From positions 434,001 to 498,000 of the forward strand of contig NW_024881590.1 of the NCBI RefSeq assembly GCF_019059575.1: a DNA stretch of 64,000 nt. The letters are read 5' to 3'. Position numbers and translations under genes: made by a program. Positions 1 to 64,000 of the stretch are shown piece by piece. Source of the stretch: Amphibalanus amphitrite (Eukaryota; Arthropoda; Thecostraca; Balanomorpha; Balanidae). Numbering within the stretch: the first letter of the stretch is position 1; each line of letters opens with the position of its first letter. The notes below the pieces were generated by a model, which saw only the letters and a program-made list of their open reading frames with translations, was not told where the DNA came from and ran no database searches.

Positions 1-894
1 TAGCTGTAAACAAATGGCACATGTTATATTAACTCACATTTCAGTTTATTCGATGCTTCGTGAATAGGTATAACCGCCATTCAAATACAACTTGTCGAAA
101 ACTCAAAATCAAAACTCAACATCAAACTGGGCCCTCTGTCAACAACGAACCTTCAAGCTGTGCGGTGAGCCTCGTTTTCCACGTTTCATACATGGGTGCC
201 CGGCGCCCGCCGTCTTCGTGTTCCCCGCTCCTTGCGTCTGTTCGGTCCGGCTGAGACGGGCCACCCGAAATTGACGGGCGCAATTACCCCCGCTGGACTG
301 TCGGTCTGTATTGTAAAGTGTAAACAAGTCTGCAGTCGAGCCGCCAGCGAGCGACCTTCGGACTACAAGGCCAAGAACGGCGGGCTCATTGTTCGCACGG
401 GCTGTATCTGTGGCGAGCAGTGTTCACTTCGCAGCATATAGTTATGGTCGGCAGAAAACGCCCAAACATCAGTCATCAAAATTCAAAGTATGTAGACAAA
501 AAGTAATGTGAATCTCGAGTAAAGCAGCCACCGAATTCATCCGATGAAACGCAGGGGTGGGCCACATGTGATCCTTTACCTAATATTTCTATGGAGGAAT
601 GCACGTGGAGAACGATACAAAATAGCGAAACAAATTATAAGGTGTAGGACCTGTATGTTACTAAAAAATTATAAACCAACTTTTTATCATAGTCAGTAAA
701 TAGGAGAAATTGAAGGACAGTAGAAAAGCAAATAATGTAAACATGAACTGCAATAATCACAAAAAACGCTGCCAAATTTCTGTTTCGTAATTTTTTTCTG
801 TTTGAAGTAGTCTGTAAACTGTTTGACCTTCTTTTCTTATGGGGACGGTCGTCCAGAAACTGATAGTCATGCTACGCGCACAGTGCCTCGGATG
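1..894. other. Intergenic, no gene recognised
   Basis: This AT-rich stretch has a more GC-rich part at about 170-440. Only short overlapping open frames are present and none resembles a known family or shows a convincing exon. One isolated TAGGTA word lies at 65-70. I see no RNA gene and no bounded repeat before the hAT-like element that starts at 903. Confidence 0.5.
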
Positions 895-2702
895 AGTCTG
901 AGCAGGGTTGTATACGACTCAATCAATAGCAATCAATTCAATCGCGACAAATTTGGGAAACCAATCAAATCAATCAAGTCAGAGCAGTTTTCGGGAATTG
1001 ATTCAATCGACTCAAACGCGACAATGAAAGGAATCAATCAACTCAATCAAACGACTCAAACCAAGACATACATTAGGTTTTTTGCCCCACCAACTTGGAA
1101 AAGTGTCCATAGCAGCCTGGTGTACCTACCTACCTACAGAAGAAACATAAAAATATTGTCATTTGAAATTATAAATTGCCATGCCATTCAAACTTTCTAT
1201 GTAATAAGGAAGGATACCTAGTGATGGACAGGTGGATCATGATATTGAGTTTCAATGGGTAGAATTGGAGCAGAAGTTTCATTTAATGGGTGCAAAATAA
1301 CCCAGTAGTTGACTCGCCCATTAACCCAAATCACCACCTTTCACCTAAAAGTTGTCAATTTAATTTTGGCCATATTCCAGCTAAGTCATCAGGCCATCTA
1401 ACCCCATGTAAAGCCCGTCTGTCTCTTATGTGAGTTATGCGGAGCTCTTCTGAAATGAATCCTGAACATAATGAACCTAGCTAGGTTTCATGCCACACTG
1501 ACACCATATGAAAGTGTTGAAAATGTGCTACAAATTTGACAACTTCATTAGGTATGCTTTATGAAGACAGCAGGAGAGCAGGTAGGTACCTACTTACCTG
1601 CCTAGATGTGTCACTGGCTACCAACAGTACCAACGAAGGTAGATACCTAGGTACCTGTGAGGTAGGTCTATCATTCCTTCCTTTCCTCATCAATATAGCC
1701 GGTGATAAATCTGGTACATTTATGAAATAAAGTTGATAAATTGCAGTAGGAAACAAAGAAAACGTTTTGCCAATAAATATGCTAAGCTTTTATAAATCCT
1801 TATTCTACGTCATTTGATTTTTTTAATAAGATGACGTCATTGATTATCATGTTGTATGGTAGATCATCATAAAATAAATCGGTTGTAGAACACCAATTTC
1901 GTTTTAATTATTATTTCATTTGAAATAAAACCACTTAATAATATTCGGTAAACTATTTTAAGGAAAATAAAATATATTAAATATGTTATGCTTAGGCTCC
2001 CAGAAGAAAAGGATCAACAAACGTTCTGCTGCAAATTAAACAATGCAGCAAATTAGCTATTAATTAGGTACGTAGTAGACGTAATTAGCGAGACGAAAAC
2101 GGTGCTTTTGTTTCAGTTATTTTTGTAGGGGTTTCATATATTTATAGAGTTCAGTGGGTTGTTTCTTGAGGAGATGTGGTCGTGGAGATGTGAATTATTA
2201 ATTAATCACACTTTATTAGTATATAGGGCCTTGCACTTTATCATCTGGATTAAAAAAAGTTTCCTGCCGAATGCAGAAAGGTAGGTAGGTGCATCGCCAG
2301 GTTCTATCACCAGGATAATAGGATTGGAGCATGTTATTGCAGTTGAAAGTCAAAGTTGGCTGTTCATGTTTAGGCCCTGTTCTTTAGTTGGCCATCTACC
2401 CCATATTGCAGTTGTGATGACAAGCAGTTTTCAGTGTAGTTTTGTGATCTTTGATGTCATCAATTGGTGTCATTATTTTTCGTCAACTAAAAGTTATTTG
2501 AACTTTCCATTCAATCCACTCAATCATACGAGTCACTCTAATTTTCGGGAATCAAATCAGTCAACCAGTCGCTAAAGTCAAACGAGTCAGTCAACCAGTC
2601 ATCTCGAAAAGTCAATCGACTCAATCCAATCAACTCAAAATACGCGTTGAAACAAATCAATCAATTCAATCGACTTGATTGGTATACAACCCTGAGTCTG
2701 AG
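895..2702. mobile_element. hAT-like non-autonomous DNA transposon with 8-bp target duplication
   Basis: The element spans 903-2694. It starts CAGGGTTGTATAC and ends with the inverted copy GTATACAACCCTG. Perfect 8-bp direct repeats AGTCTGAG flank it at 895-902 and 2695-2702; an 8-bp duplication is the hallmark of hAT transposition. Both subterminal regions (about 915-1060 and 2510-2680) are packed with short CAATCAA/TCAATC words, as is common for transposase-binding motifs of hAT elements. No transposase reading frame is visible over the 1.8 kb, so it is probably non-autonomous. The middle is AT-rich and contains several TAGGTA/TACCTA words (near 1120, 1580, 1645, 2063 and 2281). Confidence 0.85.
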
Positions 2703-5416
2703 ATCCGTTTACCTTTCCTTATCTGCTTCCCCTCCTGAGTTTATATTCTAAGGTCATTTAGAAGAGTTGGTACCTAGTACCTACGTATCTGCAGCGCTAC
2801 ATTGAATCAATAAACAGCCACAAATCAAAGTTTGCTCTTCCGTTGGTAACTTCTGGTAACCACACCTTGCCATATCGTCGTTATAGCCGCCCCATTCTAA
2901 CCAGGCTCAACTAAGCAATTTTTGAGCGATGCGCTGTCTTCGACAAAAACACAAAATGCGTCGTATTCCTTTGTCGCAGTCTCCCCGCTGCAAAAGTCGT
3001 ATCGTCGCGCAAAGAAGTGCGCATCAGCAGCTCTCTCCGGGTCCACCCTCTGTTTCTCCCGGTCCCCGTTCCCTCTGTTGTGGAGTGCCGTTCCAAACGA
3101 CCCCCGCCCCCGGCGCCACTGTGTGCTGCGGAGTGCGACGTGCTGCGGGAGCTGCCTCCCTGCCGCCTGCGGGCCTCCCCGCGGTCTGCGGGGCGTCACG
3201 GGCGCCTGGCCCACCCGGAACCGAGCCGTAATGACCGGCCAGGTGCGTGTTTGTGTTGGAGCGGGGCCCGGCGCGGCGTCAACAGGGGTCCCCTGCGCAG
3301 TGCGCACCCGGCCTCTGTGAGAACTGAGAACCACCGCCACTGCCGCGGGCAGACCAGCCGCCTCGAGTGGTGGAAGTGGGCCCATTAGCGGCAAATTAGG
3401 GCGCAGTCGGCGTGGAAATCAAAACAACTGAATACTGATACGAAACAAAGAGTCACAAGTCTTTTGGTTTGGACTGGTTGTCGATGATATCGTACTGTCA
3501 TGGAAGGGATGACACGTGATAACAATGTTCAGTTATCCAATGAAATGAAACAGTCCCAGAGCCTGGTTTTATTTGGACCGAGTCTCCAAGGCTCATTGCG
3601 GCCGTTCCTTTGTTCATATCCCTGGCCAGTCCTCGGCGCCTCACCACAAAGGTGCTCACTCGGTGCTCGCTGCATCTCATCCCAGCCCGTCCGCAGCGGC
3701 CCCCACCCGATTACGTCATCCGCTGACGTCAGTGATGGGTCGGCTGCAGATCGGCACGGGGTGACAGTGCTCACTGGTGGCTGTTTGTGCCGGCCCCGTC
3801 CTGCTGCTGACGTCTGTCCAAATGTGCAGCGGTCAATCCGGCTCCTTAGAAATGTGTATATTGGCAAAAATCAACAGATGACGCATAAAGATCAGTGCTG
3901 AGCGATAGGAATTGTGTAACTTATTTTGCGGCTAAGGGGTGTGCTGGTCAGTGTTTTCGGCATTATGTTTAATGGGAATGTCAAATCATCAATACCAGTA
4001 GTTTTTTTTTGTCCAGCACTTAGTTTCTGTCACATATCCTGTTCACGATAAGTGAAAAATAGCCCTACTGACCTCACACTACATAATTCGAAAACTGGCT
4101 TTAAATTTGAAAGAAATTAGGTATGTGAGCCATCATGTCAACAACTTTCTCGATTTAAAATGACCGTATGCGCTGGAAAACAAGAGACAATAACTAAATA
4201 AACGAAAAACATGCGTTCATGCGCGTCCATAATCATCGGTGTAATCTATGCAGTACTTACATAGGTATAAAAGCCTTATCAAGTTGTGTCCTTCGGTCTA
4301 TAAATCTCATAGGTATTAACTGTCCGAACATTTTGAAATGCTCGGACACTTGGGCCTGTTTAGAAAAAAAGACGCAAGGTTATGCGTGCTTTTTTTTTTA
4401 CTTTCATTCCTTGTGTCGTATCCTACAAGAGTTGAGGATTTGACACAATATGAAATCACGTCATCGGTAACTGATTTAAGTAGTTATTTTCAACTAACAC
4501 ATATGCCTACACCTGTATAGCCACGCAACAAGTCTTCCCTCGAGACTCTGAGCAATGGGCATACCAAAGCGAAAAAGAAAACTTCAACCTCGCCCCAGGT
4601 CCCAACACACTGTTTTGTGTTCCTTCTTTCAGACCCGTGGAGTGTGAATACATGACGTAAGCCACAATAATACGTGCACGTGAGTCCAATGTCACGTTTA
4701 TGGGATCCGCGTAACGGAGGGCGTGTTTGGTTTACGACCTTTGACCTTTCCGGTCATCAGAGGCCAACTAAGCGATTCTCGCGGCGCTCTCGTCCGGTCC
4801 CGCGGAGGACCAGGCGTTACATAACGTGTTATGTTACCAGGGGCTTGAGGGATGGGACAGTCCTCTGACACCATGTGGTCCATTGTCAATGTCAATCAAA
4901 ACGGATTAGGTCAATTACCATGTGAGAGATTCCAGAAAAGGGACCATGCCGCAGCAGGATTCATCATCTTGTATCCTTCTAAAATTGTTCTCTTTCCTTG
5001 CCATCCATTGAGTAATTTTGGCGTTTCAAGCTCACAAGTTGAAGTATGAACTACGTTTAATGAACACCTCATCGCTACGTCTAACATCTAATAAGTCGTA
5101 GAGCTGGAAGGGTCTGTGGTTCTCTAGACGACAGCGCAATACGCCACATATTGTGACATCGAAGGTGTTTTCTTGGACTTTGTGCAGAGCACACGGCGGA
5201 GTTCTCCTGCGCTTGCTAATCCCCGTGTGGTGTTTACGCTTTCGACAGACATGTTTGTGTAAACGCTGACCTCGCATATGTGATATCTGTGTTTTGAACG
5301 AGTCACATTTATTTCCTTTATTTCATATCGCATGAGTCTCTTTGTACTTGAGATTGGATATTGGATAGTGTTGTGAGTGGATAACACTACAGTGTGTTTT
5401 ATACCAACATTTGATA
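2703..5416. other. Intergenic with GC-rich islands, no gene recognised
   Basis: Two GC-rich islands (about 2890-3390 and 3590-3830) have overlapping open frames on both strands, typical of GC-rich non-coding DNA or CpG-rich promoter sequence. No domain is recognisable. The second island carries a perfect CRE palindrome. The remaining DNA is AT-rich with nothing bounded that I can define. A further moderately GC-rich stretch at 4690-4870 also lacks a convincing exon. Confidence 0.4.
3724..3731. promoter_or_regulatory. CRE palindrome TGACGTCA
   Basis: A perfect cAMP-response-element palindrome sits in a GC-rich island, 10 bp after a half-site-like TTACGTCA. It could belong to a promoter, but no downstream gene could be recognised, so its use is uncertain. 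Confidence 0.3.
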
Positions 5417-6333
5417 TACAGGGTTGGGCAGATAAATTGGGACAAAATACATATTTGCATTTAGAACGCCGTAGCTTAGAAATTTGTAACATAGGCATTT
5501 CAAATTTGGATCACATATTGTCACACCAATTTTACACATTTTTACCATATATGGTCACCGTAGTCCACCTGCATCAGTCCTTATCGGTGCCTGGACTGGC
5601 CGCACGCGCGGCGAGATCTCCCGTCTGAAATGGCTCGTAAATGTAGCCAACTGGCACTGCTGAGGCTCACCACTGTCATATGGGGACGTTCGTTAGGCTC
5701 ACCCGCAAAAACGCCCCAGCAACCAGAACTTTTGTGGGCTGAGGTTTAATGAGGAAGGGGGCATTTTCCCTTGGGTACAGTTTGCGGGATCCTCCGTTTC
5801 AGGAGATTTTGTATTTAATTTACTGTATGCCGGGGAGCTGACTCCTCGAAGAGCATCACTCCATGCAGGATGTTGCCTTCTTTCATCTTGTTGATTCGAA
5901 CTGCCGGAATAATGGTTAGGTACCCTGTAATGGCGAACCCCCTCCCGGTTCCGTAAAATAAGGGGGCCCCACGTGACCGTCATGGAAGTCACCGAGTGGA
6001 ATACCATCACCGATGTCTGCTGCATGCTTTTTGGAACTAAGATCACGTCTTCTGGGCTGGTTGCGATGTTACATGGTGTTTGCGGTTGTTCATATGTTCG
6101 GTTATGGGGATACCGTCGTCGAAAAAGACCTGTACGTGCTTGCTCGCTTCTGTAAGCCCTTCAAGAGGAAACAATTTTTTTTTAACGTCACAGCTGCTTC
6201 AACATCTATGTTGACAGGTTGATATGCATCAGTGCATAAGAGTACATGTTTGAGGTGCTGGTATATCGCTTTCTCATGGCGCGGCTACCTTCGTTGTAAG
6301 CTCGCGCCACTGTTTTCGCGAGGATCCTCTGAT

Positions 6334-9113
6334 TTAAAGGGACCCTCCCACCTTCAAAAAAGTTAATGAATTGGCATAAAAGTGATGTAGCGTGAATCAC
6401 AAAGAGCGAAAATGAACATCTACCAAATTTTACCGGAAAATATTCAACCGTTTTCGAGATATAAGACTTTTATTTTTGTTTACTTTTTGGGAACTACGCT
6501 GTTTCTATGACGTCACATAAAGGTTTTATTTACGTCGGCATTTGGAAGCAATAATTTGGTATCAAAGTGCGACAAATATTGCGCGAATGATGCGTTTATC
6601 TTATCAAGGTCAATATATGATGGCCAACAAAGGATTCCAGGACAATTCTTCTTATGGCATTTTTTCGTATCGCAATTCTTCGTCTGCAAATCTTCGTCAG
6701 GGCATTTATTCGTATCGCATTACTTTGTCTCGCATCAGGGTATATGAAAATCGGCTCGCATTTCTTCTTCAACGCAAATATATGCAAGAGTAAGCATTGA
6801 TGGACAAATAAATGCACCGACGAAGATTTGTAGACGAAGAAATGCGGACGAAGAAATGTCATGCGAGGACTCGTTCGTGTACCATGACATTTATGTGATT
6901 TCAAAGTCAAGGTTCACAGCTGATCTGCTAAATCAAGCCAAGAATCCAAACTATCAAAAAACTATAAATATTTGTTTGTCTGTCACAGAGGTCTCAAGCA
7001 ATATAAGGTTGACATATGTTGAATCAAAAATCTACTGCCACAACTCACATCTCCTGCCTTAGTTTATCATTGTTGTTTTAACTTGCTTTCAAGAGAAACA
7101 GAAGCCAGTATCTGATATCACTTCACATGATTGTTTCAAGATCTGAGTTCAAATGGAATTAAAAGCAAGATCAAGATGAAACAGGGATTATTGCTGTTAA
7201 AGTAGTTTGGCCATGATACAACAGGCACATAAATCATTAGCCAAATCAAATACTGGTTGGTTTGTCAAGATGTTTGTTGTCTGTCGTCTGTCGAGCTGCT
7301 ATGAACACTGAACGCTCTCACTCTTACTTTAAAGAGAGTAGTTTAAGTTGAATGGTAGTGAGCTGTAATTAGACAAAGCAGCTATTCAGTGCTCACATCA
7401 AGCCAGGCTAGGAAATGGCATCAACTGTGGTGGGAGGAAGCAGGTTCGGCAGGCCTATGTTGTAAACTTCTGTTTTGTCTTGTGTTTGATCAACTGATGT
7501 TTTCTGCTCTGTTTTGTGCAGTGATAGTAGCAGGTAACTGCATGCTTGTCAAATTATGTGAATAAACGAATTCATAACATTGCATTTTTCTCTCCATGCA
7601 AGGAACAAGTAAGATGTTGTAGAAAATGTAATAGAGGGCTGCATTGCTGATTTCATGCACTTTATCAGAGCTTTATTTAGAATTGCTTTCCTGAAAGCTA
7701 CACACATGACACAGGCCACAGCACTGAAATTCACAATGTCATAGCTTTTGGCAGAAAAAAAGAAGACTTGCCTAGGTAAAATTGGCTGAAAGTATGGCAG
7801 AGCAGGTCTTGATGCGTATGCCCAATGCCCATCCGTGTGCTTGCCGAAGCCGAACTGACTGCAACACATTAACTCTGACCCACCATGGTGGCTGGCATAT
7901 CCTGAACTTTCACCACTCTAAACAAGACAACTTTCAGTCCTCAGCATTGTATTAAAACACTGTACATGGCAGTTGACACTCAAAATTTGTTTCAGTGCCA
8001 TCCACGGACAACATCAGTCGCCATTCACCAGGCCAGTAAAAACAGAATAGATAATAGCTTCAAACCCATGTAGAGTTACTAGGTCTGCACCTCAAAACAA
8101 AATCCAGGTGACATTCACCACGCCAGTAAAAAAACAGGTAGGTACTTAGGTAACGTAACAGCTTCAAATCTGGTAACATGTTGGTCGGACTTAACACTAC
8201 CATATGTACATGGAATAATATGATACCAAACAATAGTGCAACCATTCTGGACAACAAAAGTGTATGATAAAATTAATTTAGAATACTTTGTCAGCATGAT
8301 TTACGAGCACAGGCAGGTGTTACCTACCAGCCTTCTCAATGCTCGTAAAACCAACATTGTAGTTTTGATTTTACCTTACATGATAACACACTTGGCTGCA
8401 ATGGCACATTTAATTTAACACTGTGAAAAGACCAGTTATAACCACATCACAAGCACAATTGCACCTCATGCCGACATCCTTTTCCAAAGACAGTCAGCAG
8501 CGTCTTTCGTCAAAACTGGAAGATCAATCCCCTTTCAACTGTTAACATCAAAAATATTTCGTCATGGTGTGATCTCCTATGGAAACCTTGCGGGAAAAGA
8601 ATTAATGTCAATTGTCAGCTCTTCAAATTTCTTTGGACTTAAACTTGCAGTACCATATCCAGTTTGCTTTGATATTTTGTTTTTCATTCCATGTTGAAGT
8701 TGAACACCAAGCTCCAGATATAGCAGGCAGCTTGATCATCTTCGGCCTTGGTATAATATCAGTCCAAGTTCCAGTGGTGGGTATCTTCTAATATTCAAAT
8801 TAAAATGAAAAGCAATAGGCTTTCTCAGCGCCGACGACGGATTTCACGTTGATAAAAAAGGGAGCTCAAGGTCAGCAAAACTCGGGTTCAAGGAATGGCG
8901 GGCGTTGAAATGACTGCTGACGTCATCAACAAACCGCTAATGGTTAAGAGATAGGGACTAAGCTGGTCCCACCCTGCAAGTAAAGGGAAGAAATTTCTTG
9001 AACACCATAAAGCTGCGGGGGTTGCGACCAGGATAAATGGTGGTTTCTGAGCCTGGCCGCAAACTTGGCTATCTCAACTCAAAACTAATGTTAAGGTGGG
9101 ATGGTCCCTTTAA
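6334..9113. mobile_element. TTAA-bounded DNA transposon with inverted ends, nested in the mariner-like element
   Basis: The left end TTAAAGGGACCCTCCCACCT at 6334 and the right end (its inverted copy, one mismatch) finishing in TTAA at 9113 bound a 2.78-kb segment. TTAA at both edges is the piggyBac-type target duplication, although the duplication could also be part of the inverted ends. No transposase frame is visible. The left third holds a patch of inverted short repeats (6640-6870); the rest is unique AT-rich DNA. Removing it restores the mariner-like element around one TTAA. Confidence 0.6.
6640..6870. repeat. Cluster of short direct and inverted TCTTCGTC / GACGAAGA repeats
   Basis: The left half repeats words such as TTCTTCGTCTGCAAATCTTCG and ATTCGTATCGCA; the right half (6815-6870) carries the inverted form, such as CGACGAAGATTTGTAGACGA. 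The two halves could fold back on each other. It lies within the TTAA-bounded element and may be an internal satellite or an older small foldback element. Confidence 0.5.
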
Positions 9114-9176
9114 CTGAATTTTGCCTTTTAGCCCCCCTGGAGAACCGGGGGAGCGGCCGGTGTCAATGCAATTGGC

Positions 9177-9302
9177 ATGTAAGGATGATTGTGTGTTATC
9201 CATGACAGATATATATAAAAAACGACAATATATTCAAAAACGACAATATATTAATTGTGTATTTGAATATATTGTCGTTTTTTATATATAATGTAAGGAT
9301 GA
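9177..9302. mobile_element. Small hairpin insertion flanked by a 12-bp direct repeat
   Basis: ATGTAAGGATGA occurs at 9177-9188 and again at 9291-9302. Between them lies a near-perfect hairpin with AT-rich arms (about 9210-9238 and 9262-9290), both containing AACGACAATATATTC, and an AT-rich loop with a third copy of ACGACAATATATT. The arrangement looks like a tiny MITE with a target duplication, but part of the left spacer (9189-9209) is outside the hairpin, so the true ends are uncertain. Confidence 0.45.
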
Positions 9303-9592
9303 GTCAATATCATCTCTTCCTCCGTTTACGTCTGTTCGATACACACTACTTTCAGCCATTTGATGGAGCATAATTAGAGTATTGGCACGCATGTGCGCGC
9401 GGACTAAGTTGATAGTGGCTTGCTTAAGCCCACGTTCTGTGACCAGCCGACTCAAAATTGCAACGCAACCTGCATAACATGGAAACGTATTCATTAGCCT
9501 ATATTTATGTTCAAAAATTATCTTTATCACTCAAAAAATAGTCGTTTTAGAGGAAGTTAAAATTTGTCCCAATTTATCTGCCAAACCCTGTA

Positions 9593-12260
9593 TAGGAAAC
9601 ATTTTGTAAGTTTTCTTTTAGGTTCTTCTTTGTCTCCGCTTTATTGCACTTTGATCACGATCTTTGATCTTGTTCGGCGCTTATCTTTGGACAGCACGCT
9701 GCAGTGCTGCACTCCAAGGCTCACGGTAACCATGGGTCATATCATAGTGTATCATATTCCTCCAAGAGTAGAGTCCAAAATCACCCGTACTACACACTAT
9801 GCAGCCGCCGACCTCTGCCCGGCCAGCTCGGGCCTCTCCATCGATTTAACCTAACCCGTGACATTTGGGACCGTCTGCGCTTGCGTTGGCGAGGAGCGGC
9901 GAGGCCTCTGCGCCGTCGTACCCAATGACCCCCAGGCTGTCCGCGAGAGGCCAGATCTGGCTAATTGCCAGCTAGTAACTTCCCCCTACCCCGACCAGGG
10001 CCTCGGCCTGTCGGGAGCAAAATTCAAAAAAAAAAGCATTCCATGGGCACACCCTGGCGCCGCACAAGGCCAGTGGCGGGCCGCGGATGGGTCGGCGCGA
10101 CACCCCTCGGGGGAGTGAGGGGGTGTCAGAGCTGGCCAGACTTGCTTTTGGCGCCCACCCTATACCGGTCCTCCATGGCCGTCCTAAAATACTCGGCCAG
10201 TGAGACGATGCTGGCCGGTGCGGCTGCACCTGACAACCCCGTCCGCCAGACCCCCCCCCCCCGCGGCGATCACGCCACCCGACCGGGCCAGACGCCAGTG
10301 GGCCCATGACCCGGGGGATTAGGGGCAGGGTACGGGACATCAAGCGTGCGGTAGTTATATCATTAAACACGACTGTTGAGTGAAAGTGACTTATGAATAT
10401 CGGTGCACCCATGCAGCACTAGCTGTATATCGGCAGCCCGTAAACGTGCCACGGTGTGATGCAAGGGTCCATTCTGGCTGCATCACTTTATATTTACTTA
10501 GCTGAAAGAGTTCCGTTGTCGTAATGTGCCCGTTGTCGTAATGTGCTGAAATGGAACTGCTGAATTTGTTGGCGCTCTGTTGTTGATCAGGTGCCTGATA
10601 CCTAACTGTGTGATGGGGCGCTCGCTCGAATCTAAAGACCACCGAGCCCCTACAAGAGCCTTTCGTTTCATTTCGATGCCTAAGCACTAAAGCAGTATTG
10701 TTAAAAATGTTGTCACTTCATTTAGGGCGCACTTAGTTAAATTATCATCAAGTTCGACTTAGTTCGGAGGGGTGCACAAATTTCCCCAACTTCTTCACCA
10801 CATCCATACGGCACGTCACATTAGTGGGACACATTTCCTCGCAAATTTCCATAGACGTCAGACATTCCAGCCAGTTCATGGCCCGTAGTTCTCCGTCGAC
10901 AGCGGCACCCATCTGCCCATGACCGCGGCTGCGGCTCTGCTGTCCTGGGCCTGGGGCGGTCGGCAACAGGTCCGCTGCCCGGCCGGCCAAGGTCAGGGCC
11001 CGGTCGGCCGGTCAGGCGGACGACTCCGTCCGCGTGGCCGCTCCTTCCCGGCCAGGAATGATGGCTGGGGGCGGGTGGGAGAGGTCGGAAGCCTGGCAGC
11101 GTGAGCACACGTTTTCCTCGTATCCGTCGGAGCCGAGGTTGGGGCCGCATCATTCACCAAATACCTCGCGAGCGACGTGTAGACGGTCACTTGGTCTTGC
11201 AATCCGGTCACCTTCCTGAGCCCGATCTTGTCTGTCTCTCCGTCTGTCTATACCTCGGGAAAACTCGGCGATCCGTCGAACGGTCTAGCTATACTTATCT
11301 GCTCCATGGCCGTAGTCACTGCCTCCGTGCTTCCGTCGTTCCCTGTTCTGCACTACGACCGTGGCCGCGGCTCTCCGGCTGATGCAATCCGAGCTACGCA
11401 CTTGACACTGTTCCATTCGCAAGTTGGCGGCCTGTCGGCGTGTGCGTACGGAAGGAACGGCCCAGCTCTGGCTGATGCAATTCTGTAGTAGTTTGGCGGC
11501 CGTCGCTCCGTGCCACGTGGCTGTGGGGGCTGGTCCGCCGAGCTGCCTGGCTGCTCCTTCGCTTCGCCGTGCTGTGGGGGCCGGTCCGCTGATGTGCGGG
11601 GGCCGGTCGGAGCTACGCGGGAGGGACCAGTGGCGTCGTTCCGTGCAGCGCCAGTAGCCTTGACCCAGATGGGTCTGCAGGACTACTGTAGGCGGCTTTG
11701 CTTTCGCTGCAATCTGCGTTGCCTGCTCGGATCCCGAGTCTATCACTGACGGGCTGACGAAATATCCTGTGTGTACGTTTTGGGGTCATTCGACGGGGCG
11801 GGTGGTTGGCCCGTGTTGTGTTCAGTGATCGAGCTACTGTTTCGTTGGCATGTTTGTGCGGTGAGCGGGAATTCAATACCCTCTCATACACCGGAGTCAC
11901 ATGCCAAACGCAAGCTGTGTGAAACTGAATAGCCAGTGGGGCGTCACCACAATGCCTGCTCAGTACCGCTTAGTCCTGACCAAGAGCCTGACGAGAGGTC
12001 GCAAACAACGTGGTAAATAAAAACGCAACCATACACGAGAAGCGGGACGCTCGTTCCCACGGTTCTGAGCCATAGCCTTAGCCATCATCAACAACCGCCG
12101 GATCTGACCTGACCCATAACTCCCTCTCGTGCCGATGGACCTTCCCTTCAGTCCTCTATATCGTCTCTCGCTTTAGTCACATTGCGCCCCAGGGCACCAG
12201 ACTAAACACGTCCACTTGGTAACGGTGGAATTTTTGGGCCCTGTTACACAACAGCCTGCA
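9593..12260. other. Intergenic, GC-rich blocks without a recognised gene
   Basis: Two GC-rich blocks, about 9840-10310 and 10750-11760, have long overlapping frames on both strands, with low-complexity Pro/Arg/Gly/Ala translations and no recognisable domain. The first ends near an AT-rich boundary at 10330-10370 and contains a run of A (10026-10036) and a run of C (10251-10262). These may be decayed retroelement pieces or CpG-rich regulatory DNA. I could not support an exon here. Confidence 0.35.
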
Positions 12261-15200
12261 ACTGTAAAAAAAACTTACAAGCCCCTCGTATAGAGGAATT
12301 CTCAGCGCAAAAATAACATTGCAGGAGCGTGTAAATTTGGCTAATTTTAGGCTAGTTGCCGAGTAACAAGCTTGTTCGACAAGGCTGTGCCTCGTATGCA
12401 TACGACCACCGTGCTCCACCTAGTTTGACAACACGCACGTAAATAGCGTGGGTAGTGCGTCTACTAGGTGTCATAACAGCCCCTGCCTGGTAAGGTAACT
12501 AGCCACTGCCTACTAATCGATACCCAGTAATGGTACTAGCCCCCAAGGCTAGTAATGGTACTAGCTCAAGGCCAGTAGTGGCACTAGTTAACTAGTACCA
12601 CTACTGGCCTTCGGGGTCGAGGCACGGTCGACGGAATTCCGTCGACCAGTGCCCCCGACTCTCGACCGCCACCCGCAAGTAAACAGACTGAGTAGCGCTG
12701 CAGCACATTTATTCGGGCACGAGAACGAGAACGAGAACAATAACAACGCCAGGACAATAACTATAACTTTAACAACAACAACAACAACAACAACAACTAA
12801 ATGAATAATTTTCAATAAGGTTTATTAAATAACCACCATCAAACATTTGTGATTTTTTCATTAGCTCTGCACCGGCGGCAGTCGCGGGGTGCAGGTAGGC
12901 CAGGACCAGGGGGGTACGCTCCGGCTGTTAAGCATTATGAAAAATGGTGACAGACGTTTGTGGAGGATTGTCGACGAACTCTTGTTCCGTGAGCAGTACT
13001 TACACGCTAGCGGAAAATTCACCAATCAGCGCTCGGTGGTACTCGACGCTGATTGGTCCGACGCTCGTGACGAAATTGCGGGGGACCGCAGTTATTCTCT
13101 ATGGACCCAAATAGGCTTTTGGATTTCGGAGGGGTTTCTTTAAAATTATATGCTGTTTCGAGCTGTTTTCGAGTTGAAATATATTTCTTATGACTGTTAC
13201 CTATATAATGGCACCATAAAATCATGATTTTGATAAATATTACCGATGAAATATCGGCCGAAAAGACATGCTGTCATGGTACGGAGACGGACTGCCCTGC
13301 GGCTGATGTGGGGTCCCTAGTGCCAGCGTATGGTAATAATGGGTTGACGAAGGGTTATTGGAGAGTCTTAGAGCCCCATCAGCATTCAGTATAGGGTCAT
13401 CAGAGGCCGGGAACGTCCATCAGGGGTCTGAGTAGGCCTGTCGGCTGTCATAGGGGCATACATGACACATCATGGCCCATGGGTCAATATAGATCCATGG
13501 GGCCGTTGAAGGGCCATCATTGTTCAGCGTGGGCTCGCAATTACCTCTGATGGGCATATGCCGTGCCCCGATGGACTAACGCTGGCCCCTGATGAACCAT
13601 CACCAGCCCCTGATAGGTCTACAAAGCCCACTGCTGGGTCGAAATTGGTCACTGATATGCCCAAATGGGCCACTGAGAAACCCGTACAACATCCCCTGAC
13701 TGCACCTGCTGGACCAGTGCCGTCCTCTCATGGGCCCACCACAGCTCTTGAATGACCTTTTCAAGTCCCTTGAAGTGCCTTTATTGGCCTAAATGGCCCC
13801 TGATTGGCTTATGTGGTCCCTATCGGTCGACCGATAGCCCTCCCCATGAGCCCTCAACGTCCCTAGACGGCCTTACATTATATGTCACTGGGCCCTGTTG
13901 GGTCAGCACCGGCCCCTGATAGGCTTGCACTGGACCCACCGGGCCTATACCGACCCATGAAGGGCCTATGTCGAGCCCTCAAAGGGCCTTCGATGACCAC
14001 ACGCCGGCATGTGTGGCCCCATCAGCAGTGGTCCGTCTATCCCATGTACTTACGATCTTTTTGGTCGATGTGACACCGCTAGTATATAGAAATGTTATGA
14101 TTAAATGTCGTTATTACACAGTCAAAAGTCACAGAAAGAATATCCAAGCTCAAAAATGGCCTCAAACCCAACATAAACTGGTATAAATCCCCTTCAAAAG
14201 CCGTAAGTCTATTAAACGCCATAGGGAAATAGCTGCAGTCCCCCGCAATTTCGTCACGAGCATCGGGCCAATCAGCGTTGAGTATTGCCGAACGCTGATT
14301 GGTCGATTTCCGCTAGCCTGTAAATGCTGCTTGCGGATATAGTTTTGAACAAAAGAGGGTCGCGGCTACTAATTATCGCTTGTCACCACTTTTTCGTCGG
14401 GAGCGTTCTACCTGGTTTATATAGCCTTGGCCAGGACATACATGGCCCCATTCTTCAAAGTCTGTAATGGGTGAAAAAAACGAATATTAACATTATTATT
14501 ATCATAAGGCATACCAATCTGGAAAATGATTAAATTAAAGTTGAATAAAGTGATAGATTCCTGCCACAAGCTAGCTTAAGTCCCAAACATATAGCTATTC
14601 TGACTTGGATAGACGATACCGGCGCACTTCTGCCAACGACGGGCAACATTATGCGATACTATACATCTTCTAAGAAGCTCAACAACATAATAACCTTTGT
14701 TTACAAATGGACAACCTTTTTGTTGAGCACACAGCAAATGATACAAGATGCCTCACCTTCAATCAAGCCAAAGAGCAGTTGGGCAGACACACACAGCAAT
14801 GGCGACGCAACACAAAATGGACGCCGACTCCCGGAAGCGGGGGGGGGGGGGACTCCTTCTGAAAGCAGCCACAGACTCCTAGGTTGTAACATGCGACGAG
14901 GATAGCTATGAGGCACATCCTCATAGCCATCCGAAGCCGCTTACCACGCAAGCTTGCCAGCACGTTTACCAGCTGCAGGCGTTCGTGACAACAAGCGGGG
15001 TTGCACGCAAGGTTATCCGTTTAGTAGGTGCCAGCCGGGGCCTCGTCAGCTGAGCTAATAGCGAAATGACCTAATTGAGGGACACGCTAAAAACTGGGCG
15101 AGAACAAGCCAACGGCGGGTAACACTGTGAGGCTGTGCGTAGTTCATTAACACTGCGCAAAATTAGTTTCCTGAACATGTTCTCGCTCGTAGGTATTTGT

Positions 15201-15330
15201 TCCACAAGCGGCATTGTTAACGTGCATGGCTCTGACTACTAATGTCCATATATGTTGTAACGAGGAGCAAGGGAGGCACTCGTAAAAAATGCCTAATTTC
15301 AAAATTAGCTAGTGAATTTTTTTTACAGTG
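12261..15330 (-). mobile_element. Array element copy 1 (TA-type, CACTGTAAAA ends), interrupted
   Basis: First copy of the ~1.6-kb repeat family that fills 12-27 kb. It lies in reverse orientation: its right end (ACTGTAAAAA then CTTACAAGCCCCTCG) is at 12261, and its left end finishes in TTTTACAGTG at 15330. The first base of the right terminus is altered (CAACTGT instead of CACTGT). It is split by a 1.5-kb insertion at 12907-14428. Relative to other copies it has an extra TA in the CCTCGTAGAGG motif near 12288. Its ends lack a clear TA duplication. Confidence 0.75.
12898..14437. mobile_element. Nested element with 9-bp target duplication (Mutator-like?)
   Basis: GGCCAGGAC at 12898-12906 is repeated exactly at 14429-14437; other array copies have one GGCCAGGAC in that place, which shows this is an insertion with a 9-bp duplication. 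The 1522-bp insert has long imperfect inverted ends: the segment with TGATTGG/CCAATCA and ACGAAATTGCGGGGGAC near 13020-13090 is mirrored at 14240-14310. The centre (13270-14060) is built from degenerate GGCCCCTGAT/GATGGGCC words. A 9-bp duplication and long inverted ends fit Mutator-like elements, but no transposase is present. Confidence 0.65.
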
Positions 15331-15865
15331 TGTGACATAACCACGACAACTTTTTGTCCGAATGTCTGGGGACGGCAGTCGGCAAAGTTTTTGTGGTTTC
15401 CGTTCGCCGAAATATTCCACTCGATGAATCTGTTGCTCTAAGGTAAAAACGATGCCACCTCTTATGCCCTGAACGCTGAGTGCAACTAATTTTCAATAAG
15501 AGCAATACAAATTATAAAAACGTTGAAACAAGCATATAGGAAATCAGTATTCTCACATTAGGTATAGGTATGGAATTAAGATAGGATGCAGCTCCACACG
15601 GTGGATTGTCAAATGCCAAGTGAATGATAAACCCCTGCACACCCAGCGGCTGGCTACTGAAGCTGGCCCCGTTCCCAGTGCCATGTGGTCCGCTGCTCCG
15701 CTGCAGGACATGATGAAATATAAACACGGCAGAGTTTTTGCTTCTTTATTATTTAGCGGCCCAGATGCGTTGCCAATCCCTAATGTAATCCTGGCCTCTT
15801 ATATAACAGTTTGTTTTGCAGACCCCTGCCTCATGTCAGTTGTCGGGAAAAACATGGCGCCATAA
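15331..15865. other. Spacer between array copies 1 and 2
   Basis: About 530 bp of unique sequence between two array elements. No gene, RNA or repeat is recognisable. It contains two adjoining TAGGTA words near 15560. Confidence 0.4.
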
Positions 15866-16244
15866 CACTGTAAAAAATATTCACTAGCTAATTTTGAAAT
15901 TAGGCATTTTTTACGAGTGCCTCCCTTGCTCCTCGTTACAACATATATGGACATTAGTAGTCAGAGCCATGCACGTTAACAATGCCGCTTGTGGAACAAA
16001 TGCCTACGAGCGAGAACATGTTCAGGAACCTAATTTTGCGCAGTGTTAATGAACTACGCACAGCCTCACAGTGTTACCCGCCGTTGGCTTGTTCTCGGCC
16101 AGTTTTTAGCGTGTCCCTCAATTAGGTCATTTCGCTGTTAGCTCAGCTGACGAGGCCCCGGCTGGCACCTACTAAACGGATAACCTTGCGTGCAACCCCG
16201 CTTGTTGTCACGAACGCCTGCAGCTGGTAAACGTGCTGGCAATT

Positions 16245-17835
16245 CACTGTAAAAAAAACTTACAAGCCCCTCGTAGAGGAATTCTCAGCGCAAAAATAAC
16301 ATTGCAGGAGCGTGTAAATTTGGCTAATTTTAGGCTAGTTGCCGAGTAACAAGCTTGTTCGACAAGGCTGTGCCTCGTATGCATACGACCACCGTGCTCC
16401 ACCTAGTTTGACAACACGCACGTAAATAGCGTGGGTAGTGCGTCTACTAGGTGTCATAACAGCCCCTGCCTGGTAAGGTAACTAGCCACTGCCTACTAAT
16501 CCATACCCAGTAATGGTACTAGCCCCCAAGGCTAGTAATGGTACTAGCATTCCGTCGACGGAATTCCGTCGACCGTGCCTCGACCCCGAAGACCAGTAGT
16601 GGCACTATTTAACTAGTACCACTACTGGTCTTCGGGGTCGAGGCACGGTCGACGGAATTCCGTCGACGGAATTCCGTCGACCAGTGCCCCCGACTCTCGA
16701 CCGCCACCCGCAAGTATAAACAGACTGAGTAGCGCTGCAGCACATTTATTCGGGCACGAGAACGAGAACGAGAACAATAACAACGCCAGGACAATAACTA
16801 TAACTTTAACAACAACAACAACAACAACAACTAACTGAATAATTTTCAATAAGGTTTCTTAAATAACCACCATCAAACATTTGTGATTTTTTCATTAGCT
16901 CTGCACCGGCGGCAGTCGCGGGGTGCAGGTAGGCCAGGACATACATGGCCCCATTCTTCACCAGAGAAGTCTGTAATGGGTGAAAAAACGAATATTAGCA
17001 TTATTATTATCATAAGGCATACCAATCTGGAAAATGATTAAATTAAAGTTGAATAAAGTGATAGATTCCTGCCACAAGCTAGCTTAAGTCCCAAACATAT
17101 AGCTATTCTGACTTGGATAGACGATACCGGCGCACTTCTGCCAACGACGGGCAACATTATGCGATACTATACATCTTCTAAGAAGCTCAACACCATAATA
17201 ACTTTTGTTTACAAATGGACAACCTTTTTGTTGAGCACACAGCAAATGATACAAGATGCCTCACCTTCAATCAAGCCAAAGAGCAGTTGGGCAGACACAC
17301 ACAGCAATGGCGACGCAACACAAAATGGACGCCGGCTCCCGGAAGCGGGGGGGGGGACTCCTTCTGAAAGCAGCCACAGACTCCTAGGTTGTAACATGCG
17401 ACGAGGATAGCTATGAGGCACATCCTCATAGCCATCCGAAGCCGCTTACCACGCAAGCTTGCCAGCACGTTTACCAGCTGCAGGCGTTCGTGACAACAAG
17501 CGGGGTTGCACGCAAGGTTATCCGTTTAGTAGGTGCCAGCCGGGGCCTCGTCAGCTGAGCTAATAGCGAAATGACCTAATTGAGGGACACGCTAAAAACT
17601 GGCCGAGAACAAGCCAACGGCGGGTAACACTGTGAGGCTGTGCGTAGTTCATTAACACTGCGCAAAATTAGGTTCCTGAACATGTTCTCGCTCGTAGGCA
17701 TTTGTTCCACAAGCGGCATTGTTAACGTGCATGGCTCTGACTACTAATGTCCATATATGTTGTAACGAGGAGCAAGGGAGGCACTCGTAAAAAATGCCTA
17801 ATTTCAAAATTAGCTAGTGAATATTTTTTACAGTG
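16245..17835 (-). mobile_element. Array element copy 3, inside copy 2
   Basis: Complete 1591-bp copy in reverse orientation, from CACTGTAAAA (right end) at 16245 to ACAGTG (left end) at 17835. It interrupts copy 2 at the sequence CTGGCAAGCTTG. The flanks (TT on the left, AA on the right) are not a clean TA duplication, so the junction has been altered or this copy did not use TA. Confidence 0.85.
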
Positions 17836-18468
17836 AAGCTTGCGTGGTAAGCGGCTTCGGATGGCTATGAGGATGTGCCTCATAGCTATCCTCGTCGCAT
17901 GTTACAACCTAGGAGTCTGTGGCTGCTTTCAGAAGGAGTCCCCCCCCCCGCTTCCGGGAGCCGGCGTCCATTTTGTGTTGCGTCGCCATTGCTGTGTGTG
18001 TCTGCCCAACTGCTCTTTGGCTTGATTGAAGGTGAGGCATCTTGTATCATTTACTGTGTGCTCAACAAAAAGGTTGTCCATTTGTAAACAAAAGTTATTA
18101 TGTTGTTGAGCTTCTTAGAAGATGTATAGTATCGCATAATGTTGCCCGTCGTTGGCAGAAGTGCGCCGGTATCGTCTATCCAAGTCAGAATAGCTATATG
18201 TTTGGGACTTGAGCTAGCTTGTGGCAGGAATCTATCACTTTATTCGACTTTAATTTAATCATTTTCCAGATTGGTATGCCTTATGATAATAATAATGTTA
18301 ATATTCGTTTTTTTTCACCCATTACAGACTTCTCTGGTGAAGAATGGGGCCATGTATGTCCTGGCCTTACCTGCACCCCGCGACTGCCGCCGGTGCAGAG
18401 CTAATGAAAAAATCACAAATGTTTGATGGTGGTTATTTAAGAAACCTTATTGAAAATTATTCAGTTAG

Positions 18469-18521
<53 letters not shown>

Positions 18522-18599
18522 AAAGTTATAGTTATTGTCCTGGCGTTGTTATTGTTCTCGTTCTCGTTCTCGTGCCCGAATAAATGTGTTGCAGCGCTA

Positions 18600-19604
18600 C
18601 ACTGTAAAAAATATTCACTAGCTAATTTTGAAATTAGGCATTTTTTACGAGTGCCTCCCTTGCTCCTTGTTACAACATATATGGACATTAGTAGTCAGAG
18701 CCATGCACGTTAACAATGCCGCTTGTGGAACAAATGCCTACGAGCGAGAACATGTTCAGGAACCTAATTTTGCGCAGTGTTAATGAACTACGCACAGCCT
18801 CACAGTGTTACCCGCCGTTGGCTTGTTCTCGGCCAGTTTTTAGCGTGTCCCTCAATTAGGTCATTTCGCTATTAGCTCAGCTGACGAGGCCCCGGCTGGC
18901 ACCTACTAAACGGATAACCTTGCGTGCAACCCCGCTTGTTGTCACGAACGCCTGCAGCTGGTAAACGTGCTGGCAAGCTTGCGTGGTAAGCGGCTTCGGA
19001 TGGCTATGAGGATGTGCCTCATAGCTATCCTCGTCGCATGTTACAACCTAGGAGTCTGTGGCTGCTTTCAGAAGGAGTCCCCCCCCCCGCTTCCGGGAGC
19101 CGGCGTCCATTTTGTGTTGCGTCGCCATTGCTGTGTGTGTCTGCCCAACTGCTCTTTGGCTTGATTGAAGGTGAGGCATCTTGTATCATTTGCTGTGTGC
19201 TCAACAAAAAGGTTGTCCATTTGTAAACAAAAGTTATTATGTTGTTGAGCTTCTTAGAAGATGTATAGTATCGCATAATGTTGCCCGTCGTTGGCAGAAG
19301 TGCGCCGGTATCGTCTATCCAAGTCAGAATAGCTATATGTTTGGGACTTAAGCTAGCTTGTGGCAGGAATCTATCACTTTATTCAACTTTAATTTAATCA
19401 TTTTCCAGATTGGTATGCCTTATGATAATAATAATGTTAATATTCGTTTTTTCACCCATTACAGACTTCTCTGGTGAAGAATGGGGCCATGTATGTCCTG
19501 GCCTACCTGCACCCCGCGACTGCCGCCGGTGCAGAGCTAATGAAAAAATCACAAATGTTTGATGGTGGTTATTTAAGAAACCTTATTGAAAATTATTCAG
19601 TTAG

Positions 19605-19636
<32 letters not shown>

Positions 19637-20197
19637 AAAGTTATAGTTATTGTCCTGGCGTTGTTATTGTTCTCGTTCTCGTTCTCGTGCCCGAATAAAT
19701 GTGCTGCAGCGCTACTCAGTCTGTTTACTTGCGGGTGGCGGTCGAGAGTCGGGGGCACTGGTCGACGGAATTCCGTCGACGGAATTCCGTCGACCGTGCC
19801 TCGACCCCGAAGACCAGTAGTGGTACTAGTTAAATAGTGCCACTACTGGTCTTCGGGGTCGAGGCACGGTCGACGGAATTCCGTCGACGGAATGCTAGTA
19901 CCATTATTAGCCTTGGGGGCTAGTACCATTACTGGGTATGGATTAGTAGGCAGTGGCTAGTTACCTTACCAGGCAGGGGCTGTTATGACACCTAGTAGAC
20001 GCACTACCCACGCTATTTACGTGCGTGTTGTCAAACTAGGTGGAGCACGGTGGTCGTATGCATACGAGGCACAGCCTTGTCGAACAAGCTTGTTACTCGG
20101 CAACTAGCCTAAAATTAGCCAAATTTACACGCTCCTGCAATGTTATTTTTGCGCTGAGAATTCCTCTACGAGGGGCTTGTAAGTTTTTTTTACAGTG
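18600..20197 (+). mobile_element. Array element copy 4, inside copy 2, with TA duplication
   Basis: Complete 1598-bp copy. The flanks read GCGCTA before CACTGT and TACTCAG after ACAGTG; the unbroken sequence in other copies is GCGCTACTCAG. This shows directly that the family inserts at TA and duplicates it, as Tc1/mariner-type elements do. Internal order: left terminus, GC-rich block, AT-rich block, last-exon-like cassette, (TTG)n, AATAAA, SalI/EcoRI-type palindromes, right terminus. Confidence 0.9.
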
Positions 20198-20686
20198 TAC
20201 TCAGTCTGTTTACTTGCGGGTGGCGGTCGAGAGTCGGGGGCACTGGTCGACGGAATTCCGTCGACGGAATTCCGTCGACCGTGCCTCGACCCCGAAGACC
20301 AGTAGTGGTACTAGTTAACTAGAGCCACTACTGGTCTTCGGGGTCGAGGCACGGTCGACGGAATTCCGTCGACGGAATGCTAGTACCATTACTAGCCTTG
20401 GGGGCTAGTACCATTACTGGGTATGGATTAGTAGGCAGTGGCTAGTTACCTTACCAGGCAGTGGCTGTTATGACACCTAGTAGACGCACTACCCACGCTA
20501 TTTACGTGCGTGTTGTCAAACTAGGTGGAGCACGGTGGTCGTATGCATACGAGGCACAGCCTTGTCGAACAAGCTTGTTACTCGGCAACTAGCCTAAAAT
20601 TAGCCAAATTTACACGCTCCTGCAATGTTATTTTTGCGCTGAGAATTCCTCTACGAGGGGCTTGTAAGTTTTTTTTTTACAGTGTA

Positions 20687-21699
20687 CACTGTAAAAAAAA
20701 ATCACTAGCTAATTTTGAAATTAGGCATTTTTTACGAGTGCCTCCCTTGCACCTCGTTACAACATATATGGACATTAGTAGTCAGAGCCATGCACGTTAA
20801 CAATGCCCGTTGTGGAACAAATGCCTACGAGCGAGAGCATGTTCAGGAACCTAATTTTGCGCAGTGTTAATGAACTACGCACAGCCTCACAGTGTTACCC
20901 GCCGTTGGCTTGTTCTCGGCCAGTTTTTGGCGTGTCCCTCAATTAGGTCATTTTGCTATCAGCTCAGCTGACGAGGCCCCGGCTGGCACCTACTAAACGG
21001 ATAACCTTGCGTGCAACCCCGCTTGTTGTCACGAACGCCTGCAGCTGGTAAACGTGCTGGTAAGCTTGCGTGGTAAGCGGCTTCGGATGGCTATGAGGAT
21101 GTGCCTCATAGCTATCCTCGTCGCATGTTACAACCTAGGAGTCTGTGGCTGCTTTTAGAAGGAGTCCCCCCCCCCGCATCCGGGAGCCGGCGTCCATTTT
21201 GTGTTGCGTCGCCATTACTGTGTGTGTCTGCCCAACTGCTCTTTGGCTTGATTGAAGGTGAGGCATCTTGTATCATTTGCTGTGTGCTCAACAAAAAGGT
21301 TGTCCATTTGTAAACAAAAGTTATTATGTTGTTGAGCTTCTTAGAAGATGTATAGTATCGCATAATGCTGCCCGTCGTTGGCAGAAGTGCGCCGGTATCG
21401 TCTATCCAAGTCAGAATAGCTATATGTTTGGGACTTACGCTAGCTTGTGGCAGGAGTATATCACTTTATTCAACTTTAATTTAATCATTTTCCAGATTGG
21501 TATGCCTTATGATAATAATAATGTTAATATTGTTTTTTTTTCACCCATTACAGACTCCTCTGGTAAAGAATGGGGCCATGTACCTACATATGTCCTGGCC
21601 TACCTTCAGCCCGCGACTGCCGCCGGTGCAGAGCTAATGAAAAATCAAAATGTTTGATTGTGGTTATTTAAGAAACCTGATTGCAAATTATTCAGTTAG

Positions 21700-21737
<38 letters not shown>

Positions 21738-22264
21738 AAAGTTATAGTTACTGTCCTGGCGCTGTTATTGTTCTCGTTCTCATTCTCGTGCCCGAATAAA
21801 ATGTGCTGCAGCGCTACTCAGTCTGTTTACTTGCGGGTGGCGGTCGAGAGTCGGGGGCACTGGGTTGACGGAATTCCGTCAACGGAATTCCGTCGACCAG
21901 TGCCCCCGACCCCGAAGGCCAGTAGTGGTACTAGTTAACTAGTGCCACTACTGGCCTTGAGCTAGTACCACTACTAGCCTTGGGGGCTAGTACAATTACT
22001 GGGTATGGATTAGTAGGCAGTGGCTAGTTACCTTACCAGGCAGGGGCTATTATGACACCTAGTAGACGCACTACCCACGCTATTTACGTGCGTGTTGTCA
22101 AACTAGGTGGAGCACGGTGGTCGTATGCATACGAGGCACAGCCTTGTCGAACAAGCTTGTTACTCGGCAACTAGCCTAAAATTAGCCAAATTTACACGCT
22201 CCTGCAATGTTATTTTTGCGCTGAGAATTCCTCTACGAGGGGCTTGTAAGTTTTTTTTACAGTG
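20687..22264 (+). mobile_element. Array element copy 5, with TA duplication
   Basis: Complete 1578-bp copy directly following copy 2 (TA at 20685-20686) and followed by TA at 22265-22266. It shares many private base changes with copy 6 and forms an inverted pair with it. It carries a 4-bp CCTA insertion after GGCCATGTA near 21582, absent from copy 6. Confidence 0.9.
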
Positions 22265-22404
22265 TAGTGTGGCCCCACCCAAGGCCCCACCTGCGTAGCA
22301 TCAGCGTCCCATGCCCTCGATCCCCTCTCCCCGTTATTGACCCGGAGATCGAGCTGAGGTGACAGGGTCTATATTAGTGGCTGGTGAATTTCCGTCCCCA
22401 AATG
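22265..22404. other. Spacer of the inverted pair copy 5 / copy 6
   Basis: About 140 bp of unique, rather GC-rich sequence between two oppositely oriented copies. No feature is recognised. Confidence 0.4.
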
Positions 22405-22914
22405 CACTGTAAAAAAACTTACAAGCCCCTCGTAGAGGAATTCTCAGCGCAAAAATAACATTGCAGGAGCGTGTAAATTTGGCTAATTTTAGGCTAGTTG
22501 CCGAGTAACAAGCTTGTTCGACAGGGCTGTGCCTCGTATGCATACGACCACCGTGCTCCACCTAGTTTGACAACACGCACGTAAATAGCGTGGGTAGTGC
22601 GTCTACTAGGTGTCATAATAGCCCCTGCCTGGTAAGGTAACTAGCCACTGCCTACTAATCCATACCCAGTAATTGTACTAGCCCCCAAGGCTAGTAGTGG
22701 TACTAGCTCAAGGCCAGTAGTGGCACTAGTTAACTAGTACCACTACTGGCCTTCGGGGTCGGGGGCACTGGTCGACGGAATTCCGTCAACCAGTGCCCCC
22801 GACTCTCGACCGCCACCCGCAAGTAAACAGACTGAGTAGCGCTGCAGCACATTTATTCGGGCACGAGAACGAGAACGAGAACAATAACAACGCCAGGAAA
22901 ATAACTATAACTTT

Positions 22915-22950
<36 letters not shown>

Positions 22951-23963
22951 TAACTGAATAATTTGCAATCAGGTTTCTTAAATAACCACAATCAAACATT
23001 TGTGATTTTTCATTAGCACTGCACCGGCGGCAGTCGCGGGGTGAAGGTAGGCCGGGACATATGTACATGGCCCCATTCTTTACTGCAGAGAAGTCTGTAA
23101 TGGGTGAAAAAAAAAACAATATTAACATTATTATTATCATAAGGCATACCAATCTGGAAAATGATTAAATTAAAGTTGAATAAAGTGATATATTCCTGCC
23201 ACAAGCTAACGTAAGTCCCAATCATATAGCTATTCTGACTTGGATAGACGATACCGGCGCACTTCTGCCAACGACGGGCAACATTATGCGATACTATACA
23301 TCTTCTATGAAGCTCAACAACATAAAAACTTTTGTTTACAAATGGACAAACTTTTTGTTGAGCACACAGCAAATGATACAAGATGCCTCACCTTCAATCA
23401 AGCCAAAGAGCAGTTGGGCAGACACACACAGTAATGGCGACGCAACACAAAATGGACGCCGGCCCCCGGATGCGGGGGGGGGGACTCCTTCTGAAAGCAG
23501 CCACAGACTCCTAGGTTGTAACATGCGACGAGGATAGCTATGAGGCACATCCTCATAGCCATCCGAAGCCGCTTACCACGCAAGCTTACCAGCACGTTTA
23601 CCAGCTGCAGGCGTTCGTGACAACAAGCGGGGTTGCACGCAAGGTTATCCGTTTAGTAGGTGCCAGCCGGGGCCTCGTCAGCTGAGCTAATAGCAAAATG
23701 ACCTAATTGAGGGACACGCCAAAAACTGACCGAGAACAAGCCCACGGCGGGTAACACTGTGAGGCTGTGCGTAGTTCATTAACATTGCGCAAAATTAGGT
23801 TCCTGAACATGCTCTCGCTCGTAGGCATTTGTTCCACAAAGGGCATTGTTAACGTGCATGGCTCTGACTACTAATGTCCATATATGTTGTAACGAGGTGC
23901 AAGGGAGGCACTCGTAAAAAATGCCTAATTTCAAAATTAGCTAGTGAATTTTTTTTTACAGTG
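22405..23963 (-). mobile_element. Array element copy 6
   Basis: Complete 1559-bp reverse copy from CACTGTAAAA at 22405 to ACAGTG at 23963, bordered by TG on both sides. It shares diagnostic changes with copy 5 (for example CCGGATGCGGG in the C-run region, CACGCCAAAAACTG, CTGATTGCAAATTA read on the other strand), so the two diverged recently from one subfamily. Together they make an inverted repeat of about 1.56-kb arms. Confidence 0.9.
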
Positions 23964-23972
23964 TGCGTGCAA

Positions 23973-24979
23973 CACTGTAAAAAATATTCACTAGCTAATT
24001 TTGAAATTAGGCATTTTTTACGAGTGCCTCCCTTGCTCCTCGTTACAACATATATGGACATTAGTAGTCAGAGCCATGCACGTTAACAATGCCGCTTGTG
24101 GAACAAATGCCTACGAGCGAGAACATGTTCAGGAACCTAATTTTGCGCAGTGTTAATGAACTACGCACAGCCTCACAGTGTTACCCGCCGTTGGCTTGTT
24201 CTCGGCCAGTTTTTAGCGTGTCCCTCAATTAGGTCATTTCGCTATTAGCTCAGCTGACGAGGCCCCGGCTGGCACCTACTAAACGGATAACCTTGCGTGC
24301 AACCCCGCTTGTTGTCACGAACGCCTGCAGCTGGTAAACGTGCTGGCAAGCTTGCGTGGTAAGCGGCTTCGGATGGCTATGAGGATGTGCCTCATAGCTA
24401 TCCTCGTCGCATGTTACAACCTAGGAGTCTGTGGCTGCTTTCAGAAGGAGTCCCCCCCCCCCCGCTTCCGGGAGCCGGCGTCCATTTTGTGTTGCGTCGC
24501 CATTGCTGTGTGTGTCTGCCCAACTGCTCTTTGGCTTGATTGAAGGTGAGGCATCTTGTATCATTTGCTGTGTGCTCAACAAAAAGGTTGTCCATTTGTA
24601 AACAAAAGTTATTATGTTGTTGAGCTTCTTAGAAGATGTATAGTATCGCATAATGTTGCCCGTCGTTGGCAGAAGTGCGCCGGTATCGTCTATCCAAGTC
24701 AGAATAGCTATATGTTTGGGACTTAAGCTAGCTTGTGGCAGGAATCTATCACTTTATTCAACTTTAATTTAATCATTTTCCAGATTGGTATGCCTTATGA
24801 TAATAATAATGTTAATATTCGTTTTTTCACCCATTACAGACTTCTCTGGTGAAGAATGGGGCCATGTATGTCCTGGCCTACCTGCACCCCGCGACTGCCG
24901 CCGGTGCAGAGCTAATGAAAAAATCACAAATGTTTGATGGTGGTTATTTAAGAAACCTTATTGAAAATTATTCAGTTAG

Positions 24980-25035
<56 letters not shown>

Positions 25036-25597
25036 AAAGTTATAGTTATTGTCCTGGCGTTGTTATTGTTCTCGTTCTCGTTCTCGTGCCCGAATAAATG
25101 TGCTGCAGCGCTACTCAGTCTGTTTACTTGCGGGTGGCGGTCGAGAGTCGGGGGCACTGGTCGACGGAATTCCGTCGACGGAATTCCGTCGACCGTGCCT
25201 CGACCCCGAAGACCAGTAGTGGTACTAGTTAAATAGTGCCACTACTGGTCTTCGGGGTCGAGGCACGGTCGACGGAATTCCGTCGACGGAATGCTAGTAC
25301 CATTACTAGCCTTGGGGGCTAGTACCATTACTGGGTATGGATTAGTAGGCAGTGGCTAGTTACCTTACCAGGCAGGGGCTGTTATGACACCTAGTAGACG
25401 CACTACCCACGCTATTTACGTGCGTGTTGTCAAACTCGGTGGAGCACGGTGGTCGTATGCATACGAGGCACAGCCTTGTCGAACAAGCTTGTTACTCGGC
25501 AACTAGCCTAAAATTAGCCAAATTTACACGCTCCTGCAATGTTATTTTTGCGCTGAGAATTCCTCTACGAGGGGCTTGTAAGTTTTTTTTTACAGTG
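23973..25597 (+). mobile_element. Array element copy 7
   Basis: Complete 1625-bp forward copy, longest because of its long (TTG)n tract (about 24980-25035). It is bordered by AA on both sides. The 9 bp between copies 6 and 7 (TGCGTGCAA) also occur inside the element (CCTTGCGTGCAACCC), so copy 7 may have entered the remnant of yet another copy. Confidence 0.9.
24837..25098 (+). other. Last-exon-like cassette inside the array element
   Basis: In copy 7 a pyrimidine tract ends in TTACAG at 24834-24839. An open frame follows that reads TSLVKNGAMYVLAYLHPAT, continues through a segment ending LIENYSVS, runs into a poly-Cys stretch encoded by the (TTG)n repeat and stops at TAA (25035-25037). An AATAAA lies at 25093-25098. 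The same order occurs in copies 4 and 5, and with a frameshift in copy 2. The protein is not recognised. It may be a captured 3' exon or chance. Confidence 0.35.
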
Positions 25598-25757
25598 AAC
25601 TCTGGATTAGAGGCGTCGCAACCGGTCACTTCTAGAACTATCCATGATAGAGGTCAGAAAAACTATTCCTCAAATTATTATATTTTAAAGATATACCTAA
25701 TTCATAATATAGATTGGAGCTTGCCATTGATTACGATGACATCTTTCTTTCCATCTA
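25598..25757. other. Spacer of the inverted pair copy 7 / copy 8
   Basis: About 160 bp of AT-rich unique DNA between oppositely oriented copies. It is unrelated to the spacer between copies 5 and 6. Confidence 0.4.
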
Positions 25758-26224
25758 CACTGTAAAAAAAACTTACAAGCCCCTCGTAGAGGAATTCTCA
25801 GCGCAAAAATAACATTGCAGGAGCGTGTAAATTTGGCTAATTTTAGGCTAGTTGCCGAGTAACAAGCTTGTTCGACAAGGCTGTGCCTCGTATGCATACG
25901 ACCACCGTGCTCCACCTAGTTTGACAACACGCACGTAAATAGCGTGGGTAGTGCGTCTACTAGGTGTCATAACAGCCCCTGCCTGGTAAGGTAACCAGCC
26001 ACTGCCTACTAATCCATACCCAGTAATGGTACTAGCCCCCAAGGCTAGTAATGGTACTAGCATTCCGTCGACGGAATTCCGTCGACGGAATTCCGTCGAC
26101 CAGTGCCCCCGACTCTCGACCGCCACCCGCAAGTAAACAGACTGAGTAGCGCTGCAGCACATTTATTCGGGCACGAGAACGAGAACGAGAACAATAACAA
26201 CGCCAGGACAATAACTATAACTTT

Positions 26225-26268
<44 letters not shown>

Positions 26269-27284
26269 CTAACTGAATAATTTTCAATAAGGTTTCTTAA
26301 ATAACCACCATCAAACATTTGTGATTTTTTCATTAGCTCTGCACCGGCGGCAGTCGCGGGGTGCAGGTAGGCCAGGACATACATGGCCCCATTCTTCACC
26401 AGAGAAGTCTGTAATGGGTGAAAAAACGAATATTAACATTATTATTATCATAAGGCATAGGTACCAATCTGGAAAATGATTAAATTAAAGTTGAATAAAG
26501 TGATAGATTCCTGCCACAAGCTAGCTTACCTAAGTCCCAAACATATAGCTATTCTGACTTGGATAGACGATACCGGCGCACTTCTGCCAACGACGGGCAA
26601 CATTATGCGATACTATACATCTTCTAAGAAGCTCAACAACATAATAACTTTTGTTTACAAATGGACAACCTTTTTGTTGAGCACACAGCAAATGATGCAA
26701 GATGCCTCACCTTCAATCAAGCCAAAGAGCAGTTGGGCAGACACACACAGCAATGGCGACGCAACACAAAATGGACGCCGGCTCCCGGAAGCGGGGGGGG
26801 GGGGGACTCCTTCTGAAAGCAGCCACAGACTCCTAGGTTGTAACATGCGACGAGGATAGCTATGAGGCACATCCTCATAGCCATCCGAAGCCGCTTACCA
26901 CGCAAGCTTGCCAGCACGTTTACCAGCTGCAGGCGTTCGTGACAACAAGCGGGGTTGCACGCAAGGTTATCCGTTTAGTAGGTGCCAGCCGGGGCCTCGT
27001 CAGCTGAGCTAATAGCGAAATGACCTAATTGAGGGACACGCTAAAAACTGGCCGAGAACAAGCCAACGGCGGGTAACACTGTGAGGCTGTGCGTAGTTCA
27101 TTAACACTGCGCAAAATTAGGTTCCTGAACATGTTCTCGCTCGTAGGCATTTGTTCCACAAGCGGCATTGTTAACGTGCATGGCTCTGACTACTAATGTC
27201 CATATATGTTGTAACGAGGAGCAAGGGAGGCACTCGTAAAAAATGCCTAATTTCAAAATTAGCTAGTGAATATTTTTTACAGTG
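25758..27284 (-). mobile_element. Array element copy 8, with TA duplication and two 4-bp TAGGTA-type insertions
   Basis: Complete 1527-bp reverse copy, bordered by TA on both sides (25756-25757 and 27285-27286). Two 4-bp insertions set it apart from the other copies: GGCATACCAATC has become GGCATAGGTACCAATC (26455-26466), and AGCTTAAGTCCC has become AGCTTACCTAAGTCCC (26522-26537). It lacks one of the long palindromic segments found in copies 4 and 7. Confidence 0.9.
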
Positions 27285-27659
27285 TACATTTAAATATTCG
27301 TTTGTGTGATTATCCATAATCCAGCCTTCTCACTCGAGCTCTTATCTTCCTTCTCTAGCGGTCTTTCACCCCTTGGCTCTGCTTCCAATGAACTAACAGT
27401 GCGGATGCACTCCCCTCCCCCTCCGCACCCTGCCCTGAGGGGGGAGATGAAAGGGTGACCGCACGCGCCACGCGCCGCCGGAGATCGGCGCCCGCGGTGA
27501 GGTGATTGACACAGCGATGCACCGCACGGGCCACACCTCCCTTCCCTCTACCCGCCCCTCCCCACGCACTGCGATCCGGTCCGCGCTGCGACGGCAGCTG
27601 GGCAGAAGCGGTGCCCTTTGTGACAGAGTCCGTTTCTCTCCAGTCTGCAGCTGGAGCGC

Positions 27660-27803
27660 TGACGTCACTGGGCGGCGACCAATCAGCGGCCGGCGAGCAG
27701 CGAGTCGGCGGCAGCGGTGGAGGCGCTGCAGTATCGTGACGGACGACCGAGCGGAGGCAGCTGGTAGCTCCGAGACGACCCAGGGCTTCTGCTCGCGCAC
27801 GTG
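27660..27803 (+). promoter_or_regulatory. Promoter-like segment: CRE, CCAAT and E-box
   Basis: A perfect CRE palindrome TGACGTCA (27660-27667) is followed by a CCAAT box (27679-27683) and, in the likely 5' leader, by CACGTG (27798-27803). The segment is GC-rich and lies 80-230 bp upstream of the start codon at 27886. A CTGAC/GTGAGT donor-like site at about 27823 leaves open a short leader intron. No TATA box is seen. Confidence 0.45.
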
Positions 27804-27885
27804 ACTGCCGTCTGAGGTCTCTGACGTGAGTCTGTGCCAGTGAAGAAGTTGTGGTAGCAGTCGGTGCTGACAGAAATCTATCACC

Positions 27886-28593
27886 ATGTCGATGATGGCT
27901 GCCAACCGGGTGCGACGCGGCAGGAAGCGCGCCGACAGCCTGATCACCGTGGAGGCACACGGCGAGGGTCTGCTCTGTTTCGCCGCCGACGGCTCCTGGT
28001 TCCAGGGCCAGCTCGAGGCCGTCGATGAGCGCGACTTCGACCTGGTGGGCCGACGGGTGGCCGACGAGCCGATCCGGATCCCCACCTGCGCCTCCGAGGA
28101 CGTGGAGCAGGCCATCCTGCTGGAGTCGGGAGAGTGCGGCAGCGACGACTCTGGCCGGCCGGAGAGCCCTCCTCTGACGGAGGCTGAGCGCTCGCCGGAG
28201 CTGCAGCGCGCCCACCTGCTGCGGCGCGGCTCGTCGGCCAGCAGCCCCGGCTCCAAGTGTTCGCCCACGGCCTTCGAGTCGGCGATGCGCGCACTGGCGG
28301 CGGTGGCGCCCGGCACGCCCGTCACCTACGACGTCAACATCCGCGACCGTGAGGAGGGCTCCGAGCACCGGGTACGCTTCGTGCCGGGCTTCAGCGCCGG
28401 CTCTTCGTGCCACCTGGACAGCAAGGAGCTGCAGTTCACCGCCGAGAAGCGCTACCGCGGACAGAAGGCCGACATGGTCATCCAGAAGCGACTCGGCAGG
28501 GCGCTGGTCGGCCAGGGCTGTGTCGTCTTCACCGGCCAGATGCGCGTCGAGTACCAGTTCGACTACATGTCCACACCCAAGTGGGTGCTGTAG
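27886..28593 (+). CDS. Conserved-looking hypothetical protein, single exon, 235 aa
   Basis: I do not recognise the family. The start is chosen at ATG 27886 because its context CACCATG is a strong Kozak match and a promoter-like segment lies just upstream. The protein begins with a basic tail (VRRGRKR at 9-15). A folded-looking part follows (GEGLLCFAADGSWFQGQLEAV at about 27-47), then a Ser/Glu-rich linker with SDDSGRPESPP and RRGSSASSPGS (about 85-122, likely phosphorylated) and a hydrophobic/charged C-terminal domain (about 135-235) ending in FDYMSTPKWVL. There is no signal peptide or membrane segment, so it is probably cytosolic or nuclear. Third positions are nearly all G or C, like the exons of the recognised genes and unlike the transposons beside it. 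The antisense frame is longer but looks like a GC-codon shadow. Whether a last exon is spliced on near the C terminus (AAGTGGGTG is a weak donor) is open. Confidence 0.65.
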   Translation: MSMMAANRVRRGRKRADSLITVEAHGEGLLCFAADGSWFQGQLEAVDERDFDLVGRRVADEPIRIPTCASEDVEQAILLESGECGSDDSGRPESPPLTEAERSPELQRAHLLRRGSSASSPGSKCSPTAFESAMRALAAVAPGTPVTYDVNIRDREEGSEHRVRFVPGFSAGSSCHLDSKELQFTAEKRYRGQKADMVIQKRLGRALVGQGCVVFTGQMRVEYQFDYMSTPKWVL

Positions 28594-29372
28594 GTGCCCG
28601 CGTCGGCGACTGGCGGCTCTGGCTGAGTCGCTGCCGTTCTTCAGGTAGACGCGCGGCGGACGGCAGAGTCAGCGGGTGGCCAGGTGCCTTCAGGTGAGCT
28701 CCGCGACCTCCGGCGCGCGCGTGCGCCGCCGATGATCTCACGTTGTGGGGCGAGCTCCAGTGTTCTTCTCTTTAAGGACGCGTTTGTACGGCTCCGTGAC
28801 GCCAGCTGTGCACAATGTAACTGTGATGGATAACCAAGTTGTGGGGAGTTCAGAGACGCAGCGCAGAAGATAAAGCGTTCTTTTTTCTTGTCCTGTCGTA
28901 GTGTTAAGCGCAAGGCCGAATGTCAATCAGTGTGGCAGAGATACATGTCAACGATGATTTCGTTCACCACGCGTGAATGAATGTCTCGCAGAGTGGGTAT
29001 ATATCGCCAGTCCTGTTGTGTTTTCTATGATCGCGGTTGTCGCGTTATGATAAGCGTTTTGTCAATATGGTACGGTGTGTAGTAGGTACTGCTCTTTGCA
29101 GTACGAGTCGTATGTGATTTGCGCATACGGGTGTGCTAAATGTTTGTGTAATGAAATAGAATACATCTTTTCAGGCAGATAGGTATGTTTTCGTGAGGAG
29201 AATTGTACGCCATCGTAATGAACCGAGTGGTAGGGTGAAAACCGATGGCTCATGTAGACGGATGCCGCTAGAAGGCCAAGGGCGAGGGTCATGGAAAACA
29301 TTTTCTGACACAAACATTGTCGATCAGTCACAAATGTCACTGAGGAACGGATAATGAAATAGGCGCTATCCA
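28594..29372. other. 3' flank of the hypothetical gene, no other gene seen
   Basis: Probably holds the 3' untranslated region of the gene ending at 28593, although no AATAAA occurs near; the closest resemblance is AGATAAAG around 28868. The rest is AT-rich unique DNA. Confidence 0.35.
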
Positions 29373-29931
29373 CTTAAAGGAAATAGTTCACTTTCACGAA
29401 ATTATTTTTTTTTGCAACGATTTATTATTTTTTATGTTCAAAATAATCAGCAAAGAAAATAAGACCTTTTTATAACAAAAGATTTTTTTTCTATATTTTG
29501 ATATAGGAAGAACTTTTCAGTTTCTGTAAGGCACACGCGATCCAGTATGAAAAGAGCATGGGTCCCGAAAATTCTTCAGAAACAGAGAAATTATCGCAGC
29601 CACCGGCATTTGGGCGATCTGCTCGATCTGATAATGTTCCCCTGAATGTCCTAATTGATCAGTACTAGAATTTCTCTAGAGTTCTCGTAGATAATTTCTT
29701 TAGTTTCTGAAGAATTTTCGGGACCCATGCTCTTTTCATACTGGATGGAAATATATGCAAGGCACACATCCTCAACGCAAGACACCTTTTTCGGGACGAG
29801 AAATAGAATATCTTTGCCTAGGGTGATCGTTGGGCTGTAAAAGCTCTTGATTTATGCTCGTCTCAGCCCAAGCTACGGAACTGCTATTCCAGTTCAAAAC
29901 CCATGTTAAAAAGTGAACTATTTCCTTTAAG
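29373..29931. mobile_element. TTAA-type MITE with perfect 22-bp inverted ends and an internal foldback
   Basis: CTTAAAGGAAATAGTTCAC (start of a 22-bp motif at 29373-29394) is matched perfectly by the inverted copy at 29910-29931. If the TTAA (29374-29377 and 29927-29930) is the target duplication, the element proper starts AGGAAATAG. No reading frame is visible. Inside it is a second foldback with arms 29540-29582 and about 29703-29746 containing AAAAGAGCATGGGTCCCGAA. That inner repeat is itself bordered by an imperfect AAGGCACAC repeat, so a MITE may sit within a MITE. Confidence 0.7.
29540..29746. repeat. Inner foldback repeat
   Basis: The arms begin ATCCAGTATGAAAAGAGCAT and end with the inverted copy. 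AAGGCACAC lies on both sides (29529-29537 and 29760-29768), but about 15 bp of extra sequence separates the right arm from its repeat, so I do not call it a clean target duplication. Confidence 0.55.
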
Positions 29932-30835
<904 letters not shown>

Positions 30836-33800
30836 ACTTCTGCTTCTCTGTCTCTTTGTTTCTCTCTCTCCCTCTGTTTCCATTATCTGTCCCCTCCCTC
30901 AGGCCTCAGTCCCCGCCCCTATATTCCCTCCCCTCCGTTCGGCTCAGGCCTTTGACCTCCCGCGGCCGCCGCCAATCGATCGGTGGCGGCCTTCCAGAGA
31001 GCGGTGCGCCTCCTAACTCTCACGGCCAACCGCAGTCGACACGTGCCCGTGAGGCACGTGTCTGACACAGCCGGAACACACCCGGTAACGTGCCGAACGA
31101 GGGTCATGTGCCACTCCGCCCCCTCCCGCTCCTTCGCACCCGGGCGGAGACGGGATAAAAACAGAACAGTTGCCAGTGGACGGTTTGGGAAGCGGACGCT
31201 GACAGGAACACGATGGCGTCAGCATTACGTGTGTGACAGTTTTTGGGATCGGCTGGAAAACAAGGACAGCGTCACCGTCTCGTGAGTCAGTCCTTTCATA
31301 ACGGAGTTTGCGATTCTGAGATGAAATCGTGCTGTCACTATAAACGGCAATGACTTCTCAAGTAATATTTATGAGAAAATAACGAGCAATGGAAAACTTG
31401 CCAGCCTGCGCCATAGCAGTGGTCCGATCGTGCCGGGTAAAACTGACATTTTAGTAGAAAATGTTTTCTGCGAAACTTTTAAAACAAATCTTGTACGAGT
31501 TCAAATTTTACCAGCAGGGCAATCCCTCATCGAGAAGCGAAGAATACATTTTAGTTTAGAAAGAAGAGGTCACTTGGGAAATTTGACCGAGGGTCGAAAT
31601 CATAACGTGATAGGAGAATGGCATGAGCAATCGGTCGATCCTGTAAGCGTACGTGGCAACCATTCACTTCTCAGGAGAGGTCAACTGAGGTGACCTGATG
31701 ACCTGACCTTTCATGAGCTGGAGCTGAAATTTTCGTAGGTATGTGCCGGCTAAGCGGAGCGGAAGCATGGCCGCTTGAAAAATATGAATCGGAGCCACAA
31801 GATATGTATATCTTCCGCTCGGATCCATGAAGAACTTTCTATGTCCCGAGGTTTCTAGTAAGTTAATTGAGCGTCCTGCTCAGAAACGCATCTCGTTATT
31901 TCGATCAATGCAAGAGGATTACGCCTTTGAAATAAATATTTTCGAGACAACGAAAAGTTCATAATATGCATAAAAAAGTAATCGCATACTGGGTGGGCTG
32001 CATCACGAGTCAAATACGCATTTCCTTGCAAACGTCCGTGGATCGCGGGCATCGCGGGCAGTCCGCGGCGCGGTGCGACATGACCTATTCTGGAGTGGTG
32101 CGCTGCGCGGTATTGGCGGTGCATCTGCGCCTTATCTGCGCGGAATGGGGCCGCTCCTCTGCTAGTTTGGAATTTGGAGGGTGAATGACGTCACGACACC
32201 GCCCCGACCGCGCCACACAGGCGGTGATGTGACGGGTCGGAGAACCGCGGTGACGGGAGCGAGGGCCGAGCCCGCTCCGCCTACCCTTTCTGCGGCAGGG
32301 GCTCCCCAGGGTGAGGGACCGGCTGACGCAACAGGTTGAGGCGGGGCGGGTGGACTGTGCACCAAGAGAAGGTGGAAGAGGCCAGCGGTGGAGAGAAAAT
32401 GAGAACGAGGGCTGACGCCGCGCCCATCTTCGACTTCACCGAATAGTTTCGGTTTACAGTTAGGTCAGGGTCGTGGTCTGCAGACTGACAGCAAATGTGA
32501 GCGGAAGGAAATGTCAGTCGGACGCGACAGCGAATGCTGCATGCACACTGCACAGCTGACTACAGCTGATAGCTTTCACTGATTGCTACCCAGTACCTAC
32601 GCTAGAAGTGTGCAAAGGCAGGCCATGATGCCAGATGGAAATGCATGCATCATGCAACTGCACAGTCTATGTCTGAAAATGGAAGGCAACGCTGCATGTG
32701 CAATGACATGAATAAATTCGCCCATCTACCGAAATTTCATCGTGGACGTAGGTACCCAAACGGTAAACACACTTCTCCTTCATTACCTTCAACCAGTTCA
32801 ACTTACGCTATCCATCTCACTCACAACACAGGCCAAAATTTAGTTTTCATGTAGGCCAACTTCTGATCTTCGAATGATAATATGATCGCGCCTTTCGATG
32901 ATATACCTACCGTTTTAACTCCTACCTACCTACGCTCTAGCCCATAAGCCTGACACTCGTATGCTCCGAATCATCATTAACATTAGGCCAGTGACATATT
33001 CGAAATATCATTGAAAGTAGGACGGCGGCGAGTGCACGGCTGCACGCCGCTGTTTGCAGTTCACAGACTGAGTTTGACAGTCGCTGGCCTCAATCAGCTC
33101 TCGATCAGAAGCTGGTGATCTGACGGTGGCCAGTCGCCGAAATCAATATAAACAGTGGGGGTCTGCTATGGAACGAACACATGTCTGCTGGAACAGATTC
33201 GCCCAGGACCCCTTCTCATGTCTAGACAGAATGCTTCTGAACCAGGGACTCGTGTGAAGGTATCTGAAGAGAAGGAGTTGGTTTATTCACCTACCACGCC
33301 ATGCGAGGTCAGAATGCGAGCGTAGGACATGAAACGCATGTGAAATGTGTATGTAAGAAAGGCATAAGCATGAGAAACATGCGTTTCTTATGCTCATGAG
33401 AAACGCATGCTCGTTATCATGGGCACGTATTGCTAGGGCTTTTAAATTAATTTTAGAATACTGAAAACCATTCTCACTGCACAGCGCCATCATGTTGAAA
33501 TAAAGAATTAAGTTGGGGCTCCAGCTCCACCTGGCTTTTATGAAAATACAATACACCCATGATTCAAACAAATCTAAAAAAACATAAGTGGGCGGCACCT
33601 ATAGCTGGACCGGGGAGCACTCTGCGTTACTCATTACGACTGTAACGCTATCCCCCAAACGCACCACCCTGTCCCCCCCCAAAATAGGTAGCATTGCATC
33701 ACCATGTTCAACCAACCCTCGGCGGCCCTTGAGCTGGAAACTGATGCAACAGAGCTGCCCGCCCGACGTCCTGAGGGACGGGCCGTCGTGACTGAGCAGG

Positions 33801-34517
33801 CCGACTGGGAGGGCTGCCGACCGGACTCTTGATCAGATGACGGCAGCGGGCGCCGGCACTTATGTAACGACCCCTCATGGGAGGCGTATGCAGTCAGCTG
33901 ACCGCCCTCCAGCAGCAGGGCGCCCAGTGACAGTCCCAGAACAAGCACATGGGTGCCGTTTGGGAATGTATATTTGGCTGGTGCGAGATTTTGGGACGTT
34001 CGGAATGAAATGAATGCTCCATATAAATATTCATATGTTCATTTGTTTATAAATTAGCAAAAATTACCAACAGGGATAAGCTCCATTGGCAGGTGAAATG
34101 TTTTAACCATCCATGGCTAGACGCGACCGAAGCAACAATGATTGGCAGGATACGTATGTGGAAACAGCCAGGCCGTCAGCCGTCACCAAAAACATTGCAA
34201 ATACGCGGTCTGGTCATGATCACAATTCGGAAACGTACGCGGTGTGCCAATACCGTCAACACATGCCAGCCAAATGCGTCAATTCGCGATCAATCAGCTG
34301 ATCTGTCGTAATTCGCGGCTAGGCCATGCGCATCACTCGTCAAAATTTCGCGGTATTTGGCGGCGCAATATTTTGGATACGTCGCCACACCACGTCGCAA
34401 CAGGAGAAACCTGGAGAAACCCAACGTTCACGAATCTCCGTGTAGCTCCTTCCGCGCATTACTTCTTCGCTCAACCGCCAATATCCGGATTCCGGATTAA
34501 GTATGACCTCAACTACA
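30836..34517. other. Intergenic with GC-rich islands, no gene recognised
   Basis: GC-rich islands at about 30950-31260 and 32000-32420 alternate with AT-rich DNA. The second island has a perfect TGACGTCA at 32186-32193 and could be a promoter, but no exon downstream is convincing. The region 33330-33420 has overlapping copies of CATGAGAAACGCATG-like words. A minus-strand frame at 33634-33948 looks like a secretory leader but has no ATG. Nothing else is supported. Confidence 0.35.
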
Positions 34518-34943
34518 GGCCGCCCCACACCGGAACTCGCATGCGGGTTGCGAGTTTTTGGGTTTTTGGGTTTCCTCAAAATCAAATAATGCGAACTAAG
34601 CTGAGTGACCCACACTACCATCGAACAAGCGAGTCTGCATGTTATTAGCTTGCGAGCCACCTTGCATCGCATTCCAAAAGTTAATTTTGAGTCAACTTTC
34701 GATTTTCCTCGCTGCGAGGTCTGCGAGTTCTGCGAGCTTTGCGGGTTTTTCGTTGAAGTCGAATTTAGGTTCGTTGCGCTGGGTTTGCGACTATATGTAA
34801 TTTTATGAAGGTGTACCGGCTTCACTGCATTAATAAAGTTACCATAAGGGAGCGGTCTAATCACTCTATGAATTAGTATTATGCCCGTAAGCTCAAAACC
34901 CGCAAACTCGCAATCCGCATGCGAGGTCCGGTGTGGGGCGGCC
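34518..34943. mobile_element. MITE with ~45-bp inverted ends
   Basis: The left end GGCCGCCCCACACCGGAACT and its inverted copy at the right are followed on both sides by CTCGCATGCGG and TTGCGAGTTT, giving about 45 bp of inverted ends with few mismatches. The interior is rich in TGCGAG/CTGCGAG words. No target duplication could be identified and no frame is present, so the superfamily is uncertain (hAT-like by its ends). Confidence 0.6.
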
Positions 34944-36447
34944 ATTAGAATGAAGTAAGGCGGTCGGGATTGCTCTGTTACTGGACAAATTAGTAATGAA
35001 ATTTCCCGTACTGCCCGGAAAAAAGCGTCGTTAATATGTTGCCTCAGGTACATACCACTGCAAATACCCATGGAAGTCCATAGAAGCTCTGGATTTCAGG
35101 TTATTACCAGCCTACAATCTTCATGCATTTTGCGATATCCTCAGGAAAACCCACTGGCAGTGGCTCTGTCTTACATGACGAGACAACGCCCGATACACAT
35201 TCAGACCAATAGTCCCCAAATAATACAACCGGACCGGACGCGAAAAAAACGCACATAAATCGCGTGTGAGTTGTGCTGCGAGATAAGCCATGGACGTGGG
35301 CCTTGGGGTGCCTGAAAACCTGAGCGACTCTGCGACAAACAACGAAAGACGCTCTACTTAGTCCCAGCCTGTACCGCATGACCCTATCAGGACCACATGC
35401 CCCCGGCAGCGTTTATGCTGATAGAGGTCCCAAATCTGTTATCCATGTCCTTGGTCAGAAGCGACGCAGGACAGCACCAGGCCAAGGTCCCGTGACGCAC
35501 GCACGTACGATACCACAGACACCGGCAGTCGGCACTCGTGCTTATGCGTTGCAGACATCAACAGTCAAATAGTTCTGTCTTGTGATGAATTGATATGTGA
35601 TGTTTGTGATAAGTTGTGAGCCAAGTCGGCAAAAATAATACAAGCTTATAACTTTGCGGCAACCGTTACCACAGTCGCGACTGCGCTTAGCTCTTTAAAA
35701 AACAAATTCATTATGCATTATATTAGTACATTTTTGGCATAACAAAAGCAAACAAGTTTGTAAAAACAAGCAGATCCCAACCAGATGACTGAGCAGGGAC
35801 ACCCTGTGGCGTTATCACGGGCCGTACAAAGGAGAGCGCCGCGGCGGAGGTAGTGATAATGCTGCCACCTGTAGCACGAATTCGGAACTAACGTCAGAGC
35901 GCAACACAACCATCTGCAGAGTTCCTGAGCAGCCACTATGTCTGAGCTTCGCTCCGGCCTGCGGTTTTACGCCATACCCAAGGGAAACTGGCACGCAAGA
36001 CTCCCTGTGCTGCACTTCCACGAGTGGAAAAACTTTGCGGCTGGGCCCGCGGAAGGCGACAGGCTGGTTTGCGTCCCATGCCTACCCCAAACAGGCCAAA
36101 ACCTTGTTCCTCATAACACAGCAAGCCCCTGTCGTCCCGTGAGCCCCCAGCCCTGACCCCGACCGACCCGTTCAAGGTTAACTCACGGCGCCAGACTGAT
36201 CCTGCATGACCAGGTCAATGCCTCCCCCCCCCCCCAGTCAACACTGCAAGGCAGATCTGTGACCAGTGACCGGCGTTACTGACGGGCGGAGTCACAGTGA
36301 GACAGAGGCAGAGAGCTAGGGCATCACAGTGAGACACTGCCGGAGGGCGGTACCGTCAACCAGGTCTTCTCTGTCGGCCCTTCGGCAGCCCGCGGACTGA
36401 CCTGGAGCGCTGCCCTGGCTCGTCAGGTCAGGTGAGATCAGGTCAGG
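34944..36447. other. Intergenic downstream of RTRAF, no gene recognised
   Basis: Mixed composition, with a GC-rich part at 35820-36440 that probably includes the 3' untranslated region of the minus-strand RTRAF gene. There is a C-run at 36223-36235. Short frames on both strands at 35935-36175 are not recognised. No AATAAA on the minus strand was seen close to the RTRAF stop. Confidence 0.35.
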
Positions 36448-39021
36448 TCAGCGTCCGACCTTCCCTAGCCGTGTGTCGGTGCGCGGGTCGGCGATCAGGT
36501 TTTGTACGGCTACCAAAATTTCGTTGATGGCCGTCTGTAGCTGCCGGAGGTCTCGGATGTAGAGCAGTCGCAGCACCTTGGCCGCTCGGTTCAGCACCGG
36601 GTCGCCCGTGTCGAACCCGAGGTCGGCATCGTCCAGCGGGAACGCCGTGCCCTGACAGACGAGAGAGAATACCACTCAGCATGATTACACAAAACACAGC
36701 AGCCACCGGGCGAATACGGTCCAAATTTGCAGCAATTGGCAGTAGACGGGGATATCATATGCGTACTCCAGGCTGCACGTAGAGCTAATTTGTAACACCA
36801 TAAAATTATTTTCATATCTTCAATTAAATGAATAAAACATAAAACAGTTGTAAATAACGACTCCTCTTCAAGGCACGCGTTCCGATGTGATCAGCGGACA
36901 TTAAAGACAATCATACTGGCATCGGGCAGCGGTAAGTAATACCTGTGACCGGTCGTGACGGCGCAGTCCTCACCTTGACGACGATCTGGCTGGGGTCGGC
37001 CAGTGCCTGGCTGTTGAGCCGCTCACTGACCAGGCTGCAGACCGCCTCCAGAGTCACCAGGTGGTCCGGGTGGCTGGGCACGTCCAGGATCGACGCCAGG
37101 CGCTCCACGCCCGACACAAAGTCGGCGCTGTTGACTGCCGGGCGAGAGATGATGGCCGATCAGAGATAGACGGTGAACACCGAACAGCAAATGCAGTAGC
37201 GTCAAAACTTGCTTAAATGTGTAATTTCAACCAGCATCCAACTGAAACGAGCTGTCATGGTGCTGTCACGAAAAAGGGCAATACATTATTCGAGGAATGG
37301 AAGCGGCAGCACAGACGCTGGAAAGCAGTTTCAGCGCCACCTGGTGGCAGACAGCTGAACTAAAGCTTGATTTGGGCTGCCGATTCAATATGCGGCTGAG
37401 AACGCTACTCTAAAATACATCTTTGTTAAAATGTCAGATAAATAGCGCATAATGACATCAGTAATAATTCAGAAAGGTCTTTAATGACAGCAGTTGATCA
37501 GACATTGGTACCAGTTTTCACAGTCGCCGTCGTCAATCCATTTAGACAATACTGACAGTCGAATGCGAGCGTGACGATCACTGTAACCCACGACCAGCAG
37601 ACGTTGTGCAAGTTCCGTCCTCCGAGCACTCCACTGCATAAATGACAGAAACGATAGAAACTCGCCTATAATGCACTGGTTTGCCACATGTGTACTCACA
37701 ATCTAGGTTGTCTAGCGGGTTTTGTGACGGCACTTTGGGAGCGTTCGCCCGTTCAGCGGTCCCGTTGCTCTGAACAGACTGGTACTTCTTCAAGTTATCT
37801 CCATAACTCTGTGGATAGAAAATGAACACTCATTTAAAACCAGGACGATCACACAAGTTTGAGGGGCCTGCAACGAGCTGTGGTGTGCTTCCAAATGACA
37901 CGACATAGTCCGTCCCGAGACCGGGCCGGTCGTTAACGACGGTAAAACGGCATCGGTCCCGGCCGAGCCGATTCCTCCAATGCACGTCAGTGCCGCAGAA
38001 AACGCACAGCCTCATACTAAAACCAGCCATGTAATTGAACATTTTACTATGGACTAGCATGACCTCCCAAACTCTCCATTGCAGCACGATATCTACATAG
38101 GCCCACTCGGGGCACCTGCCGTCCCAGCTCACCAGTCGGACGGCGCGCCCGAGCAGCCAGTCGAGGGCGCCCGGAGCGTCCTCTCCGGACACGGGCGCCG
38201 CCAGCTGCTGCAGGTACTGCTGGTAGGCGGCCGGCCACTGGTCCGAGTCGAGCTGCCGCAGCGGGCCGCGCGCCTCGGCCGTCAGGTGGCGAATCTTCTG
38301 CTCCTCGAGCCAGAGAGCCACCGAACGCAGCTGGGCCTGGTCTGAGAGTGGAGATAGCGGACATCATCACAGACTGTGACAGGAAGCAGCATAGACACTA
38401 GACATCAAGCTGGTACATGCTGGGCTGGGCTCTTGGATGGTCTCTTTCTGCTGAACAAGCATTTTAGACCCCAATGGGTCTGATGGATGAGGCTCTCATT
38501 TATATACTATTCTGTGATGGCAAGGGTATATTCCAAAGATAAATGAAATGAGATTTTGAACGTAAAGGTTGTCATGAGCTGATGACCAATTATAGGAGAT
38601 ACAGATAGCGAATCTTTAAGCTTGGTGTTATCACCTACAGTTGTGCTATATGTACAAATTCAAATCACAATTAAAAATAGGTTAACATCAGGCTAGTCTT
38701 TTGAAAATTAAGTAGATGATAAACATTTATTCCCAGACACAGAGCCATGCTAGATGAATACCTACTGACAAAAAATGTTTGTCAATTTTCATACAACCTG
38801 CAATTATGGATATATTTGCTATTGTGAACAATGCCCAAGCCCAGCTCAAAACTTAGAAAAACAAATCATGCAACATACGAATGTGAATATCCTCATCATC
38901 AACACTTCATTCATTAAGCATTTTGAAAGCAGTCAAGTACATACAACAGTGCTTTCTTACCAGTATGGTCAAAGTCATCCGCTTCAGGGTACTGCAAAGC
39001 CTTCAGCTTCCTTCGGAACAT
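36448..39021 (-). CDS. RTRAF: RNA transcription, translation and transport factor (hCLE/CGI-99), 5 exons, 247 aa
   Basis: RTRAF is a small nucleo-cytoplasmic protein that associates with RNA polymerase II, the tRNA ligase complex and RNA transport granules. Coding exons on the minus strand: 39021-38961, 38341-38133, 37808-37700, 37134-36974 and 36651-36448. All junctions are GT-AG and phases match (1, 0, 1, 0). The 247 residues compare with 244 in human. Recognisable blocks are the N-terminal MFRRKLKALQYPE, WLEEQKIRH (31-39), DWLLGRAVRL before intron 2, YGDNLKKY after it, and the C-terminal block LGFDTGDPVLNRAAKVLRLL (191-210) through to LGKVGR at the end. The middle (Asn/Pro-rich linker, about 95-130) is the least conserved part. 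A strong acceptor (TTCTTTTTCAG) lies 12 bp upstream of the ATG, at 39034, so a non-coding first exon probably exists further upstream. Exon 2 is very GC-rich. No break is seen and the gene looks intact. Confidence 0.93.
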
Positions 39022-39033
39022 GGCAATAAATGT

Positions 39034-41251
39034 CTGAAAAAGAATTTCATAAAACACTCTGAGTTGAGAGTAGAGTCAATGATACTGCTACTGGTGAAAG
39101 GCCTAGATGAGATTCATAACATTATATATTAAAGCATTTCTAAGTCGTGCGGGCATGTCAAATCAAAATGTGGAAGTCTAAAATTTGAATTGAAATGAAA
39201 ATTTGCAATGCACACACTGAACACCTTGGGGCTTGGCCTAAAAGAGAATAGGATCAGAATTCAGAGCATTTGGCCATAAAGCCTCAGCCGTCGAGTTGCC
39301 CCTGCCTGAATAAACAAGCAATATGACCGCTTACCTACCGTAAAATATTTATAGAATCAGAAATTTGAAAGGTTTTGTAACACTTTTTCACTTTTTGCAT
39401 TATAGAGTTCAGTGACTTTTTGTGATCCACTGAACTTTCCCCGCGTTCGATGTCTCTCGGACGACGAAGATTCTACGCCGTCCGGCCAATCACGTTCCAT
39501 AACTGCAGCCGAGCCCCCGCTGACCTTGGACGTGATTGGCCGGACGACGTAGAATCTTCATCGTCCGAGAGACATCGAACGCGGGGTTTGTGATCCCATC
39601 CCATATGCAACAACAGCGCCGAATTCACTACCAAATCGGAAGCCGGCTAATATTTTTTCCATCCGAGCAAAACTACATATATCACTGAGGATCGTATTTC
39701 TGCCATTTTCACTTCCATTATTGATATCTATAACTTCGACTCAACATTCAGCAATTCGTCAATAATCATTTATCTAAGGGCCTGGTTAAGCTCAACTTGA
39801 AATTATTAATACCTACCTATTTGCGATCGGTAATGTCAGTCAACAAAGAAAAGTTTTTGGTAGGTAAGGTAGGTATAACAATTTTGCTTTCGTTGCTTTT
39901 ATTGAACCGCATCTAGGACCCTCTGAATACAAATTGTTTATTTCGCACCACAGCCCATCCGTAGATGCGTGCCATCACCAATATATTTTCGTTATTATTA
40001 CTCCTATAGGGCAATGACCGGCGGCGGCCGTCGACCGGGCGTTGGGTAAAGCTCCCGTGTCCATGGCACCAGCAATAATGGCGACCGGCATCGACCTGTA
40101 GCCACTCTTTGAGCTGGCCTTCAAGGAAGGTCCGCTGGCGTCATTGAGTGGGCGGCGGCCGGTCGATGGCGATGTTGACTGCTGTCGCACTATCACAGAT
40201 AGCCACCGAGTGAAAAGCACCGTCACTGTACCGAAGGTGACGTCCGGCCCTCCAGGTAGGTATTAAGTGGTTGGTTGCCAACATCACAATAATCGATCTG
40301 CATTGATGAATGCGTCTAATGACCGTTCAAAACTATTGGCGAAGTGTGTGCACGAACCCTCTTCTTCTTCTCATTTCTATTGAGTTATTTTACAGGAGTG
40401 TCTCTGTAATTCAAAGTTATTAGGTACACCAAAAGTACATACATGGGCTAACCAACCACTCTTTTGCTGGAGGGCCGTCCATCGTCCACGGCATCCCCAG
40501 CACGACCCGCGCCAATTGTTACGGGGTCATTGACAAGGTCAGTATGATTCCTTGAGCTTCTTATGCCTATCGATAGGCGATAGCCTCAAGCAGCTCACGG
40601 CTTCAGCAAATATGTCGCCGTCGGGCGTCGGCGCTGTGCACTCTGTGCGTTTTATTAAAAAAAGTTTACATTCGAAATCGAAACTCTCACGGGAGTTAGC
40701 AGAGCACAATGCAGATTTGCCCGTTCGCTCTTCGTGACTCATTTCTTGCCATAAGATCGATTAGCGTTGCGATGACTCTTATTTGAGAAATGAAAAGTGG
40801 TATGGGTCTAGGTAAGGTCACGAAAAAAACATCATTTGTCCAATGTAAAAATTACGTTCTGACCATAGCACTAGTTAATTAAAGTCGCACTGTGGCGTGG
40901 AAGGAGCAATTTCATTGTCCTGTCTTTAGCAACTTCGACGATTTTTATAGTTGTACTGTAATTGTTCATTGTTCATAATTTTATAAACGTTTTGAATGCG
41001 TATGCCTCGCACTCACCCTTTCACCAGGGCTAAACTGGCAGCTCTAGCTTCGGTCGATCGACATTGAGGGGACGGGGACGGGTAACTGTATGTAAGCGTA
41101 CCGACTACCGGTGCCGCTGTTGCTGCTGTTTACGGGATTGGTCAGTCGACGGGGTCGAACGCGGAGCGGTGCCGAAGTTCCTGAGCTGGTGCCGTTTCAA
41201 GAGAGGCTACATTGCAGCTCCTGTTTAACAAGTAAGTAGATCATTCCAGTA
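39034..41251. other. 5' flank of RTRAF and intergenic DNA
   Basis: Contains the palindrome at 39439-39586, a diffuse inverted repeat at 40210-40275 and 40445-40485 (GGCCCTCC...GTGGTTGGTT and its mirror), and a GC-rich patch at 41030-41230 that ends in a strong donor-like AACAA/GTAAGTAG (41231). That patch might be an untranslated first exon on the plus strand. No coding exon is recognised. Confidence 0.35.
39439..39586. repeat. 148-bp palindrome with ~58-bp arms, upstream of RTRAF
   Basis: The arms begin CCCCGCGTTCGATGTCTCTC and differ at only a few bases; the loop is about 30 bp. Each arm carries a CCAAT box (GGCCAATCACG and ATTGGCC). TTTGTGATCC lies on both sides (39419-39428 and 39587-39596), suggesting insertion with a 10-bp duplication if the 10 bp between the left repeat and the arm belong to the element. 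It lies about 420 bp upstream of the RTRAF start codon and could act as its promoter. Confidence 0.7.
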
Positions 41252-42772
41252 GACCTACTATGCGTTTCAGACCCTGTGGAACAGTCCTTTTCGGCTATTT
41301 CCCGTTGTATATACGTTTGATTTTAACCAAACTTTGGCATTGGTAGTTTGAGTTCCCTACCTAATTTTTATCAATATGGTCTATTAACAAAAAATGAAAA
41401 GTAAAGGCACTTGTCATTGACTGATAATGTTAAGCTCGTCAGATCCCTGCTTAGAGGCTGTCACAGGCTGGGCGCTGTCTCCCCTCTGATTGGTCGTGAC
41501 ACACTAGCACACTGCGGCTTGACTCCGCCCACTTGCAGTCCAGCCTCGGGTCATGTCGGCGGCAGTCGCAGTCGCCGCGCGCGCGGCGCAGAGAAGTCGG
41601 AGCACTTGCTTGCATGTCATGAACTTTTAATAAGTTGTTCTACGCAAATAAGGACGGAGGAAGAAAGAGAAAGGAAGAGGAGACAAAGTGACAGTGAGAC
41701 GAGCGCCCGGTAAACGTTGGCTAGTGGACAACAAACAATATGCATAAACGCTAGAGCAGAGACAGGAGACAAAGACGGTAGACGAAAGACAGACTTAAAG
41801 ATGGTAGACCAGAGACAAGTGACGAAGATAGATATTAGGCTATAGACGAGAGACAATAGACTATAAACCTATAGACGAGAGACTGACAAGGGGGAGTGAA
41901 GGATGGGAGATCATTAACTCTCGATATTGCATATCTACATTTTCAGATTGAGTCAATCTATATCGTTCCCTGTTTTATTGTTTTTTCGGGCCTAAGATCT
42001 ATCAACAATATTCTTAAAGTATTTTGGAAATGTCATGGAAAGATTTACCTATTATTTTCACCCAAAAAATCATCCAACTTTATTCTTTTAAACTAAAAAA
42101 AAAAAAACGAAATACCTACCAATACCTACATATGTGGATATCCTCAATTAAATAAGGCCGTTGAATGCAAGACAGTCCGATAAATTCTGTCCCGTTACTC
42201 TTTAAATGCACAATAGCCTGCGGAAGACGGCTGCGGTGAGGCTCGCCATAAATTATTGAAAAAAATTTATTTAAAGTCTGTAGGGAATAACATTATGTAG
42301 CTAGAAGGAGTGCTTATCGTTTTATACATACGCCGATCTGCATTGCATTCTTCATCCTTATTCTCTCCGCGCGACCGCCCGCGAGATACGACATATATTC
42401 ACGCAAGGATATGTGTGTGTGTCTCGTTCCAGTCCGTCAGAGCTCCGCACCGCTCTGACCCCGAGCGGCGAATGACCGGTCCCGGTGTCGCGGCGCAGTG
42501 GGCGGAGCTTAGCTGCGGCGCAACAGCTGACGCTGCTACGCCGTGCTAGCCTCTACCACGGCACAAAGTTTTCCGATCAATTTTTACCATTACAAGTCAA
42601 TGACAAGTGCCTTTCATTTTGACATTTTGTTAAAAGACCATTTTAGTAAAAATTAGGTAGGCCCTTGAAACTCATTGTGTCAAAGTTTGGTTGCAATTAA
42701 GCGCATAGGTAACGAGAAAAAGCCAAAAAGGACTGTTCCAGAGCGTCTGAAATGCGTAGTAGGTCATTCGAC
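41252..42772. mobile_element. Foldback element with ~175-bp inverted ends
   Basis: The segment 41262-41425 (CCTACTATGCGTTTCAGAC, then GGAACAGTCCTTTT, AACCAAACTTTG, CTACCTAATTTTTA and AAGGCACTTGTCATTGACT in order) is mirrored at about 42595-42765 at roughly 80% identity by eye. Weaker similarity (CTCCGCCCACT on one side, its mirror on the other) extends inward. The centre holds GAGAC/AGAGAC-rich repeats (41640-41890) and AT-rich DNA. No transposase is visible. Long inverted ends suggest a Foldback or Mutator-like element. Confidence 0.6.
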
Positions 42773-43300
42773 ATTGCCTTATCCATAATGCTTTATCAAA
42801 CCTTCAACCCCTCACCTATCCGTGATTCTATCCTCAGGATACAGAAATCCTTCTCCTCCACGCCGCAACCCCCTTCCGGGCTGGACAGGCAACTTTATCT
42901 CATGCGGGCTGCTCCCTTGGAGCGGCACCGCTGCTCCCGAGGGAGCGCACCCCGTAGCCGGGTGCAGTGAGTGCCTTGGGGCTGGGTGGCCTGTCCTCTG
43001 GACGGGCTCAGCCCCGGCGACTCACTAAGGTGCCTGCCCAGACCAATGTCTCCCCCTACTTCCTATCATCCTTCCGGCTCTGCAATGGTCTTGTCGACCG
43101 AAAGGGCCTAACCCAACAAAACAAAAAACAAACAAAACTTCAACCCCTACAGGTTTGATAAAGTAGACGGTCATTTCAAGCTAGAAATTTGATAGTCGTC
43201 CAACCTTTAAATAACTATGCATCAACTAAGTAATTAGTAAATTACGTACCTTTAGGTGTTTTCCAAGCAGTAACCCTCATGTTCCAAACTCTAAACATTA
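42773..43300. other. Possible retroelement 3' fragment with A-rich tail
   Basis: A GC-rich stretch (42830-43110) ends in an A-rich tail with AACAAAACAAAAAACAAAC (about 43116-43136), the arrangement of a non-LTR retroelement or SINE insertion. No A/B boxes or protein homology could be identified, so this is tentative. Confidence 0.25.
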
Positions 43301-44346
<1,046 letters not shown>

Positions 44347-46346
44347 AGGGGAGACCCGGGAGGCATGGGCCCCCGGGAGGTATGCAGGCCATCGCAGTTT
44401 TGAAGAAGTGTTGCGTTTTTTTTACACATTTGACCGCGTAAACTGGTAGCAGCCATTTCGTTATACAACACACGTGATTTCCAAAATCATCCTCAGTCTT
44501 CTTTGGCAATGAGCGGTGATAATGCGTTTTTTTTTGTCCTCTTCGAGTAAAATACGGTAGGTAGGTACATACAGAAAATTCGTGATAGATTTGAACCAGG
44601 CTCGTTTTATTTTGTCATGCCATCGTTAACATAAAATTTGAAGCATGCAAAGTAAGACTGGATAGACAATTTGAGGCTTTCTTGCAAGATTATGAGCTAG
44701 ACTCATAGCATTCTGGCGTCCTAACCGGGAGGTTCGGGCCACCCACCCCCGGTGATACTAAATCAATGAAATGATGCTTTCATTGAATGTCCTCTTCAAT
44801 AAGTTTTATTTTTGTCGCACAAGGTCGAAAATTTAAGTACAAATTGCATTCGAACAGAAATATATTATTTGTCTTATTTCATGGAACATGATTAGAGTTT
44901 ACCAAAATACATATGTGCCCAAGTGACCTCCGGAAGTAAGCTGTTGTCCGCTATATGCGGTACCTGGGACCTAAGTAGAGATTGCAATCCCGGGATGGGG
45001 ATCCCGGGATCCCGTGGGGATTTTAATCCCGATCCCGATCCCGAAATTTCGCCAACCCCGGGATCCCGAAAAAATCGTGTTTTCACCAAAAAGAAAGAAA
45101 GAAAAGAAAGACGAATGCAGCTGCTGCACGAGTCTTGTTCAAACTGTTCATAATACCTACTACGTTACAGAAAGCAGAGAAACTTTTTAGCTGGCACCCC
45201 GTCTCGGCCGCCCACAATCGACCGTGCTGGTAGCTAACGGGGATCACCCACAGCGGTTGGGCCGCTTAAATACGTACGAAAAAGGACCCCCGAAAGCCAA
45301 AAATTGCAGCATCAGTGCTGCAGCATCTTTAACAGGATCACGGACCGTTCAGCGATTCTACTTGTTCGTCCGTTGCCGGAACAAAAGAGGTCATCAAGAC
45401 AGTGTTTGAGCTCGTGTCGCAGAAAGATGTCACAGATGTCGCGCAAGTGACGGCTGAGCTCACTGATTCAGACGTCGAAGACGGCGAGTGGAGCCCTCCC
45501 AGTCACTAGTCAGTGACTCTGCCCTGAAAGCGACTTTGGAGCAAAGTCTGAGAGAAATTAGTGATAAAAGCGGAACCGGAAGTAGGTGAATTGACCAAGC
45601 GACGTCTTGAAAAACGTTGTGAACTACGTATCTGACAACTATAGTAGACGCAAAGTGAGTGAGACGTAGATGTTTCGGAACCCGTCACAATGACGAGACA
45701 GTAAGCGCACTGGTCGACGCACAGCTATTGTAAAGGCCAATAAGGAATCAATGCTAGTCAAATTGAAACGCTTTCTTCACAAATCCAATCGTTGTTTTAT
45801 ATAAAGGACATGGTCTAAGGATGGCCTTTGGTTGCCTCTTTGTTAGTGGTAAGTTAAACACGCAAAATATGTCAGTAGAAATAAGAAAGAAAGAAATAAG
45901 AAAGAAAGAAAGAAAAGTAATAAACAAAATCATTCTTACGACCTTTTGTGACTAGACCGGGATCCCGGGATCCCGAAATAAAAGCTTTCAGGATCCCGGG
46001 ATTGGCAAAACGTTCCGGAATTGCAATCTCTAGCTCTAAGAGAGCTCAAGACCTAGAGCCCAGCTACAAATATTATCTCAATGTCGAGAAAAAAATATGA
46101 AACATGCCACCGGCCCATACCTCCCGGTCCGTGGCCCATACCTCCCGGTGTATTTTCATTGATCGAAAAAGCGCATGATAAAGTTATCTCGAGACAAAAT
46201 AGTTGATCCCAGATGCCTAATATCAGGCACACTTTACAGGCGAAAGGCAAATTCACGTACACAGAGTGAAAAACCAGGTCTATCCACTCCCCACTGGAGA
46301 AAAAATTGCCTTTTCACAAAACCGGTCCATGCCTCCCGGGTCCCCC
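44347..46346. mobile_element. Transposon with GACCCGGGAGGCATGG inverted ends, hosting a hAT-like element
   Basis: GGAGACCCGGGAGGCATGGG near 44349 and its inverted form, ending CATGCCTCCCGGGTCCCCC at 46346, pair as inverted ends; TA lies immediately outside both. A second inner pair, CCGGGAGGTATG (44374) and CATACCTCCCGG (46099 and 46137), mirrors them. Without the hAT-like element at 44976-46032 the length is about 0.94 kb. It lies directly upstream of the STEAP gene. No transposase is visible. Confidence 0.55.
44976..46032 (+). mobile_element. hAT-like element with remnant coding sequence
   Basis: Inverted ends TAGAGATTGCAATCCCGG / ATTGCAATCTCTA are typical hAT termini. The flanking octamers GACCTAAG and GCTCTAAG match at six of eight positions, consistent with an aged 8-bp duplication. 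Both ends are rich in GATCCCGGGATCCCG words. An open stretch at about 45391-45508 reads TKEVIKTVFELVSQ ... DVEDGEWSPPSH and stops; together with the preceding NTYEKGPPKAK-like piece it may be the degraded N-terminal part of a transposase, but this is not proven. Confidence 0.65.
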
Positions 46347-46551
46347 TACATATAAGCTATGAGATTTCCGCTGATCTCTGCGCTCTCCTGAACATAATTT
46401 AGAAACAATCAGGTCTCCTGCTTGCATTTTATCGGCTGACGGCAGCGATGGTGCGCCCTCCGCAGACCGCAGGGCAGACAGTGACATTGATGCTCATGCA
46501 GATCTCTGGATGTAAATAACGAATTGCCACGGATTCTCCACAGACGGAGAC

Positions 46552-49500
46552 ATGGAGTCGACGGCCGGCCAGCGCCAGGTGCCGGAGGAGCTGCTCACGG
46601 CCGTGCTAAACCGACGCTACAGCGTGCCGGTGGCGGTCACCAGTCGACACCCCAAGCCGAGTGAGGACCATGGGCTTAGTGAGGACCAGAGACCGACTGG
46701 GGACCACAAGCTAGCCGAGGACCAGGGGCAGGACCACGGGCCGAGTGAGGACCACCACAGACCGACAGAGGACCACAGTGAGGACCACATTGAGGACCAC
46801 AGTGAGGACCACGGACCGACCCAGGACCGCCGGCCGAGCGGGGACCAGGGTCTGGCGGCCCGTCCGCGGCTGGCCGTGCTCGGCGCCGGTGACTACGGCA
46901 GGGCCTTCGCCACCAGGGCGGTCCGCAGTGGTTACCAGGTGGCGCTGGGGTCGCGGAACCCCAACAAAAAGTAAGGCCGAGGCGGGGGTAGGCTCTCAAA
47001 TGATTATTGGTAGGACATTTACAAACAGAGTAGCTTTCTTGTGCCTGCTCACGTAAAAGCACGAGCATAAACGTTGGATGCTTTCTTTGCTAGAGAGGGT
47101 GGTACCGTTAATCGTATAAACTGGGCACGTTAGAAACGAAAGCACTAAAATGCCAACGAGTTAAAAATCCCGACTACGTGCTACGGTCCGCTTGTCAGAT
47201 AACACCGTTCTGATGCAGTCTGTAATCCTAAAGCCCAGCTTTTTTGTCCAGCCGCAGTCTATATGACCCCAGTCTGTCTCTCCCAGCGGCAGTCAGTATG
47301 ACCCCAGTCTGTCTCTCCCAGCGGCAGTCAGTATGACCCCAGTCTGCCCCTTTCAGTCGCAGTCTGACGCAGCGTACCGGCGCCGTAGTCTGCTCGGTGG
47401 AGGAGGCCGTCAGGACCAGTGACCTGGCTGTCATCTGTGTGCCGTTCGCCTTCTACAACCAGCTGCCGGTGTCGACGCTCTCCGGGAAGGTGGTGGTCGA
47501 CATCAGCAACAGCACGCCGAAGAAACTGGCACAAGGGTGAGTGGTGGACGCTTGTTGGGGAGATAGATGTGATATTTGACGGCGATTTATGAAACTGAGC
47601 AGCCAATTTTTTCTTAAAGAACATCAGCCATACGTATGAACGTCGTAGCGTAAATACACTTATATAAATGAACGGCGTCATTGCTTTCAGGGGGCCATCG
47701 AATGCTGAGGACCTCCAGAACATGATTCCTAAATCGCAAGTTGTGAAAGGCTTCAACGTCATATCGGCATACGCGTTGGAGAACAATCTACAGGGTGGAA
47801 AGAAGGTAAATTATGAAAAGCCATTTAAAGGAAAAACGTTTAAACTGACTCAGGTACCTTGCGTGTCTCTTCAAAATCATTCATTCTATTGATTGGATTT
47901 TAATAAACGTAAGTGCACAATTCAGCGTTATCGTGAACAATAAACTTATTGCGGTTCACTTGCGAATCTTAAGAGTTGATCTGTTATATATGCCGATGCA
48001 AGTCATTCCTTTTTTATTACACACAATTCACAAACCGCAAGACACAGAGATTCTTGCCCTAATCACGCACCTTGCACTGAAGCGTGATGTTATCACGTGC
48101 AGGTGTTCATTGCCGGCGACTTTGCCGAGTCGAAGGCGGTCGTGGCCACGCTCATCACCGACATGGGGTTCACGGCTGCCGACATGGGTGGGCTCGTGGC
48201 CGCCAGGTAAGTGACGTTCGTAATATGGACACTGGACGGTGTGCATTGGTGGGAACATCACTCTTGTTGCTTTCGTACTTATCGACATTTCCTTCCGTCT
48301 AAGAGTTTGGAATGACAGTGAAATTCTTTTTTTTTCAAAGTGTATTTTTAGCACTTGGAATGACGTCTTCCCTTCATAATCACCTTCAATAGCATTACGT
48401 AATAAGTGAATGTAGGTAGCTTACATAGAGCAGCATCCATATGCTATCAGGAGCATTGACCAGGCCCGAGCAAACGGGCTTGGTCAATGGTCTCAATTTA
48501 TCTCGCTCCTTTTTTAACTCATCTGTCACTCTCGTCTCTCACATGTCACTTGATTGCATCACTGTTTACAGAAAAATCGAGAAAATACCTCTCCAGTTAT
48601 TCCCTTCGTGGAAGACAGCTATCATCGTCACTGCTTTGATATTTATTTTCTTCTGGATTTACTCCTTGTTCAAGTAAGGGCAATAATTGCGATTATTCAA
48701 CAATTTTGAAAAAAGGACCTAAATATTGAAGATGCGTAAAGAAGCTTGCGATACCTTCACTGCTTGACAATCTACAATGCAATGAAAATATTCACTGAAT
48801 TTAATTTGGTTCGTAAAATGTGTCTAATTTAAACGCATGTTTTAACACTGTCGGATACGCTGGACGCCGATTTGTGTCAAAATGCGACAAATGCCTTCGA
48901 AATCACTTTCAAATGCCGTCTGTGTTTTAGTAGAGCTTTGAGTTTGAGGCCGGTCTTCTGCACAGATATCAGATATGCACCTCAATAGAGTCAGCGCGGC
49001 CCTGGGAAGCTGAGGACTTCACCAGCGTCTTGATGGTTAACTTCAACAAGGCACTGGCGATGTCGGCCATCACCATCCTGGCCGCGACCTACCTACCCGG
49101 TCAGTATTGGTTCAGCCTATTGCTGCCTGTTCATTGTTCAGTCTGTCCGATCTTCTGTTCACCTGACCTGTGACCATGTAAGGTGCGCTATTCATGTCTT
49201 AGAATATCGATCGATTTAATTGTATACCGCCGTTCGAATGCCGATCTTGAATCAGTACTTTTACGGCTATTGACAGGCATTTTGGCGGCCTACCTGCAGC
49301 TTAAACGAGGCACAAAGTACCGTCGGTTTCCACGCTGGCTGCACCGATGGCTCGTCATTCGCAAACAGCTGGGACTGGCCGCTCTAATGCTAGCCATGAT
49401 CCATGTGAGTTGATGAAAGAGTGATAACGGAGCATAACAGTAATAAATAACATAATGGTAAGGTTTTCATATGTATTACGAAGATACAAAAAGAAACTCC

Positions 49501-50894
49501 TAGCTTGTTAAAAACGCTCTAGTTCCCAACCATGAACCAGCTCATAATTCACTCTGGCCCCTTTTGTTGGGGGCAAACATTTCAATTCGCTGCAGTGCAT
49601 GGTCCCGAATAGAAACCGTAACAAAATATATAAAACGGTCACGTTACTTCGTAACCTGACCTACAGACAAACCCACTAAGCCATCAGATGACGTCAACTC
49701 CAACATCAGTCGTCATACTCGCGTGGAGAGACTTTAATCAAGGCCTCTTGCCAGGGAGTGATCATAATGAACATCTATCAATACCAGCGGATGATCTCTA
49801 TCATCATTCCGTTACCAGGGAGTGATATCGATCACGATGTCGTCACCGTTCTACCTGGCCAAGGCGTACGACCGTCCGGCGATCCTTCAGGCGCGAGTGG
49901 TGGGACTCAACACCAGTCAGCCTGTGCCCGTGTTCAACCGGCTGCGCCAGGGCCGCGCCGAGCTGGGACTCAGCGTCGGTAAGGTCACCCGAGATTACTT
50001 AGACCACCAGGACCTGGATGGGATTCAGTGCTGGCGATGAAACTATGGTGATTGAAGGAGTCGGATTCGTCGATGTTTTGAACTCGTCCCGTATAGATAA
50101 TCACTTGTAACATTCTATTGTTCCTTGGTACACTAAGGTGCTAAATGTGACGTTTTAAGTATCGTCTGAATAATTTGGAGCGTGTCGGAGGGAGACCTCG
50201 GCGTGGTCCTGCTGACGCCGTCTGTCCCGGGCAGGCGCCACGTCCATCTGCCTTCTGACGGTGATCGGCATCACGTCCCTGCCGAGTGTCGGCGGCGCAC
50301 TCAGCTGGAGAGAGTTCCAATTCGTCCAGTCCGGTCTGGGCTGGGCGGCTCTGCTGGCCGCCGTGCTGCACAACGCTCTGCTCGGCTGGGACTTTATGGT
50401 GCGCAACTACTCGTGCAGCATGCCGTCCGCCCAGCAGGTCAGCATCGTCAGGAGATCGGCGACTTGGAGTGGTAGCTTCATGGAGAGGACGGCCTGACGT
50501 CAGAGTTCCTCATGTAGATGGCTGGGGGGGTTGGTGGGAGGTTTGATTTTGTCACTGTGTTAGCCATGACGCAGTCCAACCACCAATTTAAGTAATACCC
50601 CGCGTCAGCCGACTTTTGCACCAGAATAGATTCAAACGGAAACCAATAGCTGCGACAAAAATCTAAACAGGTTAAATTGCGCTCACCACCAATGTCTGGA
50701 ATTTCACAAGGATGTCATGTCTGGTCTCTGGATGTGTATTTCTTTTTTTGTGACATTTTTTCCACTTTGCGCAGGTGGGAATCTATCTGCCGGCGATCAC
50801 TGTGCTGCTGAAGATGCCTCTTCTGATTCCATTCGTCTCCAATCATCTGGCAGCCATTCGAGCGGGCTACGAGAGAGCTGGCAGCTCTCAATAG
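46552..50894 (+). CDS. STEAP family metalloreductase, 10 exons, 554 aa
   Basis: STEAP proteins are endosomal or plasma-membrane ferric/cupric reductases that pass electrons from cytosolic NADPH via FAD to a membrane haem. Exons: 46552-46970, 47357-47536, 47691-47805, 48103-48206, 48572-48673, 48966-49099, 49277-49404, 49819-49978, 50235-50437, 50775-50894; all GT-AG with matching phases. Residues 36-99 form an unusual acidic His-rich repeat (EDH units). A Rossmann NADPH domain follows (about 106-275) with GAGDYG at 111-116, SRNP at 134-137, DISNST and FNVISAYAL. The six-helix membrane domain spans about 290-545 with [12 protein letters not shown] (363-371 region), the first haem histidine H394, [19 protein letters not shown] (462-480) and the second haem histidine H493. 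The start ATG at 46552 opens the only frame that reaches the Rossmann fold. The assembled length suits STEAP2-4 plus the extra N terminus. AATAAA signals lie at 51527 and 51648. No disabling change is seen. Confidence 0.93.
46657..46850 (+). repeat. Coding minisatellite (EDH/EDQ units) in STEAP exon 1
   Basis: Degenerate units of GAGGACCAC or GAGGACCAG encode repeated Glu-Asp-His and Glu-Asp-Gln, with longer spacing (GPS, RPT) between some. The tract is in frame and lies before the NADPH-binding fold. Repeat number is likely to vary between individuals. Confidence 0.75.
47252..47356 (+). repeat. Three 35-bp tandem repeats, each ending in a splice-acceptor copy
   Basis: Units 47252-47286, 47287-47321 and 47322-47356 are nearly identical (CGGCAGTCAGTATGACCCCA, then GTCTGTCTCTCCCAG). 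Each ends in a pyrimidine tract plus CAG, and the third ends exactly at the acceptor of STEAP exon 2. A fourth CAG at 47249-47251 precedes the array. The repeat begins with sequence like the first bases of the exon (TCGCAGTCTGACGCA). Confidence 0.85.
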
Positions 50895-51676
50895 AATCAG
50901 ATTAGACCGACGGATAGCGGCGGTAGTCGAGCTCTGACACAGAAGATGAAAAAATGTACAATATTCCGCCTGTGCGCTGTCAGCGGGATTGGCAACCGCG
51001 CGACTTGAGACGCTGAGATTGATAAGATGTCCCAGCGGGAACAGCGGGAGCTCGAACGGCATGAACGGAATTTTTATTGAATACATTACTATTACTATAG
51101 CTACTGGGAACAGGGGGACAGAGCTAACATCCCAGCTGTGCCCATACGTTCGATTATGCGTTTTGCGATTGTGATGCTTAGGATTGTGAGCTCTAACAAT
51201 TGAAACGCATTATAGTGCTAAGTAAGAAATTACCTACCGTTCTTGCCGACTGTCGACCGACGGTCCCTTGAATTCTACCGGTGGTTAAGTCCGAGCTTAT
51301 CAGTATTTAATCCACAGGGACCTGTAAGACGTAAGTGGAATTATTAATTTGCTGTTTATTTATTGAGCCGGAAGTGTATGTCGTATTTGATAGTTGTTAC
51401 CTGTCATTGAGCATTGCAAAACTATTGCATTATTCTTGCCGTTCCTGGTAGGTATACTATGCAAATAATAGTAGATAGTACTTAGTAGACACTTGCACCT
51501 AAAGCTGATGCACAATGTTTTATGCCAATAAATAAGTGGTATTTATCGTGACGTGGGATGACATATTTTGTTTCTGCGTGATCTTGTGCTCGTACCATGT
51601 CACCAATAATATTATGAACTGAACGTTATCGGCGAAATACACATAGAAATAAAGTGTCAATGTCATAAGTGCCTCA
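50895..51676. other. 3' untranslated region and flank of the STEAP gene
   Basis: AT-rich, with AATAAA at 51527-51532 and 51648-51653 on the plus strand. Transcripts of the STEAP gene probably end here. No other gene is seen. Confidence 0.45.
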
Positions 51677-51925
51677 TATTTTTTTTTTTATTCAGGCCTC
51701 CCTCCAACGGGCACTTGTGGCCCAATTACAGGAGGGCTCCTCCTCCTCCTGGCCCTTGTTCCCCCACCCCCCAGGCTACGGCTGAAGTGGGAGCCTACCC
51801 CACACCTGGTGACACAGCCGGGGACGACGCCCGCGGAACGGGCGGAACCGGGAATCGAACCCGAAACCCGGCACCGCCCGCACCGCGGGTCGACGCCTTA
51901 ACCGACTGCGCCACCAGGGCCGCAA
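51677..51925 (-). mobile_element. tRNA-derived SINE
   Basis: Read on the minus strand, the head has a perfect RNA polymerase III A box TGGCGCAGTCGG (51913-51902) and B box GGTTCGATTCC (51861-51851), with a T-arm-like stem around the latter. The presumed acceptor-stem halves do not pair, so it is not a functional tRNA gene. A ~150-bp GC-rich body follows and the element ends in an A-rich tail (T-run 51679-51690 on the plus strand). A target duplication could not be defined with certainty (CATATT versus CAATATT). Confidence 0.8.
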
Positions 51926-52240
51926 TATTCTAGCAAAGTGCCGTCGAACCGATTCTGCCTTTTCTTCGCCTGCGTACTTAGCTACTGTGACCGTAATTAA
52001 GGGGCATTTGAGTGTGCGGAAGCTCCTATAGGTACTATACACGGCCTTGCTCTTATATGCGGCCTTGCTATAGGCATGTAGTTCGGTTCAGGATGCACAT
52101 AAAAATACAATAACAGTCTAGCCTAGGATACTGATAATTTAATCCCGTCTACTGACTTGGTGACATGATCCGAACGGGAAATGGGAGGAGAGGGAGGCTC
52201 GGCTCACTATCGCCCTTTCTCGCCTCCTGTGCCCCTGAAG

Positions 52241-53426
52241 TTAACCCGCGCCGTGCTGGTGGCCTAAACTTTCCGCCGAGTGCTGGGGGGGGGGGGGCGT
52301 TTTAACGCCCCCCCGTCTAACTCGGCTCCTGGGCCACGTAGCGACACGCGGTAAGCGGCAATCGAAAGAGCGTCGAAAATAAGGACGAAAACACTTCGGT
52401 CATTTTTTGGGTCAGGTCAAAGGTCAGGTCACCAGAGGTCACCAAAGGTAAAATGTTGACTATTTCAACATTTTGGAAACTGCCAACGGCTATCTCGGGA
52501 ACCGATAGAGCTACAGCGCCGCGGAAAAGCGCATTCGATAGCCCTTTTACAGACCTTTCTGAGTATTGTTCTCAGATTTGACCTCAGGTCAACGGTTTAG
52601 GCTCCAGAGGGCAAAAACTCCAAAAATAGCCGTTTTTACGAAAAACGTTTTTTCGTCAATAACTTTTGACTCATAAGCGCCATGACATTACTTTTGCCAG
52701 CATCGTGTTCCTCTCGTTGAGACGCGTCGAATGAACTATTTGTTGACCTTGAAAGGTCATTTTGAAAATTTGACCTCAGGTCAAGGTCATGACCTGACCG
52801 AAAAGGGTCATGTTGCATATCAGTCGATCCGTATCGTCGAGCTGAACACATCTGACGTGTTTTCACCGCTCTAGCACGTCTCTATCAAAAGTTATAGCCA
52901 AAAAACTGCTGGCGACCGTTCATGACCTGAGATGACCTCAGGGGCACACAGAGGGGTCACAGGTGCATTTTTCCTATTCAGTGTGTCATGTTTACCTATG
53001 AACCGATGTTTGAGAGCGTTTTGAACGATATTCGTCCAAAAGAGGCGCATTTCAATTTTCTCCCATTGACTTATAATGGAGAGGTCGCAAAATTGACCTG
53101 ACCTTAGGTCACAGATATCAAAAATCCGAGATATACATTTTATACATACTGTTACTCATATCAATCGCTGAAAGTTTCAAAGTGATCGTTCAGTCGGTGT
53201 AGCTATAGCGAGCCTTTGAACTTTTTCTGAGGTAAGGTCACTTGACGTGACCTGGTGACCTGACCTTGAACGGCCTAGGTCTGAAATTTTCACAACATGT
53301 GCGGAAATGATGTAGGAACACGTGTACCAAAAACGGCGGCGCTGCGCGCCGCCGTTTTTGAGATATTCGCGAAAAACCTGAGGGGGGGCGTAAAAACGCC
53401 CCCCCCCCCAGCACGGCGCGGGTTAA
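52241..53426. mobile_element. TTAA element A (CCCGCGCC ends, G-tract hairpins, AGGTCA-rich)
   Basis: Starts TTAACCCGCGCCGTGCTGG and ends with the inverted CCAGCACGGCGCGGGTTAA. Just inside each end is a hairpin with G7/C7 arms (GGGGGGGCGTT / AACGCCCCCCC). On the left the terminal repeat is present twice in tandem. A 31-nt perfect hairpin (arms AAAAACGGCGGCGC) lies at 53329-53359. The interior contains many AGGTCA/TGACCT words, including AGGTCA-A-AGGTCA at 52414-52426. TTAA at both edges suggests a piggyBac-type non-autonomous element; no transposase frame exists. Closest relative here: element B. Confidence 0.75.
53329..53359. repeat. Perfect 14-bp-arm hairpin of TTAA element A
   Basis: The arms AAAAACGGCGGCGC and GCGCCGCCGTTTTT surround the 3-nt loop TGC. 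Element B has the same arms at 62846-62876 with loop TCC. The conserved arms and free loop suggest that the structure, rather than the loop sequence, is kept. Confidence 0.8.
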
Positions 53427-53859
53427 GGCATGAATATTGAACTGAATAAAGAAATGATAACAGCTTTTTTGCCTTGATATCTATCCAAAACAATTTGAAC
53501 AATCGTCGCGAACCGAGATTACCGTTCAGTGCTCTCTGCGCCCGCGACAGGTCCCGGTATCATCGCCGCACGTGGCTCGGTCCCACGGGCCCCACGCAAC
53601 TGACACCACCTGGTGCGCCAGCACGCAGACGAGCACAATGTGCGAGTGCGTTAGATAAACCATCGGCGCGATTGATAAGATTTGTTGAAACACGACAACA
53701 TAACCACCACATGCTAGGCATTGTGTGCATTTTCACTTGTGAACGTAGCAAGTGCAGCGGATATATTCGAGTTAGAATTAGTGGCCGTGCGTTGGTTGAC
53801 ACTTTTACATATTACATCACATTTAAAACTTTATATTTTATGGCACCTCCATATTATCT
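53427..53859. other. 3' flank of the BAF-like gene
   Basis: About 430 bp between TTAA element A and the BAF-like stop codon, probably including that gene's 3' untranslated region on the minus strand. No other feature is supported. Confidence 0.4.
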
Positions 53860-54774
53860 TCAGCACCGAGCACGAGGAAGGAAGTTCTTGCACCACTCCT
53901 TCAGACACTTGTAGGTCATGAAGGCCTTATCTGAGTTGGAGCCGGCCGTGTAGGCGAGCCAGGAGCGGAATTCGCAGCCGGTGCCGAACGAAAGGAACAC
54001 GTCCAGAATGTCTCTGGCCTGGAACCACGCACGCTCGGCTGTGAAATATTGACAGCAGCTGAGCAAGACAGACAAGCTACGATTACTTCCAGCCTTGAGT
54101 TGGGACACACCAACCATTTTTTTAGCTTTTAGTGGTGATAATTAAAGTTTTTGGAGACCGGAGATATTGGAAGGGCAGCCTTACTTAGAAAGATGCAAAC
54201 ACCAATAAAAACATTCAGCGTGACCATTTTAGTTCTGGTCATAGCATGCAACCTTGCTCAGGGTCAAATTTTCACAACTACAAAAGATAATGGGATATGG
54301 TCGTAATAGCCGTTTTCACGACGGGCTATCCGGCGAGTGCACCTAATTTGACCAAATCTGCACCTAATATCTTTTACTGCAAATATCTTTATTTTATGAA
54401 TTTATTTCAGTGTTTTAATCGATGATACTCTCTGACAATATGGCAAAGCAGGCATATAAGCAATTAGTGCAACCCTAGCTGATAGCTACTTAGAGATACA
54501 CTGAACCTAATTTGACCAAATCTGCACCTAATCTGCACCAAATGTGCACCAAATGTGTACCAGATGGCCGTCGTGAAAACGGCTATTATGTTACTCACCT
54601 CAAAACTGACACACAACCCATGATTACACCCACCTTGCAGAGTCCTGCTTTGCGCAGACGGCATCCGTAGACCTTTCCGATGCCAGGAACGTCTTCAATT
54701 GTCTTGCCGCCAATTGGCGTGTTGATAAAATCCACGCATTTTTGTGTTAGACACTCACTGACACTGTCTTCCAT
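53860..54774 (-). CDS. Barrier-to-autointegration factor-like protein, 2 exons, 99 aa
   Basis: BAF is a small dimeric chromatin protein that binds double-stranded DNA without sequence preference and links it to LEM-domain proteins of the inner nuclear membrane. Exon 1: 54774-54634 (47 codons, from ATG). Exon 2: 54018-53860. The donor AAG/GTGGGT and acceptor TTCCAG/GCC are both phase 0. Family signs: the helix-hairpin-helix DNA-binding segment VPGIGKVYGCRLRKAGL (29-45), then KARDILDVFLSFG aligned to the conserved helix after it, FRSWL (64-68) and the C-terminal CLKEWCKNFL (85-94). Typical BAF is about 89 residues; this has five extra residues after the final helix and a changed N terminus without the usual basic start, so it is a divergent paralogue rather than a canonical BANF1. 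The intron hosts a MITE. An alternative upstream acceptor in exon 2 would add residues not found in the family. Confidence 0.85.
54304..54588. mobile_element. TA-flanked MITE in the BAF-like intron
   Basis: Inverted ends ATAGCCGTTTTCACGACGG and the exact inverse are bordered by TA on both sides (54304-54305 and 54587-54588). The interior repeats TTTGACCAAATCTGCACC twice and related GCACCAAATGTG words. At 285 bp without a frame it is a typical Tc1/mariner-type MITE. Confidence 0.75.
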
Positions 54775-55480
54775 TTTGAAAACAAATTAGGCTGGCCTTA
54801 GATAATCATAAAGATGGATAACAAAGTTTTGAATTAGATTAATAACAACATACTACAACCCTACGAATAAGTAAACTTGTCTGTAATACTCATAATTTGT
54901 CATGCAACAAAAATGCCCCATACAGAGATGTTACTCCAAAAGCGCTTCCCGGGCCCTGTCATGCTGCCAGGCATTTGATTACTTTAGATGAGGCTAAATA
55001 CCCCGTGCAAAAGAATGCTAGAAACCTCTAATGAAATGTGACAGCTCACTCATTTAAATGACGTGAAGGTTTTACAAGTTAAGAGAATAACGACTTTACC
55101 TCAGACCTCGGAAGCAGTTCGAATTCGATTCTGAGTTTGAAAGATGTGGTGACATGCCTTGCTGGCACAATTATTTACCCTTTGCCGTACATTGCGAAAG
55201 GATCTGGATGCATTTTTGTTAAATTGCTTCGCCAAAAGTGGACGCCGAGCTGCGATTTCATTTGAACATAACCGTGCTCGTCATACTCAGCCGCAGCGCA
55301 TACCTATTTACAAATAGATCGGTTAGCGTAGCCACCGTGCCCTCCACCAGTGTGCCACCTTTGTCTCGAGTCCTTAGGCATAATCATAGTGTAATAAATA
55401 ACTAAATAAATGTAATAATAAATGCATGTTATCTATTACACTATGGTGTAACTCTAAATACTTAGTCCTCCACTTGAAAT
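54775..55480. other. Intergenic region between BAF-like gene and sulfotransferase
   Basis: AT-rich DNA that should contain the promoter of the minus-strand BAF-like gene. A short inverted pair (CATAGTGTAATA at about 55386 and TATTACACTATG at 55435) is present. No exon is seen. Confidence 0.35.
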
Positions 55481-55539
55481 GTTTGCCCCTTTATGTGACT
55501 GCGGATAGTGGGATGGCCTGATAGCAGATAGTTTCACAG

Positions 55540-55741
55540 GCGCGCTCGGGCTCTGTGTGCTTGGTCCGTGCCCCCCGGTAAAGGTACAGGTGCGTCCGTA
55601 TGTCAATACGGACACGGCCGAGGGAGGGGCGGCGCAGAGAAGGCGGTGCGGTGCGGTGGCCAGGAGGCTGCGGTTAGTCTGCCCGCTGAGACCTGTAGCG
55701 GCACGGCACGGTCACCGCAGCACCCTGACGGCCGCCGGGAG
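55540..55741 (+). other. Possible untranslated first exon of the sulfotransferase
   Basis: This GC-rich stretch ends in GCCGCCGGGAG/GTAAGCG, a strong splice donor at 55741/55742, after a GC-rich leader with the palindrome TCCGTATGTCAATACGGA. The next suitable acceptor upstream of the sulfotransferase start is GTTCGCTCAG (57554-57563), so the stretch could be the 5' untranslated exon. The left boundary is a guess. Confidence 0.4.
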
Positions 55742-56340
55742 GTAAGCGTTCTCTCGAGTGGTTTTCGGACAATGTGTGGTCGGATCTCTTGATGTTGGTA
55801 CTTCAGAATAAGCTGAACTTGAAATCCATGTTTGTACAGACAAATGGACATCAGATAGGATGAAGACGTAATAGGTATATTGTCCTGTTTACCTTCGAGA
55901 GTGAATGGGGTAATACACACATTGAGACACCCAAAGCAGGGGAAGGGCAGGCTGCCGACAGGTTTTGTCAAAAATACGTTTACCGTTGGGGATCTCGACC
56001 TTAAAAACAAGCATACCTATACCTACATTATGCATATACCAGCTACAATGTGGAAATATTTAACCCTTTTTTGAAAACATTGACAACAATGAGAAAACAT
56101 TTGAAAACATTGGGACTTGCCAATTGTATTCATAAACTTCACACTACTTCTCAATTCAATGCATTCATTTTTTTACCAACTTCTCAATGATTCATTGAAA
56201 CTCCGAGTTGGTGAACAATGAAAGCAATACAGGAGTATTTAAGGTAAGTACGTTATGTTGAAATGCCATGAGTCCGGAATGGTCCGGAATGGACACAAAT
56301 TGATAAATAATGGTGACAAACTCTAGTTGATGCTCCGTCC

Positions 56341-57547
56341 TTAACCCGCGACCTGGTGGGGGGGGGGGCTATTTTTTGCCCCCCCCCTCCAGACTTTTCG
56401 ATATATCTCCAGAACCACTGCGCCGATCGTCACCAAACTTTCAGTACCCTCCAAGACATCAATTTTACACATTGTGGCCAAAAATTTTTCCAAAGGCTAT
56501 GATAGGTTGGCCGGAAATGACGTCAGAGTGACGTCATGTTCTGCCGTTTTCGACCCAAAAAAGGGTTTCGCGGGAAGAGCTGTCAGGCCTATAGCTTTAC
56601 AAATACAGAAAAATGATACAGACATAAAAGCTGTAAAATGGACAGGGCTACAAAACTGCTATCTCGGATTTTTGAAATTATTGGATTTTGACCCCAAAAA
56701 ATCAAAAAATAGATTTTTTGAATATAATAGCCGAAAAATTAAAATAGTTTTTTGAATTTCGAAAAAACCGGAATATATGTGATAGTCCCTACCGCTTTCT
56801 ATCTACATACCAAATTTGAGATCTGTACCTCTTTTTTTGGCCAAGTTATAGCGAAAAAACTGTTCAAAATTGATGACGTCAAATTTTCAAACTCAATTTT
56901 CAGCAATTCTAGACCTCGTAGCGCAAAACAAAGACCGCCATTAGACTCCCCGTGACGAGCTGCATCGAATCAACACCCATGTTATGCAAAAATATCAACT
57001 TTGAAATTTGACCTTTTTTGACCCGACCTTGACCTGACCTCCACCAGAAAGTGACCTAAACCGTACCTGATGGTCTTATAACCAACACCATTGAGTTGGA
57101 AATGAAAAACTGGCCATAAAACATGCATCGCACAACCTTAGTAAAGTTGGGTTCATGTGGTGACTCTTGGTGACCTTTGGTGACCTGACCTGTGACCTGA
57201 CCTGGTATGACCAGTGACCTCTAACAGCAACATATCTACTAGGCAACTGACGCCCTATCGCTGATTCTCGACAAAATGCGTTTTCCTCGGTGTTATAGCG
57301 CATTCCCTAGAAGACCCGTGAACGGTGAAATATTTCATCTTTGACCTGACCTGTGACGTTATCGGTGACCCCGAGGTCAATAAAATTTGGTTTCCCTCGA
57401 CAAATTTGACAGCCCTTTCGAACGCCGTTTCAATTTTGCGGATCCGTCCAGTAGTTTCGGAGATACGAGGGGGGGGGGGGGGGGGCAAAAAATAGCCCCC
57501 CCCCACCAGGTCGCGTTATAAACAGACCCCACCAGGGCGCGGGTTAA
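56341..57547. mobile_element. TTAA element C (CCCGCGACC ends)
   Basis: Starts TTAACCCGCGACCTGGTGG, followed by a G-run, CTATTTTTTGCCCCCCC, and ends with the inverted form plus a second, slightly different terminal repeat (CCACCAGGGCGCGGGTTAA). The right end therefore has two tandem termini. The interior contains a block shared with element D (around 56745-56960: CAAGTTATAGCGAAAAAACT, GACGAGCTGCATCGAAT) and dense TGACCT words at 57007-57050 and 57170-57225. It stops 28 bp upstream of the sulfotransferase ATG. Confidence 0.75.
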
Positions 57548-57575
57548 TCCAGGCGTTCGCTCAGCAGCGGTACCC

Positions 57576-60500
57576 ATGGGATTGGGATCCCTGTTCGGCC
57601 GGCGCGGTACCAGCCCTGCGAGGCTCGCAGCGCTGGCTGTGCTGGTGGCAGCCTCCTTCCTCGGGCTGCTGCAGCTCGTCCGACAATCAGAGATGATACA
57701 GCGCCGGTCAAACCCGGTCCTAGACCCCACCGATCTACCAGGTGAGCAGGGGAGCCGACACGAGTGTCGCAACGGTCATGACCGTAGCGTTCATGTGTAT
57801 CTGTATTGTCAGGGCAGTGATGTAGGTATTTCATTGAAACAATGCATTGCCATATGATGAATAATTATTCCGCGCAACGAGCTCAACTTTTTCTCCGCTC
57901 AACCACTTTTGCTACCGGTAGGTAGCAATCAGCCATTATTTCATCTCAAGAAAAACCTTTTGCCAGCTCTGCCATTACGAGACGTTATTGGCAATGTTCT
58001 CGTCACGTCATTTGATTGCGTTGTTGATTCACCATGATCAAATTATGACTTGGAGCAAATGTCATTCCACCAAAAGTGCCGCGCTGCTCGTCTCCATTTT
58101 TTTTTTGCGACCGACGCGACGGACATCGTCAAGGAGAGAGCGCACCTCCCCTCCCCCACACCCACGCCTGATCGCTTGGTAATCTGATCTGTTCCCTACT
58201 GTCCCGGCCAGCGGCGACGGAGGGGTTCCACCCTCAGCGTGTGCTGCTTCTCGCCTATATGAGATCGGGCTCCAGTTTCACGGCCGAACTGCTCACACTG
58301 CACCCGGACTTCAACTATCTGTTCGAGCCGCTCTGGAGGTTCAATGACCGGGTGAGCTCGCGGTCAAGCAAACAGTGATATGTGGATGATGACTTAAAAG
58401 CCATCTCAACATATCAAATTAAAATAACCCGGCAGGTAATCATTTGAGTGAATGCAAGGAATTAGAGTTGCAAAGTTTCCCCCAAAGGCTGCTACCGGCA
58501 CCGCCCCGCCCCACAAATTTTTTTGGGGATACCGGCATGCTACCACACCCAAAGCAAAAACACCACCAAATTACCGGCATACTAAAAACCTGCATTGTTG
58601 ATTCCAGTTTACCCCTACAAGAGATGCCACATTTTCCTCTTAGTGTCCAAAGTTTGAATCATATGCTAATAATTTTTTGTGTGCAAAACAAAAAATACCG
58701 GCATGCTACCGGCAAGACATGCCAGATACCACAAAAAAACCTGCGGTAGTGAAAAATTACCGGCATGCCGGTAATGCGGTAGGGAAACTTTGCAACTCTA
58801 CAAGGAATCCCTGCTTTACTCCAAGCCAAAGTTATGCGAATATTATTTACAAGTGTTATGAATACTGGCGGTATCATAAATCCTCTATTGTACTGTTGTA
58901 AGCACTGAGATCATGTGAAGGGACCGCCCTGACCGCACGGCCAGTGGGGATGAATGGAGACAGGCGTGCGTGACGGGAACATTCGTGATAGCATTATTAC
59001 CACTGTGGCCTGCCCTGTCTGATCATAATGATTAGATGTTGCCTGTAATCAACGATATCTCCCGAAGCCGTAATAGATCCTTTTTGTGGGCAGCTTTGAC
59101 CAAAATCGTCGTAGAACAGCCCACATCTCTGAGGGTTTATGTACCTAACCAACAGGCATCGGTAAAATCCTTTTTGAAAGGATTGCATTCCCAATCCACA
59201 TTCCTAGGGCCGAAGTGGATTGCATTCCTACCCGCAATCCCCTTTTTTCACTTGGATTGTGATCAAATCCGCAATCCTTTTTTGCAATCCTGTTGTATTA
59301 TCATGTGCACTAGTGGATCTGGGGGAGGGAGGGGGGCATAGGGCCGTGCCTCCATCCCCAAATCACCCACTTCTAGTACCTAGTCTTGCGAGTAATTCCT
59401 ATCTAAGGCACAGGTATTTTATGGGAAATATTTTTTGCTTCAAACACCCCCACATTTAAACCTCTACCCAACCAGTGTTTTATATTTTTAAAACTCGCCC
59501 TCAAATACGTAATTTTGCCCTTCCTATGTAATTCATCAGCGTATATTATTTTGAGCGTTTAAATTAAAAGCATTTAAATTATTTCAAGTTTCGATGTAAA
59601 GCCCTTGATAGCAAGTACATTAAGCCGATGAAGCCGATCTCATATTTTTCAATCGCAACAAACCATTTCAAAGCACTAATCAAACACAATCCGGATTAGA
59701 TTGCAAAAATTGGAAGTATGATGCAATCCAATCCGCAATCAAATCCTGTTTTTAGGAATGGATTTCAGATCCAGGTGCAATCCACCAAAAAAGAATGCAA
59801 TCAGGATTTTGCAATCCTGCAATCACAATCCTACCGATGCCTGCTAACCAACATAGAGGTGTCCCAGTTCTATTACTTTTTGTGAATTTGGGAAAAATTT
59901 CACAATGTTTCGGTTTTAAAAGTACCACTACATAGTACCATATACATGTACATATATACATAGTACTATATCATATACTATATGTATATGATAAAGTCCA
60001 CGACAATTTGAGATTGCGCCCTTGTTTTTATTTGGCTTAACCGGGCCCCTGTCCTTTTCCGTCGATATCTCCTAAGCTGGAGATAGTGCCACCAAACTTT
60101 CAGGATCTCCGGGCATCAATTTTACACATTGTGACCAATTTTTTTTTTTTCCCAGAGGCTATGATAGCTTGGCCACAAATGACGTCAGATGAAATGACGT
60201 AATGTTCTGCCATTTTCGACCGAAAAAAGACCTTCGCGAGAAGAGCTGTCAGGCCTACAGCTTTGAAGATACAGAAAAATGATCAAATTTATAAAAGGTG
60301 TAGAATTGACAGGGCTACAAAACTGCTATCTCCGATTTATGAAATTTTTGGGTTTTGACCCCCAAAAATCAAAAATGCAATTTTTTGGATATATTAGCCA
60401 AAAAATCCAAAAAGCTTTTTAAGTTTCGAAAAAACGAAATATATGTAATAGTACCTACCGTCTTCTATCTACATACCAAATTTCAAATCGATATCTCGTT

Positions 60501-63500
60501 TTTTGGCCAAGTTATAGCGAAAAAAACTGTTCAAAAATGATGATGTTAATATTTCAAACTCAATTTTTGGCAATTCTAGACCACGTAGGGCAAAACAAAG
60601 ACCACCATTAGACTCCCTGTGACGAGCTGCATCAAATGGATACCCATTTTTATGCAAAAATATCAAGTTTGAAATTTGACCTAATTTGACCTGACCTTGA
60701 CCTGACCTTTACCAAAACGTGACCTAAGCTGGCCCCAAAGGCTGCCTGACCCACATAATAGCATTTGTCCTGTAAAATGGACCATAAAACATGTATCACA
60801 CGACACTTTCATATTGTGACCCCCAGTGACGTGTCAGTGACCTCAGATAGCGAAGTATTTGCTTGACGAACAATGTACCATCGATGGTTTTCAATACCTT
60901 ACCAATTTACTGGATTTTATAACACATTTCTTGAAATGCCTGTGAACGGTGAAAATCTGACCTTTGACCTGACCTGTGACGTCATCGGTTTGACCTAGGT
61001 CAATGAAATTTGGTCACAAGGTAGTTCCACGGTGGGGCTATCGAACGCCGTTTGAATTTTGAAAATCGGCCGGTAAATTTCCGAGATCTTAGGGGGGCGA
61101 AACACCCCCCCCCCTACGGGTGGTAGGACTAGGGTCCGCCGGTAGCCCTACGGGGCGCGGGTTAAATAATGAAAAAGATTGTACCTGTCTTGTGTTATTT
61201 TTTCTTATATGCTGAGCGCTGCTGCTCGAAGCTTGCAAAAAGGTTTCGGAGACTCACGACAGGTTAATGACCGTCTACCTGACGGCTTTTGAAGGAAGTA
61301 CTCAGTCACACCTTCCAGAGGGCGGGGATATGACAGACAATGTCGCAGTCCACTGCCCTCACTGAGGCGTTTGACACCAACCCTCACCTGCCGTCAGCAA
61401 CTGGTGCCCGGCTACTCCTCTGGCGAGATGGACGAGTCTCGCGCCAGCTACCTGTCCGCACTGTACGACTGTGACCCACTCATGACCGTGGAGGCCCTCA
61501 AAGACGGCTTCGTGGACAGAGTGCGCTTCTTGGTAGCCGAATGTCGGCAACGTCACCTGCTGGCTAAGGTCATCCGCGCGAGCGGCGGGACTCTCAGACG
61601 CCTGCTGGAGAAACAGCCGAGACTGAAGGTGAGATAAGTCGAGACTGGAGGTGATGTCAGTCAAGGCTGGAGGCTAGTCTAAGGACTAAATGCGAGGTCC
61701 TCTGACTTCCAGACTAGAAGTGAGCTCATCTGAAGCAGAGATGAGTTAACCCGCGCCCGGCTGGGGGTCCTGGATTTCCACGCCCTGCTGGGGGGGGGGG
61801 TGTTTGAACACCCCCCCCTTCTAACTCGGCTCCTGGGCCACGTAGCGATACGCGGAAGGCGGCGTTCGAAAGAGCGTCAAAAATAATGAGGAAATCACTT
61901 CGGTCAATTTTTTGGTCAGGTCAAAGGTCAGGTCACCAGAGGTCATTGAAGGCAAATTTTCGCCGATTTCCAGGTCGAATGTCGAAAATTTCCAAGAAGC
62001 CAACGCATAACTCGGGAACCAATAGAGCTACAGCGCCGCGGAAAAGCGCATTCGATAGCCCTATTAACGCCCTTTCTGAGTAATTCTCTCAGATTTGACC
62101 TAACGTCAACGGTTTTGCCTGCAGGGGGCAAAAACTGCAAAAATAGCCGATTTTTTTCGGAAACAGTTTTTCTGCAATAACTTTTGACCCAAGCATTGTA
62201 CGAGCTTACTTTTACCGGCATCGTGTTCCTCTCGTCGAGACGCATCGAACGAACTATAATTTGACCTTGAAAGGTCAACTTGAAAATTTGACCTCAGGTC
62301 AAGGTCATGACCTGACCGGAAAGGGTCATGTTGCATATCAGTCGATCCGTATCGTCGAGCTGAACACATCTAAGGCGTTTTCATCGCTCTAGCATGCCTC
62401 TATCAAAAGTTATTTGCGAAAAACTGTTAGATACCATTCGTGACCTAAGATGACCTCAGGGCATAAACAGGGGTCACAGACACCATTTTCATGTTCAGTG
62501 TGTCTAAACCACTTGTAATTCAGTGTTTGGGAGTGTTTATAATGTCTTTCGTCCAAAACAGGCGCATTTCAATTTTCTCCCATTGACTTATAATGGTGAG
62601 GTCGCAAAATTGACCTGATCTTAGGTCATCGATATCAAAATTCTGAGATATACATTTTGTACATGCTAATGCTCTTAGCAATCGCTGAAAGTTTCAAAGC
62701 GATCGGTCACTCGGTGTAGCTATGACAGACATTGAAACTTTTTATGAGGTGAGGTCACTTCGAGTGACCTGGTGACCTGACCTTGAATGACCTTGGTCTG
62801 AAATTTTCACAACATGTGTAGAATTGATGTATGATAAGGTGTACCAAAAACGGCGGCGCTCCGCGCCGCCGTTTTTGAGATATTTGCGAAAAACCACAGG
62901 GGGGGTGTTCAAACACCCCCCCCCCCAGCAGGGCGCGGGTTAAGCCATAGCCGAGAGCAGACGAGATGCGCCAGCGTGCTCCAAGGACATTCAGCCGAGA
63001 CTGAAGTTGATGTCTCTTTTGTTCTGAGGACCAAAGAAGACGCGCTCGAGAGGAGTCACTGAGTTCTGAGAGCCAAAGGCAGTGCGCCGAGCGAGATAAA
63101 TGTCCCATTGTGGAGATAGTGGTGGAGGAGATACTTGACGAAGGAATCATTTTTTCTTGAACTACTCGTGAAACCTACTCAAATTACTCGAGTTACTCGA
63201 ATTATTCACTCCGTATCTAAACCAATCTTGTTGCTAAAACAACTATGTAGGCACTTATGTAATTACAGACCCACTTAGTCTATTGTCCTATTGGTCATGT
63301 TATACTTGTCCGTAATGCCATTTTTTGTATATATAGGTACAGTTTAAAACTCTGGTGAATGTAATATTTGTATTGAAAATCAAGCTGAAAATAATCGAGA
63401 TTTGTCCACAGACATATGTATCGTCCCATTTTTTTTCTGACCTCTGTGTAGTTTTTTTTTTGTATGTATATCTACGACATGACGGCCACCGTATTACACC

Positions 63501-64000
63501 GCTTTGTCAGGTGATACACCTGGTCCGTGACCCGCGGGCTACCGTATCGTCCCGTTCGGAGGTGGGCGCCAAGGACAGTGCTGCTCTCTACTGTGCGGAG
63601 ATCCGACAGCACCTCAACGTGACCGGCCCGCTGGCGGCCAGCGACCCGCGCAGGTGGGGAGCCGAATAGGTCAGGTACAGCCACCGAATCGTGCCATGGT
63701 TTATATAAAACTGAACAAGTACTGCTCCCAATTTTGAAAGTTTGACATGCGATTCGTTTCCAGCTAACCTAGGAGAGCTCTTACCGGCAAATCGCACGTG
63801 TCTGAAACTGAACAACTGCTTCTGTAGCAGGTTGCGAGAATCATAGCGGGAAAGAGATCGGACAGACATTGGTCCGGCCCGTGTTGGGTTGACACGTGAC
63901 CGGTCGGGCCACTCGCGTTGCAGCGCCCCTGGCGGCCGAGTGCCTGCAACATTGGCTTCCACAAATCTCTGCCTAATTTCAGGTACGCGTTGGTGCGATA
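57576..64000 (+). CDS. Carbohydrate sulfotransferase (CHST1/3-type Gal/GlcNAc/GalNAc 6-O-sulfotransferase), 5' part
   Basis: These Golgi type II membrane enzymes transfer sulfate from PAPS to sugar hydroxyls of glycosaminoglycans or glycoproteins. Exons: 57576-57741, 58212-58351, 61398-61628, 63511-63653 and 63983 onward, cut by the window edge; phases 1, 0, 0, 2 fit. A short cytosolic tail (MGLGSLFGRRG) precedes a membrane anchor (about 16-34). The 5'-phosphosulfate loop is YMRSGSSFT (71-79), following RVLLLA; LFEPLWRF comes next. The 3'-phosphate loop is VIHLVRDPRATVSSR (180-194). The last visible codons (RYALVR) match the start of the RY-EDL strand of the family. The closest subfamily cannot be decided without the C-terminal part. 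The acceptor of exon 3 at 61397 was chosen for its pyrimidine tract and phase; an earlier AG would add residues. TTAA elements D and B lie in introns 2 and 3, a hAT-type MITE pair in intron 2, and element C just upstream of the start. Confidence 0.88.
58455..58808. mobile_element. hAT-type MITE in sulfotransferase intron 2
   Basis: Inverted ends TAGAGTTGCAAAGTTTCC (58463-58480 and inverse 58783-58800), flanked by perfect 8-bp repeats CAAGGAAT at 58455-58462 and 58801-58808. The interior is full of TACCGGCA/TGCCGGTA words. At 338 bp without a frame it is non-autonomous. Confidence 0.9.
59145..59851. mobile_element. hAT-type MITE with CAGGCATCGGTA ends
   Basis: The element 59153-59843 begins CAGGCATCGGTA and ends TACCGATGCCTG, with perfect 8-bp repeats CTAACCAA at 59145-59152 and 59844-59851. 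Both subterminal regions are tiled with GGATTGCA/TGCAATCC words (about 59170-59290 and 59690-59830), probably transposase-binding repeats. No frame is present. It lies in the same intron as the other hAT-type MITE. Confidence 0.9.
60037..61165. mobile_element. TTAA element D, in sulfotransferase intron 2
   Basis: The left edge TTAACCGGGCCCC is a degenerate terminus lacking the G-tract hairpin. The right end has GGGGGGCGAAACACCCCCCCC followed by a changed segment and a second terminus GGGGCGCGGGTTAA. The interior matches element C over several hundred bp (for example TACATACCAAATTT and GTTATAGCGAAAAAA near 60470-60530). TGACCT words cluster at 60679-60712. It is older or more damaged at the left than C. 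Confidence 0.65.
61746..62943. mobile_element. TTAA element B, in sulfotransferase intron 3
   Basis: Starts TTAACCCGCGCCCGGCTGG and ends CCCAGCAGGGCGCGGGTTAA. The left terminus is doubled, as in element A. G7/C7 hairpins (GGGGGGGTGTT / AACACCCCCCC) lie at both ends. The 31-nt hairpin at 62846-62876 keeps identical arms to element A with a different loop (TCC instead of TGC). AGGTCA-A-AGGTCA occurs at 61918-61930. It matches A along most of its length. Confidence 0.8.

Follow-up and report, generated by a model that had tools for sequence, protein, structure and literature searches.

Repeated gain of TAGGTA at TA sites in Amphibalanus amphitrite, a probable excision scar of TA-inserting transposons with GG ends

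Why do copies of one repeated element in Amphibalanus amphitrite differ by four base pairs at TA sites, and why does the word created by these differences recur in the DNA around them? The window that we analysed is a stretch of 64,000 nt (GCF_019059575.1, NW_024881590.1:434,001-498,000, forward strand) holding an array of copies of a CA-ended element (CACTG), including the following.

18600..20197, minus strand: array copy 4, sitting at a TA within an older copy, that TA being duplicated
20687..22264, minus strand: array copy 5, the same array element, TA-flanked
22405..23963, plus strand: array copy 6, the same array element, TG-flanked
25758..27284, plus strand: array copy 8, with ends CACTGTAAAA...TTTTACAGTG and TA flanks on both sides

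The original prediction placed three 4-bp insertions, each turning TA into TAGGTA or TACCTA, in copies 5 and 8, and direct reading together with copy alignment confirmed all three. The changes found at TA sites are listed here.

26458..26463, plus strand: TAGGTA in array copy 8, a 4-bp gain where the other seven covering copies have TA (copy alignment and direct reading)
26527..26532, minus strand: TACCTA in array copy 8, a 4-bp gain where six covering copies have TA and copy 3 has CA (copy alignment and direct reading)
21581..21586, minus strand: TACCTA in array copy 5, a 4-bp gain absent from sister copy 6 and six more copies (copy alignment)
23060..23065, plus strand: TATGTA in array copy 6, present also in copy 5 (21585-21590, opposite strand), with TA in six other copies
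12289..12292, plus strand: TATA in copy 1, a 2-bp gain from TA at a site occupied by element copies in L006, L011 and L023
16715..16718, plus strand: TATA in copy 2, a 2-bp gain from TA, common to L019 and L021

The three GG/CC insertions are each private to one copy and are therefore gains, with the short form older as had been proposed; deletion in the remaining copies was rejected as the source of the length difference by the copy alignment. The TATGTA of copies 6 and 5 is a change of the same type, with TG replacing GG. All four resolved 4-bp indels among the window copies converted TA to TA-NN-TA (GG/CC three times, TG once), and these gains, like the two TATA gains, left two TAs where one had been. 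Random 4-bp inserts would place at least three of four in the TAGG word class with P ~1e-4, a post hoc value that takes the copy-8 events as independent. The copy alignments omit the non-aligning portions of copy 1, and a complex block (alignment columns 308-409) and an AAC repeat were not split into single events in the indel tally.

No further TAGGTA gain was present among 26 array-element copies outside the window, two of them partial. This alignment had 34 rows, comprising the 26 outside loci (L008 and L020 partial) and eight rows for six window copies (c4 and c7 each present twice). The 4-bp changes in the outside copies were GCCT, a G-run GGGG and loss of TGCA, and the GCCT gain (L016, L028) is not of TA-NN-TA form. 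In three diverged repeat pairs, none of 14 TANNTA words stood opposite a gap, and three unshared TACCTA words stood opposite substitutions; two of these pairs contained 15 gaps, all of a form other than TA-NN-TA, and the third was gapless.

Although the last two comparisons speak against it, we consider it likely that TA has repeatedly been rewritten to TAGGTA through the excision of TA-inserting transposons with GG ends. Cut-and-paste DNA transposons of this kind would insert at TA and duplicate it; on excision, the transposase would leave two terminal element bases on each flank, of which repair would retain one pair. An element beginning with GG would then convert TA to TA-GG-TA or TA-CC-TA, and elements with CA or CT ends would give TA-CA-TA or TA-CT-TA. 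The chief source would be a very abundant element group in which TA directly precedes GGGGARAGTGGGG ends.

The word is in excess well beyond the array. The window holds 75 TAGGTA words (21.4 expected), a count that none of 100 shuffles reached. After masking of the array and two microsatellites (50.8 kb), 71 words remained versus 16.7 expected and 20.9 (maximum, 38) in 100 third-order simulations, with equal numbers on the two strands (36 and 35) and an excess in each of four window parts outside the array. The rise was also found in a 200-kb sample (20 ten-kb pieces from 20 other contigs), where 133 words were counted versus 46.5 expected (3 to 13 per piece) and TAGGTA was the sixth most over-represented 6-mer by z. 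Two-base spacers between TAs over 249.5 kb were raised over composition for GG/CC (204 versus 62.6), CA/TG (157 versus 76.3) and AG/CT (85 versus 44.4), and across the sets of DNA compared TA-NN-TA words of the latter two types rose 1.4- to 2.1-fold; one-base spacers (TA-N-TA) showed no rise and three-base spacers showed little. Dinucleotides other than TA before GGTA were hardly raised in the window (TT at most, 33 versus 23.6; CA, 27 versus 26.4). Distances of 4 and 6 between TAs rose in the sample by almost as much as a distance of 2 (1.45, 1.46 and 1.53, respectively), which, like the 1.7- to 2.2-fold rise of GTAGGT, GGTAGG and TAGGTT there, counts against the scar reading.

Words were clustered in the window (14 close pairs versus ~2 expected). 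They had been described as often lying in runs; runs do exist, as below, but the majority of words stand alone.

1123..1136, minus strand: chain TACCTACCTACCTA
1583..1592: mixed-orientation chain TAGGTACCTA
1644..1653: mixed-orientation chain TACCTAGGTA
8139..8152, plus strand: chain TAGGTACTTAGGTA

A scar may keep either strand of the terminal bases, in which case orientations would mix and flanks would be symmetric. Against this, within the window 12 of the 14 close pairs were alike in orientation and GGTAGGTA outnumbered GGTACCTA (21 versus 6). In 19 other pieces, close words were mixed (10 same, 7 opposite) and flanks were near symmetric (19, 14), as expected of scars. Phase and orientation were examined in these 19 pieces because the remaining one, L031, holds telomere-like and TAGGTTTG-type tandem repeats (with L031 included, the GGTA phase counted 104 and AGGT 89).

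Slippage of TAGG microsatellites, in which short seeds grow or shrink by 4 bp at a time and TAGGTA is one and a half units, is an unlikely alternative source of the words. It would account for the single-orientation chains, for the frequency of GGTAGGTA in the window and for the 1.8- and 1.9-fold rise of the rotations GTAGGT (140 versus 77) and GGTAGG (128 versus 67) in the sample, which is smaller than that of TAGGTA (133 versus 47). Slippage predicts four equal phases, however, and neither the window nor the 19 pieces showed the equal phases of a (TAGG)n microsatellite: period-4 runs were raised in the GGTA end phase (58 versus 16 in the window, 3.6-fold; 96 versus 40 in the 19 pieces, 2.4-fold), whereas runs ending TAGG, AGGT or GTAG were near or below simulation. 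Given that the rise is confined to the GGTA phase, slippage is not the main cause. Moreover, the array gains do not copy neighbouring bases, and TAGGTACCTA and TACCTAGGTA, present once each outside the array, mix orientations.

Polymerase-theta-type end joining, with TA as microhomology and a nearby GGTA copied as a short templated insert, seems to us distinctly improbable. TACC adjoins one insertion and lies ~15 bases from another, the copy-8 gains are 69 bases apart and the clustering of words in the window fits such repair. Templated repair predicts varied insert lengths, in contrast to the flat one-base and hardly raised three-base spacers, and no template was seen by eye within ~20 bases of the 26527 gain.

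The telomere motif of most arthropods is TTAGG, and the original prediction offered, as a second inference, repair adding telomere-like TAGG; telomerase or a relative would here append TAGG units to broken TA ends. A left-right asymmetry in the window, where TA is constant on the right and matches on the left are graded, would suit this; it first pointed to templated addition, and its weight was lowered because the 19 other pieces were without it. TAGGTT leans the same way (99 versus 45 in the 200-kb sample; 69 versus 41 without L031). In the masked window, however, TTAGG was low (70 versus 86), TTAGGTTAGG was absent and TAGG without a closing TA was not raised; TTAGGTTAGG occurred once in the 19 pieces, where the asymmetry was not repeated, and TTAGGT in the sample without L031 was near expectation (77 versus 70), unlike interstitial telomeric repeats. 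We regard this inference as very improbable and do not retain it. Equally hard to credit is the view that selection, and not a mutational process, maintains TAGGTA as a DNA-binding site or a splice-like word; this would explain the rise of the word throughout the sample but not its acquisition by insertion in array copies, the equality of strands or the near-expected counts of other dinucleotides before GGTA.

Excision scars would require TA-flanked elements with GG/CC ends, and the genome contains such ends by the thousand, as predicted. Exact 23-nt GGGGARAGTGGGGTAAGATGCCC ends were preceded by TA in 987 of 1,000 cases genome-wide, and TA joined to the initial 13 bases of the end was counted 7,155 times, versus 3 counts of the pattern reversed. 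Among the first 100 GG-ended sites listed, many form pairs ~0.9-1.25 kb apart. Elements with TA on both sides were found at L035:4667-5842 and L043:7027-8232, and one end in L039; together with the 987 ends after TA, these carry the TA target-site duplication. The GGGGARAGTGGGG-type end word followed TA in four of four instances in the DNA pieces examined. CA-ended elements are represented by L050:7086-8442 and the array element, and the extra bases in the TA-NN-TA words thus match element ends present in the genome, for both GG (GGGGARAGTGGGG) and CA.

Transposase frames of TA-inserting types are abundant, with DDE_3 (891 candidates, of which 150 were scored, many of them intact) and DDE_1 (100 matches of 111 candidates), and so are DDE_Tnp_4 frames (150 scored of 372 candidates). 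Among the matches listed, none of these three types lay, by eye, within the pairs of the first 100 listed GG-ended places. A 444-aa DDE_3 element (L051) showed no terminal repeat inside the stretch examined. A long GG-ended pair at C1:1217306-1219401 was rejected as a complete element; its middle (L052) has frames of at most 96 residues and resembles the window's piggyBac-like repeats. In the window, Pfam searches gave no match for three frames, nor for ten more, Rfam gave nothing at gathering score, and a search with short motifs for a Tc1/mariner transposase gave a lone chance match spanning a stop.

The first inference of the original prediction, footprints of a TA-targeting transposon with GG/CC ends, is supported in part, by element ends in their thousands, and for GG the case for excision is circumstantial: a GG-ended element, its empty site and a TAGGTA scar were not found together at one place (the L035 site and the three gained TAs of the copies). 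At L035, the one occupied site examined for an empty counterpart, the flanking DNA is unique and has no second copy. Four TAGGTA words lie within 75 bases of the insertion at L035, and no word is as near at L043 or L039; we therefore make no claim of association. An excess of ~87 words in 200 kb corresponds, over 807 Mb, to ~350,000 words versus ~7,000 visible GG ends, so that each surviving copy would have to stand for many excisions, or families would have to have been lost. We infer that excision of GG-ended elements, with a two-base residue, may have made most of the excess words as scars. A broader reading, which we put forward tentatively and hold somewhat short of an even chance, is that two-base TA scars are a leading small-insertion process here, with GG elements making TAGGTA, each scar giving new TA targets, and TAGGTA/TACCTA, alongside TACATA and TACTTA left by other families, forming a genome-wide signature of past activity that outlasts the elements.

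If true, the word statistics of one assembly would show which TA-targeting transposons excised and with which terminal bases, a fossil record of excision that is invisible to counts of inserted copies. The end of a transposon would also determine a frequent kind of insertion mutation in the DNA of an animal, one that brings in short indels and further TA targets. Judged by title and abstract opening, no paper among the top-ranked literature matches dealt with a genome-wide TAGGTA excess or the terminal sequence of the GG elements.

The GG end sets these elements apart from Tc1, whose ends are of CAGT type. The ISL2EU group resembles them in its TA target. Excision footprints are given as 2-4 bp for Tc1/mariner elements (PMC7913693) and as 0-4 bp for Passer (PMC9976928); these ITm footprints are alike in the TA target, its duplication and the few terminal bases between TAs, and unlike in that the papers assay plasmids, whereas here a two-base scar would rank among the most over-represented 6-mers of a sample. 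A study of rice excision sites (PMC4423477) likewise regards the excision of DNA transposons as a widespread cause of small changes in sequence, comparing two genomes where we use the word excess and copy alignments of one. A table in the same paper gives Harbinger ends as GG(G/C)CC and the target as TAA/TTA. PIF/Harbinger thus shares GG-rich ends, and its DDE_Tnp_4 transposases are abundant here, but its target differs and the DDE_Tnp_4 matches listed were not inside the listed GG-ended pairs.

In the array element itself, one and the same TA is occupied in some copies, empty in others and doubled in one. At element position 31-32, it is inserted within its own copies in L006, L011 and L023 (both flanks seen), with a single flank each in L003 and L028; six window copies have the empty TA and copy 1 has TATA, which could also be a dinucleotide slip. 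The three TAs with a GG/CC gain were all unoccupied in the copies examined. Searched with 27 bases of the array element, viral and prokaryote collections gave no match. In L016 and L028, a second TA that the element occupies within itself (485-486, copy 4) is immediately followed by a 4-bp gain, GCCT.

The window (C93:434001-498000 of an 807.6-Mb assembly in 2,644 contigs) carries, at 12.2-27.3 kb (12261-27284), a nest of one ~1.5-1.6 kb element that has inserted into itself in both orientations and has the ends CACTGTAAAA...TTTTACAGTG. Copies carry a 2-bp duplication, namely TA in several cases and AA or TG in others, and copy 4 interrupts an older copy at GCGC-TA-CTCAG, with the TA repeated. 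Divergence is 0.2-0.3% among copies 2, 4, 7 and 8 and 1.9% between copies 5 and 6, which are both ~3% from the remaining copies. Alignment of the window copies (one complex block and an AAC repeat were left out of the gap list) bore out the three 4-bp insertions of the original prediction, in which TA becomes TAGGTA or its reverse complement TACCTA; each is private to a single copy and is therefore a gain. All four resolved 4-bp indels have the form TA to TA-NN-TA (GG/CC three times, TG once) and two 2-bp gains convert TA into TATA, the other gaps being homopolymer, AAC-repeat, 14-bp-unit or scattered 1-, 2- and 6-bp changes. Over all alignment rows, 55 substitutions are private and 24 are common to copies 5 and 6. 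Copy 8 accounts for 2 private substitutions and for 2 of the TA-NN-TA insertions; these two insertions, separated by 69 bases, are possibly not independent events.

A genome search with the array element (40 matches scored of 140 candidates; 30 given as loci, 4 of them window copies) revealed no further TAGGTA gain in the 26 loci outside the window (two partial), so a high rate cannot be concluded from the array alone. The 4-bp changes in these loci were GCCT (L016 and L028), GGGG in a run of G and a single loss (TGCA). At some copies elsewhere, the two flanks do not match (for example, TT/AA or TA/AT). Self-insertion sites were found by matching copy flanks against the element itself: TA 31-32 was used three times with both flanks present (L006, L011 and L023) and is supported by a single flank in each of L003 and L028; copy 4 occupies TA 485-486. 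Six window copies have the former TA unoccupied, copy 1 has TATA there, and the GCCT gain directly follows the latter; thus, two small gains lie at TAs targeted by the array family itself. None of the three TAs with a GG/CC gain was occupied among the copies compared.

The predicted recurrence of TAGGTA across the window also held (75 versus 21.4 expected), with an excess in each of four parts of it. Outside the array, 71 words compare with 16.7 expected from the word halves and with 20.9 (maximum, 38) in 100 third-order simulations. Among the 4-mers that follow TA there (expectation >3), each of the seven with the highest ratio ends in TA:

Seven highest-ratio 4-mers after TA: GGTA, CCTA, CTTA, AGTA, TGTA, CATA, CGTA

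In a 200-kb sample of 20 other contigs, TAGGTA again came first (133 versus 46.5), followed by GGTT and TGTA/CATA. In 249.5 kb of pooled sequence, two-base spacers between TAs were enriched for GG/CC (204 versus 62.6), CA/TG (157 versus 76.3) and AG/CT (85 versus 44.4), and one-base spacers showed no excess. In 19 pieces of the sample (that is, without the tandem-repeat piece L031), TA spacings were raised overall (1.45 for 4 bases, 1.46 for 6 and 1.53 for 2), so that in these pieces a spacing peak is by itself unremarkable; what stands out is the composition of the two-base spacers (GG/CC 121 versus 54, CA/TG 111 versus 61.5 and AG/CT 55 versus 38).

Tc1-type transposases cut the non-transferred strand within the element on excision, which leaves a few of its terminal bases at both flanks; after repair, one set of these stands between two TAs. 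Excision of an element beginning with GG would leave TAGGTA or TACCTA. A passage on the Tc1/mariner superfamily gives footprints of 2-4 bp (PMC7913693), and one on Passer gives 0-4 bp and a TA target within AAGTACTT (PMC9976928).

Footprints of a TA-targeting transposon, one of two explanations originally proposed, predicted TA-flanked elements with GG ends, and such elements were found by scanning the available sequence for TA-flanked inverted ends. Examples from among the matches listed are a 1,176-bp element (L035:4667-5842; TA followed by GGGGAGAGTGGGGTAAGATGCCC) and the ends GGGGA(A/G)AGTGGG in L043 and L039; all four such GG ends in the sequence scanned are preceded by TA. Across the genome there are 1,000 exact copies of the 23-nt end, 987 of them after TA, against none for its reversed control; for TA plus GGGGARAGTGGGG, the count is 7,155 against 3 for the reversed control. 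Many GG ends in the first 100 places listed are paired in inverted orientation ~0.9-1.25 kb apart, as would be expected of non-autonomous copies. CA-ended TA-flanked elements include L050:7086-8442 (TA followed by CAGGGTGTCCCATAAGTT) and the array element. An inverted repeat at window 41258-42759 ends in TA followed by CTA, a possible fit to the AG/CT spacer class to which we give little weight.

Each piece of this mechanism was seen in the genome, except excision of a GG-ended element; for the one occupied GG site examined, no paralogue was found. Footprints are the best reading of the data, and scars of TA-targeting transposons, mainly GG-ended, are probably, though by no means certainly, the main cause of the excess. 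Three diverged repeat pairs contain 14 TANNTA words, none opposite a gap, and the three unshared TACCTA words in them face substitutions, which counts against scars. A scar should show no orientation lean, so the lean of the window words (12 of 14 close pairs; GGTAGGTA 21 versus GGTACCTA 6) speaks against scars as well; it is weak or absent in the 19-piece sample (10 to 7 and 19 to 14). The sample excess of ~87 per 200 kb scales to ~350,000 words genome-wide, some fifty times the GG ends found by exact match. Prolonged, repeated excision is needed to account for this, or families that were lost or have diverged, or an additional source of TAGGTA.

Slippage of TAGG predicts period-four runs ending in any phase, whereas window runs ending in GGTA number 58 versus 16.3 and those in other phases 12-18 versus 16-20 (30 simulations), with 96 versus 40.2 and 39-69 versus 51-59, respectively, in the 19 other pieces (40 simulations). 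The excess goes beyond chance and plain slippage. The plain words GTAGGT and GGTAGG are also raised in the sample (1.8- and 1.9-fold; TAGGTA, 2.9-fold), so slippage likely contributes a share. Repair that adds telomere-like TAGG, the other explanation proposed, was not supported.

DDE_3 and DDE_1 are transposase families of TA-inserting superfamilies. Matches were obtained for DDE_3 (PF13358; 150 scored of 891 candidates, with equal-score sets and with frames intact over 411 and 444 residues), DDE_1 (PF03184; 100 matches of 111 candidates) and DDE_Tnp_4 (PF13359; 150 scored of 372 candidates); by eye, none among the matches listed lies inside any of the GG-ended pairs listed. Some DDE_3 matches are arranged head to head in pairs on opposite strands, with ~100 bases between them and both frames open (C1363:121862-122875, C363:544517-545530 and others); such a pair may be a palindromic copy or a single element whose two transposase frames face each other.

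Other repeats were observed as follows:

Window 52241-53426, 56343-57546, 61746-62944 and 60090-61097: repeats with 12-21 AGGTCA copies each; the first three have ends of TTAA followed by CCCGCG
Window 58463-58800: ~340-bp repeat with TAGAGTTGCAAAG ends and CAAGGAAT as its 8-bp duplication
Window 43562-43711: perfect (AT)75, 150 bases
L031:6580-8921 and 9350-9890: repeats at ~135-bp spacing, adjoined by GGTTAGGTTGTAGG-type telomere-like repeats and also showing inverted pairing in the TA-flanked end scan
L039:1600-3430: near-perfect long inverted repeat spanning ~1.8 kb

We take the TTAA-flanked repeats to be piggyBac-like, given their target and ends, and the ~340-bp repeat is presumably hAT-like, given its ends. 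The window resembles animal DNA, with reading frames that matched the Pfam families RLL and F420_oxidored and are read as a putative RTRAF and a putative STEAP-like protein, respectively. AGGTCA, the nuclear-receptor half-site, occurs 122 times in the window and, in the 200-kb sample, 463 times versus 116; its spread by a transposon family could matter for gene regulation.
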